Positions 1 to 64,000 of a DNA stretch of 64,000 nucleotides are shown in pieces. The position numbers were made by a program, and so were the translations under genes. Source of the DNA: Hyphomicrobium sp. (GTDB lineage Bacteria > Pseudomonadota > Alphaproteobacteria > Rhizobiales > Hyphomicrobiaceae); NCBI GenBank assembly GCA_003987725.1, contig RXJH01000003.1, positions 433,524 through 497,523 on the forward strand. The letters are read 5' to 3'. The first letter of the stretch is position 1; each line of letters starts with the position of its first letter. The notes below the pieces were generated by a model, which searched no databases, was not told the origin of the DNA, and was given only the letters and a program-made list of their open reading frames with translations.

Positions 1-263
1 ACATAGCTCGAGCCGTCCGCGACCTCGGTCAGGGCGAATTGCACGCTTTCGAGCGCCGCATATTCGTCGTCGCGGTCGAGGGCCGTTTTGACGGTCGTGA
101 ATTTTGTGTTTTCGCCGAGGGCGCTGGGTTTCGGGCAGGCCGCCGTAGCCAGGGACTGTTCCGCCCCCCAGGCATACCCGTAAGGTATGAAAATCGCCGC
201 AACCAGCGCGAATGCCGTTGCGCCGGCCGCGGCAGTCGAGAATAGAGACGCATTTGAGGACAT
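1..263 (-). CDS. secreted surface-antigen-like protein, 3' end outside window
   Basis: The first 87 codons of a leftward gene are visible; the reading frame stays open to the window edge, so the C-terminal part is missing. The N-terminus has a signal-peptide-like segment: a short polar start (MSSNAS), an Ala/Phe/Val-rich core around residues 8-28, and a possible cleavage site near AWGAEQ. The mature part (ALDRDDEYAALESVQFALTE) has the look of small secreted surface-antigen proteins of alphaproteobacteria (17 kDa/RT0821 type), where a conserved tryptophan-rich region normally follows. That assignment is inference from a fragment. The ATG at 263 was chosen because it precedes the hydrophobic segment. 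Confidence 0.5.
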   Translation of the reverse strand, partial: MSSNASLFSTAAAGATAFALVAAIFIPYGYAWGAEQSLATAACPKPSALGENTKFTTVKTALDRDDEYAALESVQFALTEVADGSSY

Positions 264-460
264 AACGCTTACTTTCTACTCGGGCGGAACGCGACGCTCG
301 CCCAACAAGGACGATAGGGTGAGTCTGCCTCAGTATGGTTAAAAGGAGCTGAATAGATATCGTCGTCTGTGCTGAAACGGAGCACATCGGCACCTTGGCA
401 AAGCCGGTTGAAAGCGCGATCTGCAATCGAGACCGAAGAAACAAGCGTTGGGCATGCAAC

Positions 461-1117
461 ATGAGTGACACTGAAACCGCCGCCACCTCGGCTCCCGAAA
501 CGGCACCCGATTTTTCGATGGCCGAAGATCCGTTTCTACTGTTCGAGACCTGGATGAAGGACGCCGAGCGGACGGAGCCGAACGATCCGAACGCGATGGC
601 GCTCGCGACCGTCGATGCGGGCGGCATGCCGAACGTCAGGACGGTGCTGCTGAAGGGCCTCGATGCGCCCGGGAGTTCCGATCGCGGCTTCGTCTTCTAT
701 ACGAACTTCGAAAGCGCGAAGGGACGCGAGCTGCTCGCGAACCCGAAGGCCGGGCTGCTTTTCCATTGGAAGAGCCTCGAACGGCAGGTCCGCATTCGCG
801 GGCCCGTGTCGCTCGTCTCGCATGGCGAGGCCGACGCCTATTACGCCCAGCGGCCGAGGCTGAGCCGCATCGGCGCCTGGGCCTCGCATCAGTCGCGGCC
901 GCTGTCGTCGCGCGATGTGCTCGAAGCCAAGGTCCATCACTACGAGGCGAAGTTCCCGGAAGAAGCGATCCCGCGCCCGGCCTACTGGTCAGGCTTCCGC
1001 GTTCTTCCCGTTGAAATCGAATTCTGGAAGAGCCGCGAATACCGGCTCCACGACCGCATCGTCTTCCGCCGCGACGCGCCGCGCGACTCCTGGCACAAGA
1101 CGCGCCTCTACCCATAA
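461..1117 (+). CDS. pdxH: pyridoxamine 5'-phosphate oxidase
   Basis: A 218-residue FMN-dependent oxidase that converts pyridoxine or pyridoxamine 5'-phosphate to pyridoxal 5'-phosphate, the last step of vitamin B6 salvage and synthesis, in the cytosol. The sequence shows the family order: a start region [14 protein letters not shown], then [52 protein letters not shown] and the C-terminal [17 protein letters not shown] with the final LYP. Length is normal for the family. An upstream in-frame ATG at 395 would add 22 residues unlike the family, so 461 ([10 protein letters not shown]) is preferred. The neighbours are not related in function. Confidence 0.95.
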
Positions 1118-1184
1118 GTGACGACGAGACGTGCCGTTCGTGGCACAATGCAGCCCGAAGACGTGAGGATCGCTTGAGGCTCGA

Positions 1185-2237
1185 ATGGTAACGGATCGCA
1201 TCGACGAGCGCCGCCCGCGACGGCGGGTCCGCGACCGTTATCAGTCGACGCGGATCTACTACGCGGCCGGCCGGCCGCCGTCGTTCCTCGCGAAGTGGAC
1301 GAGCCGCCTCGCGCTGTTCTCGGCTGTTGCCGCGCTGGTGGCGGCGGCGCTCCATCGCCTGCATCTGCTGCCAACGCCGGTCGCGATGACGATCGCTTAT
1401 ATCGTCATCGTGTGCGCCGGGCTGTCGCTGCTGATGGCGTTCGTCGCCGGGCTCGATATCTGGGTGACGGGGCGGCAAGGCGCGGCGCGCGTGTTCTGCG
1501 GTGCGATCGTCGCGCTGGGACTGCTCGCTATCCCGGCAGGCGTCTGGGCCATGAGCTTGAAGTGGCCGCGCATCAACGACGTTTCGACCGATCTCGCTGA
1601 GCCGCCGGAATTCACCGAGGCGAAGGACGAGCGGCCTCCCGGCGCCAACGCGACCGAATACGAAGGCGATGAGTTCGCCGCCATTCAGCGCGCGCATTAT
1701 CCCGATCTGAAAAGCCTGATCCTGCCGCGGCCGACCGAGGAAAGCTACGAGCTGGTGCTGCAGGCGCTCGCCAAACTCAAGCTGAAGACGACGCTCGAAG
1801 TTCCGCCCGAAGATGAACAGGACGCGCCGGGCTTCATCGAGCTCTCGGACCAATCGCAGATCTTAGGGCTCGTCGACGACATCATCATTCGCGTGCTGGG
1901 CGAGGACGGATCTTCCCGCATCGATGTCCGGTCGCAATCGCGCTTCGGCGAAGTTGATTTCGGCCGCAACGCTACGCACGTGCGCACGATCCTGAAGGAA
2001 GTCGCGAGCCGGTTCGAAGCATCCGTGCCCGATGTCGACAAGGCCACGCAAGCCGTTGTCGACAAGCGGAACAAGCTCAAAGCGGAGAAAGGTCGCGGTC
2101 CGGCGTCAAAGGCAGATCGGAAGCGACCAAACCTTTCTCGATCAGATATTCGACGTGCGCCTGGACAGAAAGCGTCGCAGCCGGGATCAGCTGCGGGGCA
2201 AGGCCGCGGTAAATCTCGGGGACAATTTGACGAATAG
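1185..2237 (+). CDS. DUF1499 family membrane protein
   Basis: A 350-residue protein with a basic N-terminus, then three membrane segments (roughly residues 38-58, 66-88 and 98-120) and a soluble C-terminal domain starting around PRINDVSTDLAEPPEF, the typical opening of DUF1499. Further family-like stretches are LILPRPTEESYELVLQALAK and SSRIDVRSQSRFGEVDFGRN. Function is unknown. The last 50 or so codons are very basic and low in complexity and overlap the convergent hydrolase gene by 161 bases, so the natural stop may have been lost through a frame change or the overlap may be real. Confidence 0.75.
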   Translation: MVTDRIDERRPRRRVRDRYQSTRIYYAAGRPPSFLAKWTSRLALFSAVAALVAAALHRLHLLPTPVAMTIAYIVIVCAGLSLLMAFVAGLDIWVTGRQGAARVFCGAIVALGLLAIPAGVWAMSLKWPRINDVSTDLAEPPEFTEAKDERPPGANATEYEGDEFAAIQRAHYPDLKSLILPRPTEESYELVLQALAKLKLKTTLEVPPEDEQDAPGFIELSDQSQILGLVDDIIIRVLGEDGSSRIDVRSQSRFGEVDFGRNATHVRTILKEVASRFEASVPDVDKATQAVVDKRNKLKAEKGRGPASKADRKRPNLSRSDIRRAPGQKASQPGSAAGQGRGKSRGQFDE

Positions 2238-2958
2238 TCGTCGCGCCCGCGGTGAGCGCGTCGAGCACCGATTTCTCGCGCCATGTCCGGTGTAGAAGAT
2301 AGGCCTTCACCGTGCGCTGGGGATCGTTTAGCCGATCGCCGTGACCGGGCAGGAAAACGTCGTCGTTGCGATCCAATAGAATTTCGAGCGACGAGACGTA
2401 ATCGGACATGCGCCCTTCCGGCGGCGCGATAACGGTCGTGTTCCACGCCATCACGTGATCGCCGGAAAAGACGACTTTGCGGCCCTCCAGCGCGAAGCAG
2501 AGATGATCCGGCGCATGGCCCGGCGTGTGGATCGCCGTCAGCGCCCAGTCCGCGCCCGTAATCGTGTCGCCGCCCTTGAGCGCAATGTCGGGCGTGAAAT
2601 CATAATCGACGAAGTAGCTGCCCGAAGGACTGTTCTCGAGCGCGATCTTTCCCGCAGCCGGATCGCGCGCATAGGCAGCCGTCACGGCGCCGGTTTCGGC
2701 TTTCAGCTGAGCGATGCCATCGACGTGGTCGCGATGCGCGTGCGTCGAAAAAATGTGCGTGATCGGCCGGCCTGCCGCAGCTTTCAGAATGGCGGCGCGA
2801 TGGTCCGCGCTGTCCGGCCCGGCATCGATGACGGCCAGGGACGTGGAGCCGACGAGATAGGTGTTCGTGCCCTTGAACGTGAACGCGCTCGGATTGTCCG
2901 CGACGAGCCGAACGACGCCCGGTCCCATGGGAGACGGCACGCCGTAAGTGAACGCCAT
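2077..2958 (-). CDS. metallo-beta-lactamase fold hydrolase
   Basis: A 293-residue MBL-fold hydrolase. The metal-binding motif STHAHRDHVDG (HxHxDH) is near residue 80, further ligands are in TAIHTPGHAPDHL and VFSGDHVMAWN, and the C-terminal LPGHGDRLNDP supplies the last histidine. The C-terminal third has a winged-helix-like segment (TLSVQAHVEYLIEKGLVA) as in LACTB2/glyoxalase-II-like members. The substrate cannot be told from sequence; a thioester or phosphoester is likely. The frame continues open far upstream, but that stretch lies inside the neighbouring monooxygenase gene; MAFTYGVPSP at 2958 is the credible start. Confidence 0.85.
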   Translation of the reverse strand: MAFTYGVPSPMGPGVVRLVADNPSAFTFKGTNTYLVGSTSLAVIDAGPDSADHRAAILKAAAGRPITHIFSTHAHRDHVDGIAQLKAETGAVTAAYARDPAAGKIALENSPSGSYFVDYDFTPDIALKGGDTITGADWALTAIHTPGHAPDHLCFALEGRKVVFSGDHVMAWNTTVIAPPEGRMSDYVSSLEILLDRNDDVFLPGHGDRLNDPQRTVKAYLLHRTWREKSVLDALTAGATTIRQIVPEIYRGLAPQLIPAATLSVQAHVEYLIEKGLVASDLPLTPDRDLSPL

Positions 2959-3065
2959 GTCTGTTGTGAATTTGAGCGAGTCCAAACCCCGTGAGCCCTC
3001 GTTGAAACGTGATGCGCTTATAGGCAACTCGGCCGCGCCACGAATATCCTGAAATTCGACGCAGG

Positions 3066-4349
3066 TTAACGCCGTGTGCGATTGCGCACATGTTCCGGAC
3101 GGAACCCGAGACCGATGAGACGGCCCGAAAGGTGCGCGAGTATAGGCCATCTGGCGATGCCGAGGACAAAACCCGGTGGACCCGTTCGCGTCTTCTCGTT
3201 GGCTTCGCGTTTTCGCCGGTCGCTGCGCATCATCAGCTGCAGCTTCTGCGTGGCCTTCGTCGGAAACGTGCGGCGCAGTTCGACCGCCGCCAGATGTGCG
3301 TTGGAGAGACGGCCTTCTTTCAGTGGCTTCGTCAGGATGTTCGCCGCGGCAACCGCATCCTGAATCGCGAGATTGACGCCGACGCCGCCGATGGGCGACA
3401 TCGCATGCGCCGCATCGCCGATGCAGAGAAGCCCCGGACACCACCACTGCTTCAGACGATCGATCCGGACACTCAAGAGGTGCACGTCGTCGAAGGAGCG
3501 GATCTCCTGCAATCGCTCGCGCGGCAGGGGCGAGACGGCGGCGACCATCTCGCGAAACGCTTCGATCCCGCCGGCTTTGATGTCGGCATAGGTGCCTTTG
3601 CGAACGATATACCCGCATTGCCAATAGTCGCCGCGATCGATCATCACGAACCCTTGCCGCGGACCCGCATGACCCATGGTCTGCTCGGGATCGCTCGCCG
3701 CATGCGAAAGCTTCATCCAGAGAACTTCGCTTGGGCTTCCGAAGCTTTCGACTTCGAGGCCTGCAAGCCTGCGAGTCGTTGAGCTCCGACCGTCGGCACC
3801 GATGATGAGGGACGTGTTGAGCGTCAACGGTCCATCGGCCGTGCGCGCGCGCAGCCCCATGACGCGGTCTCCCTGGATGATGAGATCCGTGACTTCGCTT
3901 TGCATCAGCAGGCGGAAATTCGGATAACGCTTCGCCTCGCGCGCCAGGAAATCCAGAAATTCCCACTGCGGCATGAAGGCGATGAAACGGTTCTTCGTGG
4001 GCAGCCAGGAAAAATCGGCGATGGTGATGTTTTTCCCGCCGACCTCCGCGTGGAGCTTGCGGGCTTCAGTATGCGGAAGCAGCAACAACTCGTCCGCGAG
4101 CCCGAGTTCGTGCATCACCTGCAAGGTCGACGGATGGATGGTGTCGCCGCGAAAATCGCGCAGGAAGTCGCCATGCTTTTCGACGACGGTCACGTCGATG
4201 CCGGCGCGCGCCAGCATGAGGCCGAGCATGAGGCCTGCGGGGCCTGCGCCAACGATGGCGCACGTCGTGCTGATCTCACGTTTTGTTGCCACGTCCTCTT
4301 CTCGCTCCGAGGTTTCCGGAATAGACGCCGCATCGGTTTCAAGGTTCAT
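3066..4349 (-). CDS. FAD-dependent aromatic-ring monooxygenase-like protein
   Basis: A 427-residue flavoprotein of the PHBH/UbiH-type group A monooxygenases. It has the N-terminal dinucleotide fold VGAGPAGLMLGLMLARAG (about residues 33-50), the DG motif SLIIGADGRSS, and the second FAD motif CIGDAAHAMSPIGGVGVN. Such enzymes hydroxylate aromatic or other activated substrates using NAD(P)H and oxygen; the substrate here is unknown. The start codon sits in the first copy of a 52-bp repeat whose other copy ends the araC gene, so this gene was probably once coupled directly to araC by an ATGA overlap. Confidence 0.85.
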   Translation of the reverse strand: MNLETDAASIPETSEREEDVATKREISTTCAIVGAGPAGLMLGLMLARAGIDVTVVEKHGDFLRDFRGDTIHPSTLQVMHELGLADELLLLPHTEARKLHAEVGGKNITIADFSWLPTKNRFIAFMPQWEFLDFLAREAKRYPNFRLLMQSEVTDLIIQGDRVMGLRARTADGPLTLNTSLIIGADGRSSTTRRLAGLEVESFGSPSEVLWMKLSHAASDPEQTMGHAGPRQGFVMIDRGDYWQCGYIVRKGTYADIKAGGIEAFREMVAAVSPLPRERLQEIRSFDDVHLLSVRIDRLKQWWCPGLLCIGDAAHAMSPIGGVGVNLAIQDAVAAANILTKPLKEGRLSNAHLAAVELRRTFPTKATQKLQLMMRSDRRKREANEKTRTGPPGFVLGIARWPILAHLSGRLIGLGFRPEHVRNRTRR

Positions 4350-4396
4350 ACCGGACTCCCGAGCGCCAGCGTTTTGAGATCGACGACGTCGCGCTT
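4345..4396. repeat. 52-bp direct repeat, copy A
   Basis: Identical base for base to 4882-4933. On the minus strand it corresponds to the last codons of the araC gene plus the ATGA junction into the monooxygenase gene. This copy is no longer part of an intact araC frame. Confidence 0.95.
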
Positions 4397-4418
4397 TGGC
4401 GCTTGGTCAATAGGGCAA

Positions 4419-4886
4419 TTAGAACGAATTCAGCAGAAATGTATTTACTTCATCGGCCAGCTCGACGTGCTCTTTAATGGCCGCATACTCATCCTTGGTG
4501 ATACGAATCGTGTGCTGTCCGTCCGCTTGGAGTCGCGGCATAATTTTTATCCTTTCTCCGGCAGCGGCCCGAGCTAACAACCAGATTCTGTGAACGCCAT
4601 CTATTGATAGAATGCCGACACAATCCATTTCGGCCGCAGACTGAAATAATACCTTCTCAGATGAGCGCACATTCCTCGCCTGCAATTCGGTCGTCTGAAG
4701 AATAGACCACTCACGTTTTGATGCTTCTTCTTCGGAGAAATTATAAAACCACCAACCTGCGCCGCCTATTGTGAGTGTCAAGATGAACAGAAATTTCAAC
4801 ATTCCGGTAGGCGACCATTGTTTGGCCGGAAACGGAGGGTGCTTGTCGTCGATGACTGCCACCTGCGCGCTCTCTTCGGGATTCAT
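4419..4886 (-). CDS. small membrane-anchored protein of unknown function, inserted between repeats
   Basis: A 155-residue protein that I do not recognise. It has a polar N-terminus, one membrane segment at about residues 30-48 (LKFLFILTLTIGGAGWWFY), and a soluble C-terminal domain with ILQTTELQARNVRSSEKVLF and DGVHRIWLLARAAAGERI. The G+C content is visibly lower than in both neighbours. It starts at an ATGA overlap with the araC stop codon and lies entirely within the unit delimited by the 52-bp repeats, which points to recent arrival. It is probably co-transcribed with araC. No catalytic motif is visible. Confidence 0.6.
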   Translation of the reverse strand: MNPEESAQVAVIDDKHPPFPAKQWSPTGMLKFLFILTLTIGGAGWWFYNFSEEEASKREWSILQTTELQARNVRSSEKVLFQSAAEMDCVGILSIDGVHRIWLLARAAAGERIKIMPRLQADGQHTIRITKDEYAAIKEHVELADEVNTFLLNSF

Positions 4887-4933
4887 ACCGGACTCCCGAG
4901 CGCCAGCGTTTTGAGATCGACGACGTCGCGCTT
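4882..4933. repeat. 52-bp direct repeat, copy B
   Basis: Second copy of the repeat at 4345-4396, offset by 537 bases. It forms the real 3' end of the araC gene and supplies the start codon of the small membrane protein. Confidence 0.95.
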
Positions 4934-5785
4934 GGGCGGCGTGCCGAACATGCGCGCATATTCGCGGCTGAACTGAGAGGCGCTCTCGTAACCGACCTGA
5001 TACGCCGCACCCGCCACGTTGATGTCGCCAGCCGCCATCAGCCGCCGCGCTTCGAGAAGGCGCAGCTGTTTCTGATATTGCAGCGGCGTCATCGACGTCA
5101 GCATTTTGAAATGCGCATGAAACGACGAAGGACTCATCCGCGCGACGGAGGCAAGTTGCTCGACGCGGATGGGGCGCGCGAAATCCTCGCGCAAAACCTG
5201 GATCGCCTCGGCGAGCCGCCGCGTCCGGCTGTTGGGCAGTACGAGCTTGCAGAACTCGCCGCCGTACGCGCCGGTCAGCAGCCAGAACGAAATCTCGCGC
5301 ATGATCGCGGGATAGAGAACCGAAATAGCGTTGGGAGTCGAAAGCAACCGTGCGAGCCGCACCGTGCAATCGGCAAGCGGTCCTTCGAGATTACCGACGA
5401 AGGCGCCGACGCCGCCTTCGTCGTTCGGGAGAGGAGACGTATCAAGCTCTTCCATCACCTCTCGCATGATGCCGAGGTCGAGTTCGAGAATGAGCCCGAC
5501 AAGCGGCTTTTCCGCACTCGCCTTCGACACCCACCCGAGCGCGGGAATTTCGACGCTGAAGACCAGCGCCTGCATCTCGCCGTAGGTGAGGGTCTCGTCG
5601 CCAAACAGCACCTGCTTTTCGCCCTGCGCGACGATGCACAGCGACGGCCGGTAGACCATGTGGCGCGGCAGCGTCGCGCGGCTCGTGCGCATGAAGGTGA
5701 AGCCAGGGATCGGCGTCTCGAAAACGCCTTCGCCGCCGCCATTGGCATCGGCATAGGTGATAAGCGCCGTCTTCAAATCGAGCAT
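4883..5785 (-). CDS. AraC family transcriptional regulator
   Basis: A 300-residue regulator with an AraC N-terminal (cupin-like) domain in residues 20-170 (HMVYRPSLCIVAQGEKQVLFGDE) and a C-terminal double helix-turn-helix at about 190-290 (IRVEQLASVARMSPSSFHAHF and INVAGAAYQVGYESASQFSREY). This is the AraC_N/YqhC-like subgroup, often found next to the oxidoreductases it controls. It is divergent from the short-chain dehydrogenase at 5965 and upstream of the monooxygenase, both plausible targets. The effector is unknown. Confidence 0.9.
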   Translation of the reverse strand: MLDLKTALITYADANGGGEGVFETPIPGFTFMRTSRATLPRHMVYRPSLCIVAQGEKQVLFGDETLTYGEMQALVFSVEIPALGWVSKASAEKPLVGLILELDLGIMREVMEELDTSPLPNDEGGVGAFVGNLEGPLADCTVRLARLLSTPNAISVLYPAIMREISFWLLTGAYGGEFCKLVLPNSRTRRLAEAIQVLREDFARPIRVEQLASVARMSPSSFHAHFKMLTSMTPLQYQKQLRLLEARRLMAAGDINVAGAAYQVGYESASQFSREYARMFGTPPKRDVVDLKTLALGSPV

Positions 5786-5964
5786 CTCGAAGTCTCTCTA
5801 TCTGCGGCGATTTCATCTCGAACTGGGCATTATCATAGGGCGGGAACGCGCGGGCCCCAAGACCGTTTGGAGGATTAGGCAAGAAATTCGCGAGTTCCGG
5901 CATTCAACAGGCGACGGTCGAGGCATAGATGTTCCGCTCGCAGACGTCATTCGAGGAGCAGGCA
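5786..5964. promoter_or_regulatory. divergent promoter region between araC and SDR gene
   Basis: A 179-base gap between two genes pointing away from each other, so promoters for both and the likely AraC operator must lie here. A purine-rich ribosome binding site (gaggagcagg) immediately precedes the SDR start at 5965. I could not place -35/-10 boxes with confidence. Confidence 0.5.
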
Positions 5965-6744
5965 ATGGCACAGGCAAAGAGCGGATCGGGTCTGAGGATC
6001 GCGATCGTAACGGGTGGCAGCCGCGGGCTCGGACGGAACACCGCGCTGAGTCTCGCGGAGCGGGGCGTCGATGTGATCTTCACCTACCGATCAAATCGCA
6101 AAGAAGCCGAGAAGACAGTCTCGGAAATCGAAGCGCACGGCCGCAAAGCGGTGGCGCTTCAACTCGACACCGGCGACAGCGCTTCGTTCGATGCCTTCGC
6201 CGCCGAGGTCAAGAGAATCCTGAAGGACAAATGGGGCCGCGAGACGTTCGATTATCTCGTGAACAACGCCGGTATCGGCATAGGTGCATCCATCGCCGAC
6301 ATGAAGGAAGCCGACTTCGATCAGCTCTATAATATTCATCTGAAGGGCGTGTTCTTCCTGACCCAGAAGCTACTGCCGCTGATCGCTGACGGCGGCCGCA
6401 TCGTCAATCTCTCGTCCGGCCTCGCGCGCTTCACGATGCCGGGATACGCTGCATACGGTGCGATGAAGGGCGCAATCGAAGTGCTGACGCGTTACATGGC
6501 GAAGGAACTCGGACCGCGCGGCATCGCCGTCAACGTCGTGGCGCCCGGTGCGATCGAAACCGATTTCGGTGGCGGTCTCGTGCGCGACAACGCCGAAATC
6601 AACAAACACATCGCTTCGGTGACGGCGATGGGACGCGTCGGCGTTCCCGACGACATCGGGCCGATGATTGCAACGCTGCTCGCCGACGAGAACCGATGGA
6701 TGACGGCGCAGCGCCTCGAAGTCTCGGGTGGCGTGAACCTCTGA
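5965..6744 (+). CDS. short-chain dehydrogenase/reductase
   Basis: A 259-residue classical SDR. The NAD(P)-binding motif TGGSRGLG is near residue 15, NNAG near 90, and the catalytic Ser/Tyr/Lys set is seen as NLSSG followed by YAAYGAMKGA (YxxxK). The C-terminus (RLEVSGGVNL) is typical of FabG-like members. The substrate is not evident. An in-frame ATG lies 36 bases upstream, but the start at 5965 has the better ribosome binding site. Regulation by the divergent AraC protein is likely by position. Confidence 0.88.
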   Translation: MAQAKSGSGLRIAIVTGGSRGLGRNTALSLAERGVDVIFTYRSNRKEAEKTVSEIEAHGRKAVALQLDTGDSASFDAFAAEVKRILKDKWGRETFDYLVNNAGIGIGASIADMKEADFDQLYNIHLKGVFFLTQKLLPLIADGGRIVNLSSGLARFTMPGYAAYGAMKGAIEVLTRYMAKELGPRGIAVNVVAPGAIETDFGGGLVRDNAEINKHIASVTAMGRVGVPDDIGPMIATLLADENRWMTAQRLEVSGGVNL

Positions 6745-6754
6745 CGCACCAGCC

Positions 6755-6901
6755 GTCATCCTCGACCGAATGAGCGAAGCGAATGACGGTCGGGGATCCA
6801 GCGTGAGACTCGTCGAAGACGCGATGTTGTGAGCCTTCGGCAGCTTTACGCTGGACCCCCGGCCTTCGACGCGGCCATGGCCGCGCGCGGCCGAGGATGA
6901 C
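6755..6901. repeat. imperfect inverted-repeat intergenic element
   Basis: The outer arms gtcatcctcg (6755-6764) and cgaggatgac (6892-6901) are exact inverted copies, and an inner pair at 6794-6804 and 6848-6858 (ggatccagcgt / acgctggaccc) matches at 10 of 11 bases. The element fills the gap between two convergent genes. Its look matches the dispersed palindromic intergenic repeats common in Hyphomicrobiales genomes; it may also end transcription. Confidence 0.75.
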
Positions 6902-6953
6902 GAAGGATGGCTCGGCCTCCGTCGGCATGACGGTGGGGAGGCAGGAGTGCCGA

Positions 6954-7961
6954 TCACACGCGGTAGTAAGCGCGATACCAATCGACGAAGCGGGCAATGC
7001 CCTCGCTGAGCGGTGTTGAAGGCCGGAAGCCGATGTCGCGTGCAAGGTCGTCGATATTCGCGTACGTCTTGGCAACGTCGCCGGGCTGCGGGGGCAGGAA
7101 GATTTTCTTTGCCTCGCGGCCCGTCGCCTTTTCGATCGTCGCGATGAAATCCATCAGCTCGACCGGATTGTTGTTACCAATATTGTAGAGCCGGTAAGGC
7201 GCGCTCGAGGTCGCGGGGTCCGGCGCATCGCTCGACCAAGTCGGATCGGGTTCCGCGATCCGGTCGGCGGTGCGAACGACGCCTTCGACGATGTCGTCGA
7301 TGTACGTGAAGTCGCGCGCGTGATGGCCGTTGCTGAAAACCTCGATCGGCTCGCCCGCGAGAATCTTCCGCGTGAAACTGAAATACGCCATGTCCGGCCG
7401 CCCGAACGGCCCATAGACCGTGAAGAAGCGAAGCCCCGTCACGGGAAGCCGGTAGAGATGCGCATACGCGTGTGCCGCAAGCTCGTTGGCCTTCTTCGTC
7501 GCCGCGTAAAGGCTGAGCGGATGATCGACATTGTCGTGGACGCTGAAGGGCATTTTCGTGTTGGCGCCGTAGACCGAGCTCGATGACGCGAAGACGAGAT
7601 GCTTGACGTCGTTATGGCGGCACCCTTCGAGAACGTTCTGCATGCCGACGATATTGGAATCGATGTAGGCGCCGGGGTTCTCGCTGCCGTAACGGACGCC
7701 CGCCTGCGCCGCGAGGTGAATGACCTTGTCGAAACGCTGCACGCGGAACAGTTCGTTCATCGGCGCGCGCTCGGCGATATCGAGATGGAGGAATGAAAAT
7801 CCCTTTCGGCCGCCGAGCTGCGCCAGTCGCGCCTTCTTGAGCGCCGGATCGTAATAGCCGTTGACGTTGTCGACGCCGACGACCTCGTCGCCGCGATCGA
7901 GCAGGCGCGCCGCCGTGTAGTAGCCGATGAAGCCGGCAGCGCCGGTGACCAGAAATTTCAT
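6954..7961 (-). CDS. NAD-dependent epimerase, UDP-glucuronate 4-epimerase type
   Basis: A 335-residue extended SDR. The dinucleotide motif TGAAGFIGYYTAARLL is at the N-terminus; SSSSVYG and YAATKKANELAAHAYAH carry the catalytic Ser and YxxxK; TGLRFFTVYGPFGRPDMA is characteristic of the CapI/LspL family that converts UDP-glucuronate to UDP-galacturonate. Such precursors feed capsule or LPS synthesis, which fits the polysaccharide region further right, though this gene is 9 kb away from it. Precise specificity is inferred from family resemblance. Confidence 0.85.
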   Translation of the reverse strand: MKFLVTGAAGFIGYYTAARLLDRGDEVVGVDNVNGYYDPALKKARLAQLGGRKGFSFLHLDIAERAPMNELFRVQRFDKVIHLAAQAGVRYGSENPGAYIDSNIVGMQNVLEGCRHNDVKHLVFASSSSVYGANTKMPFSVHDNVDHPLSLYAATKKANELAAHAYAHLYRLPVTGLRFFTVYGPFGRPDMAYFSFTRKILAGEPIEVFSNGHHARDFTYIDDIVEGVVRTADRIAEPDPTWSSDAPDPATSSAPYRLYNIGNNNPVELMDFIATIEKATGREAKKIFLPPQPGDVAKTYANIDDLARDIGFRPSTPLSEGIARFVDWYRAYYRV

Positions 7962-8200
7962 TGGCTCGCAGTTCCCGTCAGAGCTTTGGCTGAGGTTGAT
8001 GGGCGAGGGCTGGGTGTAGTGGGTTCGACGATGCTGTCAATCTAGCCCGTTGAATCATGCCTGGCAGTGCGACACGGCCGCGGCAGGCTGTTCGGAGCGG
8101 AGAGCAGCCATCAAACGAAAACTCAAAAAAACTTATCCCCGCGCTTCCGCCCGCCCTTATCTTCCTGCGTGGGAGCCTCGTTGCAGACATTAGCGTGAAC

Positions 8201-9859
8201 ATGAACGATACGCCGAACCTTGCACTGCCCTACATCTTGGCCGCTCAGGCGCAGAAGCATGTCACGCATAACGAAGCGATCCGCGCACTCGATTGCCTTG
8301 TGCAGCTCGCCGTTGAAAGCCGGGCGCTGACCGCGCCGCCGTCGTCTCCGGCGGAGGGCGCAAGGTATATCGTCGCCGCGTCTCCATCCGGCGCATGGAT
8401 GGGCAATGCCGGCAAGATCGCGGCCTTCCAGGACGGCGCCTGGACGTTCTACGCGCCGAAAGAAGGCTGGACCGCCTGGATCGCAGCCGAAAGCGCGCTC
8501 GTCATCTACGCCGCGGGAGCCTGGACGCTGTTCGCGGGCTCGGGCGGCGGCGGAGGTGGCGGCCTTTCCGCACCCGTCGCCAATTCCAGCCTCGCCAACA
8601 TGGCGAACAGCACGATCAAGGGCCGCACGAGTGCAGGCAGCGGCGCGCCGGAGGATCTGACCGGAGCGCAGGCGACCGCGTTCCTCGATACGTTCGTCGC
8701 CTCCGGCGGCAGCCACAAGAAGGGCCTCGTGCCGACACCCGGATCAACAGCCGGAACGGCGAGGTTTCTGCGTGAGGATGCGACCTGGGCCGACCTTGCC
8801 AACGTCCCGCTCGTCGGCGTCAACGCGACTGCTGACGCCACGAACAGGCTCGCCGTCAAGAGCCCGGCGAGCCTCTTCGACAACGCCGGCAACGGCCACC
8901 AGCAGAAAATTAATAAGGCCGCCGCGAGCGACACCGCGAGCCAGCTCTATCAGACGAATTATTCGGGCCGCGCCGAAATCGGCCTGACGGGCGACGACGA
9001 CTTTCACTTCAAGGTGAGCCCCGACGGCTCGAACTGGTACGAAGGCATCAGGATCGCCCGGGCAAGCGGGAGAGTGTCGTTCCCGTCCGGCGGCGCTCGC
9101 GAAGTTCTAACCGCCAACCGCACCTACTACGTGCGTACCGACGGCTCTAACAACAACACCGGTCTTGCGAACACGTCCGGCGGCGCCTTCCTCACGATTC
9201 AGAAGGCCATAAACGTCGCGCTCGCTCTCGACTGCGCAACCTTCGTTGTGACCATTCAGGTCGCAGACGGCACCTATAACGAGACGCTCACTGTCGGGTC
9301 GCCTGTGCTGAGTGGGCGCCTAAGCATTGTCGGGAACACGACGACGCCGGCCAACGCGATCATCAATGGCGTGACCGATTGCTTCGTCGTCTCCGGTTAT
9401 GCCACGGCGACGCTCCGAGGCTTCCAGTTGAATCCTGGGACCGGCCGCACAGCCCTGTACTTGAACAGCACCGGCGTTTTGCTTTGGGATGCCATCGATT
9501 TCGGAGCAACGACCGGCTACCACATGCAATGCCTTGGCATGGGCACCATTCAAGGCACTGCTGGGCAGGCCTACTCTATATCCGGCAACGCTGCTCGTCA
9601 TATGTACTCTAGCCGGAACGGGCTCATCGTCGTTACCGGCATGACTGTCACGTTAAATGGAACGCCCGCCTTCTCGACATTCGCCTATGCCGAAGGCGGA
9701 AGTCAGATGCTGGCCTTCAGCAACACCTATTCGGGGTCCGCGACCGGCGCCCGATATTCATCCAACTCGAGCGGCGTGATCGATACCCGTGGTGGCGGCG
9801 CGTCGTATTTCCCGGGCTCCACTGCGGGCGCAACCTCGAACGGAGGGCTATACCTATGA
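8201..9859 (+). CDS. DUF2793 phage tail-fibre-like protein
   Basis: A 552-residue protein with an N-terminal DUF2793 domain (about residues 1-115; LPYILAAQAQKHVTHNEAI, then tryptophan-rich GAWMGN, GAWTFY, GAWTLF repeats), a Gly-run linker, a central tail-fibre-like segment (NSTIKGRTSAGSGAPEDLT), and a C-terminal half of Thr/Gly/Asn-rich repeats that looks like a beta-helix. It ends in PGSTAGATSNGGLYL, a stretch with a partial match at 12548-12613. It probably belongs to a prophage or tail-derived remnant; no capsid, terminase or integrase is nearby. ATG at 8201 is chosen over an upstream in-frame ATG at 8057 because the conserved domain begins here. Confidence 0.75.
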   Translation: MNDTPNLALPYILAAQAQKHVTHNEAIRALDCLVQLAVESRALTAPPSSPAEGARYIVAASPSGAWMGNAGKIAAFQDGAWTFYAPKEGWTAWIAAESALVIYAAGAWTLFAGSGGGGGGGLSAPVANSSLANMANSTIKGRTSAGSGAPEDLTGAQATAFLDTFVASGGSHKKGLVPTPGSTAGTARFLREDATWADLANVPLVGVNATADATNRLAVKSPASLFDNAGNGHQQKINKAAASDTASQLYQTNYSGRAEIGLTGDDDFHFKVSPDGSNWYEGIRIARASGRVSFPSGGAREVLTANRTYYVRTDGSNNNTGLANTSGGAFLTIQKAINVALALDCATFVVTIQVADGTYNETLTVGSPVLSGRLSIVGNTTTPANAIINGVTDCFVVSGYATATLRGFQLNPGTGRTALYLNSTGVLLWDAIDFGATTGYHMQCLGMGTIQGTAGQAYSISGNAARHMYSSRNGLIVVTGMTVTLNGTPAFSTFAYAEGGSQMLAFSNTYSGSATGARYSSNSSGVIDTRGGGASYFPGSTAGATSNGGLYL

Positions 9860-10176
9860 AGAGCTACAACCCTCTTGATTGGTATTGGATTGTCGGCAGT
9901 GACGTGAGCCGCGCATGGTCGAGTGCGGCCCGCGCCTACGTGACCGAGTGGGATGCCGAGCGCGTAACGCGCATCGCGAACGAGGTCGAGCTTTACGACG
10001 TGCTTTCAAAAGTGAAGTGCGCAGGGCTGGCGCCGCAGGGGCCCTTCCCGCCATCTGAACTTCGCGGCGTCCTTCTCCGCATTGACGCAGCGGCAACCGG
10101 CGATGCCAGCGACCCTGCCGCACTGACGGCGGTGGCTAAGAGCCTCGAGTTTACGCTGCCGCCGCTCGTCGCTTAG
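9856..10176 (+). CDS. small tail-fibre-associated protein of unknown function
   Basis: A 106-residue protein starting in an ATGA overlap with the tail-fibre gene, so the two are translationally coupled. It opens with aromatic residues (YNPLDWYWIVG) and is otherwise helical and soluble. Position suggests an accessory or chaperone for the tail protein, as for many small genes after fibre genes, but no family motif is recognisable. The next gene downstream is a tRNA on the other strand. Confidence 0.65.
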   Translation: MKSYNPLDWYWIVGSDVSRAWSSAARAYVTEWDAERVTRIANEVELYDVLSKVKCAGLAPQGPFPPSELRGVLLRIDAAATGDASDPAALTAVAKSLEFTLPPLVA

Positions 10177-10378
10177 TTCGCGCGTCTGTCCGGCATCGCT
10201 GCTTGGCGTACCTCGTTGAGGCGCGCCATTTTTTCGTTTGTGCCCCCGCATCTGGAAGCCCGAAATGTTGCCCGCGCAGTGCGCAGCGACCACGGCGGAG
10301 CTTTACCCCATCAGCTTCGATGATGTGATTTCTGGGCGGGCTGGCTGTATGCGGGAAAGCCTAACCCATTGAAAAAAC

Positions 10379-10455
10379 TGGTCGGAGCGAGAGGATTCGA
10401 ACCTCCGACCCCTTGCTCCCGAAGCAAGTGCGCTACCAGGCTGCGCTACGCTCCG
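10379..10455 (-). tRNA. tRNA-Pro (CGG)
   Basis: Read on the minus strand this is a complete 77-nt cloverleaf including the encoded CCA end. The acceptor arms cggagcg / cgctccg pair, the anticodon arm is cttgc-ttcggga-gcaag with anticodon CGG, and the T loop is ggttcgaatcc. Confidence 0.96.
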
Positions 10456-10745
10456 CCCGACCGTCAGCCTGAATAAAGGCTTTTCCCGGCGCCGGGTAGG
10501 CACCGAAGAGAGGGGGGTTATAGCGACCTCGTTCACGTACCGCAAGCGCTTCGATCCGGCGAATTTGGGGGTTCTTTATGCAACAATACCCGCGGCTTGA
10601 AATCGGATGGCTCAAGTGGGCTGGCGCGCCCGCAGACAATCCGGGAGAAGGGGTGAGCGCATTGCCGCGTGCCATTGCCCGGCCGCGAACGACTGACTAT
10701 GGTGCCGCCGACGTCGCTCGGGCGGCGATTCTCCTCACGCGCTGG

Positions 10746-10820
10746 TGGGATGTAGCCAAGTGGTAAGGCAGCGGATTTTGATTCCGCCATTCCCAGGTTC
10801 GAATCCTGGCATCCCAGCCA
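10746..10820 (+). tRNA. tRNA-Gln (TTG)
   Basis: A complete cloverleaf with encoded CCA end. The acceptor arms tgggatg / catccca pair, the anticodon arm is gcgga-ttttgat-tccgc with anticodon TTG, and the T arm ccagg-ttcgaat-cctgg is perfect. Confidence 0.96.
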
Positions 10821-11285
10821 ATCTTTCAATGGCTTAGAGAACTGAACTCGGGCCATTCCCACTCTCACCCTTTTTTGTTCGCGCCGCGCCTCCGTCGAGG
10901 CGCTTGATTGCCCCCTGCAAACTTCGCCTCTCGGTGCTCTTCGCGTACGGGTTCGCCAACCGAGTTCTTGAAGCTCAGTACATTCGGGTCCACCGGGTTT
11001 GGCCGGGCTGTGCCTCAAAGACGACGGCGTGAGTTCATTGCCGGATTTCTTGGAGGCTCGTGACGGTCCAGAATTGGAATTATTTGGGCGCGAATACTTG
11101 TCGGGGAATTCTCCGCCGGCTGAATGCTGAGGCATTCATTGCACGCATCAAGGAATACAATTCGCTCGGCAGGTTTATCTACGACCGTATTTTCGATTAC
11201 ACGGCGAAAAAAGTCGTATCGCGGTGCGCGTTGAGCATTTTTCCCAGACGTGCAACGATATCGCATACGGAATCGAGGGAATTGA
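10821..11285. other. gap after tRNA-Gln without a convincing gene
   Basis: 465 bases between the tRNA and the PP-loop gene. An open frame with a GTG start at 11060 behind a GGAGG exists, but its codon use is unbiased and it runs into the next gene. No attachment-site duplicate of the tRNA 3' end was found by eye. Confidence 0.4.
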
Positions 11286-12509
11286 ATGGCAAAGGAAATT
11301 ATATGCCAGACTGCGTTTGACGAAACGTCAAATGGGGTTCGTTCGACGATCAAATTTCGCGGTCATACTGGCGAGCACTTTGCCTTATTTTACGAATTTT
11401 CCGGCGGGTTTTTGCCTTCCGCGCCGCCGACGAATGATTTTGCTGTAATCGCATTGTTGCCACATGCGATGAAGGTCGGCGCCGATCTGCGTTGCGAGGG
11501 GCGAGTTTCACGCGAGCAGCTGGCGCGGATTGAGGAAGCGCAGGACGCCTGGGTCATGTGGCGTCCGGATCTCTTTCGCAAGATATCGATTTTTGCCGAC
11601 GAGGAAGTCGACAGCGTTCCGCCGGCGAACCGAGACGCCGTTCTCGCATACTCTGGCGGGTTGGACGCGACGTTCGCCCTCCACGCGCACTGCAAGGGAT
11701 TGCTAGGGCGGCGGCAAAACAATCTGCGCGCCGGGGTGATGGTCCACGGATTCGATGTGCCGTTGGATCGTCCGGACATTTTCGGCAAGTCATCCGAGCT
11801 CGGCGCTAAGATCCTCGAGTCCTACGGTCTGCCCCTGACGATCGTCCGAACGAACTGGCGCGATCTTCGCGATATGCCCTGGTACACCGTGTATATTTTC
11901 GCGCTCTCTAGCGTGATGCACCAATTCTCCGGTGTGGTTTCCCGCGCCGTGATTGCGGCCGACGAAGCATATGATGGAGAATATCTCGGCTGTGGCAGCA
12001 ACAGCATTACCAACCCGCTCATGAGCCATTTCGGTTTTCCGATAGAGTTTGCCGGCAGTGGCTATACAAGGACAAGCAAGGCAAAGGTGTTCTCCGGCAA
12101 CCCGGTCGTCTTATCAAATCTCAGGGTGTGTTTTCAGAGTCCAATAGACGGCCATAATTGCGGTCGCTGCGAAAAGTGCATACGAACGAAGCTGAATTTT
12201 ATCGCTGCCGGAATTGGTCGCGTTCCGTGTTTGGGTAACTTGCCGAACCGTTCGGAGATAGATGGCGTAACCATAGATAACCCGGCAGTCTTAAACCTTT
12301 ATCGAGACATTCTGGATAGTGGCGGCGATTGGGCTGGGCACGAAGAACTGCGCGACGCGGTTCGCAGGATCGTTTTCTCCTCCAAATGGGAACGCTCGCG
12401 CCGGCGCCTGGCAGAGACACCAGCAAAGCTCTCGCGCCGCCTGACGAGGATCTACCGCAAACACATTCTCAGAAAGCCGGACCTTTGGCGAAACTGGATC
12501 GGGGGCTGA
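11286..12509 (+). CDS. PP-loop ATP pyrophosphatase, QueC-like
   Basis: A 407-residue protein with an N-terminal unique region (1-115), a PP-loop signature AYSGGLDATFALHAHC at about residue 120 (SGGLDS type, which binds ATP and adenylates a substrate), and a Cys-rich motif HNCGRCEKCIRTKLNF near residue 295 that resembles the zinc site of QueC-type enzymes. The C-terminal tail is very basic. QueC makes 7-cyano-7-deazaguanine, but this protein is much longer and has no queuosine neighbours, so it probably modifies another substrate. Codon bias is weaker than in surrounding genes, and it sits between tRNAs and phage fragments, both signs of transfer. Confidence 0.7.
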   Translation: MAKEIICQTAFDETSNGVRSTIKFRGHTGEHFALFYEFSGGFLPSAPPTNDFAVIALLPHAMKVGADLRCEGRVSREQLARIEEAQDAWVMWRPDLFRKISIFADEEVDSVPPANRDAVLAYSGGLDATFALHAHCKGLLGRRQNNLRAGVMVHGFDVPLDRPDIFGKSSELGAKILESYGLPLTIVRTNWRDLRDMPWYTVYIFALSSVMHQFSGVVSRAVIAADEAYDGEYLGCGSNSITNPLMSHFGFPIEFAGSGYTRTSKAKVFSGNPVVLSNLRVCFQSPIDGHNCGRCEKCIRTKLNFIAAGIGRVPCLGNLPNRSEIDGVTIDNPAVLNLYRDILDSGGDWAGHEELRDAVRRIVFSSKWERSRRRLAETPAKLSRRLTRIYRKHILRKPDLWRNWIGG

Positions 12510-12547
12510 AGAAAACCCTTGGCGCTGGGCGGCGTCTCAGCGTAGGG

Positions 12548-12613
12548 CGTGCGTCAACTTACCTTCCTGGGAGCACCGCTGGCACAACCGCGTTAGGCGG
12601 CAACGGGGACTAG
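12548..12613 (+). pseudogene. fragment resembling a tail-fibre 3' end
   Basis: About 21 codons ending in TAG read STYLPGSTAGTTALGGNGD, which resembles the last residues of the tail-fibre protein ending at 9859 (ASYFPGSTAGATSNGGLYL; 10 of 19 identical). No body of a tail gene precedes it. It may be the stub of a second fibre gene left after insertion or deletion. Its end overlaps the 3' end of the convergent gene. Confidence 0.35.
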
Positions 12614-13582
12614 AAGGTGATCAGCAAACAGCCGCACCGCCCTGTGAACGCACGCGTCAGAAATATCATGCGCGAAAAACGGCAACCGATCCGCTATCGG
12701 TTCCAAGTGATCCCGGATCGTCCAATCGTGAAATTTGAGCCCCGTCTCGCAGAGGTATAACTTTCCGGTACCGCGTTCAGGCAGCACGTCGTGGGCATAG
12801 AAGCCCAATCCGATCTTGGACCCGATCTTTTGCGCCATATTCCTAATGGCAGGCATCTGTGGACCCACCAGCCGCTCGTGTAGGAAGCATAATAAGTCGG
12901 GGTCCAGCGGCGTATCCTTGTCATGAACCGACACCGGGCCGTCGGTGACGGGACGGCAACGCATGAAGACCGTTGCGACCTCGGTGCCGACAGCCATAAT
13001 TCGCAGCGAGGTGAAATAGTTCTTGCCTCTAAATTCCGTGGTCGTGTCGATGAAACGCGTATTGTATCGCGTGGGGTCGCAGTCACTGGCTTCAACGACC
13101 GTCACTGGCGCGCTGCAACTCTGCGCGAGATTTGAGAACATGAGACCATCGTGATGAAGTTCAGGCATCGGCACGACGGTATTCAGTATGCGATGCGTCT
13201 CCGGTTTCGATCCCAATGATCGGCCGGTGGAAATGGGGTGCAAAAACACCCATCCCCGGCGGGCGGCATTCGCCTCAACCAACCCCAAGTGGCGATAATA
13301 CAGGTCGTCGACAACCTCGTCATGGTAGACAGGCAAGATGAAGGTGCCAGCCGAGAAATGATCGCCGCCGAATTCAAGCGGCGTGCTGTCGGTCAGAACC
13401 AGAACGTCGATACCTTTTGCGCCAAGTTCCTTTTTTAGGATTGGCAGAAACACCTCAGGAAGCATTTTCCCGATGCCCTCGAGACGCTGTCCGGTATCGC
13501 CAATGACAACGAGCTTTGGAGCGGCTGATGAAGGACTTGAGGAACGATTCGTAGGCCGAAAAAAGCGCGTTAGGACACTCAT
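12593..13582 (-). CDS. ATP-grasp-like protein of unknown function
   Basis: A 329-residue soluble protein. The order LVLTDSTPLEF, GSKPETHRILNTVVPMPEL and FRGKNYFTSLRIMAVGTEV resembles the pre-ATP-grasp region and ATP-grasp core of RimK-like ligases (an invariant Lys, then a segment following the substrate arm), and LYLCETGLKFHDW could be the Mg-binding Glu/Asn region. I could not identify the family with certainty. ATP-grasp enzymes join a carboxylate to an amine or similar nucleophile. The ATG at 13582 has a strong ribosome binding site (gggggaaat); a longer frame upstream lacks one. Confidence 0.5.
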   Translation of the reverse strand: MSVLTRFFRPTNRSSSPSSAAPKLVVIGDTGQRLEGIGKMLPEVFLPILKKELGAKGIDVLVLTDSTPLEFGGDHFSAGTFILPVYHDEVVDDLYYRHLGLVEANAARRGWVFLHPISTGRSLGSKPETHRILNTVVPMPELHHDGLMFSNLAQSCSAPVTVVEASDCDPTRYNTRFIDTTTEFRGKNYFTSLRIMAVGTEVATVFMRCRPVTDGPVSVHDKDTPLDPDLLCFLHERLVGPQMPAIRNMAQKIGSKIGLGFYAHDVLPERGTGKLYLCETGLKFHDWTIRDHLEPIADRLPFFAHDISDACVHRAVRLFADHLLVPVAA

Positions 13583-13884
13583 CGATTTCCCCCACGATTT
13601 CCCAATTATTGCGGTGCGAAGAATACCCACGCCACGATCGAATTCAATCGCCAGCGAGTGAACTCTCGCTACCGGCACCGCGCACCGTGACGTCGGGCGC
13701 CACGTGAAATGCGTCCGCAAGCGGACATATTGCGCCCCTGCTTTGCTCCAGATTTTTAAGCCTGTCCAAGAAATTGCTGCAACGCGGAGCGGGTTCTCTG
13801 GTGATGTATTTTCATGACCCGGTAGAGCGCCGAGGCTCAGCGCGGCTTCCGGCTAGGCGTTGTGCGTATTTGAGGAGAATTTAT
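13583..13884. promoter_or_regulatory. divergent intergenic region
   Basis: 302 bases between the ATP-grasp-like gene (leftward) and the glycine-rich membrane protein (rightward). It must hold promoters for both. A clear ribosome binding site gaggagaat precedes the ATG at 13885; no other element stands out. Confidence 0.4.
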
Positions 13885-14175
13885 ATGAACCTCACGGCAT
13901 TGATCATTCAACTCATCAGCGGTGCGCTTGGCGGTAACGCCGCAGGCGCACTTTCCGACAAGACGAGCTTGGGGACGCTCGGCAATTCGATCGTCGGCGC
14001 CCTTGGCGGTGGCGTCGGCGGCCAGCTTTTGAGTTCGCTTCTCGGGCTTGGTACCGCGGCGGCGACCTCGGGACTCGACATCGGGACGATTGTATCCAGC
14101 TTCGTCACCGGCGGCGTCAGCGGTGGCGTGACCGCGCTGGTACTCGGTTTTCTGAAGTCGAGATTGGCGCACTGA
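13885..14175 (+). CDS. small glycine-rich membrane protein
   Basis: A 96-residue hydrophobic protein with two or three membrane segments and glycine-zipper spacing (ALGGNAAGALSDKTSLGTLG, ALGGGVGGQLLSSLLGLG, GGVSGGVTALVLG). It resembles short hypothetical membrane proteins common in Hyphomicrobiales. Function unknown. The start is supported by gaggagaat seven bases upstream. Confidence 0.7.
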   Translation: MNLTALIIQLISGALGGNAAGALSDKTSLGTLGNSIVGALGGGVGGQLLSSLLGLGTAAATSGLDIGTIVSSFVTGGVSGGVTALVLGFLKSRLAH

Positions 14176-14273
14176 GCATTCGATGAAAATGTCGCGGGCG
14201 ACGGTCGGCGGCGGAGCGATCGTCGTCTGATGTGAAGTCGCGTCGAGCGGCCAAAGTGCGAGGGCGGGCGGCG

Positions 14274-14942
14274 TCAGTCGTCCGTCCCGTTTCGCATCCC
14301 GGCCGATTGTGCCGCGATTTTCCTGAGCAAGCTTTCGATGAGCAGATTCGCGGATTCGTTTGCAGATCCATCTATAGTCTCGGTCAGCGCCTGACCGCGG
14401 TTCTGCGCGTTCCGATACGTCGACCGTTCCGGGATGTACCCCGGCAACAACTCGTACCCGGCTGCATCGACGTAGTCCCTCGCGACGTTCTCCTCCTCCG
14501 CATCCAAGACGCGGCAGAGCGCGACGGCCAGCCGGCTGCGCGGAATTCCGATCTCCTCCAGGGCATGGAGCAGGAGAACTGTCGGATAGAGATCGTCGAT
14601 GGTGGCGCTCGTCGGCACGACGATCACGTGCGAGGCGCGCGCAACAGTGCTCGTCGCTGCACTCGTGTGGCCAGGCGTATCGACGATGATGAGATCGAAA
14701 GCGTCACGATCTTCGAGTGCGTCTTCGAATGTGCGGAAGGCTCCGACCTCGACGGGAGACACCGCGGCGCGCTTTTGGCGCGCCTTGCCCCATCTGACCG
14801 CCGTCTGCTGCTGGATATCGAGATCCGCGAGTTTGACCCTCAGCCTGCCCGATGCGCCGACTGCGGCGAGGGCCCGTGCGAGCGTGCTTTTGCCGACGCC
14901 TCCCTTCTGACTGACGAACGACACGATCAATGGCATTCGCAT
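14274..14942 (-). CDS. ParA family partition ATPase (orphan)
   Basis: A 222-residue deviant Walker-type ATPase. The Walker A motif QKGGVGKSTLAR is at residues 12-23, LADLDIQQQTAVRWG is the Walker A' Asp region, and LIIVDTPGHTS is Walker B. It lacks the N-terminal DNA-binding domain of plasmid ParA and no parB neighbour exists, so it belongs to the small ParA-like proteins that position cargo such as plasmids or protein clusters. The tail (QSAGMRNGTDD) is unstructured. Its job here is unknown; the setting between accessory genes suggests mobile origin. Confidence 0.85.
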   Translation of the reverse strand: MRMPLIVSFVSQKGGVGKSTLARALAAVGASGRLRVKLADLDIQQQTAVRWGKARQKRAAVSPVEVGAFRTFEDALEDRDAFDLIIVDTPGHTSAATSTVARASHVIVVPTSATIDDLYPTVLLLHALEEIGIPRSRLAVALCRVLDAEEENVARDYVDAAGYELLPGYIPERSTYRNAQNRGQALTETIDGSANESANLLIESLLRKIAAQSAGMRNGTDD

Positions 14943-15116
14943 TCCCTAGCGTGCGCTTTTTTTGTCGGCCTTCTTTCCCAGGAGTGATGACCTGTTACTT
15001 CACGAGACGCAAGCAGTGTTCAGAAAGGCGCGATCAGAAGGCCTGAAACGCCCTGGAAATCGGCCGATTTAGTCGTCAGGATTTTAAGTTCGCCTGAGTA
15101 GATCACGCAAAATCGC

Positions 15117-15308
15117 TCACCGCTTCTTCGCTGCTCGCTCCTTGCGCCGGGTGGGATCGCGGGCATCCGGGCGCTGTTCGCGCGGACGAAGCCGATTGCC
15201 GGTCGCCCGATGGCCGACGGGTTGCGCGCCTGGATGGCGCCGCTTGCCCCTTTTGGCGGCGGCGGGGAGCTCGGAATCGAACGGATGCCATTTCATTTTT
15301 TCATTCAT
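15117..15308 (-). CDS. small basic hypothetical protein
   Basis: A 63-residue Arg/Lys/Pro-rich frame beginning MNEKMKWHPFDSELPAAAKR and ending RKERAAKKR. The opening MKWHPFD looks natural and the composition would suit a nucleic-acid-binding protein, but there is no homology I can name, and high-G+C DNA can give such frames by chance. The same frame runs further upstream inside the antisense strand of the oxidoreductase gene, which is not real coding. Confidence 0.3.
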   Translation of the reverse strand: MNEKMKWHPFDSELPAAAKRGKRRHPGAQPVGHRATGNRLRPREQRPDARDPTRRKERAAKKR

Positions 15309-15545
15309 TACGCTCACCTGGCTTGAAGACGCGGAGCCTGCGGCCAAGCCTCGCCCGAGCGGCGCGCCTCGGCGGGGTGAGCCGCTCTTCGAATGCGAAC
15401 TTTGTCGCCCAACCGCCGGACTGTAGGACCGTTCCGCGACCGCCCTCATTAGCCAAAGCCGTTTGTATTCCGGGGCGAACCTATTCACGTTCCGCTCGCC
15501 AGCGGCTAATGAGACCCGGCGCAAACGGGAAGAGGCATTCCGGAA

Positions 15546-16664
15546 ATGTCGGTTGAGGTCGAAACGGTGGTGATCGGAGCCGGCGCCGTCGGGCTCGCCA
15601 TCGCCGCCGAACGCGCGGGCCTCGGACACGATGTCCTCGTCGTCGAGCGCCACCACGCCTTCGGCACCGAAACGTCCTCGCGAAATTCCGAAGTCATCCA
15701 CGCCGGACTTTATTATCCGGAAGGATCGCTCCGAGCCAAACTCTGCGTCGAAGGCAAGAAGCGCCTCTACGCATTCGCCGAGGAACACAAGGTCCCGTTC
15801 AACCGGTGCGGCAAGCTTCTCGTCGCCACGAACGAAGCCGAAGTCGGCCAGCTCGCAATGCTCGAGGCAAAGGCCATCCGCAACGGCGTCGGCGATCTGA
15901 CGCGATTGACGGTGGCGGAAGCCAACCGCCTCGAACCCGAAATTCGCTGCGTCGCTGCAACCTTGTCGCCGTCGACCGGAATAATCGACAGCCACAGTCT
16001 GATGGCGGCCTTCGAAACCCGGCTTCTCGATGCAGGCGGCCAAGTCGCATTCAATTCCGAGGTCGTCGGCATAGCTCCGGTCTCGAAAGGTGAATTCCGC
16101 CTGTCGGTCTTGTCGGAAGGAGAGGTCTTTGATCTGACCTGCGCTCGCGTCGTCAACGCAGCCGGGCTCGGCGCCTCGCACATCGGCCATATGCTGCCCC
16201 GTGCGAAGTCTGAATACGTCGTACCGAAGCTTTACCCCGCGAAAGGCCATTACTTCGCGTTATCCGCGCGAGCGCCGTTCAAGCACCTCGTCTATCCGAT
16301 GCCGTCGCCCGACGCGCTCGGCATTCACTTGACGCTCGATATGTCCGGCGCCGCCAAGTTCGGACCCGATATCCATTGGCAGGATGACCTCGATTATGCG
16401 TTCGTCGATGCCGACGCGCGCCGCGCAATGTTCGCGCGAGAGATTAAACGCTATTGGCCGGGCCTGCCCGAGGGCGCGCTCGTGCCCGCCTACACCGGCA
16501 TCCGGCCGAAGATCTACGCCGAGGGAACGCCGCCCGCGGACTTTGCGATCCACGGAGAAAACGAACACGGCGTGCCGGGCTTCGTCGGCCTCTACGGCAT
16601 CGAGAGCCCGGGCCTGACCGCGTCACTGGCGATTGCGGACTGCGTCGCTCGCCTGTTGGATTGA
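15546..16664 (+). CDS. FAD-dependent oxidoreductase, L-2-hydroxyglutarate oxidase-like
   Basis: A 372-residue DAO-family flavoprotein. The FAD motif VIGAGAVGLAIAAERAG is at residues 8-24, followed by ETSSRNSEVIHAGLYYPEGS, a signature of the LhgO/L2HGDH group that oxidises L-2-hydroxyglutarate to 2-oxoglutarate. PSTGIIDSHSLM and the C-terminal GLYGIESPGLTASLAIA agree with this group. Specificity for that acid is inferred. Ordinary length, no operon partner visible. Confidence 0.85.
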   Translation: MSVEVETVVIGAGAVGLAIAAERAGLGHDVLVVERHHAFGTETSSRNSEVIHAGLYYPEGSLRAKLCVEGKKRLYAFAEEHKVPFNRCGKLLVATNEAEVGQLAMLEAKAIRNGVGDLTRLTVAEANRLEPEIRCVAATLSPSTGIIDSHSLMAAFETRLLDAGGQVAFNSEVVGIAPVSKGEFRLSVLSEGEVFDLTCARVVNAAGLGASHIGHMLPRAKSEYVVPKLYPAKGHYFALSARAPFKHLVYPMPSPDALGIHLTLDMSGAAKFGPDIHWQDDLDYAFVDADARRAMFAREIKRYWPGLPEGALVPAYTGIRPKIYAEGTPPADFAIHGENEHGVPGFVGLYGIESPGLTASLAIADCVARLLD

Positions 16665-16826
16665 GATGATGCGTGTCGCGGTGGTGCCGACCACCTCTTG
16701 AGGCTGGGACATCTGCACCATCGACGTGTACGTCATATTCGTGACGAACTCGGGCTTCGCGGTCCGTCCGCGTGCATTCATATTTGGCGAACTCCAGCGC
16801 GCGTGCCGTGAAAAGCGGCAATTCAA
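16623..16826 (-). CDS. short possible gene, coding-like composition
   Basis: A 67-codon frame; an internal ATG at 16781 would leave about 52 residues. The central part (KPEFVTNMTYTSMVQMSQPQ, then EVVGTTATRIIS) has strong G/C at third positions, which argues for translation now or in the past. It overlaps the end of the convergent oxidoreductase gene by 42 bases. It may be a small gene or the remnant of a larger one. No family recognised. Confidence 0.3.
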   Translation of the reverse strand: MNCRFSRHARWSSPNMNARGRTAKPEFVTNMTYTSMVQMSQPQEVVGTTATRIISIQQASDAVRNRQ

Positions 16827-17123
16827 ACTCTCCGCAACAGGCCGATGCCAATTCTCGTCGGCCTATACACGCCGAAAATCCGCGGTTCATTTCAAGGGGC
16901 GAGGCTGGTCATGGCCGGGCAATGCGTCGCTGCCGGATGCCGTCAACTTTCATACAATAAGTTTAGGCTTATATCGTTGTCTGAATTAATCTTTAGGATG
17001 CGCCTGGCCCCGTGAGCCCGAATATCGGAGTAGTCGAATGCTCGGCGGCAATGCGTTCGGGGCCTTGATCGGAATGCGAAATATTTTTGAAGCAGCGCTT
17101 AGCAGGGACAGCGAGGCTCTCCG

Positions 17124-19502
17124 GTGACCAACGAAGATGTTGCCGCCACTTTCGTCAGCCGCGCACGCGAGCAGGTCGTCAGTTCGAGAATTGGCGGCTT
17201 GCTCCGGAAAGTCTTTGTCCGCGTCTTCGAACGCGCCTGGGCGATTTGGTATTTATGGAATTGCGAGGTTACGGGCGCAGGCGGCCGCGTCCAAGGCCGA
17301 ATGCGCGTTGAAAATCGCGGCGCCATCCGAATTGGCGGCCGCGTCTTCATCATGTCGCGCTGGGTTCCGACGGAGCTGATCGCTGAGAAAGACGCCCGAA
17401 TTACAATTGGCGACGACGTCTGGATCAATTTCGGCGTTTTGATATCGGCCCACCAAAAAGTCACGATCGGCAACCGCGTAATGATCGGGCAGTACTGCAT
17501 TATTGCAGACAGCCAATTTCCGGATATGCCCGCCGACAGTGCGAGTGAGCACACACAACCCGTCGAAATCGGCGATGACGCGTGGTTGGCGGTCAGAGTG
17601 ACCGTGCGCCCGGGAGTGAAGATTGGCAAAGGCGCCATCATCATGGCCGGTAGCATCGTCGAAAGCGACATCCCCGCCGGCGTCATCGCCGGAGGAATTC
17701 CGGCAAGGCCCATATCGAGAATTGGCGAATCCGAAGCCGATGCGAAGCCATCAGTACAAGGCGCGAGCGCAAATGTTGCGCAACCCGCGGCGGCGCCGGG
17801 CAGCGTCGTTCCGGCTGTTGCGCACCCGGTCAGCGCGCCGAAAATCAACGGCTATCTGATTTCCGATTTCACGATCGATGAACTGAGCAACGAGCTTGTC
17901 GTCTCGGACCTGCATTCGGGCGTTGGCGCGCGCGTGGCGCCGTTCGATCAGGTGACGCAGTCACTGCTTTCGCCGCCGCCCCCCGATGCCGCCGATTTTG
18001 CCGTTGTGTGGACACAGCCACAGAAAGCCGTTCCCTCATTCGCCAAGCTTCTGGCATTCGAACCGCTCGATGACGACGCTCTACAGGCCGAAGTAGACGC
18101 GTTTTGCGCGAAGATCGAAAAGGCTGCCCCGCTCTATCGCAGCGTATTCGTTCCGAGCTGGACGATGCCGAGCTGGCAGCGCGGACTTGGCATGCTCGAT
18201 ACGCGAAAAGGCGGCGTGTCGTCCGCGCTCGTGCGGATGAATTCTCAATTGATGCAGCGGTTGTCCGGTATCTCAAACGTCTATGTCCTGGATGCTTCGC
18301 GCTGGCTGGCAGCTGTTGGACCCTCAGCTTTCAATCCCAAAGCGTGGTATCTCGGAAAGATTGCGTTCGCGCGCCCCGTCCTCGCAGAAGCAGCCCGCGA
18401 TGTGCGCGCCGCACTCGCTTCTCTTTCGAACGGTCCACGAAAGCTGCTCATCCTTGATCTCGACGATACGCTGTGGGGCGGCATCGTCGGCGACGTGGGC
18501 TGGGAAGGCGTGAAGCTCGGTGGCATGGATGCCAGTGGCGAGGCCTTTGTAGACTTTCAAAAAGCAATCAAGGATTTGAAAAAGCGCGGCGTCGTTCTGG
18601 GCATCGTCAGTAAGAACGAGGAGTCGGTGGCGCTCGAGGCCATTCGCAGCAATCCCTCCATGGTTCTGAAAGAGCAGGACTTCGTCGGCTGGAAAATCAA
18701 CTGGCACGACAAAGCACGAAACGTCGCCGAGTTGACGCAGTCGCTGAACCTGGGTCTCCAGTCGGTCGTCTTCATCGACGACAATCCGGTCGAGCGCGCG
18801 CGCGTGCGAGAGGCGCTGCCCGAGGTTTACGTGCCGGAATGGCCGAAAGAAGAATTTCTATATGCAAGTCATCTGCGCAATCTGAGCTGCTTTGATGCGC
18901 CGGCCCTGACCCGCGAAGATGCCGAGCGCACACGCATGTACGACGAGGAGACGCAACGCGAAGCGCTGCGCCAACAAGTTGGCTCGATCGAAGAGTGGCT
19001 CAAAACGCTCGAGATCAAGGTAACGATCGAGCCTCTGAGCTCCACGACATCGACGAGAGCCGCCCAGCTCCTGAACAAGACGAACCAGCTCAACTTGAGG
19101 ACGCGGCGCCTCACGGAGCGCGAATTGATCGAATGGGCTGCGGAGAAAGATAACGCCTTTTGGGTCGTGAACGTCTCGGACCGTATGGGCGATGCCGGTC
19201 TCACCGGTTTGCTGGGAATAAGTTTCGAAGGCGATGTTGCGCACATCGTTGATTTCGTCCTCAGCTGCCGCGTGATGGGCCGTCGCGTGGAGGATACGAT
19301 CGTCCACGTAGCGGTAGCCGCGGCGATCGAGCGAGGGGCGAAGCGCGTTATCGCCAAATACCTTCCCACCGCGAAGAATAAGCCATGTTTGACGTTCTGG
19401 CAGAATTCCGGATTCACGAACGAAGGCGACCGCGAATTCGTTTGGGACAACTCCAGCGCATATCCTTTGCCTGACGTCGTCAATCTCGAGTGGCAGAAGT
19501 GA
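17124..19502 (+). CDS. fusion: LbH acyltransferase domain + FkbH-like HAD-IIIC/GNAT
   Basis: A 792-residue fusion. Residues 50-200 are a left-handed beta-helix hexapeptide domain (ITIGDDVWINFGVLI, VTIGNRVMIGQYCII); 205-240 is an Ala/Pro-rich linker; 243-430 is the N-terminal region of FkbH-like proteins; 439-590 is an HAD-IIIC domain with the nucleophile motif DLDDTLWGG (445-453), SKNEE (496-500) and IDDNPVER (551-558); 620-790 is GNAT-like (NKTNQLNLRTRR). FkbH proteins take the glyceryl group from 1,3-bisphosphoglycerate and load it on an acyl carrier protein. The LbH part lacks the usual catalytic His (DSQFP where partners have DSDFH). GTG start behind a GAGG. The next gene overlaps by 13 bases and encodes an ACP. 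Confidence 0.9.
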   Translation: MTNEDVAATFVSRAREQVVSSRIGGLLRKVFVRVFERAWAIWYLWNCEVTGAGGRVQGRMRVENRGAIRIGGRVFIMSRWVPTELIAEKDARITIGDDVWINFGVLISAHQKVTIGNRVMIGQYCIIADSQFPDMPADSASEHTQPVEIGDDAWLAVRVTVRPGVKIGKGAIIMAGSIVESDIPAGVIAGGIPARPISRIGESEADAKPSVQGASANVAQPAAAPGSVVPAVAHPVSAPKINGYLISDFTIDELSNELVVSDLHSGVGARVAPFDQVTQSLLSPPPPDAADFAVVWTQPQKAVPSFAKLLAFEPLDDDALQAEVDAFCAKIEKAAPLYRSVFVPSWTMPSWQRGLGMLDTRKGGVSSALVRMNSQLMQRLSGISNVYVLDASRWLAAVGPSAFNPKAWYLGKIAFARPVLAEAARDVRAALASLSNGPRKLLILDLDDTLWGGIVGDVGWEGVKLGGMDASGEAFVDFQKAIKDLKKRGVVLGIVSKNEESVALEAIRSNPSMVLKEQDFVGWKINWHDKARNVAELTQSLNLGLQSVVFIDDNPVERARVREALPEVYVPEWPKEEFLYASHLRNLSCFDAPALTREDAERTRMYDEETQREALRQQVGSIEEWLKTLEIKVTIEPLSSTTSTRAAQLLNKTNQLNLRTRRLTERELIEWAAEKDNAFWVVNVSDRMGDAGLTGLLGISFEGDVAHIVDFVLSCRVMGRRVEDTIVHVAVAAAIERGAKRVIAKYLPTAKNKPCLTFWQNSGFTNEGDREFVWDNSSAYPLPDVVNLEWQK

Positions 19503-20290
19503 AAGATATCCGCTCCACCTGCGAAGATGTGCTGCAGCGCCTGCGCACCAAGCATTGGATGCGGGGCGTCGATCGCATCGGCCCGAGACCTTCGCTCAAG
19601 GGCAAGCCGACGATCATGAACCACGGCAGGATCACGATCGGCGAGGATTTTTGTTTTTCTTCCGATCCCATCCAATCCCACATCGCTGCGATCAACGGCG
19701 GGACCGTGCGCATCGGAGACCGCGTCCACATTTCCTACGGCGCCGCCATCGCTGCGCTGGACAAAGTCGACATCGGTGACGACACGCGAATTGGCCCCTT
19801 CGTACAGATCATGGATAGCGACTTCCATCGGCCGGGAAATCGCGATGCGCCGGGCGACACGGGTCCGATCTCGATAGGACGTAGCGTGACGATCGGCGCA
19901 CGGGTCGCGATTCTGAGAGGCACCACGATCGGAGATGGCGCCACGATTCTCAGCGGCAGCATGGTCTCCGGTTACGTCGCCGCTGGAGAAACAGCACGAG
20001 GAGTTCCTGCGCGTGCCGTCCGCGAAACGGCGGGGGATGGTGAGGTCGGATTATCGCAACTCGTTCGGAGCGTGCTTGGCCTTTCGGCACTGCCAGCAAT
20101 GACCGATGGCCCCGACCAGATTCCCGAATGGGATTCGCTCGGTTCACTTCGCCTTTTGCTAGCGGTTGAAGAGACGTATGGAATCTCTGTGGGGGAGCAT
20201 GAATTCCAGGCGGCAGGTACGATAGCCGCGCTTTCCGAGCTCGTTGAGGCGTCCCGCCAATATGAAAACGTGGCCGGAAATCCCGCATAA
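19490..20290 (+). CDS. fusion: LbH acyltransferase + acyl carrier protein domain
   Basis: A 266-residue protein. Residues 40-175 are a hexapeptide-repeat acyltransferase with the catalytic-type motif IMDSDFHRPGNRD (His about 113) and the closing GSMVSGYVAAGETARGVPAR. Residues 188-258 are an acyl carrier domain: EWDSLGSLRLLLAVEETYGI carries the phosphopantetheine Ser at about 216. Enzyme and carrier in one chain suggest that an acyl group loaded on the ACP is passed directly to a sugar hydroxyl. GTG start within the end of the FkbH fusion gene (13-base overlap), so the two proteins are very likely made together. Confidence 0.9.
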   Translation: MAEVKDIRSTCEDVLQRLRTKHWMRGVDRIGPRPSLKGKPTIMNHGRITIGEDFCFSSDPIQSHIAAINGGTVRIGDRVHISYGAAIAALDKVDIGDDTRIGPFVQIMDSDFHRPGNRDAPGDTGPISIGRSVTIGARVAILRGTTIGDGATILSGSMVSGYVAAGETARGVPARAVRETAGDGEVGLSQLVRSVLGLSALPAMTDGPDQIPEWDSLGSLRLLLAVEETYGISVGEHEFQAAGTIAALSELVEASRQYENVAGNPA

Positions 20291-20387
20291 CGGGAATTGG
20301 CAGCATTCGCTAATCTTCTTTACACTTTCTTCTTGTCATTTGCCCGCGGGATGATGAGAGATATGAAATGCCTCGCGGGGGGTACGA

Positions 20388-21140
20388 ATGACGGCGCCCA
20401 ATATAGCTAATTTCCTCGGCCTGCGATTCGACGGCGGCTCGACCGAAACGGCAATCGACGACATATTGGGCGCAATTAAACAGCCGTTCAGATACGTCGT
20501 CACACCCAACGTCCAGCATGTTGTCGAGATTTACGAGCAGGGTGACTCGCTCAAAGCCAAGTACACAAGCGCATGGCGAATATATTGCGACAGTCGTGTG
20601 CTGAGAAAATTGGCTCGTTTATCTGGTTCGAAGCTCGATGTCGTAACCGGCAGCGATCTCACCGCCCGCCTTTTGGAGCGGGCTTCGGCCCTCGGGCTGA
20701 AAGTCGGAATTATCGGACCGAGCGCGGACGACTGCGCAATCGTCGGTCGCCGCTTTCCTGGCCTCGAAATCGCTTCGTATACGCCGCCGATGGGATTTAT
20801 TAAATCCGATGTCGAGGTCCAGAAATGCATCGCGTTCATTTTGGGCGCGAACGCAGACATCACATTCTTGGCTGTGGGATCGCCGCAACAGGAAATCCTG
20901 GCGCATCGGCTCCTCGAATACCCCGAAGCAAGGGGAGTAGCCCTTTGTATCGGCGCATCGATTGACTTTCTTACCGGGAAACAGCAGCGGGCGCCGCTCT
21001 GGATTCAGAATTCGGGCCTCGAATGGCTGCATCGCCTGTTGTCGGATCCCAAGCGCCTCGCCAAGCGATACCTCGTTAAATGCCCGAAAATATTCGGCCT
21101 GGTCGTCGCGCAAATGATGAATCCGCGATTTCGTTCATGA
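20388..21140 (+). CDS. WecG/TagA/CpsF family glycosyltransferase (GT26)
   Basis: A 250-residue GT26 enzyme. Family features are VVTPNVQHVVEIYEQGDSL, IYCDSRVL, the nucleotide-sugar region LLERASALGLKVGIIG, FLAVGSPQQEILAH, and ALCIGASIDFLTGKQQRAPLW followed by SGLEWLHRL. GT26 members add a sugar (ManNAc, ManNAcA or glucose in known cases) to a lipid-linked intermediate at the inner face of the membrane, usually early in repeat-unit assembly. It follows the ACP fusion gene by 97 bases in the same direction. Confidence 0.93.
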   Translation: MTAPNIANFLGLRFDGGSTETAIDDILGAIKQPFRYVVTPNVQHVVEIYEQGDSLKAKYTSAWRIYCDSRVLRKLARLSGSKLDVVTGSDLTARLLERASALGLKVGIIGPSADDCAIVGRRFPGLEIASYTPPMGFIKSDVEVQKCIAFILGANADITFLAVGSPQQEILAHRLLEYPEARGVALCIGASIDFLTGKQQRAPLWIQNSGLEWLHRLLSDPKRLAKRYLVKCPKIFGLVVAQMMNPRFRS

Positions 21141-21285
21141 ACGCGGAACGTTGTCCTGGGCTTTTCAGAAATAATATGTACACTGAAATCGGCTTTCGTA
21201 CTTTTCCGTGTTGTTTCAGGGCGTACAAGGGGTGCGCTGGCGAATTCTGCATTGGGAATGAATAGCTTTTGATGGTCTCCCCGAA

Positions 21286-22482
21286 ATGTCGGTAGTCGCC
21301 ACTGCATTCGTTTCGGGAGCCCTGGGCGCGCTTGCCTTACTCGTAAGCATTCCCGTTGTTGTTCTTCTAATCGAAGTTCTGGCGGCCCTTCGGAAAGGCA
21401 ATCCCGAGCGCCAGCCGAATTCCAATAGGCCCCCTCTCGCCGTACTTGTTCCGGCTCACAATGAGAGCGTGAGCATCCTTCCGACATTGGCTGATATTTT
21501 GGCTGAGATCGGCCCGCGGGATCGTCTGCTGGTGGTCGCTGATAATTGTTCAGACGATACGGCGGAGGTTGCCCGTTCGGCAGGAGCGGAAGTCATCGAA
21601 CGCCGAGATGACGAAAACCGCGGAAAAGGTCACGCTCTCGACTATGGAATTCGGCATCTGTCAGGTGCAGCTCCCGAGGTCGTGATTATCGTCGATGCGG
21701 ACTGTCGCCTGGAAAAGGGCGCCATCGATACTCTGGCTGAACGTGCGTCCTCGACCGGACGGCCAATTCAAGCCCTTTATTTGATGCACGCACCGGATGA
21801 TTCATCGGTCAACGAGCAGGTATCGGAATTCACGTGGCGCTTGAAGAACTGGGTGCGTCCCCTCGGTCTCGCGAACCTCGGTCTCCCGTGTCAACTGGTC
21901 GGCACAGGAATGGCATTTCCGTGGAGCACCTTGAGCGCCGCCAATCTCGCGACCGGCGCGCTGACCGAGGACCTCAAGCTTGGTCTGGACCTCGCTTTAA
22001 AGGGTCACTTGCCGCTATTTTGTCCGTCTGCGGTCGTGACAAGCACCTTTGCGTCCTCTTCACACGGACGGAATACGCAACAGCAGCGTTGGGAGCAGGG
22101 CCACAGGGAGCTGATTTTCTCGACCGTTCCGCGTGTTCTGTCGTCGGCATTTGCGAGCCGCGATTTGCGATTGATGGCGATGGCCTTGGACTTGGCCGTG
22201 CCGCCAATTTTTCTTCTCGTTCTATTATTGTCGGTGGTCTTCGCGATCACGGCAGCGGGAGCTGCATTGGGTCTGTCACCCGTTCCTTTTTATATCAGCG
22301 GCTCGGCCATTGCCGCGCTGGCGCTGAGCATCGTCATCGCCTGGGCTCGCTACGGACGCGATGCATTGCCGCCAAGATCCTTGCTGTCGATCGTTCCTTA
22401 CGTTTACTCGAAGCTCGTCCAGTACGTTCGGATTCTTGCTGGCAACCGCGCGACCACCTGGGTGAGAACAGACCGAAGCTGA
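21286..22482 (+). CDS. membrane glycosyltransferase family 2
   Basis: A 398-residue protein with an N-terminal membrane segment (ALGALALLVSIPVVVLLIEV), a GT2 catalytic domain (AVLVPAHNESVSILPTLADI, VVADNCSDDT, IIVDADCRLEKGAI as the DxD region, QQRWEQGHR as the Q/RxxRW-type motif) and two or three C-terminal membrane segments. This layout is that of processive or polyprenyl-linked GT2 enzymes such as those of exopolysaccharide clusters. The sugar is unknown. Confidence 0.9.
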   Translation: MSVVATAFVSGALGALALLVSIPVVVLLIEVLAALRKGNPERQPNSNRPPLAVLVPAHNESVSILPTLADILAEIGPRDRLLVVADNCSDDTAEVARSAGAEVIERRDDENRGKGHALDYGIRHLSGAAPEVVIIVDADCRLEKGAIDTLAERASSTGRPIQALYLMHAPDDSSVNEQVSEFTWRLKNWVRPLGLANLGLPCQLVGTGMAFPWSTLSAANLATGALTEDLKLGLDLALKGHLPLFCPSAVVTSTFASSSHGRNTQQQRWEQGHRELIFSTVPRVLSSAFASRDLRLMAMALDLAVPPIFLLVLLLSVVFAITAAGAALGLSPVPFYISGSAIAALALSIVIAWARYGRDALPPRSLLSIVPYVYSKLVQYVRILAGNRATTWVRTDRS

Positions 22483-22591
22483 TGCTGCGATAGTCTGGTC
22501 ATATTGTGAGCAGTACGGTCGCGGCGATTGCCTATACACGCGGAGCCGCGTGCCTCATCGCCAAAGTGAATAATTCGCGCCGGTAAATGCA

Positions 22592-22614
22592 TCAGTCAGG
22601 TTGGTACTGACTGA
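22592..22614. promoter_or_regulatory. perfect 7-bp inverted repeat in intergenic gap
   Basis: tcagtca and tgactga are separated by nine bases in the 395-base gap before the GT39-like gene. It could be an operator or a short hairpin; there is no T run, so a terminator is unlikely. Nothing else stands out in this gap. Confidence 0.3.
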
Positions 22615-22877
22615 CGAATTCGCAGTCAGCCCATTGGAGATTCAGCGGAACGATTATTTACGTTTTTGCGCTTTTTCTGGCGCGATGACCTGACGAATAG
22701 CCTATGTAATTGGATGAACAGCAAAATGGACAGCCATCGCCAGCCTTGCTCGGGAATGCCGCGCTTAACATGCGTTTCATTCTTGTTACAAAGGGAGCTT
22801 ACTTTGGCGATGTCTTGGGTTCCGGAAACGTATCGGACGCCAGCGGTCATACGCGTCGTCGAGACATCGAGATAGAT

Positions 22878-24149
22878 ATGGTTGCCACGACGAACACCCG
22901 GCCCCTGTATGCCAATTACCCATTGATCATAGCCGTCGTCGCCCTGGCCGCGTCGCTGGCTATGGTCTTCGGCGTCTTCCGTCTGCAAACTTTTGTCGCG
23001 AACGCGGGCGATCCGTATCAGTACGGCGAACTCGCACGTGACCTTGCCGCAAACGGTTTCACGAAATTGACCCGCAGGGGCGCGTCGCTCTACGTGGAGG
23101 CCATCGCCGTCATCTATCAACTTGGCGGTAGCAACTTTACGGTCGTGCTGCTCCAATGTCTCCTGCACGCAGGCACGTGCTTGCTCGTATTCGCGCTCGG
23201 AAAGCGTCTCTACAACGCGCGAACGGGCCTGCTGGCCGGTCTCATTTGCGCTCTGCATCCGATGCTTTTGCGCTACGTGGCAGACTTGCACCTCGAAACG
23301 TTCTTGACGTTCCTCTGCGTGCTGACGGTCTGGTTCTCCGTCCGTTTTCACGATCAACCGACCGTGGCTAACGGTATCCTGCTTGGTGCGGTCGGCATGA
23401 TCGGGACGCTGGCGAAGGGTGTGATCCTCCCGCTCGTCGTCGTGTTCGGCATCATTAGCTTCGTATTCGCCATCAAACGGCGGTCGATACGGGAAGTCGT
23501 AGCCGTCGGCGCCATTTTCGTGACTATGGCGCTTATTCTGGCGCCTTGGACGTATCGAAACTATCAAGTCACGGGTGGCAAATTTGTGCTCCTGACGCCA
23601 GGGTCGAGCGACTCTTTCCTGCGTGGTTACATCTTCACGCGCATGGAGTTCGCCACGCTGCAAAAGCCTCCGTTTACGGATGCCGAGAACGAGTCCAATG
23701 CGTGGTTCCGCAAAATCGCCAGCGATGCCGGCACCACGTGGGAGGCCGACGAGGTTGTCGACGAGGCGAACAACGCACGTGTCGCCAAGGAAATGATTGT
23801 TACGCAACCGCTCGACACGGCCCGCAAGATCTTCGTCGGACTTTTCACGTTCTGGTATGAGATGACGTCATTGCCGAATTCGCTGGTCCCGGCCGTCCTG
23901 GCCGTCATCGGCTGGGTGCTGGCGTTCATCGGCTGGCGTCGGTCCCACAGCGAAGGGCGACCGGCCTGGCTGCTTTGGGTTCCGATCGTGGTCATGAACG
24001 TGCTGGTGGCGATCTTAATACCCTTGGGGCGCTATTCAGTGCCGATACTGCCGCTTCTAACGATCATGGCGGCATTTGGAATCGACACGCTCCTGGATAG
24101 GCGAGGGCTCCGCAATTCGGCGGAAGCTTCGTCGCCAGCGGCGGCCTGA
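22878..24149 (+). CDS. ArnT/PMT-like polytopic glycosyltransferase
   Basis: A 423-residue integral membrane protein with about ten predicted membrane segments. After the first segment comes a periplasmic loop with GDPYQYGELARDLAANG, the position where GT39/GT83-type transferases carry their acidic catalytic residues, then HPMLLRYVADLHLETFLTF and LGRYSVPILPLLTIMAAFG, which match the layout of PMT_2-domain enzymes. These use polyprenyl-phosphate sugars on the periplasmic side. The downstream UbiA/HAD/GtrA genes could supply such a donor. Start at 22878 chosen because the first membrane helix follows; the frame is open 56 codons further upstream. Confidence 0.8.
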   Translation: MVATTNTRPLYANYPLIIAVVALAASLAMVFGVFRLQTFVANAGDPYQYGELARDLAANGFTKLTRRGASLYVEAIAVIYQLGGSNFTVVLLQCLLHAGTCLLVFALGKRLYNARTGLLAGLICALHPMLLRYVADLHLETFLTFLCVLTVWFSVRFHDQPTVANGILLGAVGMIGTLAKGVILPLVVVFGIISFVFAIKRRSIREVVAVGAIFVTMALILAPWTYRNYQVTGGKFVLLTPGSSDSFLRGYIFTRMEFATLQKPPFTDAENESNAWFRKIASDAGTTWEADEVVDEANNARVAKEMIVTQPLDTARKIFVGLFTFWYEMTSLPNSLVPAVLAVIGWVLAFIGWRRSHSEGRPAWLLWVPIVVMNVLVAILIPLGRYSVPILPLLTIMAAFGIDTLLDRRGLRNSAEASSPAAA

Positions 24150-24665
24150 CGATCTTTCCTATCGCCAATTTCGTCGCGCATTTCTCGAAGACTCGAGATT
24201 GCGGCGCTGCCGGCCGGCTGGCTGTCGTGGTCCGTGTGCTGCTGGGATTCAAAGGCATCGCATGACGCTTCGAATGCACACTGACGGTCCCAATGATATC
24301 GAGGGCTTCTCCGTCGCTTTCACCAGATCAATCCACCTTCTCCGCACTTTCTGAATGTTGTTTTTTAGCGACGGCCAGATCTAGCGTTGCCCATACGTTT
24401 TGCAGTCTGCATGAAATTTAATACGCGGGCTGAACTGCGGCGAGGGCCATGCTTTGTCTCACAAATTGAATTTATCGAAGATATAATTAGCAAAGCATCG
24501 AGTATTGCAGTGTAAACTCGGGGCGTCTGGCGGGGAAATAAAAGCTTTTTTAGATGCGGCGACGGAATCTTGTCGGCTCGATTTTACGAATATCGGCGAA
24601 AGCGGTTGTCGTTTGTCTTTGAAAATAAGTGAGACTGCGGCGCACGAAAGGAAAGATGTCAATCC
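24150..24665. other. long gap, no convincing gene
   Basis: 516 bases with lower G+C than the flanking genes, between the GT39-like gene and the UbiA gene. Only short frames with no codon bias are present. A promoter for the UbiA operon is expected near its right end. Confidence 0.4.
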
Positions 24666-25649
24666 ATGGTCTTGTCGGAAAGCTCACCGGCCGGCGCGCC
24701 GCAACGGGCCGGTTTCAAGGAATATCTTGCGATCGCCCGGCTCGATCATAGCACTAAGCACATCTTCATCGTCCCCGGCATCATTCTCGCCTACTTGCTT
24801 CGAGGCGTTCGCACCGACCACCTTTTCCTGTCCCTGGTGCTCGGCTTCGCCGCCGCGATCTGTATCGCTTCGGCCAACTACGTGATCAATGAATGGCTTG
24901 ATCGCGATTTCGACAAGCACCACCCCGACAAGTCGAAACGCGCGGCCGTTCAAAAAGTCATGAGCGGCCCGATCGTCGCGGCCGAATGGGGTCTCCTCGT
25001 CGCGCTTGGGCTGACCTTCGCGGCGCTGTCGAGCGAACTCATGTTCCTGGTCGCTTTTCTCTTTGCGGCGCAGGGCGTCGTCTACAACGTCAATCCTCTG
25101 AGAAGCAAAGATAAGGCCTATCTCGATGTGATTTCGGAATCGATCAACAATCCGATCCGCCTGGTGATCGGTTGGGCGATCGTCGATCCGACGTCGCTGC
25201 CTCCGGGATCGATCATCCTGTCGTATTGGTTCGGTGGCGCCTTCCTCATGGCCGCGAAACGCCTATCCGAATATCGCGAAATCGTCGCGTCTAAAGGGCT
25301 CGATCTCCTGGTGCGCTACCGCGCCAGCTTCGCTCAGTACACAGAGACATCGCTGACCGCTTCCTGCTTCGCCTATTCGTTGCTCTCCGTCTTCTTTCTC
25401 ACGGTCTTCCTCGTGAAGTACCGCATCGAATTCGTGCTCATCGTCCCGATCGTCGTGCTGCTGTTCACGACCTATTTCTCGATGTCGACGCTGCCGGGAT
25501 CGTCGGCTCAAAAGCCTGAAAAGCTTTTCCGCGAGTCCGGCCTGATCGCGATCGTATTGGCCTTGGTGGCGACGTTCGTCTTCACAAGCTTTGTCGACAT
25601 CCCGTTCCTCGAAAAGCTTGCCGAACAGCGCTACATCACGCTCCAATGA
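24666..25649 (+). CDS. UbiA family prenyltransferase, polyprenyl-phosphate phosphoribosyltransferase-like
   Basis: A 327-residue polytopic protein with 8-9 membrane segments. The first Asp-rich motif is NEWLDRDFDKHHPDKSKR and the second region is around NPLRSKDKAYLDVISES. The sequence (ARLDHSTKHIFIVPG and RLSEYREIVASKG) fits the subgroup containing mycobacterial Rv3806c and rhizobial NoeC, which joins phosphoribosyl pyrophosphate to a polyprenyl phosphate, rather than quinone or heme prenyltransferases. The HAD phosphatase gene starts within its stop codon (ATGA), matching the next step of that pathway. Specificity is inferred from family and context. Confidence 0.82.
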   Translation: MVLSESSPAGAPQRAGFKEYLAIARLDHSTKHIFIVPGIILAYLLRGVRTDHLFLSLVLGFAAAICIASANYVINEWLDRDFDKHHPDKSKRAAVQKVMSGPIVAAEWGLLVALGLTFAALSSELMFLVAFLFAAQGVVYNVNPLRSKDKAYLDVISESINNPIRLVIGWAIVDPTSLPPGSIILSYWFGGAFLMAAKRLSEYREIVASKGLDLLVRYRASFAQYTETSLTASCFAYSLLSVFFLTVFLVKYRIEFVLIVPIVVLLFTTYFSMSTLPGSSAQKPEKLFRESGLIAIVLALVATFVFTSFVDIPFLEKLAEQRYITLQ

Positions 25650-26347
25650 TGGACGCAAAGATTGACTGGAGTACGATCCGCCTCGTCGCCTTCGACGTTG
25701 ATGGAACTTTGTACGACCAGAGGGCTATGCGCTTGCGCATGTTACGCGAGATCGCCGCCAACGTGATGCAAACGCGCAGCCTGACGGCGTTGCGCGTCCT
25801 TCGCACGTATCGGCAGCTGCGAGAAAGCATTGGCGATGACGAGATCGACGGCTTCGAGGACGTTTTGATCGCGCGCACGGTCAAGGCAAGCGGCGTCGAC
25901 CAAACGACTGTGCGCTCTATCGTTGCCGAATGGATGGAGAGGCGCCCACTCACGCACATTCGCGCCTGCCGCTACCCCCACGTGACCGAGCTCTTTGCGG
26001 CGTTGAAACAGAAAGGCAAGACCATCGGTATCCTCTCGGACTATTCTGCAGGCGATAAGCTGCGCGCGATGGAGCTTAAAGCCGACCATATTGTTGCAGC
26101 GGGTGATGCCGGTGTCGGAATCCTTAAACCCCACCCTCGGGGCCTCGAAGTGCTCATGAAACAAGCTGGAGCAAGCCCCGCCGAGACGATCCTCATCGGC
26201 GACCGGATCGAGAGAGATGGCGCAGCCGCACGCCGTGCCGGAGCGATGGCGCTGATCCGTTCCTCCCGGCCGCTAGATGGCTGGCTGCACGTTTCGACGT
26301 ACGCCGATCCGCTGTTTGCACCCCTGTTCGAACGGTCGCCGGGATGA
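25646..26347 (+). CDS. HAD family phosphatase
   Basis: A 233-residue HAD hydrolase. Motif I is AFDVDGTLYDQ (about residues 14-24), motif II is ILSDYSAGDK, the conserved Lys is in GILKPHPRGLE, and motif III is ILIGDRIERDGAAARRAG. Located by 4-base overlaps between the UbiA-like gene and a GtrA-like gene, it probably removes the 5-phosphate from polyprenyl-phosphate phosphoribose, the role taken by a phosphatase in the arabinan-donor pathway. The substrate is inferred from context only. Confidence 0.85.
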   Translation: MMDAKIDWSTIRLVAFDVDGTLYDQRAMRLRMLREIAANVMQTRSLTALRVLRTYRQLRESIGDDEIDGFEDVLIARTVKASGVDQTTVRSIVAEWMERRPLTHIRACRYPHVTELFAALKQKGKTIGILSDYSAGDKLRAMELKADHIVAAGDAGVGILKPHPRGLEVLMKQAGASPAETILIGDRIERDGAAARRAGAMALIRSSRPLDGWLHVSTYADPLFAPLFERSPG

Positions 26348-26736
26348 TCTCCAAATTCGTCCGCTACATCGGAACCGGAGGGGCCGCAGCCGTCGTCGAC
26401 GTTTCCGGATTTCACGTTCTGCTGAATGCAGGACTTCCGATCGCAATTGCGGCGAGCCTCAGCTGGCTCATCGCCGCGTTTGTCAATTATCACCTGACAA
26501 GCCGCTTTGTTTTCGAGCAAGCAGCGAGCAGAGGCCGGTTTCTGCAGTTTCTGCTTGGCGCCGCCGTCGGACTTTCCATCAACGTCGGCGTCACGTTGAT
26601 CTGCGCCACGCTGATCGGTATCGCCCCGCTTCTTTCTAAGGTGATCGGCATCGGCACCGCGTTCGTCATCAATTTTTTTATCAATCTGCTTTGGGTCTTC
26701 AGAGCGCCGCCGCGCGACTTAGGCCCGGCGCCTTGA
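26344..26736 (+). CDS. GtrA family membrane protein
   Basis: A 130-residue protein with four membrane segments and the GtrA-type ends: RYIGTGGAAAVVDVSGFHVL at the start and ISWLIAAFVNYHLTSRFVFE-like SWLIAAFVNYHLTSRFVF in the middle, with FVINFFINLLWVFR at the end. GtrA proteins are thought to move polyprenyl-phosphate-linked sugars across the inner membrane. It begins in the stop of the HAD gene (ATGA), completing a synthesis-dephosphorylation-flipping set. Confidence 0.88.
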   Translation: MISKFVRYIGTGGAAAVVDVSGFHVLLNAGLPIAIAASLSWLIAAFVNYHLTSRFVFEQAASRGRFLQFLLGAAVGLSINVGVTLICATLIGIAPLLSKVIGIGTAFVINFFINLLWVFRAPPRDLGPAP

Positions 26737-26807
26737 TTGCTCTCGTCACGATCGAGAACTACATTCGATCAATGCACGAAATCATGGTCCGCTTCCTGGA
26801 GAGCAAA

Positions 26808-27941
26808 ATGGCCAGTTACCAATTTGCTCGCCTGAACCAGTGGCTGGTAATTCTCTTCATTTGTTTCGTGGTCACCGCCTGTCAGGGGAAGTCGCAGACT
26901 GCGCGCGGCGTCTGGGAGAACGTGACATCGCCGGAGATGCCAGCATCGCTTTTTAAGGGCCTGGACGGTTTCGGCGTGGGCAACATCGTGGTCGATCCCG
27001 CGCGGCCCAGCGATCTTTACGCCGGCGGCTATGGATCGATCTGGAAATCGACGGACTATGGGAAGACCTGGGCTGAGCTTCCTAGCCGGCCAAACCCGCC
27101 GTATCTGCCGCTTGGCCACGTACTCGCTATAGCGGGCACGACGCCCGCGACGCTGTGGGTGGCGAACGTGCGAGGCGCGCAGAAGGTGTTCAAGTCGATC
27201 GACGGCGGTCTGACATTTCGGCTCACGGGATTGCTGCCGGAAAACTACGATTCAAGCTTCTATTCGATCGTCGTCGATCCCCATGATCCATCGCACCTGA
27301 TCACGGGTTTCCATGAAGCTGACCGCCTCGCGGAGTCGACGGACGGCGGCGAAACATGGCGCTTCGTGTCTGGCACCGGCTGGCCATCGGGCGGCGTATC
27401 GTGGTTCCCGTTCTTCGTCGAAACGGGCGAGGCTGCGACAACACGCAAAACCTGGTTCGCCATTCCGCAGGGCAGCGGTTCGGCTGTCATGACCAGCGAC
27501 GGCGGCGCGACTTGGACGGAACCCAAGGGCATCGAGGGCCTGACGCATCCACATGGCGGCACACAGCTCTATCAGGTGGGCCAAACTCTCTTCATCGGCG
27601 GCTGGCGGCCCTCAACGGGCAACGGGGTCTATCGCAGCGTCGATCTCGGCGCAAACTGGACGCGCGTAACGGATGGCGATGCCGCGATCGTTTGGGGATC
27701 GGAAAAGACGGTCTACGCCATGTGGGGCTGGGCGTGCGCAAGCTGCGGAATGAACGAGGGAGGTCCAAAACTGCAGACGGCACCGCAGCCCGGTGACCCT
27801 GGCACCTGGACCAAACAAACGGCGCTCCCCGCCGGCCTCGTCTGGGGGCCAAATAGCGTTGCGGTAACATCCGACGGCACGCACAACATCTTCGTCGGCT
27901 CTATGTGGGCCACGGGACTATGGCGCTACTTCGAGCCGTAA
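26808..27941 (+). CDS. lipoprotein with Asp-box (BNR/sialidase-type) repeats
   Basis: A 377-residue predicted lipoprotein. The signal peptide WLVILFICFVVTAC ends in a lipobox with Cys near residue 24. The body carries at least five Asp-box repeats (KSTDYGKTWAEL, KSIDGGLTF, ESTDGGETWRF, TSDGGATWTE, RSVDLGANWTR), so it folds as a beta-propeller. Catalytic residues of sialidases are not evident; a glycan-binding or polysaccharide-processing role is more likely. ATG at 26808 has the ribosome binding site ggagagcaaa and directly precedes the signal peptide; the frame is open further upstream. Confidence 0.8.
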   Translation: MASYQFARLNQWLVILFICFVVTACQGKSQTARGVWENVTSPEMPASLFKGLDGFGVGNIVVDPARPSDLYAGGYGSIWKSTDYGKTWAELPSRPNPPYLPLGHVLAIAGTTPATLWVANVRGAQKVFKSIDGGLTFRLTGLLPENYDSSFYSIVVDPHDPSHLITGFHEADRLAESTDGGETWRFVSGTGWPSGGVSWFPFFVETGEAATTRKTWFAIPQGSGSAVMTSDGGATWTEPKGIEGLTHPHGGTQLYQVGQTLFIGGWRPSTGNGVYRSVDLGANWTRVTDGDAAIVWGSEKTVYAMWGWACASCGMNEGGPKLQTAPQPGDPGTWTKQTALPAGLVWGPNSVAVTSDGTHNIFVGSMWATGLWRYFEP

Positions 27942-28552
27942 CGCGCTGGTTCTGTCTGTAGGCAATGCATATCGAACCGGCTTTTCACCGCGCCGTAATG
28001 CGCCCACGCCTGCCGCGATAACGGCATCTGCTGTCCGTCGAAATTTTTCCCCGGGCGCCCCGATCCAGCCACTAAAGCACTGGAATTACATGCCAAGGAT
28101 CATCCATTGGGCAATTAACTTTCCAGAAAGAAAGGGCGCTTTGGCGGCGCAAATCCGGCTTAAAGTCAATTCTTCAATCTTTTGCTGCTAACAGCCGATG
28201 AGGAGTGGAAATCCGCAAAGGCGTTTGGAGGAATAAAGAGCGGAATCTCCCGCTCTATCAGCAGGCGTCAAATCTTCGACTGGGTTCGCGAGCGTCTCGC
28301 TGAATCGGATTTAGCTGCCTGATGCCTTCTGGATTGGCAACTTTGCGGACCGGACTACGCGGCGATCTGCAAAATAAGCAAGACGTCCGACAACCATCAG
28401 AAAACGTAATTGAGGCGACGACGGCTGGTCGGAAGATTGCTATCGTCGGGCGGGATGAGAAGTGGCAAGACAGACCGTCATCCCTGATGAGAGAATGTCA
28501 AGTAATTGTATTATAGGAATAACCGAACTCATCGATCGTTTGGGCTCCGTAT
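27942..28552. other. 611-base gap with a possible gene remnant
   Basis: No complete gene is convincing. A stretch of about 53 sense codons from 28164 to the stop at 28320 (ending SRRQIFDWVRERLAESDLAA) looks like the C-terminal end of a protein but has no ATG or GTG start, so it may be a decayed gene. Codon bias in the remainder is absent and A+T is raised near 28450-28550, where a promoter for the next operon is expected. Confidence 0.35.
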
Positions 28553-29791
28553 ATGCCAGTCCGTGTACTGTTCTTAAATACGCGCGATCAGTGCGGTGCG
28601 GACGTTGCTGTGCATCTGACGCTCATGGCCAACTTCGCTTCGGACGAAGCCGAGGTCTTTGTCCTGTCGAATAGCGAGGCGTCGGACGCCGAAGAGATGC
28701 GGGTTCGCTTCGCCGGAATGCCGCATGTTTCGAGCACGTTTCTGCCGCTTGGGAAACCCGCCAACGCGTTGTCAGGCAGAAACAGGCTGAGCAAAGCGCT
28801 CGCCTATGGACCGAGCGCCGCGTCATTGGCAAAGGCTGCCGCGTTCATCAAGCGCAACCGCATACAAATCATTCACGCCACCGACCGGCCAAGGGATGCC
28901 AGCTACGCGAGCTTGCTCGGGCGTGTGACCGGCGTTGCGTCCGTCGTACACATGCATTCGCATCTCGGCGATTATCACACCGCCCCAACACTTTGGGGAA
29001 TGCGCAATGCCACGGCGATATTCGCCATCTCGGACTACATAAGAGATGGACTGGGCCGTATGGGAATGGATCTGAAAAAAATCCATACGATCTATAATTC
29101 CGTCGATACCGATCACTTCGACCCTCAAAAAGAATTTGCAAGCTCGGCGAACATTCGCGCGCAGTTCGGCATTCCGGAAAAGGCACCGCTCCTCGGAATT
29201 GCGGCGCGGATGAATCCTTGGAAGGGACAGCTCGAGCTCATCGGCGCGGTGGCACTGCTGCGAGAAACGCACCCCGATCTGCACATCATGATCCTCGGCT
29301 CCGATGTGCCTGAGGTCCGGGCGGAATTTGAAAAGCGCGCGCGCGAAGGCGGCATCGCGGATCGCCTCCATTTCGGCGGATTTCAAAAAGATGTTCGGCC
29401 GTTTCTTCGTGAGTTCGATCTGTTCGTGCATCCGTCCTATGGGGAGCCCTTTGGTCTCTCGATCGCCGAGGCGATGGCGATGCAAAAGCCGGTCATCGCT
29501 TGTGGCACGGGCGGCGTTCCCGAAATCATTACGCATGGCGTGGACGGACGGCTCGTGGAGGAGCGATCTGCCGAGGCGGTCGCGACGGAAATCGCGATGT
29601 TGATGGGCGATCCCGATCTTCGCCGGCGATTGGGCGAGCACGCCCGGCAAACCATCCGCCTGCGTTTTACGCCACGCCAGCAGTGTAGTGAGGTCGCGAG
29701 GCGCTACGAAAATCTCGTCGCTGCATCCAAGGGTGAAGCGCTGCGAAACATTCCGAATTCGTTGGGAGTTGACGGAGGTCCACGATGCTAA
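28553..29791 (+). CDS. glycosyltransferase family 4
   Basis: A 412-residue GT-B enzyme. The N-terminal half contains IQIIHATDRPRDASYASLLG; the C-terminal domain has LGIAARMNPWKGQLELIGAV, LRFHFGG-like LHFGGFQKDVRPFLREFDLF and the donor-site motif PSYGEPFGLSIAEAMAMQKP (E-x7-E). It retains the configuration at the sugar. First gene of a tight group with PhyH, GMC, AKR and a polymerase-like gene; overlaps the next gene by 7 bases. Confidence 0.92.
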   Translation: MPVRVLFLNTRDQCGADVAVHLTLMANFASDEAEVFVLSNSEASDAEEMRVRFAGMPHVSSTFLPLGKPANALSGRNRLSKALAYGPSAASLAKAAAFIKRNRIQIIHATDRPRDASYASLLGRVTGVASVVHMHSHLGDYHTAPTLWGMRNATAIFAISDYIRDGLGRMGMDLKKIHTIYNSVDTDHFDPQKEFASSANIRAQFGIPEKAPLLGIAARMNPWKGQLELIGAVALLRETHPDLHIMILGSDVPEVRAEFEKRAREGGIADRLHFGGFQKDVRPFLREFDLFVHPSYGEPFGLSIAEAMAMQKPVIACGTGGVPEIITHGVDGRLVEERSAEAVATEIAMLMGDPDLRRRLGEHARQTIRLRFTPRQQCSEVARRYENLVAASKGEALRNIPNSLGVDGGPRC

Positions 29792-30618
29792 CAGTTGACG
29801 AAGGTGCCCGCACGGCAGGTGAAAAAGCGAAGCCACTCACCGAAGCGGAAAAGGAAGATCTGAAAGAGGCGTTTGCACGCGATGGCTACTTCGTCATTCG
29901 CAATGTCGTCTCGCCGGAGCGGCTGGCCGAATTGCATAAATCGCTCGAGCAGGAATTCGAAGCGGCTACAAAGTCGGGCGCGCTGTTTTCGGGCGGCGGT
30001 CTCAGAAGCGGCCATCTCAACTGCTTCCCGGGTCAGGCTGGGCGGTTCGTTTACGACACCCTGCAAGACAAGGGCATCATCGACCTGATCAAAGAGATCG
30101 ATCCGAGGGTCGTTCGCATGCCGAACGTCGGCTGCAATTTCAATCTGCCCGGCAGCCACACGCAGCACTATCACCTCGACCGTCCCTTCACGCGGGACTT
30201 CATGATCGCGAACGTCGCGGTCGTCGACTCGACGATCGAGAACGGCGCGATGGAGGCGATCCCGGGCACGCACAAACGCTTTTATAAATATACCCAGTTC
30301 GTCCTCGAGCGCGTGGCACGCAACGCCGTGCGCGTTCCATTGAAACGGGGCGACGTGCTGGTCCGAACCTCAAATGTCTGGCATCGCGGAACGGCAAACC
30401 ATACGTCTGCCCCCCGTCCGATGCTTGCCATGACCTGGGAGGACGGCGGCAACAACCTCGAGGATCCGTTCGCAGCAGACGGTGGGAAAATCAAATTCCT
30501 CCCGAACTGGTTCAAGCCGACCAGAGCAGGACGGATTCGCGAGGAGTTATTCGTGAAGGTGCCCGTTACCTATTCTGCGCTTCGCTTTGCTCGCTCTCTC
30601 GTGGACAAAGAGTACTAA
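29785..30618 (+). CDS. phytanoyl-CoA dioxygenase (PhyH) family protein
   Basis: A 277-residue Fe(II)/2-oxoglutarate-dependent dioxygenase. FARDGYFVIRNVVSPERLAE is the usual PhyH opening, HYHLDRPF contains the HxD metal ligands, GAMEAIPGTHKRF follows, and NVWHRGTANHTS gives the distal His with the 2-oxoglutarate-binding Arg nearby. It would hydroxylate or otherwise oxidise an unactivated carbon of a lipid or sugar. It sits between a GT4 and a GMC oxidoreductase gene (7-base overlap upstream, 9-base gap downstream), so its substrate is probably linked to the polysaccharide. Confidence 0.88.
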   Translation: MLTVDEGARTAGEKAKPLTEAEKEDLKEAFARDGYFVIRNVVSPERLAELHKSLEQEFEAATKSGALFSGGGLRSGHLNCFPGQAGRFVYDTLQDKGIIDLIKEIDPRVVRMPNVGCNFNLPGSHTQHYHLDRPFTRDFMIANVAVVDSTIENGAMEAIPGTHKRFYKYTQFVLERVARNAVRVPLKRGDVLVRTSNVWHRGTANHTSAPRPMLAMTWEDGGNNLEDPFAADGGKIKFLPNWFKPTRAGRIREELFVKVPVTYSALRFARSLVDKEY

Positions 30619-30627
30619 GCAAAAGCC

Positions 30628-32106
30628 ATGCAGGATGAACGTCAGGTCGTGGTCGTCGGCAGCGGTCCGGCGGGCGCCGCGGCCGCCCGCGAACTCGTGG
30701 AAGCCGGAATCTCGGTGACGATGCTGGAAGCGGGCACGCGCTTTGAGCCTGGTCTGCTCGTGCGGTCCGGCGGTAAGAATCTTTACCGCCGCACCCCCCC
30801 GCTGCGGGAGGAGGGCGGGCATTCGGTGTCTGGCGATCCGCAAACCGTATGTTATGCGAAGCTTGCTCCGGGTGGGCTCTCCAATTGCTGGACCGGCGCG
30901 GTGCCGCGCTTTGCGCCGGAGGATTTCACCGAAGGCGAGAGGCTGCACGAACGCTATCGGTGGCCGATCACGTACACGGATCTTGCGCCCTATTACGAAA
31001 AGGTCGAGCGCTCGCTCGAAATCACGGCCGATCGCCGGGATAAACCGCAACTGCCCGGCGGGTACGCTGCCTATGACCGCCGCATTCCGGAGGATTGGGA
31101 AGATGTGGAGCGGGCGGCGAACCGCCATGGCCAGGGCTTCACGATCTATCCTCTCGCGGACGGCAAGCCGACGATGCTCGTCCGCCGCGGAACAGCCTTC
31201 AATAGCTTCACCAACATTGTCTCCCCTCTGCTCAAGTCATCGAATTTCCGTTTGGTGACCGGCGCCTACGCCTTGTCCCTTGAGTGGTCTCCTGAGAAGG
31301 GGAAGGTCGACGGGCTGCTTTATCACGACCGCCACACGGGCCAGACGAAACGCATCGAAGCCGATGCCGTGATCGTCGCGTGCGGTCCGCTCGGAACGGC
31401 CAAGCTTCTGCACAACTCGGTTTCCAAGGATTTTCCGGAGGGATTGGGCAACTCGGAGGGGCTGCTTGGACGCTTCCTGCACGATCACCCTCGTGAATGG
31501 TGGGCTTTCGAGATGGACCACCCCCGCAAGCTCCTCTCTCCCGCCGCGTACATGACGCGCCTGCCCTACGATACCTCGCCCCCGCTCATGGCGACCTCGT
31601 GGACGCTCGGAGTGGCTAACGTCAGCGATCGCGTTCGAAGCCGCTTCGGTCAGTCTGGAACGACGGTCGGTGTGCAGATGATCGGGACGATGATCCCGAC
31701 GGAGTCGTGCGTCGCGAAACCGTCGGCGACGAAGAAAGATGAATTCGGACTCCCTGTTCTCGATGTGTGCATTCGCTACAGCGATCAGGAAGTCGAGAAT
31801 GTCGTTCGCGCCCGCCAGCACCTCCTCGACGTGTTGGAGGATGCAGGCTGCCGTGCAACGATAGGAGAGATCGTCCCGACCTTGTTCCCGGGAACGATTG
31901 CTCACTACGGCGGAACCGCCCGGATGCACGCAAAGCCGGAGTACGGCGTCGTGGATGCCTGGAATCGCGTTTATAGCGCTCCGAATGTCCTCGTCTGCGA
32001 TGCCGCCTGTTTCACGACTGCCGCTGAAAAGAATCCAACCCTGACAGTGATGGCGATTGCGGCGCGGGCGGCAACGCGCCTCGCTCGCGATCTGAAGCAC
32101 GCCTGA
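30628..32106 (+). CDS. GMC family FAD oxidoreductase
   Basis: A 492-residue flavoprotein. The FAD motif VVVVGSGPAGAAAARELVEAG is at residues 7-26; YAKLAPGGLSNCWTGAVPRF is the substrate-side region of GMC enzymes; IVACGPLGTAKLL and the C-terminal GGTARMH...NPTLTVMAIAARAA agree with the family. GMC enzymes oxidise alcohols, including sugars and sugar alcohols. Ten bases separate it from the AKR gene. Together with PhyH and AKR it may build or edit an unusual sugar or lipid group. Confidence 0.9.
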   Translation: MQDERQVVVVGSGPAGAAAARELVEAGISVTMLEAGTRFEPGLLVRSGGKNLYRRTPPLREEGGHSVSGDPQTVCYAKLAPGGLSNCWTGAVPRFAPEDFTEGERLHERYRWPITYTDLAPYYEKVERSLEITADRRDKPQLPGGYAAYDRRIPEDWEDVERAANRHGQGFTIYPLADGKPTMLVRRGTAFNSFTNIVSPLLKSSNFRLVTGAYALSLEWSPEKGKVDGLLYHDRHTGQTKRIEADAVIVACGPLGTAKLLHNSVSKDFPEGLGNSEGLLGRFLHDHPREWWAFEMDHPRKLLSPAAYMTRLPYDTSPPLMATSWTLGVANVSDRVRSRFGQSGTTVGVQMIGTMIPTESCVAKPSATKKDEFGLPVLDVCIRYSDQEVENVVRARQHLLDVLEDAGCRATIGEIVPTLFPGTIAHYGGTARMHAKPEYGVVDAWNRVYSAPNVLVCDAACFTTAAEKNPTLTVMAIAARAATRLARDLKHA

Positions 32107-32115
32107 TTTCATCGC

Positions 32116-33135
32116 ATGAAGATCAACGAATTCGGCAAAACCGGCATGCAAGTTTCCGAGATCGGCTTTGGCGGATCGCGGATCGGCGGCTTTTTTGCGA
32201 ATAAGAACGGCGCTAGCGATGCGCTGAACGTTCTCCAGAAGTCCTTGGATGCGGGCATCACATTCTACGATACCGCCGACATGTACGCGCAGGGCGAAAG
32301 CGAAGCCCTGATCGGGAAGGCCTTTCGCGGCCGCCGGCAGCAGGTCGTCCTGGCGACAAAGGGCGGATACTGCCTTCCCGCGCAGCGCAAACTCATGCAG
32401 CGGATCAAACCCTTGGTCCGCCCGATTGTGCATGCGTTGGGACTGAAGCGATCGAGTTTGCCCTCGGCCGTTTCCGGAGCGCTGTCGCAGGACTTCTCGC
32501 CGTCGTATTTGACTGCGGCCCTGGAGGCGAGCCTAAAACGTCTGCAAACGGACTACGTTGATCTCTACCAGCTGCATAGTCCCCGCGCGCCTTTCCTCCA
32601 GACCGGTGCTTTCGGCGAAGCACTTGAAACACTCGAGAAGCTGAAGGGGCAGGGAAAACTGCGCTTTTACGGAGTAGCAACGGAAGTGGTGGAGGATGCT
32701 CCGTTCTGCTTGTCCGCTCCCGGTATCTCCTCGCTACAACTCGGTTTCGGATTGCTCGACCCCGAAGCGCTCGATGAGGGCATCTTGGCGGCCGCTGAGG
32801 CCCGAGGTCTCGGAGTGATCGCGCGTGGATGCTTTGGTGGCGGGCTCTTGAAAGATGGCCTGGATGAAGATGCGCTGAAGGCTGCCACACCTAAGTGGCG
32901 GCGCATCCTGGCCCTGCGGGCGCTGAGCGAGAAGCTGGGCCGCCCGTTGCTCGATAGCGCCCTGCAATTCTGTCGTGCGACGCCCGCCGTCAGCGTAACC
33001 TTGCTTGGAATGCACACGGAGAAGCATCTGAGCGATAACGAGCGCTATTTCCGTTCTCCAAACTTGACCGCCCAGGAATACGCCGAACTCTGTCGCTACA
33101 TTCGGGAATTGAAAGAAGAGCCCCTTTACGATTGA
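32116..33135 (+). CDS. aldo/keto reductase
   Basis: A 339-residue AKR. ISEIGFGGSR-like VSEIGFGGSRIGG opens the barrel; FYDTADMYAQGESEALIG carries the catalytic Asp and Tyr; VVLATKGGY the Lys; YQLHSPRAP the His. The C-terminal LLGMHTEKHLSDNERYFR is in the nucleotide-binding region. It would interconvert a sugar or aldehyde carbonyl with NAD(P)H. Placed between GMC and the polymerase-like gene with almost no spacing, it is likely co-transcribed. Confidence 0.9.
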   Translation: MKINEFGKTGMQVSEIGFGGSRIGGFFANKNGASDALNVLQKSLDAGITFYDTADMYAQGESEALIGKAFRGRRQQVVLATKGGYCLPAQRKLMQRIKPLVRPIVHALGLKRSSLPSAVSGALSQDFSPSYLTAALEASLKRLQTDYVDLYQLHSPRAPFLQTGAFGEALETLEKLKGQGKLRFYGVATEVVEDAPFCLSAPGISSLQLGFGLLDPEALDEGILAAAEARGLGVIARGCFGGGLLKDGLDEDALKAATPKWRRILALRALSEKLGRPLLDSALQFCRATPAVSVTLLGMHTEKHLSDNERYFRSPNLTAQEYAELCRYIRELKEEPLYD

Positions 33136-33189
33136 GTGGCCGGCGCACTCTACAGTCGACTGGACCTGAGACACTCTGGAGAGAAGACC

Positions 33190-34596
33190 TTGGTTGCTTT
33201 TGCTCGCCCGAGCCCCCCGCCACTGTCGAGCAAGATTTTTGCGACGTTACCGTTCGTTCTCTTCAGCTGGTATCTGATCTTCCGCCCTCTGCTAGGATAC
33301 CTCGAGACCCCCGCAAGTAGAGCGTCCGCTGAGCCATCTGCGAGCTCGATAGGGACGACCACTGCCGACTGGCAAAACAGGGCGTTCCTGTTCGCCCTTC
33401 TGGCGATTACTCTGCTGCTCGCCTTGGCCAACTGGTCGCGGTTGAATTTTGCGCGCCTTCGGTCGCCGCCGATCATGAGCCTCGCTGCGTTTTTGCTGTT
33501 CGCAGGGGCCAGCGTCACATGGGCATACAGCCGGGAGATATCTTTCAACAGATACTGCCTGGAGTTGATGGTTCTTACGCCGATCATTTTGCCATTCGCT
33601 ATGGGATCCCCAGCAAGGGATACGGTGCGAAGCCTGTATTGGTGCTACGCGCTGGCTATACTTATTAACGTCATTGTTGTCTTGAATCAGAAGCCGATGA
33701 TGACGCCCGAAGGAACGATATTCGGATATTTTGGCTATTTCGGATTCAAGCAGTATCTCGGCCAATGCGCTTCGGCTGCGATTCTGTTGTCCTTTTATGA
33801 GGTCCTATTTTCGGGTTGGAGACGGTACCTCGCCATTCTGATCGCCATCGCCTCTGTTTTCCTGGTCTTTGCGAGTGAATCAAAAGGCTCGTTGGTCTTT
33901 ATGCTTGTTGCTCCTTGCATCGCGGGAGTGGCAATCCTGATTAGCGGCAAGCTGCGGGTCTCCGCGCTTCTCGTATTGCTCGCAATTCCGGCGACCTACA
34001 TAGCGGCATCGATGGTCTCGAGCACCAACTTGGTCAACCGCATTTCATACATGATTTACGGCGATTCGACTCTGACTGGCCGTACCGTCATATGGGATTT
34101 CATACATAGGGAAATTGCCCAAAGACCTTGGTTTGGGTGGGGATTCCGCTCGTTTTGGCTGGTTGGAAATGATGCCCCCAGCGTGACTCAGGCGCCATAT
34201 TGGGTAAAACATATGACCGGTAGCCATAGCGGCTATCTCGACGTGAAAATAGAGACTGGAGTTATAGGTTATTGGCTGTTTCTCATTTTCATAATGGCGA
34301 CGTTGTATGCAATAGAGCGCGTGAGACGCCGGGATCCGCTTCGCGCGTGGATCCTGCTTTCGCTGGCTTTATATGTCACCATCACGAATTTGATTGAAAC
34401 CCTGTGGCTGTCGACGAATGATCCGATGTGGTTTCTCTTTGTTCTAGTGGCGGCTGAAACCACCCGTTATTCTGCCGTACCGAAAGCCAATCCCACAACA
34501 ACCAGGAGGCATGGCCCGGTGCGAAAGAGCGGTCCAATTCGAAGAGGCGGACTACCCCAAGGCGTCCGGACCGTCGCCGGACGAAGGCCCGTATGA
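33190..34596 (+). CDS. O-antigen ligase / Wzy-type polymerase
   Basis: A 468-residue integral membrane protein with about eleven membrane segments and the Wzy_C-type periplasmic loop near the middle, seen as GRTVIWDFIHREIAQRPWFG followed by GWGFRSFW and HSGYLDVKIETGVIGYWL. This is the signature of O-antigen ligases and Wzy polymerases. As the only such protein in the region it probably polymerises the repeat unit. TTG at 33190 preceded by ggagag is the best start; a GTG at 33136, directly after the AKR stop, is possible and would add 18 residues. Confidence 0.88.
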   Translation: MVAFARPSPPPLSSKIFATLPFVLFSWYLIFRPLLGYLETPASRASAEPSASSIGTTTADWQNRAFLFALLAITLLLALANWSRLNFARLRSPPIMSLAAFLLFAGASVTWAYSREISFNRYCLELMVLTPIILPFAMGSPARDTVRSLYWCYALAILINVIVVLNQKPMMTPEGTIFGYFGYFGFKQYLGQCASAAILLSFYEVLFSGWRRYLAILIAIASVFLVFASESKGSLVFMLVAPCIAGVAILISGKLRVSALLVLLAIPATYIAASMVSSTNLVNRISYMIYGDSTLTGRTVIWDFIHREIAQRPWFGWGFRSFWLVGNDAPSVTQAPYWVKHMTGSHSGYLDVKIETGVIGYWLFLIFIMATLYAIERVRRRDPLRAWILLSLALYVTITNLIETLWLSTNDPMWFLFVLVAAETTRYSAVPKANPTTTRRHGPVRKSGPIRRGGLPQGVRTVAGRRPV

Positions 34597-34762
34597 ACGA
34601 CCGTCACGCTTCGATGAGACACTCCCACACATTGTGACGTGTTGAGCGTTTCGAGTAGAGATCAGGAACTTCGGAAGTTGTGCGGAGCCGCCGTGAGATC
34701 AGCGAGCAGGTTCTTTCTTGAGGGCAAGCAACCCGCGGATCTTAGGTAAGGATACCTGCACG

Positions 34763-35356
34763 ATGCCCCTCTTGGATCGCATTCTTCCCGAGATGACGTC
34801 GGCGACCTCGCGGCGCATGACCCCAACCGAGGTGCGGGACGACGTGCTTGCGCTATTGCGCGCGCGCTGGCACCTCCGCAATGCCACTTCGGTCGGCGAG
34901 CGCGTGAGAGTATGGGGACGCGTGATCGTTCGAAACGCCGGCACCATGGTCATAGGTCAGCGCGCAAGCCTGAGCTCGACTGCCGTCCCAATTCAGCTCA
35001 GCACCGAGCCCAACGGAAAGTTGGAAATAGGTGCGCGCACGTTCATGAATTACGGATGCTCGATTTCCGCTACCAAGCTCATCAGCATCGGTCCCGACTG
35101 CAAAATCGGCATGGACGTGCTCATTATGGACAACGATTACCATCAGATCGATCCCACCAAACGAGGCGTTCGACCGGCCTCGGCGCCCGTCATACTGGAG
35201 GAGAACGTGTGGCTTGGCGCGCGCGTCATCGTTCTAAGTGGCGTGACGATCGGAGCCGACAGTGTCGTTGCCGCGGGCAGTGTGGTGACGCGCGACATAC
35301 CACCAGGCTGTGTCGCGGCGGGGCAGCCTGCGAGAGTGATAAAATCAATCTCCTGA
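34763..35356 (+). CDS. LbH hexapeptide acyltransferase
   Basis: A 197-residue acyltransferase of the left-handed beta-helix type. Hexapeptide rungs run from about residue 65 (MVIGQRASLSS) to the end; LIMDNDYHQIDPTKRGVRPA holds the catalytic His; NVWLGARVIVLSGVTIGADS and AAGSVVTRDIPPGCVAAGQP close the domain. It probably O- or N-acetylates a sugar. The gene ends 115 bases before a convergent flippase gene. Confidence 0.9.
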   Translation: MPLLDRILPEMTSATSRRMTPTEVRDDVLALLRARWHLRNATSVGERVRVWGRVIVRNAGTMVIGQRASLSSTAVPIQLSTEPNGKLEIGARTFMNYGCSISATKLISIGPDCKIGMDVLIMDNDYHQIDPTKRGVRPASAPVILEENVWLGARVIVLSGVTIGADSVVAAGSVVTRDIPPGCVAAGQPARVIKSIS

Positions 35357-35470
35357 CGCCGGTAGACTTTCGGCCCTTCCGGGGCGCGATGGCGATCGTC
35401 CGCACAACGCGTGTCCGGCGAACCCAGGCCGGCCTAAAGCGCCGGATTGGCAGCAAACGCGCCGCGCACG

Positions 35471-37039
35471 CTAGGAATTTCCCAGCAGCCGCTTTGGACC
35501 GAAATTACGCAAAGCAGACAGCGCCAAATACATGGGTTGGGTCACTTTGAAGAGCACGATCGCCACGACCAGGTAGACCGTGAAAGAGAGTGACGAGGCG
35601 ATCAGAAACCTTGGCCATTGCGAGAGATCAAGGAGCAACGTTTCGCGCACGCCAAGTCCAACGGCGACCGCGATCAATCCCGCCACCGTTTGCGGGCCAA
35701 CGGCCGCCCATACGTCCTTGGCACCGATTCCCGCCGGCCGGCCGGCATAGGCCAATGCCGGTATGAACAGGATATAGATCGCAATTGCACTCGTTGCCGC
35801 CACCCCCATAAGCCCGAATGGGAGGCCAATAATGACGGCTGCAATTTGGCATACGGCGCTGAGCAAGCCCCACCGCATCCAGCGATCAGATCGACCCGTC
35901 GAGACGTGAAGCCATCCGAGCGTCCGTTCGGTCGCCTGAGCGATACCCCTGATGGCGAAGAGACACAGCACCGGTCCCGCAGGCGCCCATTTCTCACCGA
36001 GCAAGATCGTGACGACATCGGGCCCCGTCACCGCCAGCACCGCAAATGCGAGGGTAGACAAGAAGCTGACCGTCGACAGCGCAGCGGTCCACGATTTTCT
36101 GAACTCGACGAGGTTGCCTCTGAGCTTGCTGAGACTCGATACGGCGATGTTGTGCAGCGGCCCGATAAGTAAGTTGATGAGGTTCGTGTAGAAAAGGAAG
36201 GCGTTCTGGTAATACCCGAGCGTGCCGACTCCGTAGAAATAGCCGAGAGCAAGCCGGTCGAACGATTGGGCGAAAGTATCCGTCAACGTGAAGCCGGCGA
36301 CGCCCAGTCCAAATCGGACGGAGGCGTTGGTTTCTTTTGTTTGCTGTGGCCGTCCTGGTAACCACGGGCAAGCGATCCATGCGACCACGACAGTTAGAAC
36401 GGCCATCGCAACCGGTTTTGCGACGAGCGCCCAGTACCCCCACCCCGTAAGCGCCATGACAATGCTCAGGATGCTACTGATGCCGTTCGAGCAGATGTCG
36501 AGAATGGTGAGGCTGCGGAACTGCATCGCTCTTCGGAGCAACGCCAAATGTTGGGTCGAGATTCCGACCGCGATGAACGTCAGAGACGAGACCGCGGCAA
36601 TGCCGCTCAATGCGGGCTCATTGTAAAATTTGGCGATGAAGCCGCCGCTGGCGATGAGGAGAAGAGCCAATACAACGGCAATCGTGGCATTCAGCCAAAA
36701 AAGATAGCTGACTTCGGCCCGCGAAATATGGGTCTTCTGACTGGTGGCATCGGACGTCCCAAGATCGATGAGCATCGGCCCGAAACCGATGAGTGCAAAA
36801 ATCGTTGCCGTAAGCCCGAAGTCATGAGGGTCGAGCAGGCGCGCCAGCACAATCATCGATACAACTTGTGAACCAACGCTCACCAAGCGCCCGGCAACGA
36901 CGATCATCCCGCTGTGCAGAGAGGCACGGCCAAGGCCAGCCATCGGCTCGTTATCTTGGAAATATTTGTCGGTTTGGCTCAAAGAATCCGCCCGCTTTTC
37001 ATTTGCTTTCCGAGACGGTCCCTTGGCATCTGGCGCCAT
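35471..37039 (-). CDS. Wzx-type lipopolysaccharide/exopolysaccharide flippase (first of two)
   Basis: A 522-residue polytopic protein of the MATE/PST polysaccharide transporter superfamily with about 12-14 membrane segments. RLLDPHDFGLTATIFALIGF is the family motif after helix 1; TFAQSFDRLALGYFYGVGTL lies in the middle. It would move lipid-linked repeat units to the periplasmic side. The N-terminal 32 residues are polar and may not be translated; ATG at 36943 is an alternative. A second flippase is encoded at 48316-49812. Confidence 0.9.
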   Translation of the reverse strand: MAPDAKGPSRKANEKRADSLSQTDKYFQDNEPMAGLGRASLHSGMIVVAGRLVSVGSQVVSMIVLARLLDPHDFGLTATIFALIGFGPMLIDLGTSDATSQKTHISRAEVSYLFWLNATIAVVLALLLIASGGFIAKFYNEPALSGIAAVSSLTFIAVGISTQHLALLRRAMQFRSLTILDICSNGISSILSIVMALTGWGYWALVAKPVAMAVLTVVVAWIACPWLPGRPQQTKETNASVRFGLGVAGFTLTDTFAQSFDRLALGYFYGVGTLGYYQNAFLFYTNLINLLIGPLHNIAVSSLSKLRGNLVEFRKSWTAALSTVSFLSTLAFAVLAVTGPDVVTILLGEKWAPAGPVLCLFAIRGIAQATERTLGWLHVSTGRSDRWMRWGLLSAVCQIAAVIIGLPFGLMGVAATSAIAIYILFIPALAYAGRPAGIGAKDVWAAVGPQTVAGLIAVAVGLGVRETLLLDLSQWPRFLIASSLSFTVYLVVAIVLFKVTQPMYLALSALRNFGPKRLLGNS

Positions 37040-37402
37040 TCACCCGGAGTATTCCACGTCTTGTATGCCGCAAGTTGACTTCGAAGGTCTTACCGCAGCG
37101 GACCGCGTCATCCGCCTTTCGCTCCGAATGGACAGGATTTCGTCTTGCGTCGACAGCCACCAAATTCACTCAGAGATATTGATTAGCGATATTGAAATGG
37201 TGTCTTCGCTTTCCGCAGGCTCGGTAGATCGGGTTGACCCATTTTCGGCTCGGGGGACCTAAGCACATATTTCCTGATAGCATGTTGACCAAAATAGATG
37301 TGCCGGAAACTCAATCACGGACGTAGTAAAAAAGCGCCAATTTGAAGATCCGCGATCCATGGATGCGTACAAGCCGCACCCCCGTTCCTACACGCCGGTC
37401 CC
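37040..37402. other. intergenic gap, no gene seen
   Basis: 363 bases between the end of the GH9 gene and the start of the flippase gene, both leftward. A+T-rich patches near 37180 and 37300 could hold the flippase promoter. No good coding frame. Confidence 0.4.
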
Positions 37403-39439
37403 TCAATTCAGATATCGTGAGAGGGCCAAAATATAGGCTGCCTGGTATCCAGTGCTCGGTTCCGTGACCGCCCAGGAATTTGCGGGCCAGGAATCATTGA
37501 ACTGGAGGTAGGACTTGCCAGCCGGCTGATCCAACGGCGGCGAGAACCCACGGCGGCACAGCGAAAAAGAAGCAGCCATGTAGCATTTGTAGTTCGGCGA
37601 TCCCGAAGGGGCAAAGCAACACGGGTCGACGGCATAGGAGGGGTTTGGCCCGCCGACAAGATAGCCCGGCGCCGGGCCCGGATTTATTCCGCTGACTCTC
37701 GACCAGCGGCGGGAGCTGTTGGAGAACCAGGCGTGGTACATCGTTACCGCCGAATTCTCCGCACCCGCAGCCTTCATATTCGTCAGGTAGACGAGCCCGA
37801 GCGGGTTCACGCCATGGATATAATGAAGATACTCAGTTGCTGCAGATTTCGCGAGCGCCGCAACCTTCGGGTCGGGTGCGAATGACCCGAGGAGTTCGTA
37901 CAGCCTCGCCTGGGTCGCCTTTGAGAGATTGCTACCCCAGGTAAAGTCCTTCATCGGGGACCGGTACGGGTCCTTTTTATCGAGGACCATGGGCAACTGG
38001 TCGCCCTTTTGCATCATTGTGCTGACGAATTGCCCGATGATCGCCGATTTGACGGGAGCGCTGGCGTTCGGCAGTCGCGCGTAATGAAGCAATGCTTCCT
38101 GGCCGACAACGTCCCATTGCGATGGGCCCCATTGAGGCACGATAGACGTGAAGTTTGCCTCCGCGAACTTTCCGTATTCCTCGTCGCCCGTGATTTCGAA
38201 GAGATAGACAGCGGCTTCAAACCGCGCGGCTTGTCGATGAGCGTCATCCATTTCCTGCTGACCGGAAGCGAGACCCTGCGAACCGGGCTGCCTCCCGTCG
38301 TCGTTATTGTAGTAGACAACCTGCGGATTGGCCGTCGCCCAGGCCCACGCCGCTTTCGCTCGCTTAGCCAGGTCCTCCGCATACGCTTTCAATGCTGGTT
38401 CGGGGCGGGCGGAAAGCACTTTGGATGCGTAAGCAAAAACGGCCGCTCCCATGAGCGTGGCGCTGGTGGTCGGCGGACCGTAATAGCTCGGTCCCGTCGC
38501 AGCCGAAGGTGGGCTGGCTTCGGCCAGCGATTGAACGCAGAGCAAAGAACCATCGGCGTTCTGCATGCGTGTGAGCCAATCCAGGCCCCACTTCGCTTCG
38601 TCGAGAATGTCCGGAATTCCGTTTCCCGATTCCGGAATCTTATAGTCGTCTCCGAATGCGCTCGGATTTTCGTCGTAAGCGCGCAGCAGAGAGATGATGT
38701 TGCGCGCGGCCCAGCTCGTATATTTGTTGTAATCGCCGGCGTCGTACCATCCGCCTCGGAGGTCCTTGACTTGAGACGCATCTTCCTTCGCGAGCCATGC
38801 ATGGGAATAAGGGTCTTGTCCCGGACCCAGATGGCTAGCCCTGTCGGCCCATGATGCGCCAGCCGTCTCCGCCGTCTTTTCCATACCGGCGCGCTGGTAG
38901 AAGAACATCCGAACGGCGTGCTTCATGACGCGTCGGTAAACGTGATCGTCAATGTCGAACTCTACGGATCGAAGTTGGCTCTCGGTGTCGACAATCGCGT
39001 ATGTCCCCGGCGTTTCGACATCCGAAAAGTCGAACCACCAGACTTGGTCGCCTGACACGGCATCCGTCGCGCCGTTATTCCATGGCGTCGGACTTCCGCT
39101 CTTTACGACTTTTCCGCTGTCGCGTTCGACCACCTGGAGTTCGCGGCCGGGCTTGAAGGATGCGCTTTTATCGTATCCCGCCTGCGGGTTTCTAATAACG
39201 GCGACCTTGGTGCCTTTCGCCTGATAGCCGAACTGGTCGACGACGATGACGGGGATCGAGCCGTTGACGCCGAGCTTCAGTCCTTGGTTCCAGGACGTGT
39301 CGGTGCTCGGCTTATCTGCCGATGTGGAAGTAGCTGACTGCGCATCCGTAGCGGCGGCGTCAGGGCTCGCCATGGACCCGATGGAGATCCACAGCGCCAA
39401 ACCGGAAAGCACCAACGCTCGCGTCGGTTTCGAAGTCAT
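37403..39439 (-). CDS. secreted glycoside hydrolase family 9 endoglucanase-like protein
   Basis: A 678-residue protein with a signal peptide (ALVLSGLALWISIGSMASPDA), an N-terminal Ig-like domain of CelD type (about residues 60-160; IPVIVVDQFGYQAKGTKVAV) and a GH9 (alpha/alpha)6 catalytic domain: RGGWYDAGDYNKYTSW carries the catalytic-base Asp pair, YIHGVNPLGLVYLTN and MYHAWFSNSSRRW line the cleft, and NSWAVTEPSTGYQAAYI contains the acid Glu. GH9 enzymes cut beta-1,4-glucans. In an export locus it may trim or release the polymer. Overlaps the upstream GT4 gene by 4 bases, so expression is coupled to synthesis. Confidence 0.92.
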   Translation of the reverse strand: MTSKPTRALVLSGLALWISIGSMASPDAAATDAQSATSTSADKPSTDTSWNQGLKLGVNGSIPVIVVDQFGYQAKGTKVAVIRNPQAGYDKSASFKPGRELQVVERDSGKVVKSGSPTPWNNGATDAVSGDQVWWFDFSDVETPGTYAIVDTESQLRSVEFDIDDHVYRRVMKHAVRMFFYQRAGMEKTAETAGASWADRASHLGPGQDPYSHAWLAKEDASQVKDLRGGWYDAGDYNKYTSWAARNIISLLRAYDENPSAFGDDYKIPESGNGIPDILDEAKWGLDWLTRMQNADGSLLCVQSLAEASPPSAATGPSYYGPPTTSATLMGAAVFAYASKVLSARPEPALKAYAEDLAKRAKAAWAWATANPQVVYYNNDDGRQPGSQGLASGQQEMDDAHRQAARFEAAVYLFEITGDEEYGKFAEANFTSIVPQWGPSQWDVVGQEALLHYARLPNASAPVKSAIIGQFVSTMMQKGDQLPMVLDKKDPYRSPMKDFTWGSNLSKATQARLYELLGSFAPDPKVAALAKSAATEYLHYIHGVNPLGLVYLTNMKAAGAENSAVTMYHAWFSNSSRRWSRVSGINPGPAPGYLVGGPNPSYAVDPCCFAPSGSPNYKCYMAASFSLCRRGFSPPLDQPAGKSYLQFNDSWPANSWAVTEPSTGYQAAYILALSRYLN

Positions 39440-40695
39440 GGGCGATTACCTCGCAAGCCGTCATCCAAGATTTGACGATAGAAACCTTCTAGCTTTTGCG
39501 CCGCGCTGGCCCAGGAGTAGCGCTGGACCGCAAGCTTTCGCGCCGCTTCGCCGATGCGGGCCGCCAGTCCGGGATCGCTCAGCAACCGGCCGACAGCATC
39601 GGCGAAGGCCTGCGGCTCATCCTCGATTAAAAGATCGCGACCGGGCTGAGCCTCGATTCCTTCGGCGCCGAGTTCGGTCGAGACGATGGCCTTTCCCATC
39701 GCCATCCCTTCGACGATCTTGAGGCGGGTGCCGCCGCCGAGACGAAGCGGCACGATCACTACCGCAGCTGACGCGAGGTGAGGCCGCAGGTCCGGCACGA
39801 ATCCGGTGAATTCGATCCGTGGCCCGGCCAGCGCCTTGAGCTGCGGCGGAGGGTTTTTGCCGACGATCTTCAGGCGCGCATCGGGATGGGCTTTGGCGAT
39901 CAACGGCCAGATGTTCTCGACGAAATGCAGCACGCCGTCGACGTTGGGAATGTAGGAAAGTAGTCCGAAGAAAAGCAGTGTACGGCCGTCGGACGGCGGA
40001 TCGGTCGGGCGCGGCTGATAGTAGTCGACGTCGGCGGCGTTGGGGATGACCGTCGTGTTTGCGTCCGGAACATCGGCGAGCACGCGCCGTTCGTCAGCGG
40101 CGCTGCAGAGATAAACGCCGTCGGCGTCGCGATAGGTCCCGAGTTCCTCTCTTCTGAGCTTCCGCCAGTTGACGCCGGCATAGAGGCGGCGGATCAGGCT
40201 GCTGCCCGAACGCGCGTACTGTCTAGCCAACTCGAAGTCGATGTTGTGCGAATCGACGACGAGGGCGGGCAGCCTCTCGCCAGCCGGAGCCTGACGAAGA
40301 TTGCAGTGGCCGAGAAATGAGAATTCGAGATTGACGATGTCAAACCGCTTCGCTCGCAGAACGCGGTCAAGCGCGGACTGGAGCGCTGGGACCGTGGCCC
40401 GCAACCTTTCAAAGCTTCGGGTCGAGACCAGCGACTGAAGCTGCTCCATCCGTTTCGTCGGCCCTTCGTGACTGTGAGGGTTCGGAACAAGCACCACCTC
40501 ACGGCAATAGGCCTGCATGGCCTTCCGGCTCTCATCTTCGTCGAACTCATCGTCGACCAGCATCACGGCTGTGAGATCGTGGCGCTCAGCCAGTTGGGTC
40601 ATCAGACCATGGATGCGCGCTTGCGCACCAAAGCGCGGAGGACTGGCGGGCATCTGGGAGACGTAGAGAACGCTGAGGCGTTCTGGATTACTCAT
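39436..40695 (-). CDS. glycosyltransferase family 4
   Basis: A 419-residue GT-B enzyme. The N-terminal VLYVSQMPASPPRFGAQARI and the middle VDSHNIDFELARQYARSG are typical of exopolysaccharide-associated GT4 proteins; the donor site is PLRLGGGTRLKIVEGMAMGK followed by TELGAEGIE. It is translationally coupled (ATGA) to the GH9 glucanase gene. Confidence 0.92.
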   Translation of the reverse strand: MSNPERLSVLYVSQMPASPPRFGAQARIHGLMTQLAERHDLTAVMLVDDEFDEDESRKAMQAYCREVVLVPNPHSHEGPTKRMEQLQSLVSTRSFERLRATVPALQSALDRVLRAKRFDIVNLEFSFLGHCNLRQAPAGERLPALVVDSHNIDFELARQYARSGSSLIRRLYAGVNWRKLRREELGTYRDADGVYLCSAADERRVLADVPDANTTVIPNAADVDYYQPRPTDPPSDGRTLLFFGLLSYIPNVDGVLHFVENIWPLIAKAHPDARLKIVGKNPPPQLKALAGPRIEFTGFVPDLRPHLASAAVVIVPLRLGGGTRLKIVEGMAMGKAIVSTELGAEGIEAQPGRDLLIEDEPQAFADAVGRLLSDPGLAARIGEAARKLAVQRYSWASAAQKLEGFYRQILDDGLRGNRP

Positions 40696-40834
40696 CCGGA
40701 TTCTCGGTCATACATTGTAGGCTGGAAGACGGGCCGCGACTGGCTTGTACAGTAGTCTGTCAATGTCTTTACGACGGTGTCAATAAGGCTGCATGACCAA
40801 CTTCCCTGTTGCCTGAATAGATTTCGCAAATACG

Positions 40835-41959
40835 CTAAATAGAACGTGGTTCGATACCCGCCATCTCTCGCGCGTTTTGACCCTCGAGCTTAATGCGCTT
40901 GGCAAGCGCCAAGCTCGGCCGTTCGATCAACCACCACATGCCCGCGGAAAACAGGACGCATCCGAAGATCACCACCACCCACCAGAAGGCTTCCGTTAAG
41001 GCCGACCGGCCCGTTAGGCCATAGCCGACGCGAAACAGAGCGCCGGAAACAGGATTATGGGTGAGGTAGAGAGAGTAGGAGATCAAACCCAAGAACTGTA
41101 GCCAGCGCCAACTCAACCAGTGGTAAATCCCGCCCGTTCGGGTCGCATACCACAATGTCATCGTCGTCAGAGCGGCGGCCAACGTCACCTCGTCCATCCG
41201 CACGGCAGCGCTCAAAACAAGTATTGCGACGTAGGAAAAATAATAGAGGGCCATCCGTGGATATTGCCACGTCCAATAGGCGCCGGCGCCGAGCAGGAAG
41301 CAATGCCATAGCGGCAGAAAGCTTCCGCGCCACGGCTCCCAGGTGACGATCCCAAGCGGCCACAGCAAACTTATCAATGCAGCCACCGCGACGCCGATGG
41401 CGGTTGCGCGCCCCTGCATGCCTTGAGCTGGATCGTTGCGTGTTGCAGCGAGAAGAAGGGCATATATCAGATAGAATTGCACCTCTTGGCAAAGCGTCCA
41501 GAAGATCGGACCAATTTCACGGAAGCCAAGTACTTCCTGCAAATAGAAGACATGCGCAACGAGCTGCCCCGTCGAAACCGACAGTGGCTCCTTGCCCTGA
41601 ACGAAGTGCGCCGAGATGGCGGCCATGCTGATCGTCAGCGCGATCGCGAACCAGTACGGCGGATCCAGCCGGACGGATCTACGAAGCAGAAATCTGCCCA
41701 CAAGAGGCAATGTCACGGAATATTTGCGCAGCGAATGTGCAATGACGAATCCGCTGAGGACGAAAAAGATCGCAATGCCAAGGTGCCCTTGCCGGACAAT
41801 ACATTCGAACCAAGCGGGAGCGGCCGCCATCAGGTTCGTGAGGTGATGACCTTCGTTGCAGTGATATAGAAAGACCGCGAGGGCAGCGACGCCCCGCAGA
41901 CCGTCTATCATTGCGAAACGGACTTTTTCCGGCGCGCCAATTGAGCTTCCTTCAGTCAT
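40835..41959 (-). CDS. acyltransferase family 3 (OafA/YrhL-like) membrane protein
   Basis: A 374-residue membrane acyltransferase with about ten membrane segments. The catalytic-type motif RGVAALAVFLYHCNE is near the N-terminus (R..R..AVF..H), then FFVLSGFVIAHSLRKY and RRSVRLDPPYWFAI. Such proteins acetylate or otherwise acylate sugars of surface polysaccharides using cytosolic acetyl-CoA. Thirty-three bases separate it from the DUF4910 gene upstream, so they are probably co-transcribed. Confidence 0.92.
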   Translation of the reverse strand: MTEGSSIGAPEKVRFAMIDGLRGVAALAVFLYHCNEGHHLTNLMAAAPAWFECIVRQGHLGIAIFFVLSGFVIAHSLRKYSVTLPLVGRFLLRRSVRLDPPYWFAIALTISMAAISAHFVQGKEPLSVSTGQLVAHVFYLQEVLGFREIGPIFWTLCQEVQFYLIYALLLAATRNDPAQGMQGRATAIGVAVAALISLLWPLGIVTWEPWRGSFLPLWHCFLLGAGAYWTWQYPRMALYYFSYVAILVLSAAVRMDEVTLAAALTTMTLWYATRTGGIYHWLSWRWLQFLGLISYSLYLTHNPVSGALFRVGYGLTGRSALTEAFWWVVVIFGCVLFSAGMWWLIERPSLALAKRIKLEGQNAREMAGIEPRSI

Positions 41960-41992
41960 GGGCCCCCGAAATTTCCGGTAATAACTCGTCAG

Positions 41993-43288
41993 CTATGCCT
42001 TCTTCAGAAGACCATGCTTTTCGAGCAACGCTGCCGCTGACGACACGTCCGCGAGAGTGAGACCGGCACGCTCGGCTATGTCGAGCAGCGAATGCTCACG
42101 ATCCGAAAGATTGAGCACCCACAGCATCGTCATGATGCGCGCCGCGCCGTCCTTATCTCCGCCGAGTGAGCCATAGAGACCACGCTTGCCCAAGTGCGGT
42201 TCGCCCTTCGGAGAGGTGTTCTCGTATTTCAAATTGTTTTCGATAACGCCGAGGGCTTCGGAGATGATTTCGTAGGATTCGCCAAGATACTTCGGCTTGA
42301 TGAAATCGAGATTGTCCGCCGACGTATGGTACTCCGGAAAGGTTCCCCATTTGCTGCGTTGGAAAAGTCCGATCGGCAGGTTGAATCCGGGAGAGCAATA
42401 TTGCCTCTCGTCATACCCGTACGGCGAGAAGTCGATCACGCTCGCCTGTTGCCCGAAGTTCTTCAGCACGCGTGCCATCGCCATGTCGATTTCGGCATTG
42501 CCGCGACGGCTTTTCTTATAGGTCGGACCACCGCCGTCGCCGACGCCGGAAACGATGATGCCGTGCTTTATGCGTGCGGCCTTGTCTTCGTTTTGCGATA
42601 GCCAGGTGAGGGCGCCGATTGATCCCGGAGCGAAGAGAAACCGGTAACTGTATCGCGTCTTCTGCTGAGCGATGGCCTTTGCGAGGTACGTCAGCAGCGC
42701 GAGTCCCGAGCAATTATCGTTGGCGAGCGACGGATGGCAAATATGTGCCGACAAAAGAACCTCGTCGTCGGTGTCGCCTCGATGCAGAAACTCTCCATAG
42801 GTCAGGAAGCCGTCCTTGAGCGTTGAATCGATGACGACTTCGTACGTATCGTCCTTGAGACTTTCGAGAAGCCGATGCGGCACGCAAAATCCCCAGTTCT
42901 CCGCGTAATACGAAGTGCGGTAAGGGATGAGGTCGGGCTGAAGCGGGAGCGAATGCAGATGCTTTTTCAATTCGGAGAGGGAGAGACGCGTTCGAACGGG
43001 CACGCTGTAGCTCACCACGTGCAAGTTCGATTGGGCGAAGTCGACGATCTTGTTGCCCGCGCTGTCTTTAATGTAGGCGTCACGAATGTTCCATTCTCGC
43101 GGCACCGTCCAGTCGAACGCCGGGGTCCCGGTCGCCACCTCATGGACATCAAGCTTAATGTGCTGCGCGAGGTGGCGGAGCGTTGCGCGAACGCCGTCGC
43201 CGGTGATACTTCGGCAAATCGGATAGATTTCAGTAGCTAGACTGTAGATGTCTCCGCCTATTTTCTCGGGGTCAGGCCGCAAGTCCAT
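41993..43288 (-). CDS. DUF4910/DUF2172 aminopeptidase-like protein with winged helix
   Basis: A 431-residue protein. It combines an N-terminal DUF2172-type insert (DWTVPREWNIRDAYIKDSAG), an M28-like peptidase core (VLLSAHICHPSLANDNCSGL with metal-ligand-type His and Asp, and PEYHTSADNLDFI near the C-terminal side) and a C-terminal winged helix (SLLDIAERAGLTLADVSSAA). The family is often found in polysaccharide loci together with cytidylyltransferase, PIG-L and C-methyltransferase genes, as here. Its substrate is not known; an amide on a sugar is possible. Divergent from the RmlC-like gene. Confidence 0.85.
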   Translation of the reverse strand: MDLRPDPEKIGGDIYSLATEIYPICRSITGDGVRATLRHLAQHIKLDVHEVATGTPAFDWTVPREWNIRDAYIKDSAGNKIVDFAQSNLHVVSYSVPVRTRLSLSELKKHLHSLPLQPDLIPYRTSYYAENWGFCVPHRLLESLKDDTYEVVIDSTLKDGFLTYGEFLHRGDTDDEVLLSAHICHPSLANDNCSGLALLTYLAKAIAQQKTRYSYRFLFAPGSIGALTWLSQNEDKAARIKHGIIVSGVGDGGGPTYKKSRRGNAEIDMAMARVLKNFGQQASVIDFSPYGYDERQYCSPGFNLPIGLFQRSKWGTFPEYHTSADNLDFIKPKYLGESYEIISEALGVIENNLKYENTSPKGEPHLGKRGLYGSLGGDKDGAARIMTMLWVLNLSDREHSLLDIAERAGLTLADVSSAAALLEKHGLLKKA

Positions 43289-43331
43289 CTGATAACCTTA
43301 TTGCCTCTGAATCGATCGCCGACGGGACAAC

Positions 43332-43880
43332 ATGCGCTTTCAAGCCACTCGACTGCAAGACGTCAAGCTAATCACGCTCGAACCGGTTATCGACGAGCGC
43401 GGCTACTTTGCGAGGACCTTCTGTGTCCACGAATTCGCCGCTGCGGGCCTCGCGACGGCATTCGTGCAGGGAAGCGTTTCCCGTACCTTGCAAGCCGGCA
43501 CCCTTCGCGGCATGCATTTTCAGCGTGCCCCGCATGAAGAGGTCAAATTGATCCGCTGCCTCGCAGGCGCAATTTATGATGTCTTGATAGACATCCGGTC
43601 GACGTCGCCGACCTATATGCAGTGGGAAGCATACAGGCTTAGTGCCGGCGACGGTCTGCAACTTTACGTGCCTCACGGGTTTGCTCACGGCTTTCAAGTG
43701 CTCGCTCCGGAAACGGAAGTCTCTTACCTGATGACGGAGTTCTATTCTGCCGGTGCATCCGACGGCATCCGCTACGACGATCCAGCGTTCAATATTTCCT
43801 GGCCGCTGCCGGTAACGGAAATCTCGGCAAAGGATGTGGGCTGGCCCGATTTCTCAGGAAAAGCGCCTGTCACTCGCTAA
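43332..43880 (+). CDS. RmlC-like dTDP-4-dehydrorhamnose 3,5-epimerase family protein
   Basis: A 182-residue cupin enzyme. Family residues are DERGYFARTFCVHEF, SVSRTLQAGTLRGMHFQ (catalytic His), LIRCLAGAIYDVLIDIR and YVPHGFAHGFQVL. It would epimerise or isomerise a 4-keto-6-deoxy sugar nucleotide. It is the only rightward gene in a block of leftward ones and overlaps the end of the convergent acyltransferase gene by 11 bases. No RmlA/RmlB/RmlD companions are present, so the sugar may be a CDP-linked one. Confidence 0.88.
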   Translation: MRFQATRLQDVKLITLEPVIDERGYFARTFCVHEFAAAGLATAFVQGSVSRTLQAGTLRGMHFQRAPHEEVKLIRCLAGAIYDVLIDIRSTSPTYMQWEAYRLSAGDGLQLYVPHGFAHGFQVLAPETEVSYLMTEFYSAGASDGIRYDDPAFNISWPLPVTEISAKDVGWPDFSGKAPVTR

Positions 43881-44979
43881 CCCTTAGAGCAACGGGTCTT
43901 GGGACAGCCCCAGGGCGGAATTGTCGTCTGAGCTGTCTGAAATAGGGGTCAACGAAGCGATCGACGGCTGCCGCGAAGGCGATCGAGATCAAAAGCGCGA
44001 TCGGGAACATGAGGTAAGGCTTCGCAGCGATTGCGGGGAAATCCGCCGCAAAAAGCCTGATCACAACGTAATGGCTAAGGTAGATCACGTAAGAGTAGAC
44101 GCCGATTTTTTTTACCAGAAGCCAATTCAAAAACCGGAACGGCGGGCGATCGGAGAACCGGATCGCAAAATAGAATATCGGCATCAAAGCGAGACCCTGA
44201 AGGCTGTAGCGGACGCCTTCGCGAAACGTTTCGTCGCGATAGAGCAAAGTCCCGAGCAGCGTGCCCCCGGCGATTGCCAACAGCGCCCATTGCATTGGAG
44301 ACATCGCGTCGCCTCGATGCATGGCTTTGACGGGATTCGCGACGATGGCCAGGATGCATCCATAGATGATCGAGTCGATCCGCGTGTCCGACGCGTAATA
44401 GGTTCGAATGGGCATGAAGCCCGGAGCGCCGATGAGATGGATGCGCCAAGCCAGGATGGCGAGGCAGCCGAGGGCAAGGAGCGCAGCAATCGTGCGCGGA
44501 CGCACGTTATTGCCGAGCAGCAATGACATGAGCAGCGGGTAGAACATGTAGAAGTGTTCTTCAACCGCGAGCGACCACAGGATGCCTGTGCCATCCGGAA
44601 CGGTGTTTCCCGGATCAAAAAAAATGCCGTAGTAGTTGGCGAAATACGAAACTTGGGCTGCTAGCCCATAGAGGGATATGCCCCCTTTCAACCACCCGAA
44701 ATATGTGAGGCTATATGCGATCGCGAGAGTGATCAGCAGCGGCGGCATCAATCGGAATACGCGTCGCGCATAGAATTTCAAAATATCGATTTCACCGGTG
44801 GACTCGCTCTCGGCGAGCATGAGGGTCGTGATCAGGTATCCGCTTAGAAAAAAGAATATTGTGACGCCGAGCCCGCCCGGCACAGCCGAGAAGCCAGAGT
44901 GAGACAATACAACGATCAGAACCGAGATGGCCCGAATGCCGTCAAGCGATGGGATGCTGAGCGCGTGTGCCTTGCTCAT
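43870..44979 (-). CDS. acyltransferase family 3 membrane protein (second copy)
   Basis: A 369-residue membrane acyltransferase with about ten membrane segments. PSLDGIRAISVLIVVLSHSG is the active-site region, followed by FFFLSGYLITTLMLAESES and ARRVFRLMPPLLITLAIAYS. It differs clearly from the family member at 40835-41959, so the two probably act on different positions or sugars. Its 3' end overlaps the convergent RmlC-like gene. Confidence 0.92.
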   Translation of the reverse strand: MSKAHALSIPSLDGIRAISVLIVVLSHSGFSAVPGGLGVTIFFFLSGYLITTLMLAESESTGEIDILKFYARRVFRLMPPLLITLAIAYSLTYFGWLKGGISLYGLAAQVSYFANYYGIFFDPGNTVPDGTGILWSLAVEEHFYMFYPLLMSLLLGNNVRPRTIAALLALGCLAILAWRIHLIGAPGFMPIRTYYASDTRIDSIIYGCILAIVANPVKAMHRGDAMSPMQWALLAIAGGTLLGTLLYRDETFREGVRYSLQGLALMPIFYFAIRFSDRPPFRFLNWLLVKKIGVYSYVIYLSHYVVIRLFAADFPAIAAKPYLMFPIALLISIAFAAAVDRFVDPYFRQLRRQFRPGAVPRPVALRVSE

Positions 44980-45149
44980 GTGGGTCTCGACCTAGGAAGC
45001 ATGACCGATCATTCCTCTCGCGGTACCATGCTTGGTAAGTCCTTGCCCGAATATTGCGGTATTCACACGGCCGGGAAGCGGCGCATGCGTCGCGGCATGC
45101 TCACCCCATGCGGGTGCCGGTACAGAGTAGGCCCACGGCAGCGTCATCG

Positions 45150-45803
45150 TCATGCGACGACCAGTTTGCGAGCGACGAACGCTTCTGCATAACGCTCGGC
45201 CGCTCGGCACTCCATGCCACGCAATCGCGCGAGCCCGCGAAACGTCTCGTCGTCGAACCAGTGCTTCGAGCGCTGCGTGCCGAAATGCTTCATGAGCAGT
45301 TCGATCTTGCGGGCCAGAACGCCTGCTTCAAGAGGAACGTAAAGGTTCGGCTGGCCTAGATCGCCATCCCACTTCGGGATCTCGTACTCGAGGATCAGGT
45401 GATCACGAAACGTATTCCACGTGTAACGGCAGACCTCCCGATGATCCTGGTGTGAATCGTCGCGCCGGTGCGTCAAAATCAAATCCGGATTGAACCGGTC
45501 TTTCAGCGTTTCAAACCAATCCTTGATTTGCTCTCCCTGGGCCGGAAAAAAACCGTCTCTGAACGACATCACTTCAACGTTGGCGGTTTCTGCACCTTGA
45601 AGAAATGAATTCGCAGACCCTCGCGCTTCCGCTTCTCGATCGCCGATCCCGCTCAGGACGCACCAACGAATATTGAGTTTGGCACCCGTCGAGATCCATT
45701 GCAGCAGCGTGGCGCCCGCGCCGATTTCAATATCGTCGGAATGCGCGCCGAGGCACAGAACAGAGAGCCGTTCCCCAGCGGCCGGTAGCTTGAGCGGAAG
45801 CAT
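45150..45803 (-). CDS. PIG-L family deacetylase
   Basis: A 217-residue zinc-dependent deacetylase. LCLGAHSDDIEIGAGATLL holds the metal-binding AHxDDxE motif at residues 16-27, and THRRDDSHQDHREVCRY supplies the third His. Such enzymes remove an N-acetyl group from an amino sugar. The gene follows the cytidylyltransferase gene by 11 bases, so it is part of the sugar-nucleotide block. Confidence 0.93.
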   Translation of the reverse strand: MLPLKLPAAGERLSVLCLGAHSDDIEIGAGATLLQWISTGAKLNIRWCVLSGIGDREAEARGSANSFLQGAETANVEVMSFRDGFFPAQGEQIKDWFETLKDRFNPDLILTHRRDDSHQDHREVCRYTWNTFRDHLILEYEIPKWDGDLGQPNLYVPLEAGVLARKIELLMKHFGTQRSKHWFDDETFRGLARLRGMECRAAERYAEAFVARKLVVA

Positions 45804-45814
45804 CGGTTGGTTCC

Positions 45815-46600
45815 TTACTCGGGGGCATTCGAGTGATTGCGCCAGGGCATGCTGCCCTTCTCGACCATTTCCTCCAACACGCGCTTGTCCTGCAGGGTGT
45901 CCATCGCCCGCCAGAATCCTTCGTGCTTGAAAGCGATAAGCCGCTGTTCTGCGATCAAACGGTTGAACGGCTCCAGCACCAATTCCTCACCGTCTTGAAT
46001 GTAGTCGAAAATCTTATTGGAAAAGACGAAGTACCCGCCGTTGATCCATATATCGCTTTGTTGGTTCGACCGCATGCGGCTGACCAGGCCGTCGTCACCG
46101 AATTCCGCAAGATGAAAGTTGAACGGCGGGCGGACGGCCACGAACAACCCTACGGCGCCGCTTTTTTTCAGGCGATCGATCATTTCGGGGATCGGAGCGT
46201 CCGTGAGGCCGTCGCTGTAGTTTGCGAGAAAATAGTCTTCGTCCTGAACGAGGTGTTTCACAGCCATCAGGCGCTGCCCGATGTTGCGCCACATCCCCGT
46301 GTCGACGAGGGAAATACGCCAGTCGGGCGGTTGCGGGCCGAGGATCTCGACCTTTTTACCGAACTCCGAGATGACGCAGTCACTGTATGCGGAGGGATCG
46401 AAATCGCGAAAATATTCTCGGATGACGTTCGCCTTGTAACCGAGGCACAGCACGAAATCGCGATGCCCGAATCTGCTGTAGTACTGCATGATATGCAATA
46501 ATATCGGCTGATGGCCGACTGGGATCATCGGCTTCGGAATCGCTTCCGAATAGTCGCGAATGCGCGTGCCGAGACCGCCGCAAAAAAGAACGACTTTCAT
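45815..46600 (-). CDS. glucose-1-phosphate cytidylyltransferase-like sugar nucleotidyltransferase
   Basis: A 261-residue nucleotidyltransferase. The N-terminal VLFCGGLGTRIRDYSEAIPK is the pyrophosphorylase signature with its catalytic Lys; IPVGHQPILLHIMQYYSRFG and FLANYSDGLTDAPI (metal-binding Asp) are as in RfbF-type enzymes that make CDP-glucose from CTP and glucose 1-phosphate. Three bases separate it from the methyltransferase gene. CDP-glucose would be the entry to CDP-deoxy sugars; a matching 4,6-dehydratase is not obvious here. Confidence 0.88.
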   Translation of the reverse strand: MKVVLFCGGLGTRIRDYSEAIPKPMIPVGHQPILLHIMQYYSRFGHRDFVLCLGYKANVIREYFRDFDPSAYSDCVISEFGKKVEILGPQPPDWRISLVDTGMWRNIGQRLMAVKHLVQDEDYFLANYSDGLTDAPIPEMIDRLKKSGAVGLFVAVRPPFNFHLAEFGDDGLVSRMRSNQQSDIWINGGYFVFSNKIFDYIQDGEELVLEPFNRLIAEQRLIAFKHEGFWRAMDTLQDKRVLEEMVEKGSMPWRNHSNAPE

Positions 46601-46603
46601 TTC

Positions 46604-47893
46604 TCAAGCCTCGCCGGGTTCGATCACGTGAACCTCTGGGATGGGCACGATCAACGTGCATCCCCATTTGGAAGTATAGTGTAGCTGGGCGGCGATCTCA
46701 TCGCGCAGGTTCCACGGCAGGATTACGATATAGTCGGGACGCGCATCCTCGATCGCAGAGACGGGCAATATAGGGATGTGCATCCCGGGAGTGAAGCGCC
46801 CGTGCTTGTAGGGATTGCGATCGACGGTGAAGTCGAGAAAGTCGACGCCGATGCCGCAGTAGTTCAGAAGGGTATTGCCTTTGCCGGGCGCCCCGTAACC
46901 GCAAATGCGCTTGCCCTGCTTTTTGCACTCGATCAGGAAAGACAAAAGATTTCGCTTCGTCGCGTGCACTTTGGGCGCAAATTTTAGGTAAGCCTCGATC
47001 GTATTGAAGCCCATCGCGAGTTCTTCTGCGCGCACCTTTGCAACCGATGGCGTGGCGACGTGGCTGGCGTCTTGACGGCACATATAGACCCGGATCGAGC
47101 CGCCGTGTGTCGACAACTCTTCGATGTCGAACACCCTAAGCCCGTGGCGGTGAGCCAGCTGATCCATCGTAGTGAGCGAGAAATAGGAAAAGTGCTCGTG
47201 ATAGATCGTGTCGAACTGATTTTCGTCGATAAGGCGCGTGAGGTGCGGCACCTCGATCGTGATCACGCCCTCTGGCTTCAGTAAGTGCGCCATGCCAGCC
47301 GTGAAGCCGTTCAGGTCGGGAACCTGCGCCAGCACGTTATTGCCAATGATAAGGTCCGCGCGGCGTCCTTCACCGACAAGGCGATCGGCGAGATCCTTGC
47401 CGAAGAATTCGACGAGTGTTGGGATGTCCTTGCCACGCGCCACCTCCGCAACGTTGGCAGCCGGTTCGATACCCGTTACGGGGACACCGAGCGGCAGAAA
47501 ATGCTGCAGCAGATATCCGTCATTGCTCGCGATCTCATAGACTTGGCTTTCGGCGCCGAGACCGAGGCGAGCCTTGATCATATGGCAGTACGTTTTTGCG
47601 TGCGCGACCCATGACGTCGAATAGGAGGAGAAATACGCGTATTCGGTGAAGATGCTTTCGGGATTTACGTATTCCTGCAATTGGACCAGGAAGCAGGTGT
47701 CGCAGACAAGCACGTGCAGCGGAAAGTACGGTTCCATGCGATCGGTCTGATCCGCTGCCAGAAAGCTTTCGCAGAGAGGAGACATTCCAAGGTCGACAAA
47801 TGTCTTTGTCAGTGGCGCCTGACAAAGCCGGCAACATTTGCCAGTTCCCTCGTGGTGGGAAGGCTCGGAAGCGGTCCGCACGTCGATTTGCAT
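46604..47893 (-). CDS. sugar C-methyltransferase (TylCIII/NovU type)
   Basis: A 429-residue SAM-dependent methyltransferase with the three-part layout of sugar C-methyltransferases: a zinc-binding N-terminus (CRLCQAPL and VCDTCFLVQLQ), a central SAM-binding domain (YEIASNDGYLLQHFLPLGVP, ADLIIGNNVLAQVPD, YHEHFSYFSLTT) and a C-terminal Rossmann-like domain (RICGYGAPGKGNTLLNYCGI). It adds a methyl group to carbon 3 (or similar) of a keto sugar nucleotide, giving a branched sugar. First gene of the operon with the cytidylyltransferase and PIG-L genes. Confidence 0.92.
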   Translation of the reverse strand: MQIDVRTASEPSHHEGTGKCCRLCQAPLTKTFVDLGMSPLCESFLAADQTDRMEPYFPLHVLVCDTCFLVQLQEYVNPESIFTEYAYFSSYSTSWVAHAKTYCHMIKARLGLGAESQVYEIASNDGYLLQHFLPLGVPVTGIEPAANVAEVARGKDIPTLVEFFGKDLADRLVGEGRRADLIIGNNVLAQVPDLNGFTAGMAHLLKPEGVITIEVPHLTRLIDENQFDTIYHEHFSYFSLTTMDQLAHRHGLRVFDIEELSTHGGSIRVYMCRQDASHVATPSVAKVRAEELAMGFNTIEAYLKFAPKVHATKRNLLSFLIECKKQGKRICGYGAPGKGNTLLNYCGIGVDFLDFTVDRNPYKHGRFTPGMHIPILPVSAIEDARPDYIVILPWNLRDEIAAQLHYTSKWGCTLIVPIPEVHVIEPGEA

Positions 47894-48315
47894 TGATAGA
47901 ATCCCGCCGTCACAAATTGTATTTTGGTGAAGACAACGCGCCTTCTGCCCAAGGCGCCGCCCGCTAGTTTATACCGAAGACCCCCCATTCAGGATAATTT
48001 CGATGCCAAGGGTGAATGGCGAGCGATATAGCGGAATGAACTGCATAGGCATATCCAGCGACGAGTGATCCGTGAGCGGACGAGATTATAATAGAACCGT
48101 CGATATATCCTAATTTTAACAACGAAGAATATACAAGACAGACTGCGGTGAGGGGCCGCTCCGCCGCGGCGGCGCAGCCGTTAGCAAATTGCCCGTTGCC
48201 CGGCACTTGGATGCCAATGGTTTCATCAGGGTGGCGTCATTGACGTCATCTGGTGTGATGTGCCTCGGGAACCAGGCGTGCTTGTGACCCTCGTTCGATT
48301 GCGTGAAACCCCGTA
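47894..48315. other. intergenic gap, no gene seen
   Basis: 422 bases between the second flippase gene and the methyltransferase operon, all leftward. The A+T-rich part around 47920-48120 is the likely promoter region of the methyltransferase operon. Only frames without codon bias occur. Confidence 0.4.
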
Positions 48316-49812
48316 TCACTGGGTCGGACCCTGGCTTTCGAGAGCAATGGGGCCGGATGGCGCTGCCGAGCCACCGACCAAGCTCTTGAACAGGTCGTGA
48401 TAAAAATCCCTTTGCCCGAGTACGAACAGCAAGACGAACAAGTAAGTCATCGCCATGACAGCGCCCCCGATGATCAATTTGACCAGAGGGGAGGACCAGT
48501 CGCCGGCCATTTGCAGGAAAGCGAACGCGCAGGCCGCTGATATGACAGCCGAAGTTAGGGGCCGGGAGATCGATATTAGCAATTCGCGTAGCGAGATGAC
48601 GGTGCCATGCAGACACCACATCAGGCATGGGATCAGAAAGAGTACCATCGCCGTCGAGAAGGCCGTTGCAATGCCTTGAGGGCCGTACGGCAATCCGATC
48701 AGATAAAAGGCCGTCACCCAAGGAGCTATAAAGAGCGAGATGTACAGGCTTCTTCTCTGCAACCCGACCGCAAGAAGGAACCAGTAGAGCGGATTGATCA
48801 TCCCGAAGGTCGCAATGGTCGGTGCCAGCAAGCGGAATATGACAGCAGACTCCGCCCATTTTGGCCCCAACGCGACGCGGATGATCTCGTTCGCGAAGAG
48901 CGCGCAGAAGAGAGTCATCGGCAGGGTTATCGAAACAAGGACCGAGTAGCTCTTGAGAAAGTAAGTTTTGAGCCTCTGAGGATCGTCCTGCAATCGCGAC
49001 AGCGTCGCAAACGTGACGCTGCCAAGCGCGTGATTGAGGCTCGATGTCGGGATCTCGATCAGAAAATACGCCCTTCCATAAATTCCGACGGCGGTGGGGC
49101 CCCATACGCGACCCAAAAGAACCTTGTCCAAATTATATGCGATATAGGCCACGAGACCGTTCAGCGTGACGGTGCCCCCGAACCACAGCATCGATCGGAC
49201 GCCGTGAGTCCGGCGCGGCGCTCCTGGAACCCAGCCCGTAACCAGCCATGCACCTGCCGTGATCAGCGCGGCAGGAATAGTTGCGTTCGCGACAAGCGAC
49301 CAATATCCAAAGCCCCAAGCCGCCATGGCGATCGCGATGGTCATGGCCGCGACTTGGCCGAAGAGCTCGATTGCGACGAGCGCGGAATAACGCATTTGCC
49401 GATTGAGAATGGCACAATGCTGCACGCCCAACCCAGTGAATGCAAAGCCGGCGGAAATAGCGAGCGTAACCCAGAAGAGACGCGGCTCATTGTAGAAGTG
49501 GACGACGAGCGGCGCGGTTACGACGCACAGGAGGGATAAGGCCACGCCGAAAAAGACATTGATCCAGAAGAGCGTCGAAAGCTGTTGATCGGTGATATTG
49601 GGCGACTGGATCGTTGCCGTCGAAAGTCCCGCTGAAGTGAACAATTGATAGACGCCGGTCACAGCCGTGACCATCCCGATGAGGCCGAAGTCGGTCGGCT
49701 GGAGCAAGCGCGCGGACACAAAAAGAAAAATGAGCCGAAGAAGCAGATTGAGCCCTTGACCGACGAGCTTGACGAGGCCGCTGCGTAACGCCTTCTGCTT
49801 TAGGTTCTCCAC
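48316..49812 (-). CDS. Wzx-type polysaccharide flippase (second of two)
   Basis: A 498-residue polytopic transporter of the PST/MATE superfamily with 12-14 membrane segments. RLLQPTDFGLIGMVTAVTGV matches the family motif and aligns with the corresponding stretch of the flippase at 35471-37039; NLDKVLLGRVWGPTAVGIYG lies mid-protein. It starts with GTG at 49812. A second flippase suggests either a second repeat unit or transport of a modified intermediate. Confidence 0.92.
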   Translation of the reverse strand: MENLKQKALRSGLVKLVGQGLNLLLRLIFLFVSARLLQPTDFGLIGMVTAVTGVYQLFTSAGLSTATIQSPNITDQQLSTLFWINVFFGVALSLLCVVTAPLVVHFYNEPRLFWVTLAISAGFAFTGLGVQHCAILNRQMRYSALVAIELFGQVAAMTIAIAMAAWGFGYWSLVANATIPAALITAGAWLVTGWVPGAPRRTHGVRSMLWFGGTVTLNGLVAYIAYNLDKVLLGRVWGPTAVGIYGRAYFLIEIPTSSLNHALGSVTFATLSRLQDDPQRLKTYFLKSYSVLVSITLPMTLFCALFANEIIRVALGPKWAESAVIFRLLAPTIATFGMINPLYWFLLAVGLQRRSLYISLFIAPWVTAFYLIGLPYGPQGIATAFSTAMVLFLIPCLMWCLHGTVISLRELLISISRPLTSAVISAACAFAFLQMAGDWSSPLVKLIIGGAVMAMTYLFVLLFVLGQRDFYHDLFKSLVGGSAAPSGPIALESQGPTQ

Positions 49813-50276
49813 GCTTTGCCCCGATCCGCGCTGTATTCATTCAAGATCGCGTTATTCCAGCTCCCATCGGACTGGACCAAAGCATCCTCGATCGAGGCCG
49901 GAACGTGCCCAGTAGCGTTGAGCAGGCGCTTCACCATACTAACGTAAGAGCGGGAATTCGATCCCATTTGCTGTTACCGGAGCCTTCCGCCTGTCGACCT
50001 TCCGGGTCTCGGCATTCGGTTTGGCGCGCACTCGACCCGGCCAGAAAATAGCCATCGGTCAATTGAACGCGTTGATCCCTGTACGACCTTTCATGACAGA
50101 GCCCCCTGAAAAATGGATTAAGCGTCCCCGTGCACTGCATCGATCAAGGGATTCCGTGATCTATGGTTACATGACGGTGCGGCCGGTGCCGTTCACCACA
50201 AGGCGCCGATCATGGATTCCAGGCGGCTTATTCGTGATACGATAATTGCAAACGATTGGGGCAAGGTCGCGGAAAA
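49813..50276. promoter_or_regulatory. divergent intergenic region
   Basis: 464 bases between the leftward flippase gene and the rightward Cys-rich gene, expected to hold promoters for both. No convincing coding frame or strong repeat was seen. Confidence 0.4.
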
Positions 50277-51311
50277 ATGACGTTCCAGGTCGGCGAATGG
50301 ATCGAGATCCGTTCCAAAGAAGAAATATTGGCAACCCTGGATAAGACTGGCCGGCTTGAGGGAATGCCTTTCATGCCGGAAATGTTTCAATTCTGCGGTC
50401 AGAAATTCAAGGTCTATAAGAGCGCCCATAAAACTTGCGAATTCGTTTATACGCTTAAATCGCGGTCTGTTCCGAACACCGTGCACCTCGACCTTCGATG
50501 CGACGGAGCATTGCATGGCGGTTGCCAGCACGCGTGTCTCCTTTATTGGAAGAAGGCGTGGCTGAAAGATCCGTATGCATTGAGAGATGATGAAGACGGG
50601 CAACCGGTAACAAGCGGAGACGGATGCACGGAAGCAGACGTCCTCGCGACGGCGCGATCAACAAGTGATCGTAACGAAACGATCTATTCCTGCCAGGGCA
50701 CGGAGATTCTGCGCTTTTCGTCACAGCTGGCTTGGTGGGATATGCGCCAATACCTTCGCGACTGGCGCTCGGGCAACGTTGGTCTGCGGACACTTTTCAA
50801 CGGCATGGCGTTTGGCACATTCACCAGCCTAGTCGGCGCCAGTAACAGGCTGGGTCTCAAGCTGGGAGAGCCGTTGCGCTGGCTTTACGATCAGTTCGCA
50901 TTTGTCTGCGGCCCCTACCCGCGCAGGCCGGGCAAGGCGCTCAAGGGCCAGCCCCTTCCTTGGTCCGTTGAAAATCTCCAGCCCGGCGAACTCGTTCGCG
51001 TGAAATCGTACGATGAAATTCTGAAAACGATTGACGTCGACTGTAGGAACAGAGGGCTCTCATTTGACGCAGAAATGGTTCCCTATTGTGGAAAGGAATT
51101 CCGCGTCAGAGCCGTCATCGATACGATGATCGATGAGAAGACCGGTAAAATAATGAAACTCAAAAATCGATGCGTGTCATTGGAGGGCGCAATTTGCCGG
51201 TCGAAGTATTCCAACTGCAGAATAAACTGCCCGCGCAGCATTCTTCCCTGGTGGCGTGAAATTTGGCTCGAGCGGGTCGCCGAAGATGGGCGAACCGGAA
51301 GCCCCAGCTAA
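50277..51311 (+). CDS. two-repeat Cys-rich protein of unknown function
   Basis: A 344-residue protein built of two copies of one unit. Each opens with a beta-rich stretch (VGEWIEIRSKEEILATLD; PGELVRVKSYDEILKTID), continues with MPEMFQFCGQKFKV or DAEMVPYCGKEFRV, and ends in a Cys/His-rich, Trp-rich part (CDGALHGGCQHACLLYWKK; SKYSNCRINCPRSILPWWRE). The spacing of Cys and His suggests metal binding, and the first part looks SH3-like. No enzyme family is recognised. It sits between a flippase and a sugar epimerase gene, so a role in polysaccharide or protein-linked modification is possible. ATG at 50277 is preferred for its ribosome binding site (ggtcgcgga). Confidence 0.7.
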   Translation: MTFQVGEWIEIRSKEEILATLDKTGRLEGMPFMPEMFQFCGQKFKVYKSAHKTCEFVYTLKSRSVPNTVHLDLRCDGALHGGCQHACLLYWKKAWLKDPYALRDDEDGQPVTSGDGCTEADVLATARSTSDRNETIYSCQGTEILRFSSQLAWWDMRQYLRDWRSGNVGLRTLFNGMAFGTFTSLVGASNRLGLKLGEPLRWLYDQFAFVCGPYPRRPGKALKGQPLPWSVENLQPGELVRVKSYDEILKTIDVDCRNRGLSFDAEMVPYCGKEFRVRAVIDTMIDEKTGKIMKLKNRCVSLEGAICRSKYSNCRINCPRSILPWWREIWLERVAEDGRTGSPS

Positions 51312-51339
51312 AGACGCCAACTGCGCAGGATCGCCAGCT

Positions 51340-52386
51340 CTACTTGGCCGCGGCGTTTGCCGTATGGCGCAGCGTGGTATCGATGATGCCTTCCGCCAAA
51401 AGCTTTTTGATGTGCCCGATGCGCTGATAGCGGGGCCCCTCGAATTCCTCATGGGTGAGGCCTGACGCCTTGAACGCTTCGTAGACTTGCTGCGCGCCCG
51501 TGCGCGCGGTCCACTTCGGTTTGAAGTCCGGCAATGTACGGGCGATCTTGTCGAAGTTCACGCGATAGCAGCGCTTGTCCGGTCCCGCGTCCGCCGCATA
51601 AGCGACGCGACATCCAGGAACGACCTCCGCGACGATATTTGCGATCTCGCTGATCCTGTAATTCTCGGCCGTGCTGCCGACGTTGAAGGCTTGACTGAAG
51701 ATCGTGTCGGTCGGGGCGTTCAGCGCAGCGACGAATGCGCTCGAAATATCTTCTATATGCGCGATCGGCCGCCAAGGCGTGCCGTCGGACTTCAAATAAA
51801 TCAGTCCCTTTGTAACGGCCCATGCCACGAGATTGTTGAGAACAATATCGAACCGCATGCGCGGGGAAAGGCCGTAGGCGGTCGCAGGCCGGAGAAATGT
51901 AGGGCAGAAATCTCCGCTTGCCAGCTTCGCGATATCGCGCTCCGACCAGACTTTAGACTCGCCGTAAGCCGTCACCGGATTAAGTTCGCCGGTCTCGTCG
52001 ATGAAATCGTCCCCTGCCAGGCCGTAATTGCTGCACGACGAGGCCATGACAAAGCGACGGACTCCGGCTGCTTTGGCCGTCTGTGCAACATGAACGCTGC
52101 CGCGATGATTGATCGCATACGTCGTATCGCGGTTGAGATCGCTCAGCGGGTCGTTGGAAAGCGCCGCCAGATGAACGACGGCGTCGAACCCGGCAAGATC
52201 GGCGGGTTCGAGATCGCGGATATCCTTCCGGATGGAGGGAATTGGAACGATGCGGCCGCCTTCGGCGAACGTGCACCGTTCGTAAAGATCGCTGTCGCAA
52301 CCAACGAGGCTATGGCCAGCTGCGATGAGCGCCGGCGTCATCACCGTGCCGATATAGCCCATATGGCCAGTCAACAAGACCTTCAT
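51340..52386 (-). CDS. NAD-dependent epimerase/dehydratase
   Basis: A 348-residue extended SDR. The dinucleotide motif is [20 protein letters not shown] (GxxGYIG); catalytic residues are in MASSCSNYG and [15 protein letters not shown] (YxxxK); [20 protein letters not shown] and [18 protein letters not shown] are typical of sugar-nucleotide epimerases and dehydratases. It may act on the keto sugar made by the cytidylyltransferase/methyltransferase block. The exact reaction is not evident. Convergent with the Cys-rich gene, 28 bases apart. Confidence 0.88.
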
Positions 52387-53101
52387 GAAAATCCCCCGGT
52401 GCCCACTGATCGACGTTCACTGCCCTGCTGCTCCAAACCGTGCCTTGAAGTCGTGGACTACGGATTGGGGGTGAAGAAGGCAGTGCTGTACGCGGTTCTA
52501 TTCTGGAAATTTTTTCGCCTCAGACTCTCGTCCGCCCACGAAGCTTCGCCATTTTTCGTTTTTATCAGCTGGGGTAGTCCGAACAAGGATCATGTGCCCG
52601 GCTAGTAAATTGGGTTCGGCATCTCAGGTGCTGGATTACATATTTTGAAGTCCCAGAAGACGCGCCATGGAGTGTCCGAGCTGCTTTCACGCCTCAACGA
52701 TGCCTCCAATCGCAGTGGCGTCGTTTCGAGTGCGATCCGCAATTGAGACGCGAGCCGCGATCCGGGTGCGCGAGGTGGGGAGAGACACGCAGCGGCAGGC
52801 ATCGAATGCATCCTGACATTCGCATGGTTCGGAAACAAACAGCCGCCACAGATTTGTTTTACACGTCGAATGTTCTTATTCGATTAACGTCGTTGTCGAA
52901 AAAGGCGAGCTTTCCTCCGAGACCAAACAGCACACGGTGCCTGCAAATCCGGCCAAAAAGACGCGCAAAAGGAGAGATGCGATCTCTCAGCACTGAGCGC
53001 TATATACGTAAACCACTGATCAATGTTATTGTGTAAGTTGTGGGATTTAGACGCTTATTCATCGCGCAATTCCTCTGGGCTTTCGAGGTAGATCCAAAGA
53101 C
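52387..53101. promoter_or_regulatory. 715-base divergent region upstream of the Wzc-like gene
   Basis: The longest non-coding stretch before the export genes. It lies between the leftward epimerase gene and the rightward Wzc-like gene. A+T-rich segments at 52500-52630 and 52850-53040 are likely promoter zones, and gaggtag precedes the wzc start. No coding frame with bias was found. Confidence 0.45.
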
Positions 53102-55234
53102 ATGCTCGCAACAGACGACAATTTTTCGATCCCTGCGGAGTCTCAGAAAACGAGCATCGGCCAGTTTGGCCTCTCGGATCTTCGCTGGATTTTGAGGCGA
53201 GGCTGGCTGTTCCCCGTAGTTGGAACGCTGATCGGGTTGCTCTTGGCTCTGACCGTTGTGGCCTCCATGCCGCAACTTTACACGAGCACCGCTCGCATTC
53301 TCGTCGATCGGAGCGTCAATCGATTTCTGCAAGACAGTAAGATTGTGGACCAGCCAACGCTCGATGATGTCGATATGGCGGGCCAGTTCTACGTTCTGTC
53401 ATCGGACAGTATTATTTTACCCGTCATCCGCTCGTTGAAGTTGACCCAAGACCCGGAATTTGTTGGCCGGACTGGCGCGCGCACGACAGAGGACGAAGGA
53501 AATCCTTGCGCGAAGAGTTGGGGTGGTCCGTGTCTTTCATACGGCATTCGAACGGCGAAAGATTATTTCAAGAAACTCATGGGGTGGAAGACCGTCACCG
53601 CACTTGACCCCGATACCTTGCTTGAGAGAACCGCCGCCGAAAAGTTTCTCCGCCGGCTGACCATCGAACGGGGAGACGTCAATAACGTCATCAGCATCAG
53701 TTTCGCTTCGGAAGATCCGACGAAAGCCGCAAAAATAGCCAACGCGATCGCCGACACCTATATTGAGAAGGTCGGCGAACGCAAACTTGCGTCCAACAAA
53801 TTGGTGAACCAGTTTCTTGAGCAGCGGCTGCAAGAAACGAAGCAGCAGTCGATCGATGCAGATCGAGCTCTGCAAGAATTTAAGGCAGCTAACAATTTAA
53901 CGGGCATAACGACAACTGTCGATAATGCGCTCATCTCACGGCTGCGTTCCGAGTATGTGGACTTGGAGAGAAAGGCGAGCGACATCGCCGAGGCCGTCGG
54001 GCCGGATCATATGGCGGTTGCGAAGCTCCACAAGCAAATGGATGCCTTGAATGCTGCGATCCGTGCAGAAACGGAGCGGGTGACCGGATCCGAAGAATTG
54101 TCGATAGTCGACCCGAAACGCGAATATCATAACATCGAAGAAGACCTGGCACCGGAAGCGCCCAACGACGAACTTATTGCTCGTCTGAAAAAATTGGATA
54201 GCGCGGCTCAGGCCAAGTATCGCGATCTCGATTTCACGGCGCATACGTTGCGAGTTCTGTATCATACCGGTCTGCGCAAGTACGACGAACTGAACCAAAC
54301 GAGCCGTGACACCCAGGATGCCCACATCATTACGAGTGGATCTCCGCCTCTTCACAAGGACTCCAATAAGTCCTTGCTGGTGCTCGGCGGCGGCATCGTG
54401 TTCGGGTTCATGTCGGGCGTTGCAGCGGCCGTAGGGCGAGAATTGCTGGCTGGTGTGTATCGCACTCCGGAGCAGGTAACGCGGGACACCGGCGCTTACT
54501 GCGTCATCCTGCCGACCGTCGCCATGCGGAAACGCGGGCGTCTCGACGATTACGTTCTCGACGCGCCATACTCGCGATATACGGAGGCCATTCGCAAAGT
54601 CAGAGCGTCGATGCGAGCGTATCCGAGCCCAAATAGCGACAAGGTCATAGGTGTCGTTTCGTCGGTCGCGAATGAAGGCAAGACGACCGTCGCCCATAAT
54701 TTCGCGTCTCTCTTGAGCGCCTATTCCAGATGCAAGACTCTCATTATCGATTGCGACCTTCACCGGCGGAATCTCACAGCCGAGTTGGCACCGGACGCAC
54801 GCGAAGGCTTGTTGGAAGCCTTGGACGACCCCTCTCAGTTGGCGAAGTATGTTTCCAAGCGCCAGCGATCTGGAGTGGACGTGTTGCCGTGTGCTCTCTC
54901 CGAACGCAATCCGAACGTCGCGGAGTTGCTGGGGTCGGCCCAGATGGAGAAGCTGCTGGCTGTTGCCCGCGAGTCCTACGATTTCATCATCATTGAGATC
55001 GCCCCGATCGTCTCTGTCGTCGACATCAAAATGATTGAACACATGGTCGATAAGTTCATCTTCGTCGTCGAGTGGGGAAAAACGAAGCGTAGCCTGGTCG
55101 ACGAGGCTCTTTCCGAAGCTGAAGTAATTCGGGATCGTATTGCGTGCATGATCCTCAACAAAGCGGATCCGGCCACGTTGCGAACCATCGAATCTTACAA
55201 AGGCCAGAGGATTGCCGAGTACTTCGAGGAGTGA
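53102..55234 (+). CDS. Wzc/ExoP-like chain-length determinant with BY-kinase-like domain
   Basis: A 710-residue inner-membrane protein. It has a Wzz domain with membrane segments at about 36-57 and 425-447, a long coiled-coil periplasmic region between them, and a cytoplasmic P-loop domain: Walker A SVANEGKTTV (521-530) and Walker A' TLIIDCDLHRRN (546-557). Two features differ from active tyrosine autokinases: the Walker B stretch reads FIIIEIAPI with Glu632 where IDTPP is usual, and there is no Tyr cluster at the C-terminus (ends YKGQRIAEYFEE). It controls polymer length and export with the Wza-like protein downstream. Confidence 0.9.
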   Translation: MLATDDNFSIPAESQKTSIGQFGLSDLRWILRRGWLFPVVGTLIGLLLALTVVASMPQLYTSTARILVDRSVNRFLQDSKIVDQPTLDDVDMAGQFYVLSSDSIILPVIRSLKLTQDPEFVGRTGARTTEDEGNPCAKSWGGPCLSYGIRTAKDYFKKLMGWKTVTALDPDTLLERTAAEKFLRRLTIERGDVNNVISISFASEDPTKAAKIANAIADTYIEKVGERKLASNKLVNQFLEQRLQETKQQSIDADRALQEFKAANNLTGITTTVDNALISRLRSEYVDLERKASDIAEAVGPDHMAVAKLHKQMDALNAAIRAETERVTGSEELSIVDPKREYHNIEEDLAPEAPNDELIARLKKLDSAAQAKYRDLDFTAHTLRVLYHTGLRKYDELNQTSRDTQDAHIITSGSPPLHKDSNKSLLVLGGGIVFGFMSGVAAAVGRELLAGVYRTPEQVTRDTGAYCVILPTVAMRKRGRLDDYVLDAPYSRYTEAIRKVRASMRAYPSPNSDKVIGVVSSVANEGKTTVAHNFASLLSAYSRCKTLIIDCDLHRRNLTAELAPDAREGLLEALDDPSQLAKYVSKRQRSGVDVLPCALSERNPNVAELLGSAQMEKLLAVARESYDFIIIEIAPIVSVVDIKMIEHMVDKFIFVVEWGKTKRSLVDEALSEAEVIRDRIACMILNKADPATLRTIESYKGQRIAEYFEE

Positions 55235-55334
55235 GAACTCCTTTCTGAAGGTCGTTCACAAACCCTTTAATCCGAATCTCCCCCTCGCGCTTTCTGACGA
55301 GGCGGGCACAAGTCGGTTAACGCTCTTGGCAGAG

Positions 55335-55354
55335 GTGGGCGGTACGCCGCCCAC
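55335..55354. terminator. perfect 8-bp GC-rich hairpin between wzc-like and wza-like genes
   Basis: gtgggcgg and ccgcccac pair perfectly around a tacg loop, 100 bases after the wzc-like stop. No run of T follows, so it could be a pause or attenuation site or an mRNA-stability element rather than a full intrinsic terminator. The remaining gap (55235-55641) has no gene. Confidence 0.4.
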
Positions 55355-55641
55355 GGCCTAATTCCGGCGTTGCATAGGCCTGCTAGGCCTCAATCAGATC
55401 TGCGCTGTCCTGAAAGCGACAGGTGATTCGATCTATTAATCAAGCGGGATTATTCGCCAGTAATATGGGGCTGGACCGCGCCCGTGATCCGGTGACGCCG
55501 CTGGGCCACACTTACGCTGCAATCAGATTAAAGCCCGACTCTCAGTAGTCGAATCATTTATATCAGGCCTAGTCTATGTCCGGCCGGGGGAAGCCGGGCA
55601 ATTTAGTGGTTGTCTGCAATGGGTAGTTCAAGAGGGGGGCG

Positions 55642-56985
55642 ATGATCGTCAGCTGGCCAAAGATCATCTTGCCTTTGGGGGTAATTGCCATTGTTGGCGT
55701 GCTCTCGGGCTGCACCCAATTGCCCGTGGTTGGACCTAATCCTCGCGACATCAAAAGCGGTGCAGCCACAACATTATCCAATGGCCGAGACCCGCTCCTG
55801 GTTTACACGAGCCGGGACGCCGTGGATTTCAATTATGCGCTCATCGACGTCAATCCGTTCGTTCTAAGTGTCCTGACTGGAATCTCTCCGGATTCATTCC
55901 ACGGAACATTTGGTGAGCAGCGTGGTCCGGTGCCCGTGATTAGGGTCGGGGTGGGCGATGTTGTGCAGACGTCCATTTTTGAATCGTCCGCGGGCGGCCT
56001 GTTTGTTTCGGGAGACGCGGCCGGTAGGTCGGGGAACTACGTTACGCTCCCGCCTCAAACAGTCGCCGGCAATGGGACAATTTCGATCCCTTACGCGGGG
56101 CAAATCAAAGCCGCCGGGAGAACGTCGTACGAAATTCAGAAGGATATCGAGGCTAAGCTCGCAACACGCGCTATCGAGCCTCAGGTTGTCATCAATATAA
56201 CCGAGCAAAATGCCGATGCGGCTATCGTAATCGGTGACGCAGGGCACGGCAGAATTAAGCTTACGGGATCTGGCGAGCGCATCTTGGACCTCATCTCCAA
56301 GGCAGAGGCCGGAGGCGGTGGCACTGGCAAGCTTGCGCCATATGATCTGGAAATAACGCTACAGCGCAAAAATCGGATTGGCACGGTCCGCCTCTCCAGC
56401 ATCATCGATAATCCGAGTGAAAACATATACGTCAGACCCGGCGACGTCATTTACGTGCATCGACGGCCAAGAACGTTCGTAGCGTTCGGCGCGTTAGGAA
56501 ACGCTACGGGCGGCACGACAATCGGCGGAGGCGATGTATCCGGACTGGATGGCATCTTCCAATTTGGTCAAGAGCGGCTGGCACTCAGCGAGGCAGTTGC
56601 TAAAGCGGGCGGCCTTCTGGACGCGCGTGCAAATCCTTCGCAGATATTCATATATCGCGGAGAGCCGCGTCGGACGCTCGAAAAGTTGGATGTGAATCTC
56701 AGCAAGTTCGCGCCCAATCAGCAATTTATACCAACAGTCTACAGAGTGAACTTTCGAGACCCCTCGGCCTTCTTCATGGCCCAGAAGTTCCAGATGCGGG
56801 ACAAAGATATCCTCTATGTCGCCAACGCGGATTCTGTCGAGGTTGGGAAGGCGCTTAACTACATGACCCTCTGGAGTTCGTCTGCGGCCGGTTACGTGGG
56901 CAACGCCGCGACGGTCCTTACGAGCGCTCAAATTCTCGGTGGTGGTGGTCCGGCAACGGCTCTGGTCGTCGGAGGCGCGCCGTGA
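55642..56985 (+). CDS. Wza/GumB-like polysaccharide export lipoprotein
   Basis: A 447-residue outer-membrane export protein. The signal peptide ends in the lipobox VLSGC (Cys about 24). The Poly_export domain spans about 90-190 (VIRVGVGDVVQTSIFESSAG, TISIPYAGQIKAAGRTSYEI) and SLBB-type segments follow (NIYVRPGDVIYVHRRPRTFV, RLALSEAVAKAGGLLDARAN). It forms the periplasm-spanning channel for the polymer together with the Wzc-like protein. Strong ribosome binding site aggggggcg before ATG 55642. Confidence 0.93.
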   Translation: MIVSWPKIILPLGVIAIVGVLSGCTQLPVVGPNPRDIKSGAATTLSNGRDPLLVYTSRDAVDFNYALIDVNPFVLSVLTGISPDSFHGTFGEQRGPVPVIRVGVGDVVQTSIFESSAGGLFVSGDAAGRSGNYVTLPPQTVAGNGTISIPYAGQIKAAGRTSYEIQKDIEAKLATRAIEPQVVINITEQNADAAIVIGDAGHGRIKLTGSGERILDLISKAEAGGGGTGKLAPYDLEITLQRKNRIGTVRLSSIIDNPSENIYVRPGDVIYVHRRPRTFVAFGALGNATGGTTIGGGDVSGLDGIFQFGQERLALSEAVAKAGGLLDARANPSQIFIYRGEPRRTLEKLDVNLSKFAPNQQFIPTVYRVNFRDPSAFFMAQKFQMRDKDILYVANADSVEVGKALNYMTLWSSSAAGYVGNAATVLTSAQILGGGGPATALVVGGAP

Positions 56986-57103
56986 GGCGGGCCTCAGCTA
57001 CCTCTCATGGCTGAGGCGATTCTCTGAATTCAGATTTTTTGGGGGTGCTGGCCGCTGCGCGAACGGGCAGCTAGGCCAAGACGCCATGCAGGCCAATCCC
57101 CCG

Positions 57104-57120
57104 GCCCGAAGTCTTCGGGC
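57104..57120. terminator. hairpin between convergent genes
   Basis: gcccgaa and ttcgggc pair around a 3-base loop in the gap between the wza-like and GT2 genes, which end facing each other. No T run is present on either side, so termination is possible but not assured. Confidence 0.35.
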
Positions 57121-57235
57121 GCGAGCGTGCGGATCATCAATGGCAAAATCGAAGCGAAGAACGGGCTATATCCGCCAGCCAAGCCCACATAACGCTTGAG
57201 CGGACTTCGAATCGGGAGCCGATCACTCGCTCTGT

Positions 57236-58156
57236 CTACTCCCAGTTATAGAGACCTTGCCGGGGCCGCGTCGGAGACGCGACCGATGCGGCGGCCATCG
57301 CGAGATCCTTCGCCATATTAGGGCAGTAGCGCACGACCCATTGCACCATCGCCATGCCGCAGCGTAGCCGCTCCAGCATCGGGATTGGCGCTGTCGCTAT
57401 GGTGCGGATGTAGCTGTGGAGTTCGAGCCAGTGGGGGAGCGTAGGCTTGCCCTTGGCATCTGGATTGTACCAGGCCATCCGGTCGCGCCAGTTGCCGACC
57501 CAGTTCTTCGGGTGGAAGCGCTTGTAGAACAGTGGACGGTCGATCGACACGAAAGGTCCAAGAAACGCCAGCCGGCAGAGGAACACCTTGTCGGCATCGA
57601 TGAAGTTTTCGAGAGGTTTCACGCTGCGGACGGCATCGCCGCGCATGACGCCATAGATGGAGTCACAGTTGTGGTCACGGAAGATCAACTCGCGGAAGCG
57701 GCGCGACGGCGTGTCGGCGGTGCCGCGGGTGGAACGGTACCGGCTATCCTCATTGCCGGCCTCGTCAAGCACGATGGTGCCGGTAAAAACAATGACAGCG
57801 TCGGGTCGTTCTTCGAGGGCAGCAACGCACTCCTCAATGTGGGTCGGCGCAATCTTGTCGTCGTGCGCCGAGATCCGCACATAGCGGCCGCGAGAAAGCT
57901 GGATGGCGATGGCCTGGTTGCGCGCGCCGCCGACGTTGCGTTCGTTCCGGTGGTATCGGACGCGGGGATCAGCGTCAGCGAACTTCCGGCAGATCTCCTC
58001 GGTCCGATCCGTGGAGGCATTGTCGGAAATGATAAGTTCAAAGTCGATGAACGTCTGCGCGAGCATCGACTCGACTGCCTCGGCAACGTAGTTCTCACCG
58101 TTGTATACCGGCAGGCAGATGCTGACGGCGGGCGCCGCCTTGACAAGAGTGTCCAT
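57236..58156 (-). CDS. glycosyltransferase family 2
   Basis: A 306-residue soluble GT-A enzyme. SICLPVYNGENYVAEAVESM opens the fold; LIISDNASTDRTEEICRKFA binds the nucleotide; RNVGGARNQAIAIQLSRGRY and ISAHDDKIAP give the metal-site region. It adds one sugar to the growing repeat unit, inverting the linkage. Sugar unknown. Confidence 0.92.
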   Translation of the reverse strand: MDTLVKAAPAVSICLPVYNGENYVAEAVESMLAQTFIDFELIISDNASTDRTEEICRKFADADPRVRYHRNERNVGGARNQAIAIQLSRGRYVRISAHDDKIAPTHIEECVAALEERPDAVIVFTGTIVLDEAGNEDSRYRSTRGTADTPSRRFRELIFRDHNCDSIYGVMRGDAVRSVKPLENFIDADKVFLCRLAFLGPFVSIDRPLFYKRFHPKNWVGNWRDRMAWYNPDAKGKPTLPHWLELHSYIRTIATAPIPMLERLRCGMAMVQWVVRYCPNMAKDLAMAAASVASPTRPRQGLYNWE

Positions 58157-58359
58157 CGAACCTCATTGCCTCCCTCTGCTACTCCTCCGGTGCGCTAGCA
58201 CTCGTTATTTTTCGCTCTGGTCGAACAAGACCGGCTCAAAATTCGAATGCAAATTCGTTATATCGCGCTTGTTTCCGCGTACCCGGAGTAAACCTCGCCT
58301 TTAGTGGATTGTCCTAAATTTTTCCTGATCTTTCGAGGTCCTGAGTCAAATATATGAAG

Positions 58360-59874
58360 CTATGATCTTTCGACCACAAGGACCCAGTCGGCAGAACCGT
58401 CTGCGCGTGCCCCGGGCGACGCAATTGACCTATTCTCGATCGCGGCTTCCGAATTGGAGATAACGGTATATTTACCGGTGGTTGGATCGTACCAACTCAG
58501 CTTCACATTTACCGGTCCCGCTATCACAGTCGTGTCCACCATTACCGAACGGTCCGTGGGGAAATAAGCAACCGCAGCAACATTCGAATATCCGGACGCG
58601 GCTTTCGTGTCCCCGTCTCCAGTGCCCAATCTCAGAAATTTGCCGCTATCGCGGCTCCAGAGAGGATCGGCCACATACTTGTCGATCAAAGACCACGCGT
58701 ACTTGGCCTGCAGTTGCGGCGCCTCGTTCAGAATTTCGAACCATCCTGTTCCGCCATCGTAAATCCCCGCAGCACCAAATGGCCACCATTTCTCGTGACC
58801 ATAATTAATGCCGATACCGCCGCGTAGAAATATCGAATAATTTCTTTCCCTGTACTGTTGATTTTTGTCGCCGGTATAATGCGGTGAGTTGACGTAGGGG
58901 GGTTCGATATCGATCACCCCTAAACTGCTGGCTCCTTTTTCTTCATAGACGGCGTCGAACAGCTCAACGGCGTTCGCCTCGTAGCTGTACAGCGAGTTGG
59001 CGTTTGGCTTGAACCACTGGTAGCCGCCGTCTTGCATGAACTGTCCGTAGCCGGTGAACCCTCTTTGCTGCTCCGCAATAATTAAACGGGGCTTCGAGCC
59101 TTCTCCATCTCTTATGCCGTGGAATACCGCATCGAGTTGCCGGCCGAGCGAACCGTTCGAAGGCCACATGGTATCGCCTTCGACATGCCAGATGATGTTT
59201 CGATATTTCGCATAGCGAAGAGCAAGAGCCTTACCGTAGTCGTAGCTGTTCGCTGGTCCGGCGCTGATCAAATCGGGTGCCGTTCCGGTATCATCAAAAC
59301 TCAGGAATATCGAAAGCACGACGGTCATTTCCAGTCGCGTCGCCTCCTCGACAACCCAGTCCATCGAGGACCAAGCTGGGCCGAAGGCGGATGCGTAGGG
59401 TGCACCTGTAAAAAATCTTTGCCCGGACTCATTTTGGTAGCGGTCGCCAAAACTGTTGTTCAGATGGACGCCGAACGGCGCCACAAGGACGGAGTTGAAG
59501 CCGAGCGATTTCAATCCTTCCAAGGCATTCGTGATTGTGGTGTTGGAACATCTTTGCGCCATCGCCCACGAGGCCATCATCTTCAGCAAAAAAACTCTTC
59601 CGCTTTGGTCGACAAAACGGCGACCGTACGTTTCCACCGGGTAAGAAAAATTCGGGTCGGGATTGATGGCAGTGAAGCGATCGAGCAGGGTGTTGGGCGC
59701 AGCTTCGCTGCAGCCGCCCGCGGATAGGCGCAGATTTATTTTGGCTTGATAATGCTGCAATCGCACGAAGATTTGCGGCGTGAGTAATAGGAGCGCCAGG
59801 GAAGCGCCAATTGCCGCGAATGCAATGGCGGGATTTGCGATTTTTATCGAGCTGCGTCCGATATCGAAAATCAC
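58360..59874 (-). CDS. DUF4038/GH140-like glycoside hydrolase, membrane-anchored
   Basis: A 504-residue protein with an N-terminal signal anchor (AIAFAAIGASLALLLLTPQI), then a TIM-barrel of the apiosidase-like DUF4038 type: RFVDQSGRVFLLKMMASWAM, GFNSVLVAPFG, YAKYRNIIWHVEGDTMWPSN with a candidate catalytic Glu, and LGVIDIEPPYVNSPHY with a second Glu. A C-terminal beta domain (VKLSWYDPTTGKYTVISNSE) resembles the putative collagen-binding domain paired with DUF4038. The known family member cuts apiose from pectin; here it may process the cell's own polymer. GTG at 59874 is chosen because ggggag lies 6 bases upstream; the frame continues open to 60042. Confidence 0.8.
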   Translation of the reverse strand: MIFDIGRSSIKIANPAIAFAAIGASLALLLLTPQIFVRLQHYQAKINLRLSAGGCSEAAPNTLLDRFTAINPDPNFSYPVETYGRRFVDQSGRVFLLKMMASWAMAQRCSNTTITNALEGLKSLGFNSVLVAPFGVHLNNSFGDRYQNESGQRFFTGAPYASAFGPAWSSMDWVVEEATRLEMTVVLSIFLSFDDTGTAPDLISAGPANSYDYGKALALRYAKYRNIIWHVEGDTMWPSNGSLGRQLDAVFHGIRDGEGSKPRLIIAEQQRGFTGYGQFMQDGGYQWFKPNANSLYSYEANAVELFDAVYEEKGASSLGVIDIEPPYVNSPHYTGDKNQQYRERNYSIFLRGGIGINYGHEKWWPFGAAGIYDGGTGWFEILNEAPQLQAKYAWSLIDKYVADPLWSRDSGKFLRLGTGDGDTKAASGYSNVAAVAYFPTDRSVMVDTTVIAGPVNVKLSWYDPTTGKYTVISNSEAAIENRSIASPGARADGSADWVLVVERS

Positions 59875-60102
59875 GTTTATCTCCCCGATATAGGGAATAT
59901 ATTCTGCAGCGATACGAAATTCTACAAAATTGACTTCTGCGTCGCGACGAGCCGCGACGGCTGGAAGATGCCAGACGATCGCCTCGGTCCTGGCCGGCGC
60001 GTCGAGGCCGCCGGCCGCCCGGCAAATTAACCGAGTGCGCAAGCGAAGACGGCGGCTCGTCGGGCGTTTCTTCGAAGTTGGGACGAGGCGGAGGGCGGAC
60101 TT

Positions 60103-61227
60103 CTATGCCCACCATGTATCGGGCGCAGGGCGGCCGTCGAGCGACGCTTCGACGGCCGATCTCACGCCGGACGTAAACATCTCCAGCGTGTGGTGCGCTT
60201 CGATGTAAGCTCGCGCACGACGACCCATCTCATGCGCGCGCTGCGGGTCATTCCAGAGGGATAGCATCGCTGTGCGCAATGCGGCAGCATCTCCAACCGG
60301 CACATAAAGACCGGTTACGCCATCCTGAATGACGTCCACCTGGCCGCGTGTCCGGGAACAGATAACGGGCTTCCCCATCGCCATCGCCTCGAGAATGACC
60401 GTAACGCCATTATCGCTATCGGACGGAAGGAGAGGTACGACGACAAATCTCGACCGCGCATAGAGCTTCCGGAGTTCGGGAAGAGACATCCGGCCCGAGG
60501 TGATTTGCGCGTCTGTTTCGGTAACGATGTCGCCGATCGGCAGGCGCCGATCGTTGATGAGACGAACCTTGCCTGGAATGCGCACGTGGTCCGTTGCAAT
60601 GTGACAGCGCAGATCCGTGCCACGGACCGCCTCGACAAAAGTCGCGTAGTCACGCATTTCCGCGCCGACCGCGCAGATCATGTCCTCGTCAGCTGGCCGT
60701 GGACTGTAAAACAGTTGATCCACGTAGTGCCGGACGAGATAAGCGCGCTCGGACGGAAAATGCAGGTCATCGATCAGAACACGCCGCTGCACCGTCGTCC
60801 ACGTCACGACAGCGTGCAGCGTGTTTCCGAACAGCCGCATCGGATACTTAATATTGGGCTTATCGAAGTAGTACATCATGGCGATATGCGGTTTTCTGTT
60901 ACGCGCAAATCGCTGCTGTGCTGCGACAGCCAATGTTAATTTCTCACCCCAGGTGACGACAGCGTCATACTCGCTGCCGCGTCGCAGAATTTCCGATGCC
61001 AGGCGCCACCACTCCGGCCCTTTCGCCGGCGGGGCCTTATCGAGAAGTGTTTCGTCCCAAACAGGAGAGAAGGCGTTGTCGAACACTTGACCGCGTGGCG
61101 CTGTCTCCCCAGTGGGATCATCCACGCTCGGCTGTCTAGCTCGAGGTCCCCGCAAGATTGCTAGAGCAACGCGGTGCATCGCCTGTGATTCTCCCCAAAG
61201 AACAATGGCTAGCTTGGTCCATGGCAT
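60103..61227 (-). CDS. glycosyltransferase family 4
   Basis: A 374-residue GT-B enzyme. The C-terminal donor site is VTVILEAMAMGKPVICSRTR followed by VIQDGVTGLYVPVGD; LPELRKLYARSRFVVVPLLP precedes it. The N-terminal half is divergent (DAVVTWGEKLTLAVAAQQRF). The stop lies 229 bases upstream of the glycosidase gene start, in the same direction. Confidence 0.88.
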   Translation of the reverse strand: MPWTKLAIVLWGESQAMHRVALAILRGPRARQPSVDDPTGETAPRGQVFDNAFSPVWDETLLDKAPPAKGPEWWRLASEILRRGSEYDAVVTWGEKLTLAVAAQQRFARNRKPHIAMMYYFDKPNIKYPMRLFGNTLHAVVTWTTVQRRVLIDDLHFPSERAYLVRHYVDQLFYSPRPADEDMICAVGAEMRDYATFVEAVRGTDLRCHIATDHVRIPGKVRLINDRRLPIGDIVTETDAQITSGRMSLPELRKLYARSRFVVVPLLPSDSDNGVTVILEAMAMGKPVICSRTRGQVDVIQDGVTGLYVPVGDAAALRTAMLSLWNDPQRAHEMGRRARAYIEAHHTLEMFTSGVRSAVEASLDGRPAPDTWWA

Positions 61228-61405
61228 AGTCCAAGACCGCTGTCATCGACAGAGGATCGAATTTCTTGGGTAGACGATCCGCTTACCCGGAGCCATCGGC
61301 GCTCACTTGATCGATTTTATCGCTGAGGCGATGATCGGGCTCGCCCGCATTGTTAAATGCCGGATCCCGAAACGGATGATCGCTTTGGATCGGCCGAGTA
61401 CTGAG

Positions 61406-62869
61406 TCAAAACGCTCCGCGGAAAAGAACGAAAATCGTCCGGATCATGATCTCGACGTCGAGCCATATCGACCAATTGTCGATGTAATAGAGATCATGTT
61501 CCACGCGTTTGCTGATATCCAGCGTCGTCTTGGTTTCTCCCCGGAAGCCGTGAACCTGCGCCCATCCCGTCAAACCCGGACGGACACGACGGCGAAGCGA
61601 AAATAGATCGAGCTGCTGATCGAATAACTGATCGTGAGCCAGGGCATGCGGACGGGGGCCGACGATCGACATATCTCCATACAGAACGTTGATAAGCTGA
61701 GGCAGCTCGTCAAGGCTCGTACGTCGCAGAAACCACCCGATGCGCGTAACCCTCGGATCATTGCGTTCGGCCTGCTTTATGTGCTGCCCGTCTTCGGTGA
61801 CGTACATCGTACGGAATTTGAAAATCCGGAAAATGCGATTGTTCTGACCGTAGCGGCGTTGGCGGAAAAACACCGGCCCCGGGCTGTCGAGTTTGATGGC
61901 GATCGCAATAAGAATGAGGAGAGGTGACAGAAGGAAAAGGCCAACGCCAGCCAAGATGTAGTCGAGCGCTGCTTTGAGGGCGCGATTGCTTTCCGACAGC
62001 GGCACCAAATTGACGATGTCCGCCCGAAGCGCTCCGATATGCCTTGCCCCTCGCACAATGTGCGGTTCGCGCTCGAGCTTTGTGCAGAGGAGGAGTTCCG
62101 TGGAATACGACGCCAGATCGTTCACGGCAGCTTTGATGCACCCAATCTGTTCGGCCGGAAAACCGATGATAATTGTGTCGTACCTTCGCCGTTCAATCGC
62201 GAACTTGAGGTCGTCAAGTCCACCATCGGCAGGGAGATCCTCGCGACGAACCTTCGTCGGCGCCAGATAAATCCCTTCGATCGCGGCTGATGGACCTGCA
62301 ACTTCGGCGCTGGCTTTCATGGCGGCAATGAATTCGGGATCGCCGAACATTGCAATCCGCTGTCGAATTTTGCCCTGCGCCATCTTCCGGCGCACATAAT
62401 GCATTCCCACGATCCGTACAGTGATCAGGAGGAACGCACTTATGCCGAACCACGTGAGGAGCCACCCTCTCGAATACCAATCGGCGAACTTGAGAATGTA
62501 TAGAATTCCGAGAAGAAGAAGGAATGACGTCACAAGCACGCCGAAGATCTTGCCATATGGCACGACCGTTTGGCCGATCGAACTCGAATCGTAGAGGTCG
62601 GCCCGCTTCAGAAAAAGATAAAGCGTGGCCGCCAACAGGGGAGCAGGCGCCAAATAGGGCCACCACGGCTGCATTCGGCCGATGAAAAGATCGAGGTAGA
62701 GGAATTTGGCAGCGCACGCCGCCAGAATGACGGACAAAGCCTCAAAGATTGCGAGCACGGAAACGCACGTATCGCGCTTCGAAAATTTGGAAGCCCAGGC
62801 AACCGGAAGCCGGAAAAACTGCCGACGACGAAGGGTGTCGAACTCAACGCGGGCACTAGTATTAGCCAT
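61406..62869 (-). CDS. undecaprenyl-phosphate sugar phosphotransferase (polyisoprenyl-phosphate hexose-1-phosphate transferase)
   Basis: A 487-residue initiating enzyme. Four or five N-terminal membrane segments (residues 35-150) are followed by a CoA-binding-like Rossmann domain (IAMFGDPEFIAAMKASAEVA), a further membrane segment at about 295 and the catalytic domain with KLDSPGPVFFRQRRYGQNNR, FKFRTMY, RIGWFLRRTSLDELPQLINV and GDMSIVGPRPHA. It puts the first sugar phosphate (glucose or galactose in characterised relatives) on undecaprenyl phosphate, starting repeat-unit assembly for the whole region. Confidence 0.95.
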   Translation of the reverse strand: MANTSARVEFDTLRRRQFFRLPVAWASKFSKRDTCVSVLAIFEALSVILAACAAKFLYLDLFIGRMQPWWPYLAPAPLLAATLYLFLKRADLYDSSSIGQTVVPYGKIFGVLVTSFLLLLGILYILKFADWYSRGWLLTWFGISAFLLITVRIVGMHYVRRKMAQGKIRQRIAMFGDPEFIAAMKASAEVAGPSAAIEGIYLAPTKVRREDLPADGGLDDLKFAIERRRYDTIIIGFPAEQIGCIKAAVNDLASYSTELLLCTKLEREPHIVRGARHIGALRADIVNLVPLSESNRALKAALDYILAGVGLFLLSPLLILIAIAIKLDSPGPVFFRQRRYGQNNRIFRIFKFRTMYVTEDGQHIKQAERNDPRVTRIGWFLRRTSLDELPQLINVLYGDMSIVGPRPHALAHDQLFDQQLDLFSLRRRVRPGLTGWAQVHGFRGETKTTLDISKRVEHDLYYIDNWSIWLDVEIMIRTIFVLFRGAF

Positions 62870-63700
62870 TTACGCCGCCACACAACTTAACTCAGTTCAT
62901 CGTCGGACGAGCCGTAACGGGGCTTAACGCGCCCTCTTTGAAATTGACACTCGATCAATTGTTGGGAAATGCTGTTATTTTTAGGGACGATATTTAACAA
63001 TTGTTAGGTATTTCGCAAGCATTAGTCTGTAGTATGATTAAAGCGCTATGACAATTAGTCTCTCTGGCGGATACCAAACCGAATAGCTCGTCGTTTTTCT
63101 TTCGACGTCTTTCTGCATCGAAAGGCATCTGCTTTCGGTCCGCAAAGTGGATCTCGCGAAATATCCAATCGCTCTCGCCCAAGAATTAAGCTGCAGCGCA
63201 AATTGAACAAAGTCTCGGTTTCGCTCTGAGATTGCAGGCCGTCGGGTCGGAAAACAACCGAGCTATCCTTCGCTGGCTTTCATGATTTTCAGAGTCGGAA
63301 ACGGCAAAAGCCGGATTCTAACTTGTTGCCAGGCTTGGTGATTTGGGAAGGGTAGTGGAGGAAGTCGTCGCGACCAGAGGCCGGTCACGCAGATTAGTTA
63401 CGCGTCGTGCTAGGCAAAATTCTGAGCGAATTACGAATTGCCTGTGCCCGTAAAGTGCGCAGCCGGTGGCTTTAATGAGAACGGTGTTACACTATTTAGG
63501 GATATCAAAGCGCGCATTGCAGCAGTTGGGCCGGGGCGATTGTCTAGGGGCATGTACGATAAAATCTTCAATTTGCCCGGGTGTTCACCGTCGGCGTTAA
63601 ACGCAAGCCGCGAGCTTAATGCCAGCATTTCGCCGGCCTTATTCATCTTCGCCCGCTTTGTTCATCAAGGCTCGCTCCGGACGTCGTGCGGACGAATGCC
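62870..63700. other. 831-base region between the initiating transferase and the PPTase
   Basis: A+T-rich near 62940-63060, then ordinary composition; short frames are present but none has codon bias or a recognisable product. It must carry the promoter for the leftward initiating transferase gene and for the rightward PPTase gene. Confidence 0.45.
62955..63005. promoter_or_regulatory. paired CAATTGTT palindromes upstream of the initiating transferase
   Basis: A perfect 10-bp palindrome aacaattgtt lies at 62996-63005 and a close copy (atcaattgtt) at 62954-62963. The centres are 42 bases apart, four helical turns, and 85-135 bases upstream of the gene starting at 62869. This is the geometry expected of a dimeric regulator bound at two sites. 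The regulator is unknown. Confidence 0.45.
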
Positions 63701-64000
63701 GTGAGCTACTTCGCAGGATTGCTCGATGCCAGAATTGCGATCGCCGAAGCGCCACTGACGGGTGAACCTCCATGTCTGCTGGCCGGCGAAGCGATCGCCG
63801 TCGCCCATGCCGTTCCGCGTCGCCGATTGGAGTTCGCCAAGGGTCGGGATTGCGCGCGGAAAGCCATGGCGTCCCTCGGCCACGCAAACGCGTCTTTGCC
63901 TCGTGGACAGGATCGAATGCCGGTTTGGCCGGACGAGCTCGTCGGCAGTATTACGCATACGGATGGGTGGACGGCATCGGCTGTGGCGCGGCGCGATCAG
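63701..64000 (+). CDS. 4'-phosphopantetheinyl transferase (EntD/Npt type), 3' end outside window
   Basis: The first 100 codons of a rightward gene, open to the window edge. RRRLEFAKGRDCARKAMASL is the family's N-terminal signature, PVWPDELVGSITHTDGWTAS contains the conserved GSITHxxG motif. The metal-binding and KExxxK motifs would lie beyond the window. It transfers phosphopantetheine from CoA to the Ser of carrier proteins. The ACP-containing fusion at 19490-20290 is one possible client. GTG at 63701 is the likely start; the frame is open a little further upstream. Confidence 0.85.
   Translation, partial: MSYFAGLLDARIAIAEAPLTGEPPCLLAGEAIAVAHAVPRRRLEFAKGRDCARKAMASLGHANASLPRGQDRMPVWPDELVGSITHTDGWTASAVARRDQ

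Follow-up and report, generated by a model that had tools for sequence, protein, structure and literature searches.

Two overlapping genes in an exopolysaccharide locus of Hyphomicrobium sp. join LbH (hexapeptide) domains both to an FkbH protein and to an acyl carrier domain, and we favor, as somewhat more probable than its alternatives taken together, the reading that they encode a two-protein acylation system in which the FkbH module loads a glyceryl group onto the carrier domain (ACP) of the second protein and the LbH domain of that protein esterifies a sugar. The parts, FkbH, ACP and LbH, are known, and their combination is new as far as our searches reached. Throughout, the window refers to the whole 64,000-nucleotide stretch of contig RXJH01000003.1 that was analyzed.

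Architecture and genomic setting of the two genes

The two open reading frames, which encode protein A and protein B, overlap by 13 bases if the GTG at 19490 is counted as the start of protein B; by our own reading, an in-frame GTG at 19499 is an alternative start that would leave a 4-base GTGA overlap. The features of the two genes and their surroundings are as follows.

17124..19502, + strand: protein A, 792 aa, composed of LbH1, an Ala/Pro linker and FkbH (open reading frame, profiles, model)
17241..17723, + strand: LbH1 domain, protein A residues 40-200; Asn102 and Trp154 kept, Phe132-Pro133 in place of the catalytic His
17724..17837, + strand: Ala/Pro-rich linker, protein A residues 201-238; nearly all at pLDDT <50, dN/dS 0.51
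17838..19499, + strand: FkbH module, protein A residues 239-792; N-terminal alpha/beta domain, HAD-IIIC (D445, D447, T449, S496, K530, D552, D553) and GNAT-like domain (Cys715)
19490..20290, + strand: protein B, 266 aa, composed of LbH2 and ACP (open reading frame, profiles)
19490..20044, + strand: LbH2 domain, protein B residues 1-185; His113 present, Ser82 in the Asn column, Thr134 in the Trp column
20045..20275, + strand: ACP domain, protein B residues 186-262; phosphopantetheine Ser216 in EWDSL
20388..37039, mixed strands: polysaccharide genes adjoining the cassette, in the order WecG/TagA GT, EpsU-like GT2, PMT_2, UbiA, HAD, BNR, GT4, PhyH, GMC, AKR, Wzy_C, LbH3, flippase (Pfam/family profiles)
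34718..35356, + strand: LbH3, a stand-alone hexapeptide transferase with the full Asn/His/Trp set (profile, alignment)
35471-37039, - strand: flippase (profile)
40835-41959 and 43870-44979, - strand: two Acyl_transf_3 membrane acyltransferases (Pfam), possible rival users of the acyl donor
46604-47893: C-methyltransferase family match, 26 kb from the cassette and the sole methyltransferase match

A preliminary description of this DNA had proposed an overlapping LbH-FkbH and LbH-ACP gene pair, and had called for a domain search of both proteins. Both reading frames are as it described, and the search placed FkbH (TIGR01686, 284.9 bits against a curated cut-off of 146.65, protein A residues 440-767) and ACP (PF00550 PP-binding, E 1.7e-4, with 22.2 bits where 20.8 are required and an alignment that begins only at profile position 30) above their cut-offs. 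Both LbH domains also exceed the PF00132 Hexapep cut-off of 27 bits, LbH1 with 38.2 and LbH2 with 42.2.

The C-terminal part of protein A is firmly assigned to FkbH. In addition to the TIGR01686 score, HAD-IIIC is matched at 64.6 bits (TIGR01681, cut-off 35.75), and the seven HAD-IIIC residues listed above and Cys715 are invariant in all 86 rows of an FkbH alignment. The AlphaFold model of this part is of high confidence. Sequence and fold searches of the PDB both rank BF1531 (3slr) first, and the fold matches that come next are mostly GNAT enzymes. The linker zone, at residues 188-237, falls below pLDDT 50, and LbH1 is weakly modeled, with block means of 42-68 across residues 41-190. Given that Cys715 is invariant, and in view of work on OzmB-like enzymes, we regard it as the candidate acyl-enzyme Cys.

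Taken alone, the PF00550 match of protein B appears marginal. However, a profile built from eight ACPs that adjoin FkbH in relatives, with protein B held out, matches it at 27.6 bits (E 1e-10, in a search of one sequence), hhalign scores its carrier against FkbH-adjacent ACPs at 96%, and a search with the ACP part as sole query finds an FkbH-adjacent ACP at E 1.1e-6. These comparisons make the carrier assignment firmer than PF00550 does by itself, and by them the domain is homologous to the ACPs found beside FkbH. Together with Ser216 they uphold the earlier suggestion of an acyl carrier domain with an intact Ser. The AlphaFold model of protein B is poor (mean pLDDT 53.7, ACP <50); within it the ACP helices, likewise at pLDDT <50, span residues 188-195, 197-204, 216-230, 236-240 and 242-261. 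Foldseek with this model returned nothing at E 0.001, and its non-significant rows include LpxD-ACP and AntD entries.

The exopolysaccharide setting proposed earlier is borne out by the flippase, Wzy_C, export, priming and other glycosyltransferase genes around the cassette, the export protein and the priming sugar transferase belonging to the wider cluster. Among the 37 window open reading frames scanned with Pfam, we found no PKS and no match to acyl-CoA dehydrogenase or hydroxyacyl-CoA dehydrogenase families.

Distribution of the fusions and pairing of FkbH with carriers

The whole arrangement is also present in the SZAS-16 MAG, which is of the same genus (contig JAFECE010000003.1; protein A 91%, protein B 89%). 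Across 17 window genes checked (15546-39439), 16 have partners there that are 81-95% identical and in the same order; the DAO and flippase partners are partial at the ends of the compared stretch, and GH9, the seventeenth, would lie beyond its end. A sequencing or fusion artefact was rejected because architecture, gene order and constraint all recur in this second assembly. This makes two genomes with the architecture and not three, since loci L113 and L001 are one record with identical sequences for both proteins.

Searches of larger collections returned the same pair of genomes. In 150 genomes, our own included, full-length matches to protein A occur in two, our own and the SZAS-16 MAG, and those to protein B in the same two. 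Eight loci in assembled genome contigs match protein A, the only full-length one being that of the SZAS-16 MAG. At E 1e-12, 28 of 385 class genomes (own included) match protein B, and outside our own genome these matches stop by residue 193, so that none contains the ACP. Plasmid records match protein A in 89 cases (E 1e-20) and protein B in 228 (E 1e-5), none covering 80% of the query. FkbH itself is common: at E 1e-50 and with our own genome included, it is found in 32 of the 385 genomes of the class and in 52 of 398 drawn from the phylum, some genomes being in both draws.

The preliminary description had also proposed a search of gene neighborhoods for such pairs, and this turned up the LbH-FkbH/LbH-ACP pair only here and in the SZAS-16 MAG. 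With an LbH profile of four sequences (E 1e-3), no LbH domain was detected on the FkbH reading frame or on an adjacent ACP reading frame at any of 78 other FkbH loci (80 examined, minus the two above, only the best FkbH matches having been given loci). In the collections searched, the double LbH fusion is confined to this locus and one MAG of the same genus. Of 23 FkbH loci viewed with wider flanks, two had stand-alone LbH reading frames there, L102 with two and L003 with one.

Pairing of FkbH with an ACP is a different matter. We had expected it to be rare, which proved wrong: 63 of the 78 other loci carry a same-strand ACP within 400 bases of FkbH, 23 upstream and 40 downstream, as counted with ACP profiles built partly from those same loci. 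At the remaining 15, no ACP was found that close in flanks mostly about 1.5 kb long. FkbH-ACP adjacency is common, and it is the LbH fusions alone that are unusual.

In an 86-row FkbH tree, built by a quick method and with six labels set by hand, protein A and its ortholog fall within a 17-row clade (SH-aLRT 100). All 15 other rows of the clade have a different small gene directly upstream; the profile that defines the type was made from 14 of these genes and recovered the remaining one (L079/L109) at E 1e-18. A Ser is invariant in 14 of 14 rows of this type. We call it ACP-like only, because its best PP-binding score, among four members scanned with Pfam, is 12.8 bits and under the cut-off, and because hhalign against the other FkbH-adjacent ACP type gives 47%. 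The carrier of protein B is of that other type, scoring 15% against the ACP-like one. Since the 15 other clade members share a different upstream gene, this lineage has probably, on the simplest account, exchanged its upstream partner for the downstream LbH-ACP fusion.

Other genes near FkbH vary. At 6 of 11 clade loci with wider flanks (L111 being short), a member of one protein family is encoded right after FkbH or no more than about 0.5 kb beyond it; five members scanned gave no Pfam match over cut-off, and one has a weak GNAT match (E 0.0024, under cut-off). By our own reading of the translations, NeuB-, NeuC- and PIG-L-like genes are clustered around locus L003, and VOC, MaoC or GDSL genes lie near some clade loci. 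On S. meliloti pSymB, genes annotated as MBOAT family, TonB-dependent receptor, ACP and HAD (FkbH) stand in a row, so the FkbH-ACP pair also occurs near another type of acyltransferase, and on a Streptomyces plasmid FkbH and ACP adjoin ketosynthases and a phosphopantetheinyl transferase. Because the pair sits with such differing enzymes (the family that follows it in the clade, the NeuB/NeuC cluster, MBOAT and ketosynthases), FkbH-ACP looks like a portable loading unit for differing downstream enzymes.

The separate position of the clade bears on the nature of the acyl group, and we know of no assayed member. FkbH of this clade could activate another phospho-acid, or glyceryl could be altered on the ACP before transfer. 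This is distinctly unlikely in our judgment, even though the clade stands apart from the other sampled FkbH groups with SH-aLRT 100, some of its loci have the VOC, MaoC or GDSL neighbors just mentioned, and the window cluster itself includes GMC and AKR oxidoreductases, PhyH and the C-methyltransferase. The eight HAD and Cys residues checked are common to the rest of the sampled family, and the acyl-CoA and hydroxyacyl-CoA dehydrogenase families are those that gave no match in the 37 scanned reading frames.

Split residues and the proposed route of acyl transfer

According to the NeuO paper (passages of PMC3046976), all LbH members crystallized by then have a catalytic His in a loop that protrudes, and those that use acetyl-CoA additionally have a Trp from the adjacent subunit. 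We aligned LbH1, LbH2, their orthologs, LacA/GAT and 15 other LbH rows from the fetched loci, among them LbH3 and its ortholog. Columns were compared at GAT Asn85 (which we take to be a functional site), His115 (or the next residue) and Trp139. LbH1 has Asn, no His (Phe/Tyr-Pro) and Trp, and LbH2 has Ser, His and Thr, each pattern being the same in the ortholog. His113 of LbH2 is one column past GAT His115, a position that LbH3 and other close relatives share. All three residues are present in LbH3, and the 15 other rows have Asn in 11, His in 13 and Trp in 12 (one being gapped at the Trp column). Two of these rows, from locus L014, have none of the three residues and seem to belong to hexapeptide families that are further removed.

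All four domains are under constraint. From a single genome pair, dN/dS (Nei-Gojobori) is 0.067 for FkbH, 0.10 for ACP, 0.11 for LbH1 and 0.127 for LbH2, set against the 0.51 of the linker. Constraint on LbH1, which has no His, shows that the domain matters and says nothing on what its role is. Contrary to its earlier designation as an acyltransferase, LbH1 is unlikely to be one by itself, because the catalytic His is missing in both orthologs. The accompanying proposal, that the donor is not acetyl-CoA, is plausible and probably right, since LbH2 has no Trp of the type reported for acetyl-CoA users and is fused to an ACP; the absence of that Trp fits a carrier-bound donor. That the two domains are instead ordinary acetyl-CoA O-acetyltransferases whose fusion to the FkbH and ACP of another pathway is a matter of chance strikes us as very improbable. 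The best family matches of both are indeed LacA, WcaF, WbbJ and maltose O-acetyltransferases, all far under the family cut-offs, but a full acetyl-CoA site is present in neither, and the fusions lie in adjacent overlapping genes that are under constraint in two genomes.

FkbH proteins that move glyceryl from 1,3-bisphosphoglycerate to a carrier are described in PMC3679948 and PMC8949500. By analogy, the FkbH module of protein A would take D-1,3-bisphosphoglycerate and bind its glyceryl group as a thioester to one of its own cysteines, with Cys715 as candidate, and the phosphate would be removed at the HAD site. Glyceryl would then pass in trans to the phosphopantetheine on Ser216 of protein B, from where LbH2, with His113 as base, would move it to a sugar hydroxyl (or amine) in a lipid-linked repeat unit or a nucleotide precursor, without use of acetyl-CoA. 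We propose this route, from Cys715 through Ser216 to LbH2, because the FkbH residues checked do not vary across the 86 rows.

LbH1 would not be an enzyme in its own right; it would anchor FkbH to LbH2, and in a mixed trimer with LbH2 it may contribute the part of the active site that LbH2 lacks. The reciprocal losses in the two domains allow, and do not prove, one site drawn from both proteins. We put forward only tentatively, as a possibility we rather doubt, the fuller version in which proteins A and B form a mixed LbH trimer with its site split between genes, LbH2 supplying His and LbH1 supplying Trp and Asn across the interface, while the same trimer joins FkbH and ACP, so that loading, carriage and sugar acylation would take place in an obligate two-gene machine that runs on a glycolytic acyl-phosphate and no CoA. 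LbH2 may also suffice alone with an ACP donor.

The same losses could mean that both domains are structural, LbH1 being without His and LbH2 without Asn and Trp. FkbH and ACP would then make the acyl-ACP, LbH1 and LbH2 would be trimerizing scaffolds, and transfer would fall to LbH3, which has all three residues, or to one of the two Acyl_transf_3 genes 20-25 kb off. We think this unlikely: the His of LbH2 is kept in both orthologs under the constraint given above, the missing Trp is a feature of acetyl-CoA users whose absence fits an ACP donor, and LbH3 with its full set resembles an ordinary acetyl-CoA enzyme.

Comparison with known systems

The nearest relatives of the loading half are the FkbH/BafAIV-type glyceryl transferase-phosphatases and their ACPs in methoxymalonyl-ACP cassettes (in the part of PMC3679948 that describes them), which are alike in FkbH homology, HAD motifs, the invariant Cys and a partner ACP. 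Unlike those cassettes, the 37 scanned reading frames here contain no PKS or dehydrogenases, LbH is found on both FkbH and ACP, and the locus is one for exopolysaccharide. The locus is not itself such a cassette, given the absence of PKS and dehydrogenases and a sole methyltransferase match that is to a distant C-methyltransferase family. The transfer half shares the hexapeptide fold with the LbH sugar O-acetyltransferases (LacA/GAT, MAT, WcaF, NeuO), as well as their loop His in LbH2 and their Asn and Trp in LbH1, but neither domain has the full Asn/His/Trp set, and one is fused to an ACP.

LpxA and LpxD are unfused LbH acyltransferases that take fatty hydroxyacyl groups from the general AcpP to a lipid A acceptor, and thus use an ACP-borne acyl group as proposed for the cassette. 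AntD, which has an LbH fold, is an N-acyltransferase crystallized with 3-hydroxybutyryl-CoA (according to PDB titles in the non-significant Foldseek rows); it resembles the proposal in moving a short hydroxyacyl group to a sugar, and differs in its CoA donor, its amino-sugar acceptor and its lack of FkbH. The di-O-methylglyceroyl pseudaminic acid of Campylobacter was considered as a precedent and dropped, as the passages of PMC3068675 concerned mention neither an acyl carrier nor Cj1302.

A glycerate-bearing product class does exist in nature, since gellan, a bacterial exopolysaccharide, carries L-glycerate groups (as stated in a section of PMC9104527). The enzyme that attaches them is not named in the relevant sections of PMC9104527 and PMC6796983, and our search of the open-access literature found no glycerate-attaching enzyme, which is not proof of novelty. 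The cassette is a concrete enzyme candidate for glycerate esters on bacterial polysaccharides. If the proposal is true, decoration of the polymer would be coupled directly to 1,3-bisphosphoglycerate, an intermediate of glycolysis, and in the split LbH pair catalytic residues would, unusually, be divided between two related domains of one trimer.

Additional genes of the window

Several further features were located in the window:

24666-26347, UbiA prenyltransferase region, overlapping a HAD hydrolase and adjoining a PMT_2 glycosyltransferase
37403-39439, GH9 cellulase-like glycoside hydrolase, within the exopolysaccharide cluster
58360-60042, apiosidase-like glycoside hydrolase, also within the cluster
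11286-12509, + strand, ORF of 407 aa
12593-13720, - strand, ORF of 375 aa

The top NCBIfam match of the UbiA region is decaprenyl-phosphate phosphoribosyltransferase, with a score far under the cut-off, and the enzyme may produce a lipid-linked pentose donor. A Pfam scan of the 407-aa and 375-aa ORFs matched nothing at the limits applied.

A protein family downstream of clade FkbH genes

In 6 of 11 clade loci from other genomes, a protein family of ~345 aa adjoins the ACP-like/FkbH pair, immediately or closely downstream:

L107, 9658-10701
L106, 6980-8005
L103, 9637-10668
L102, 10066-11205
L108, 9816-10907
L110, 9182-10678

No Pfam match above cut-off (five members scanned) or NCBIfam match (four scanned) was obtained, and one member weakly resembles GNAT. 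The family is a candidate acyltransferase.

An MBOAT-ACP-FkbH row on S. meliloti pSymB

Consecutive genes occupy one locus of this plasmid (CP140934.1):

L122, 3153-8188, MBOAT family protein, TonB-dependent receptor (as annotated), ACP and FkbH

A capsular polysaccharide gene is found ~5 kb beyond this row. The MBOAT-ACP-FkbH arrangement is a possible Dlt-like cassette for glyceryl transfer.
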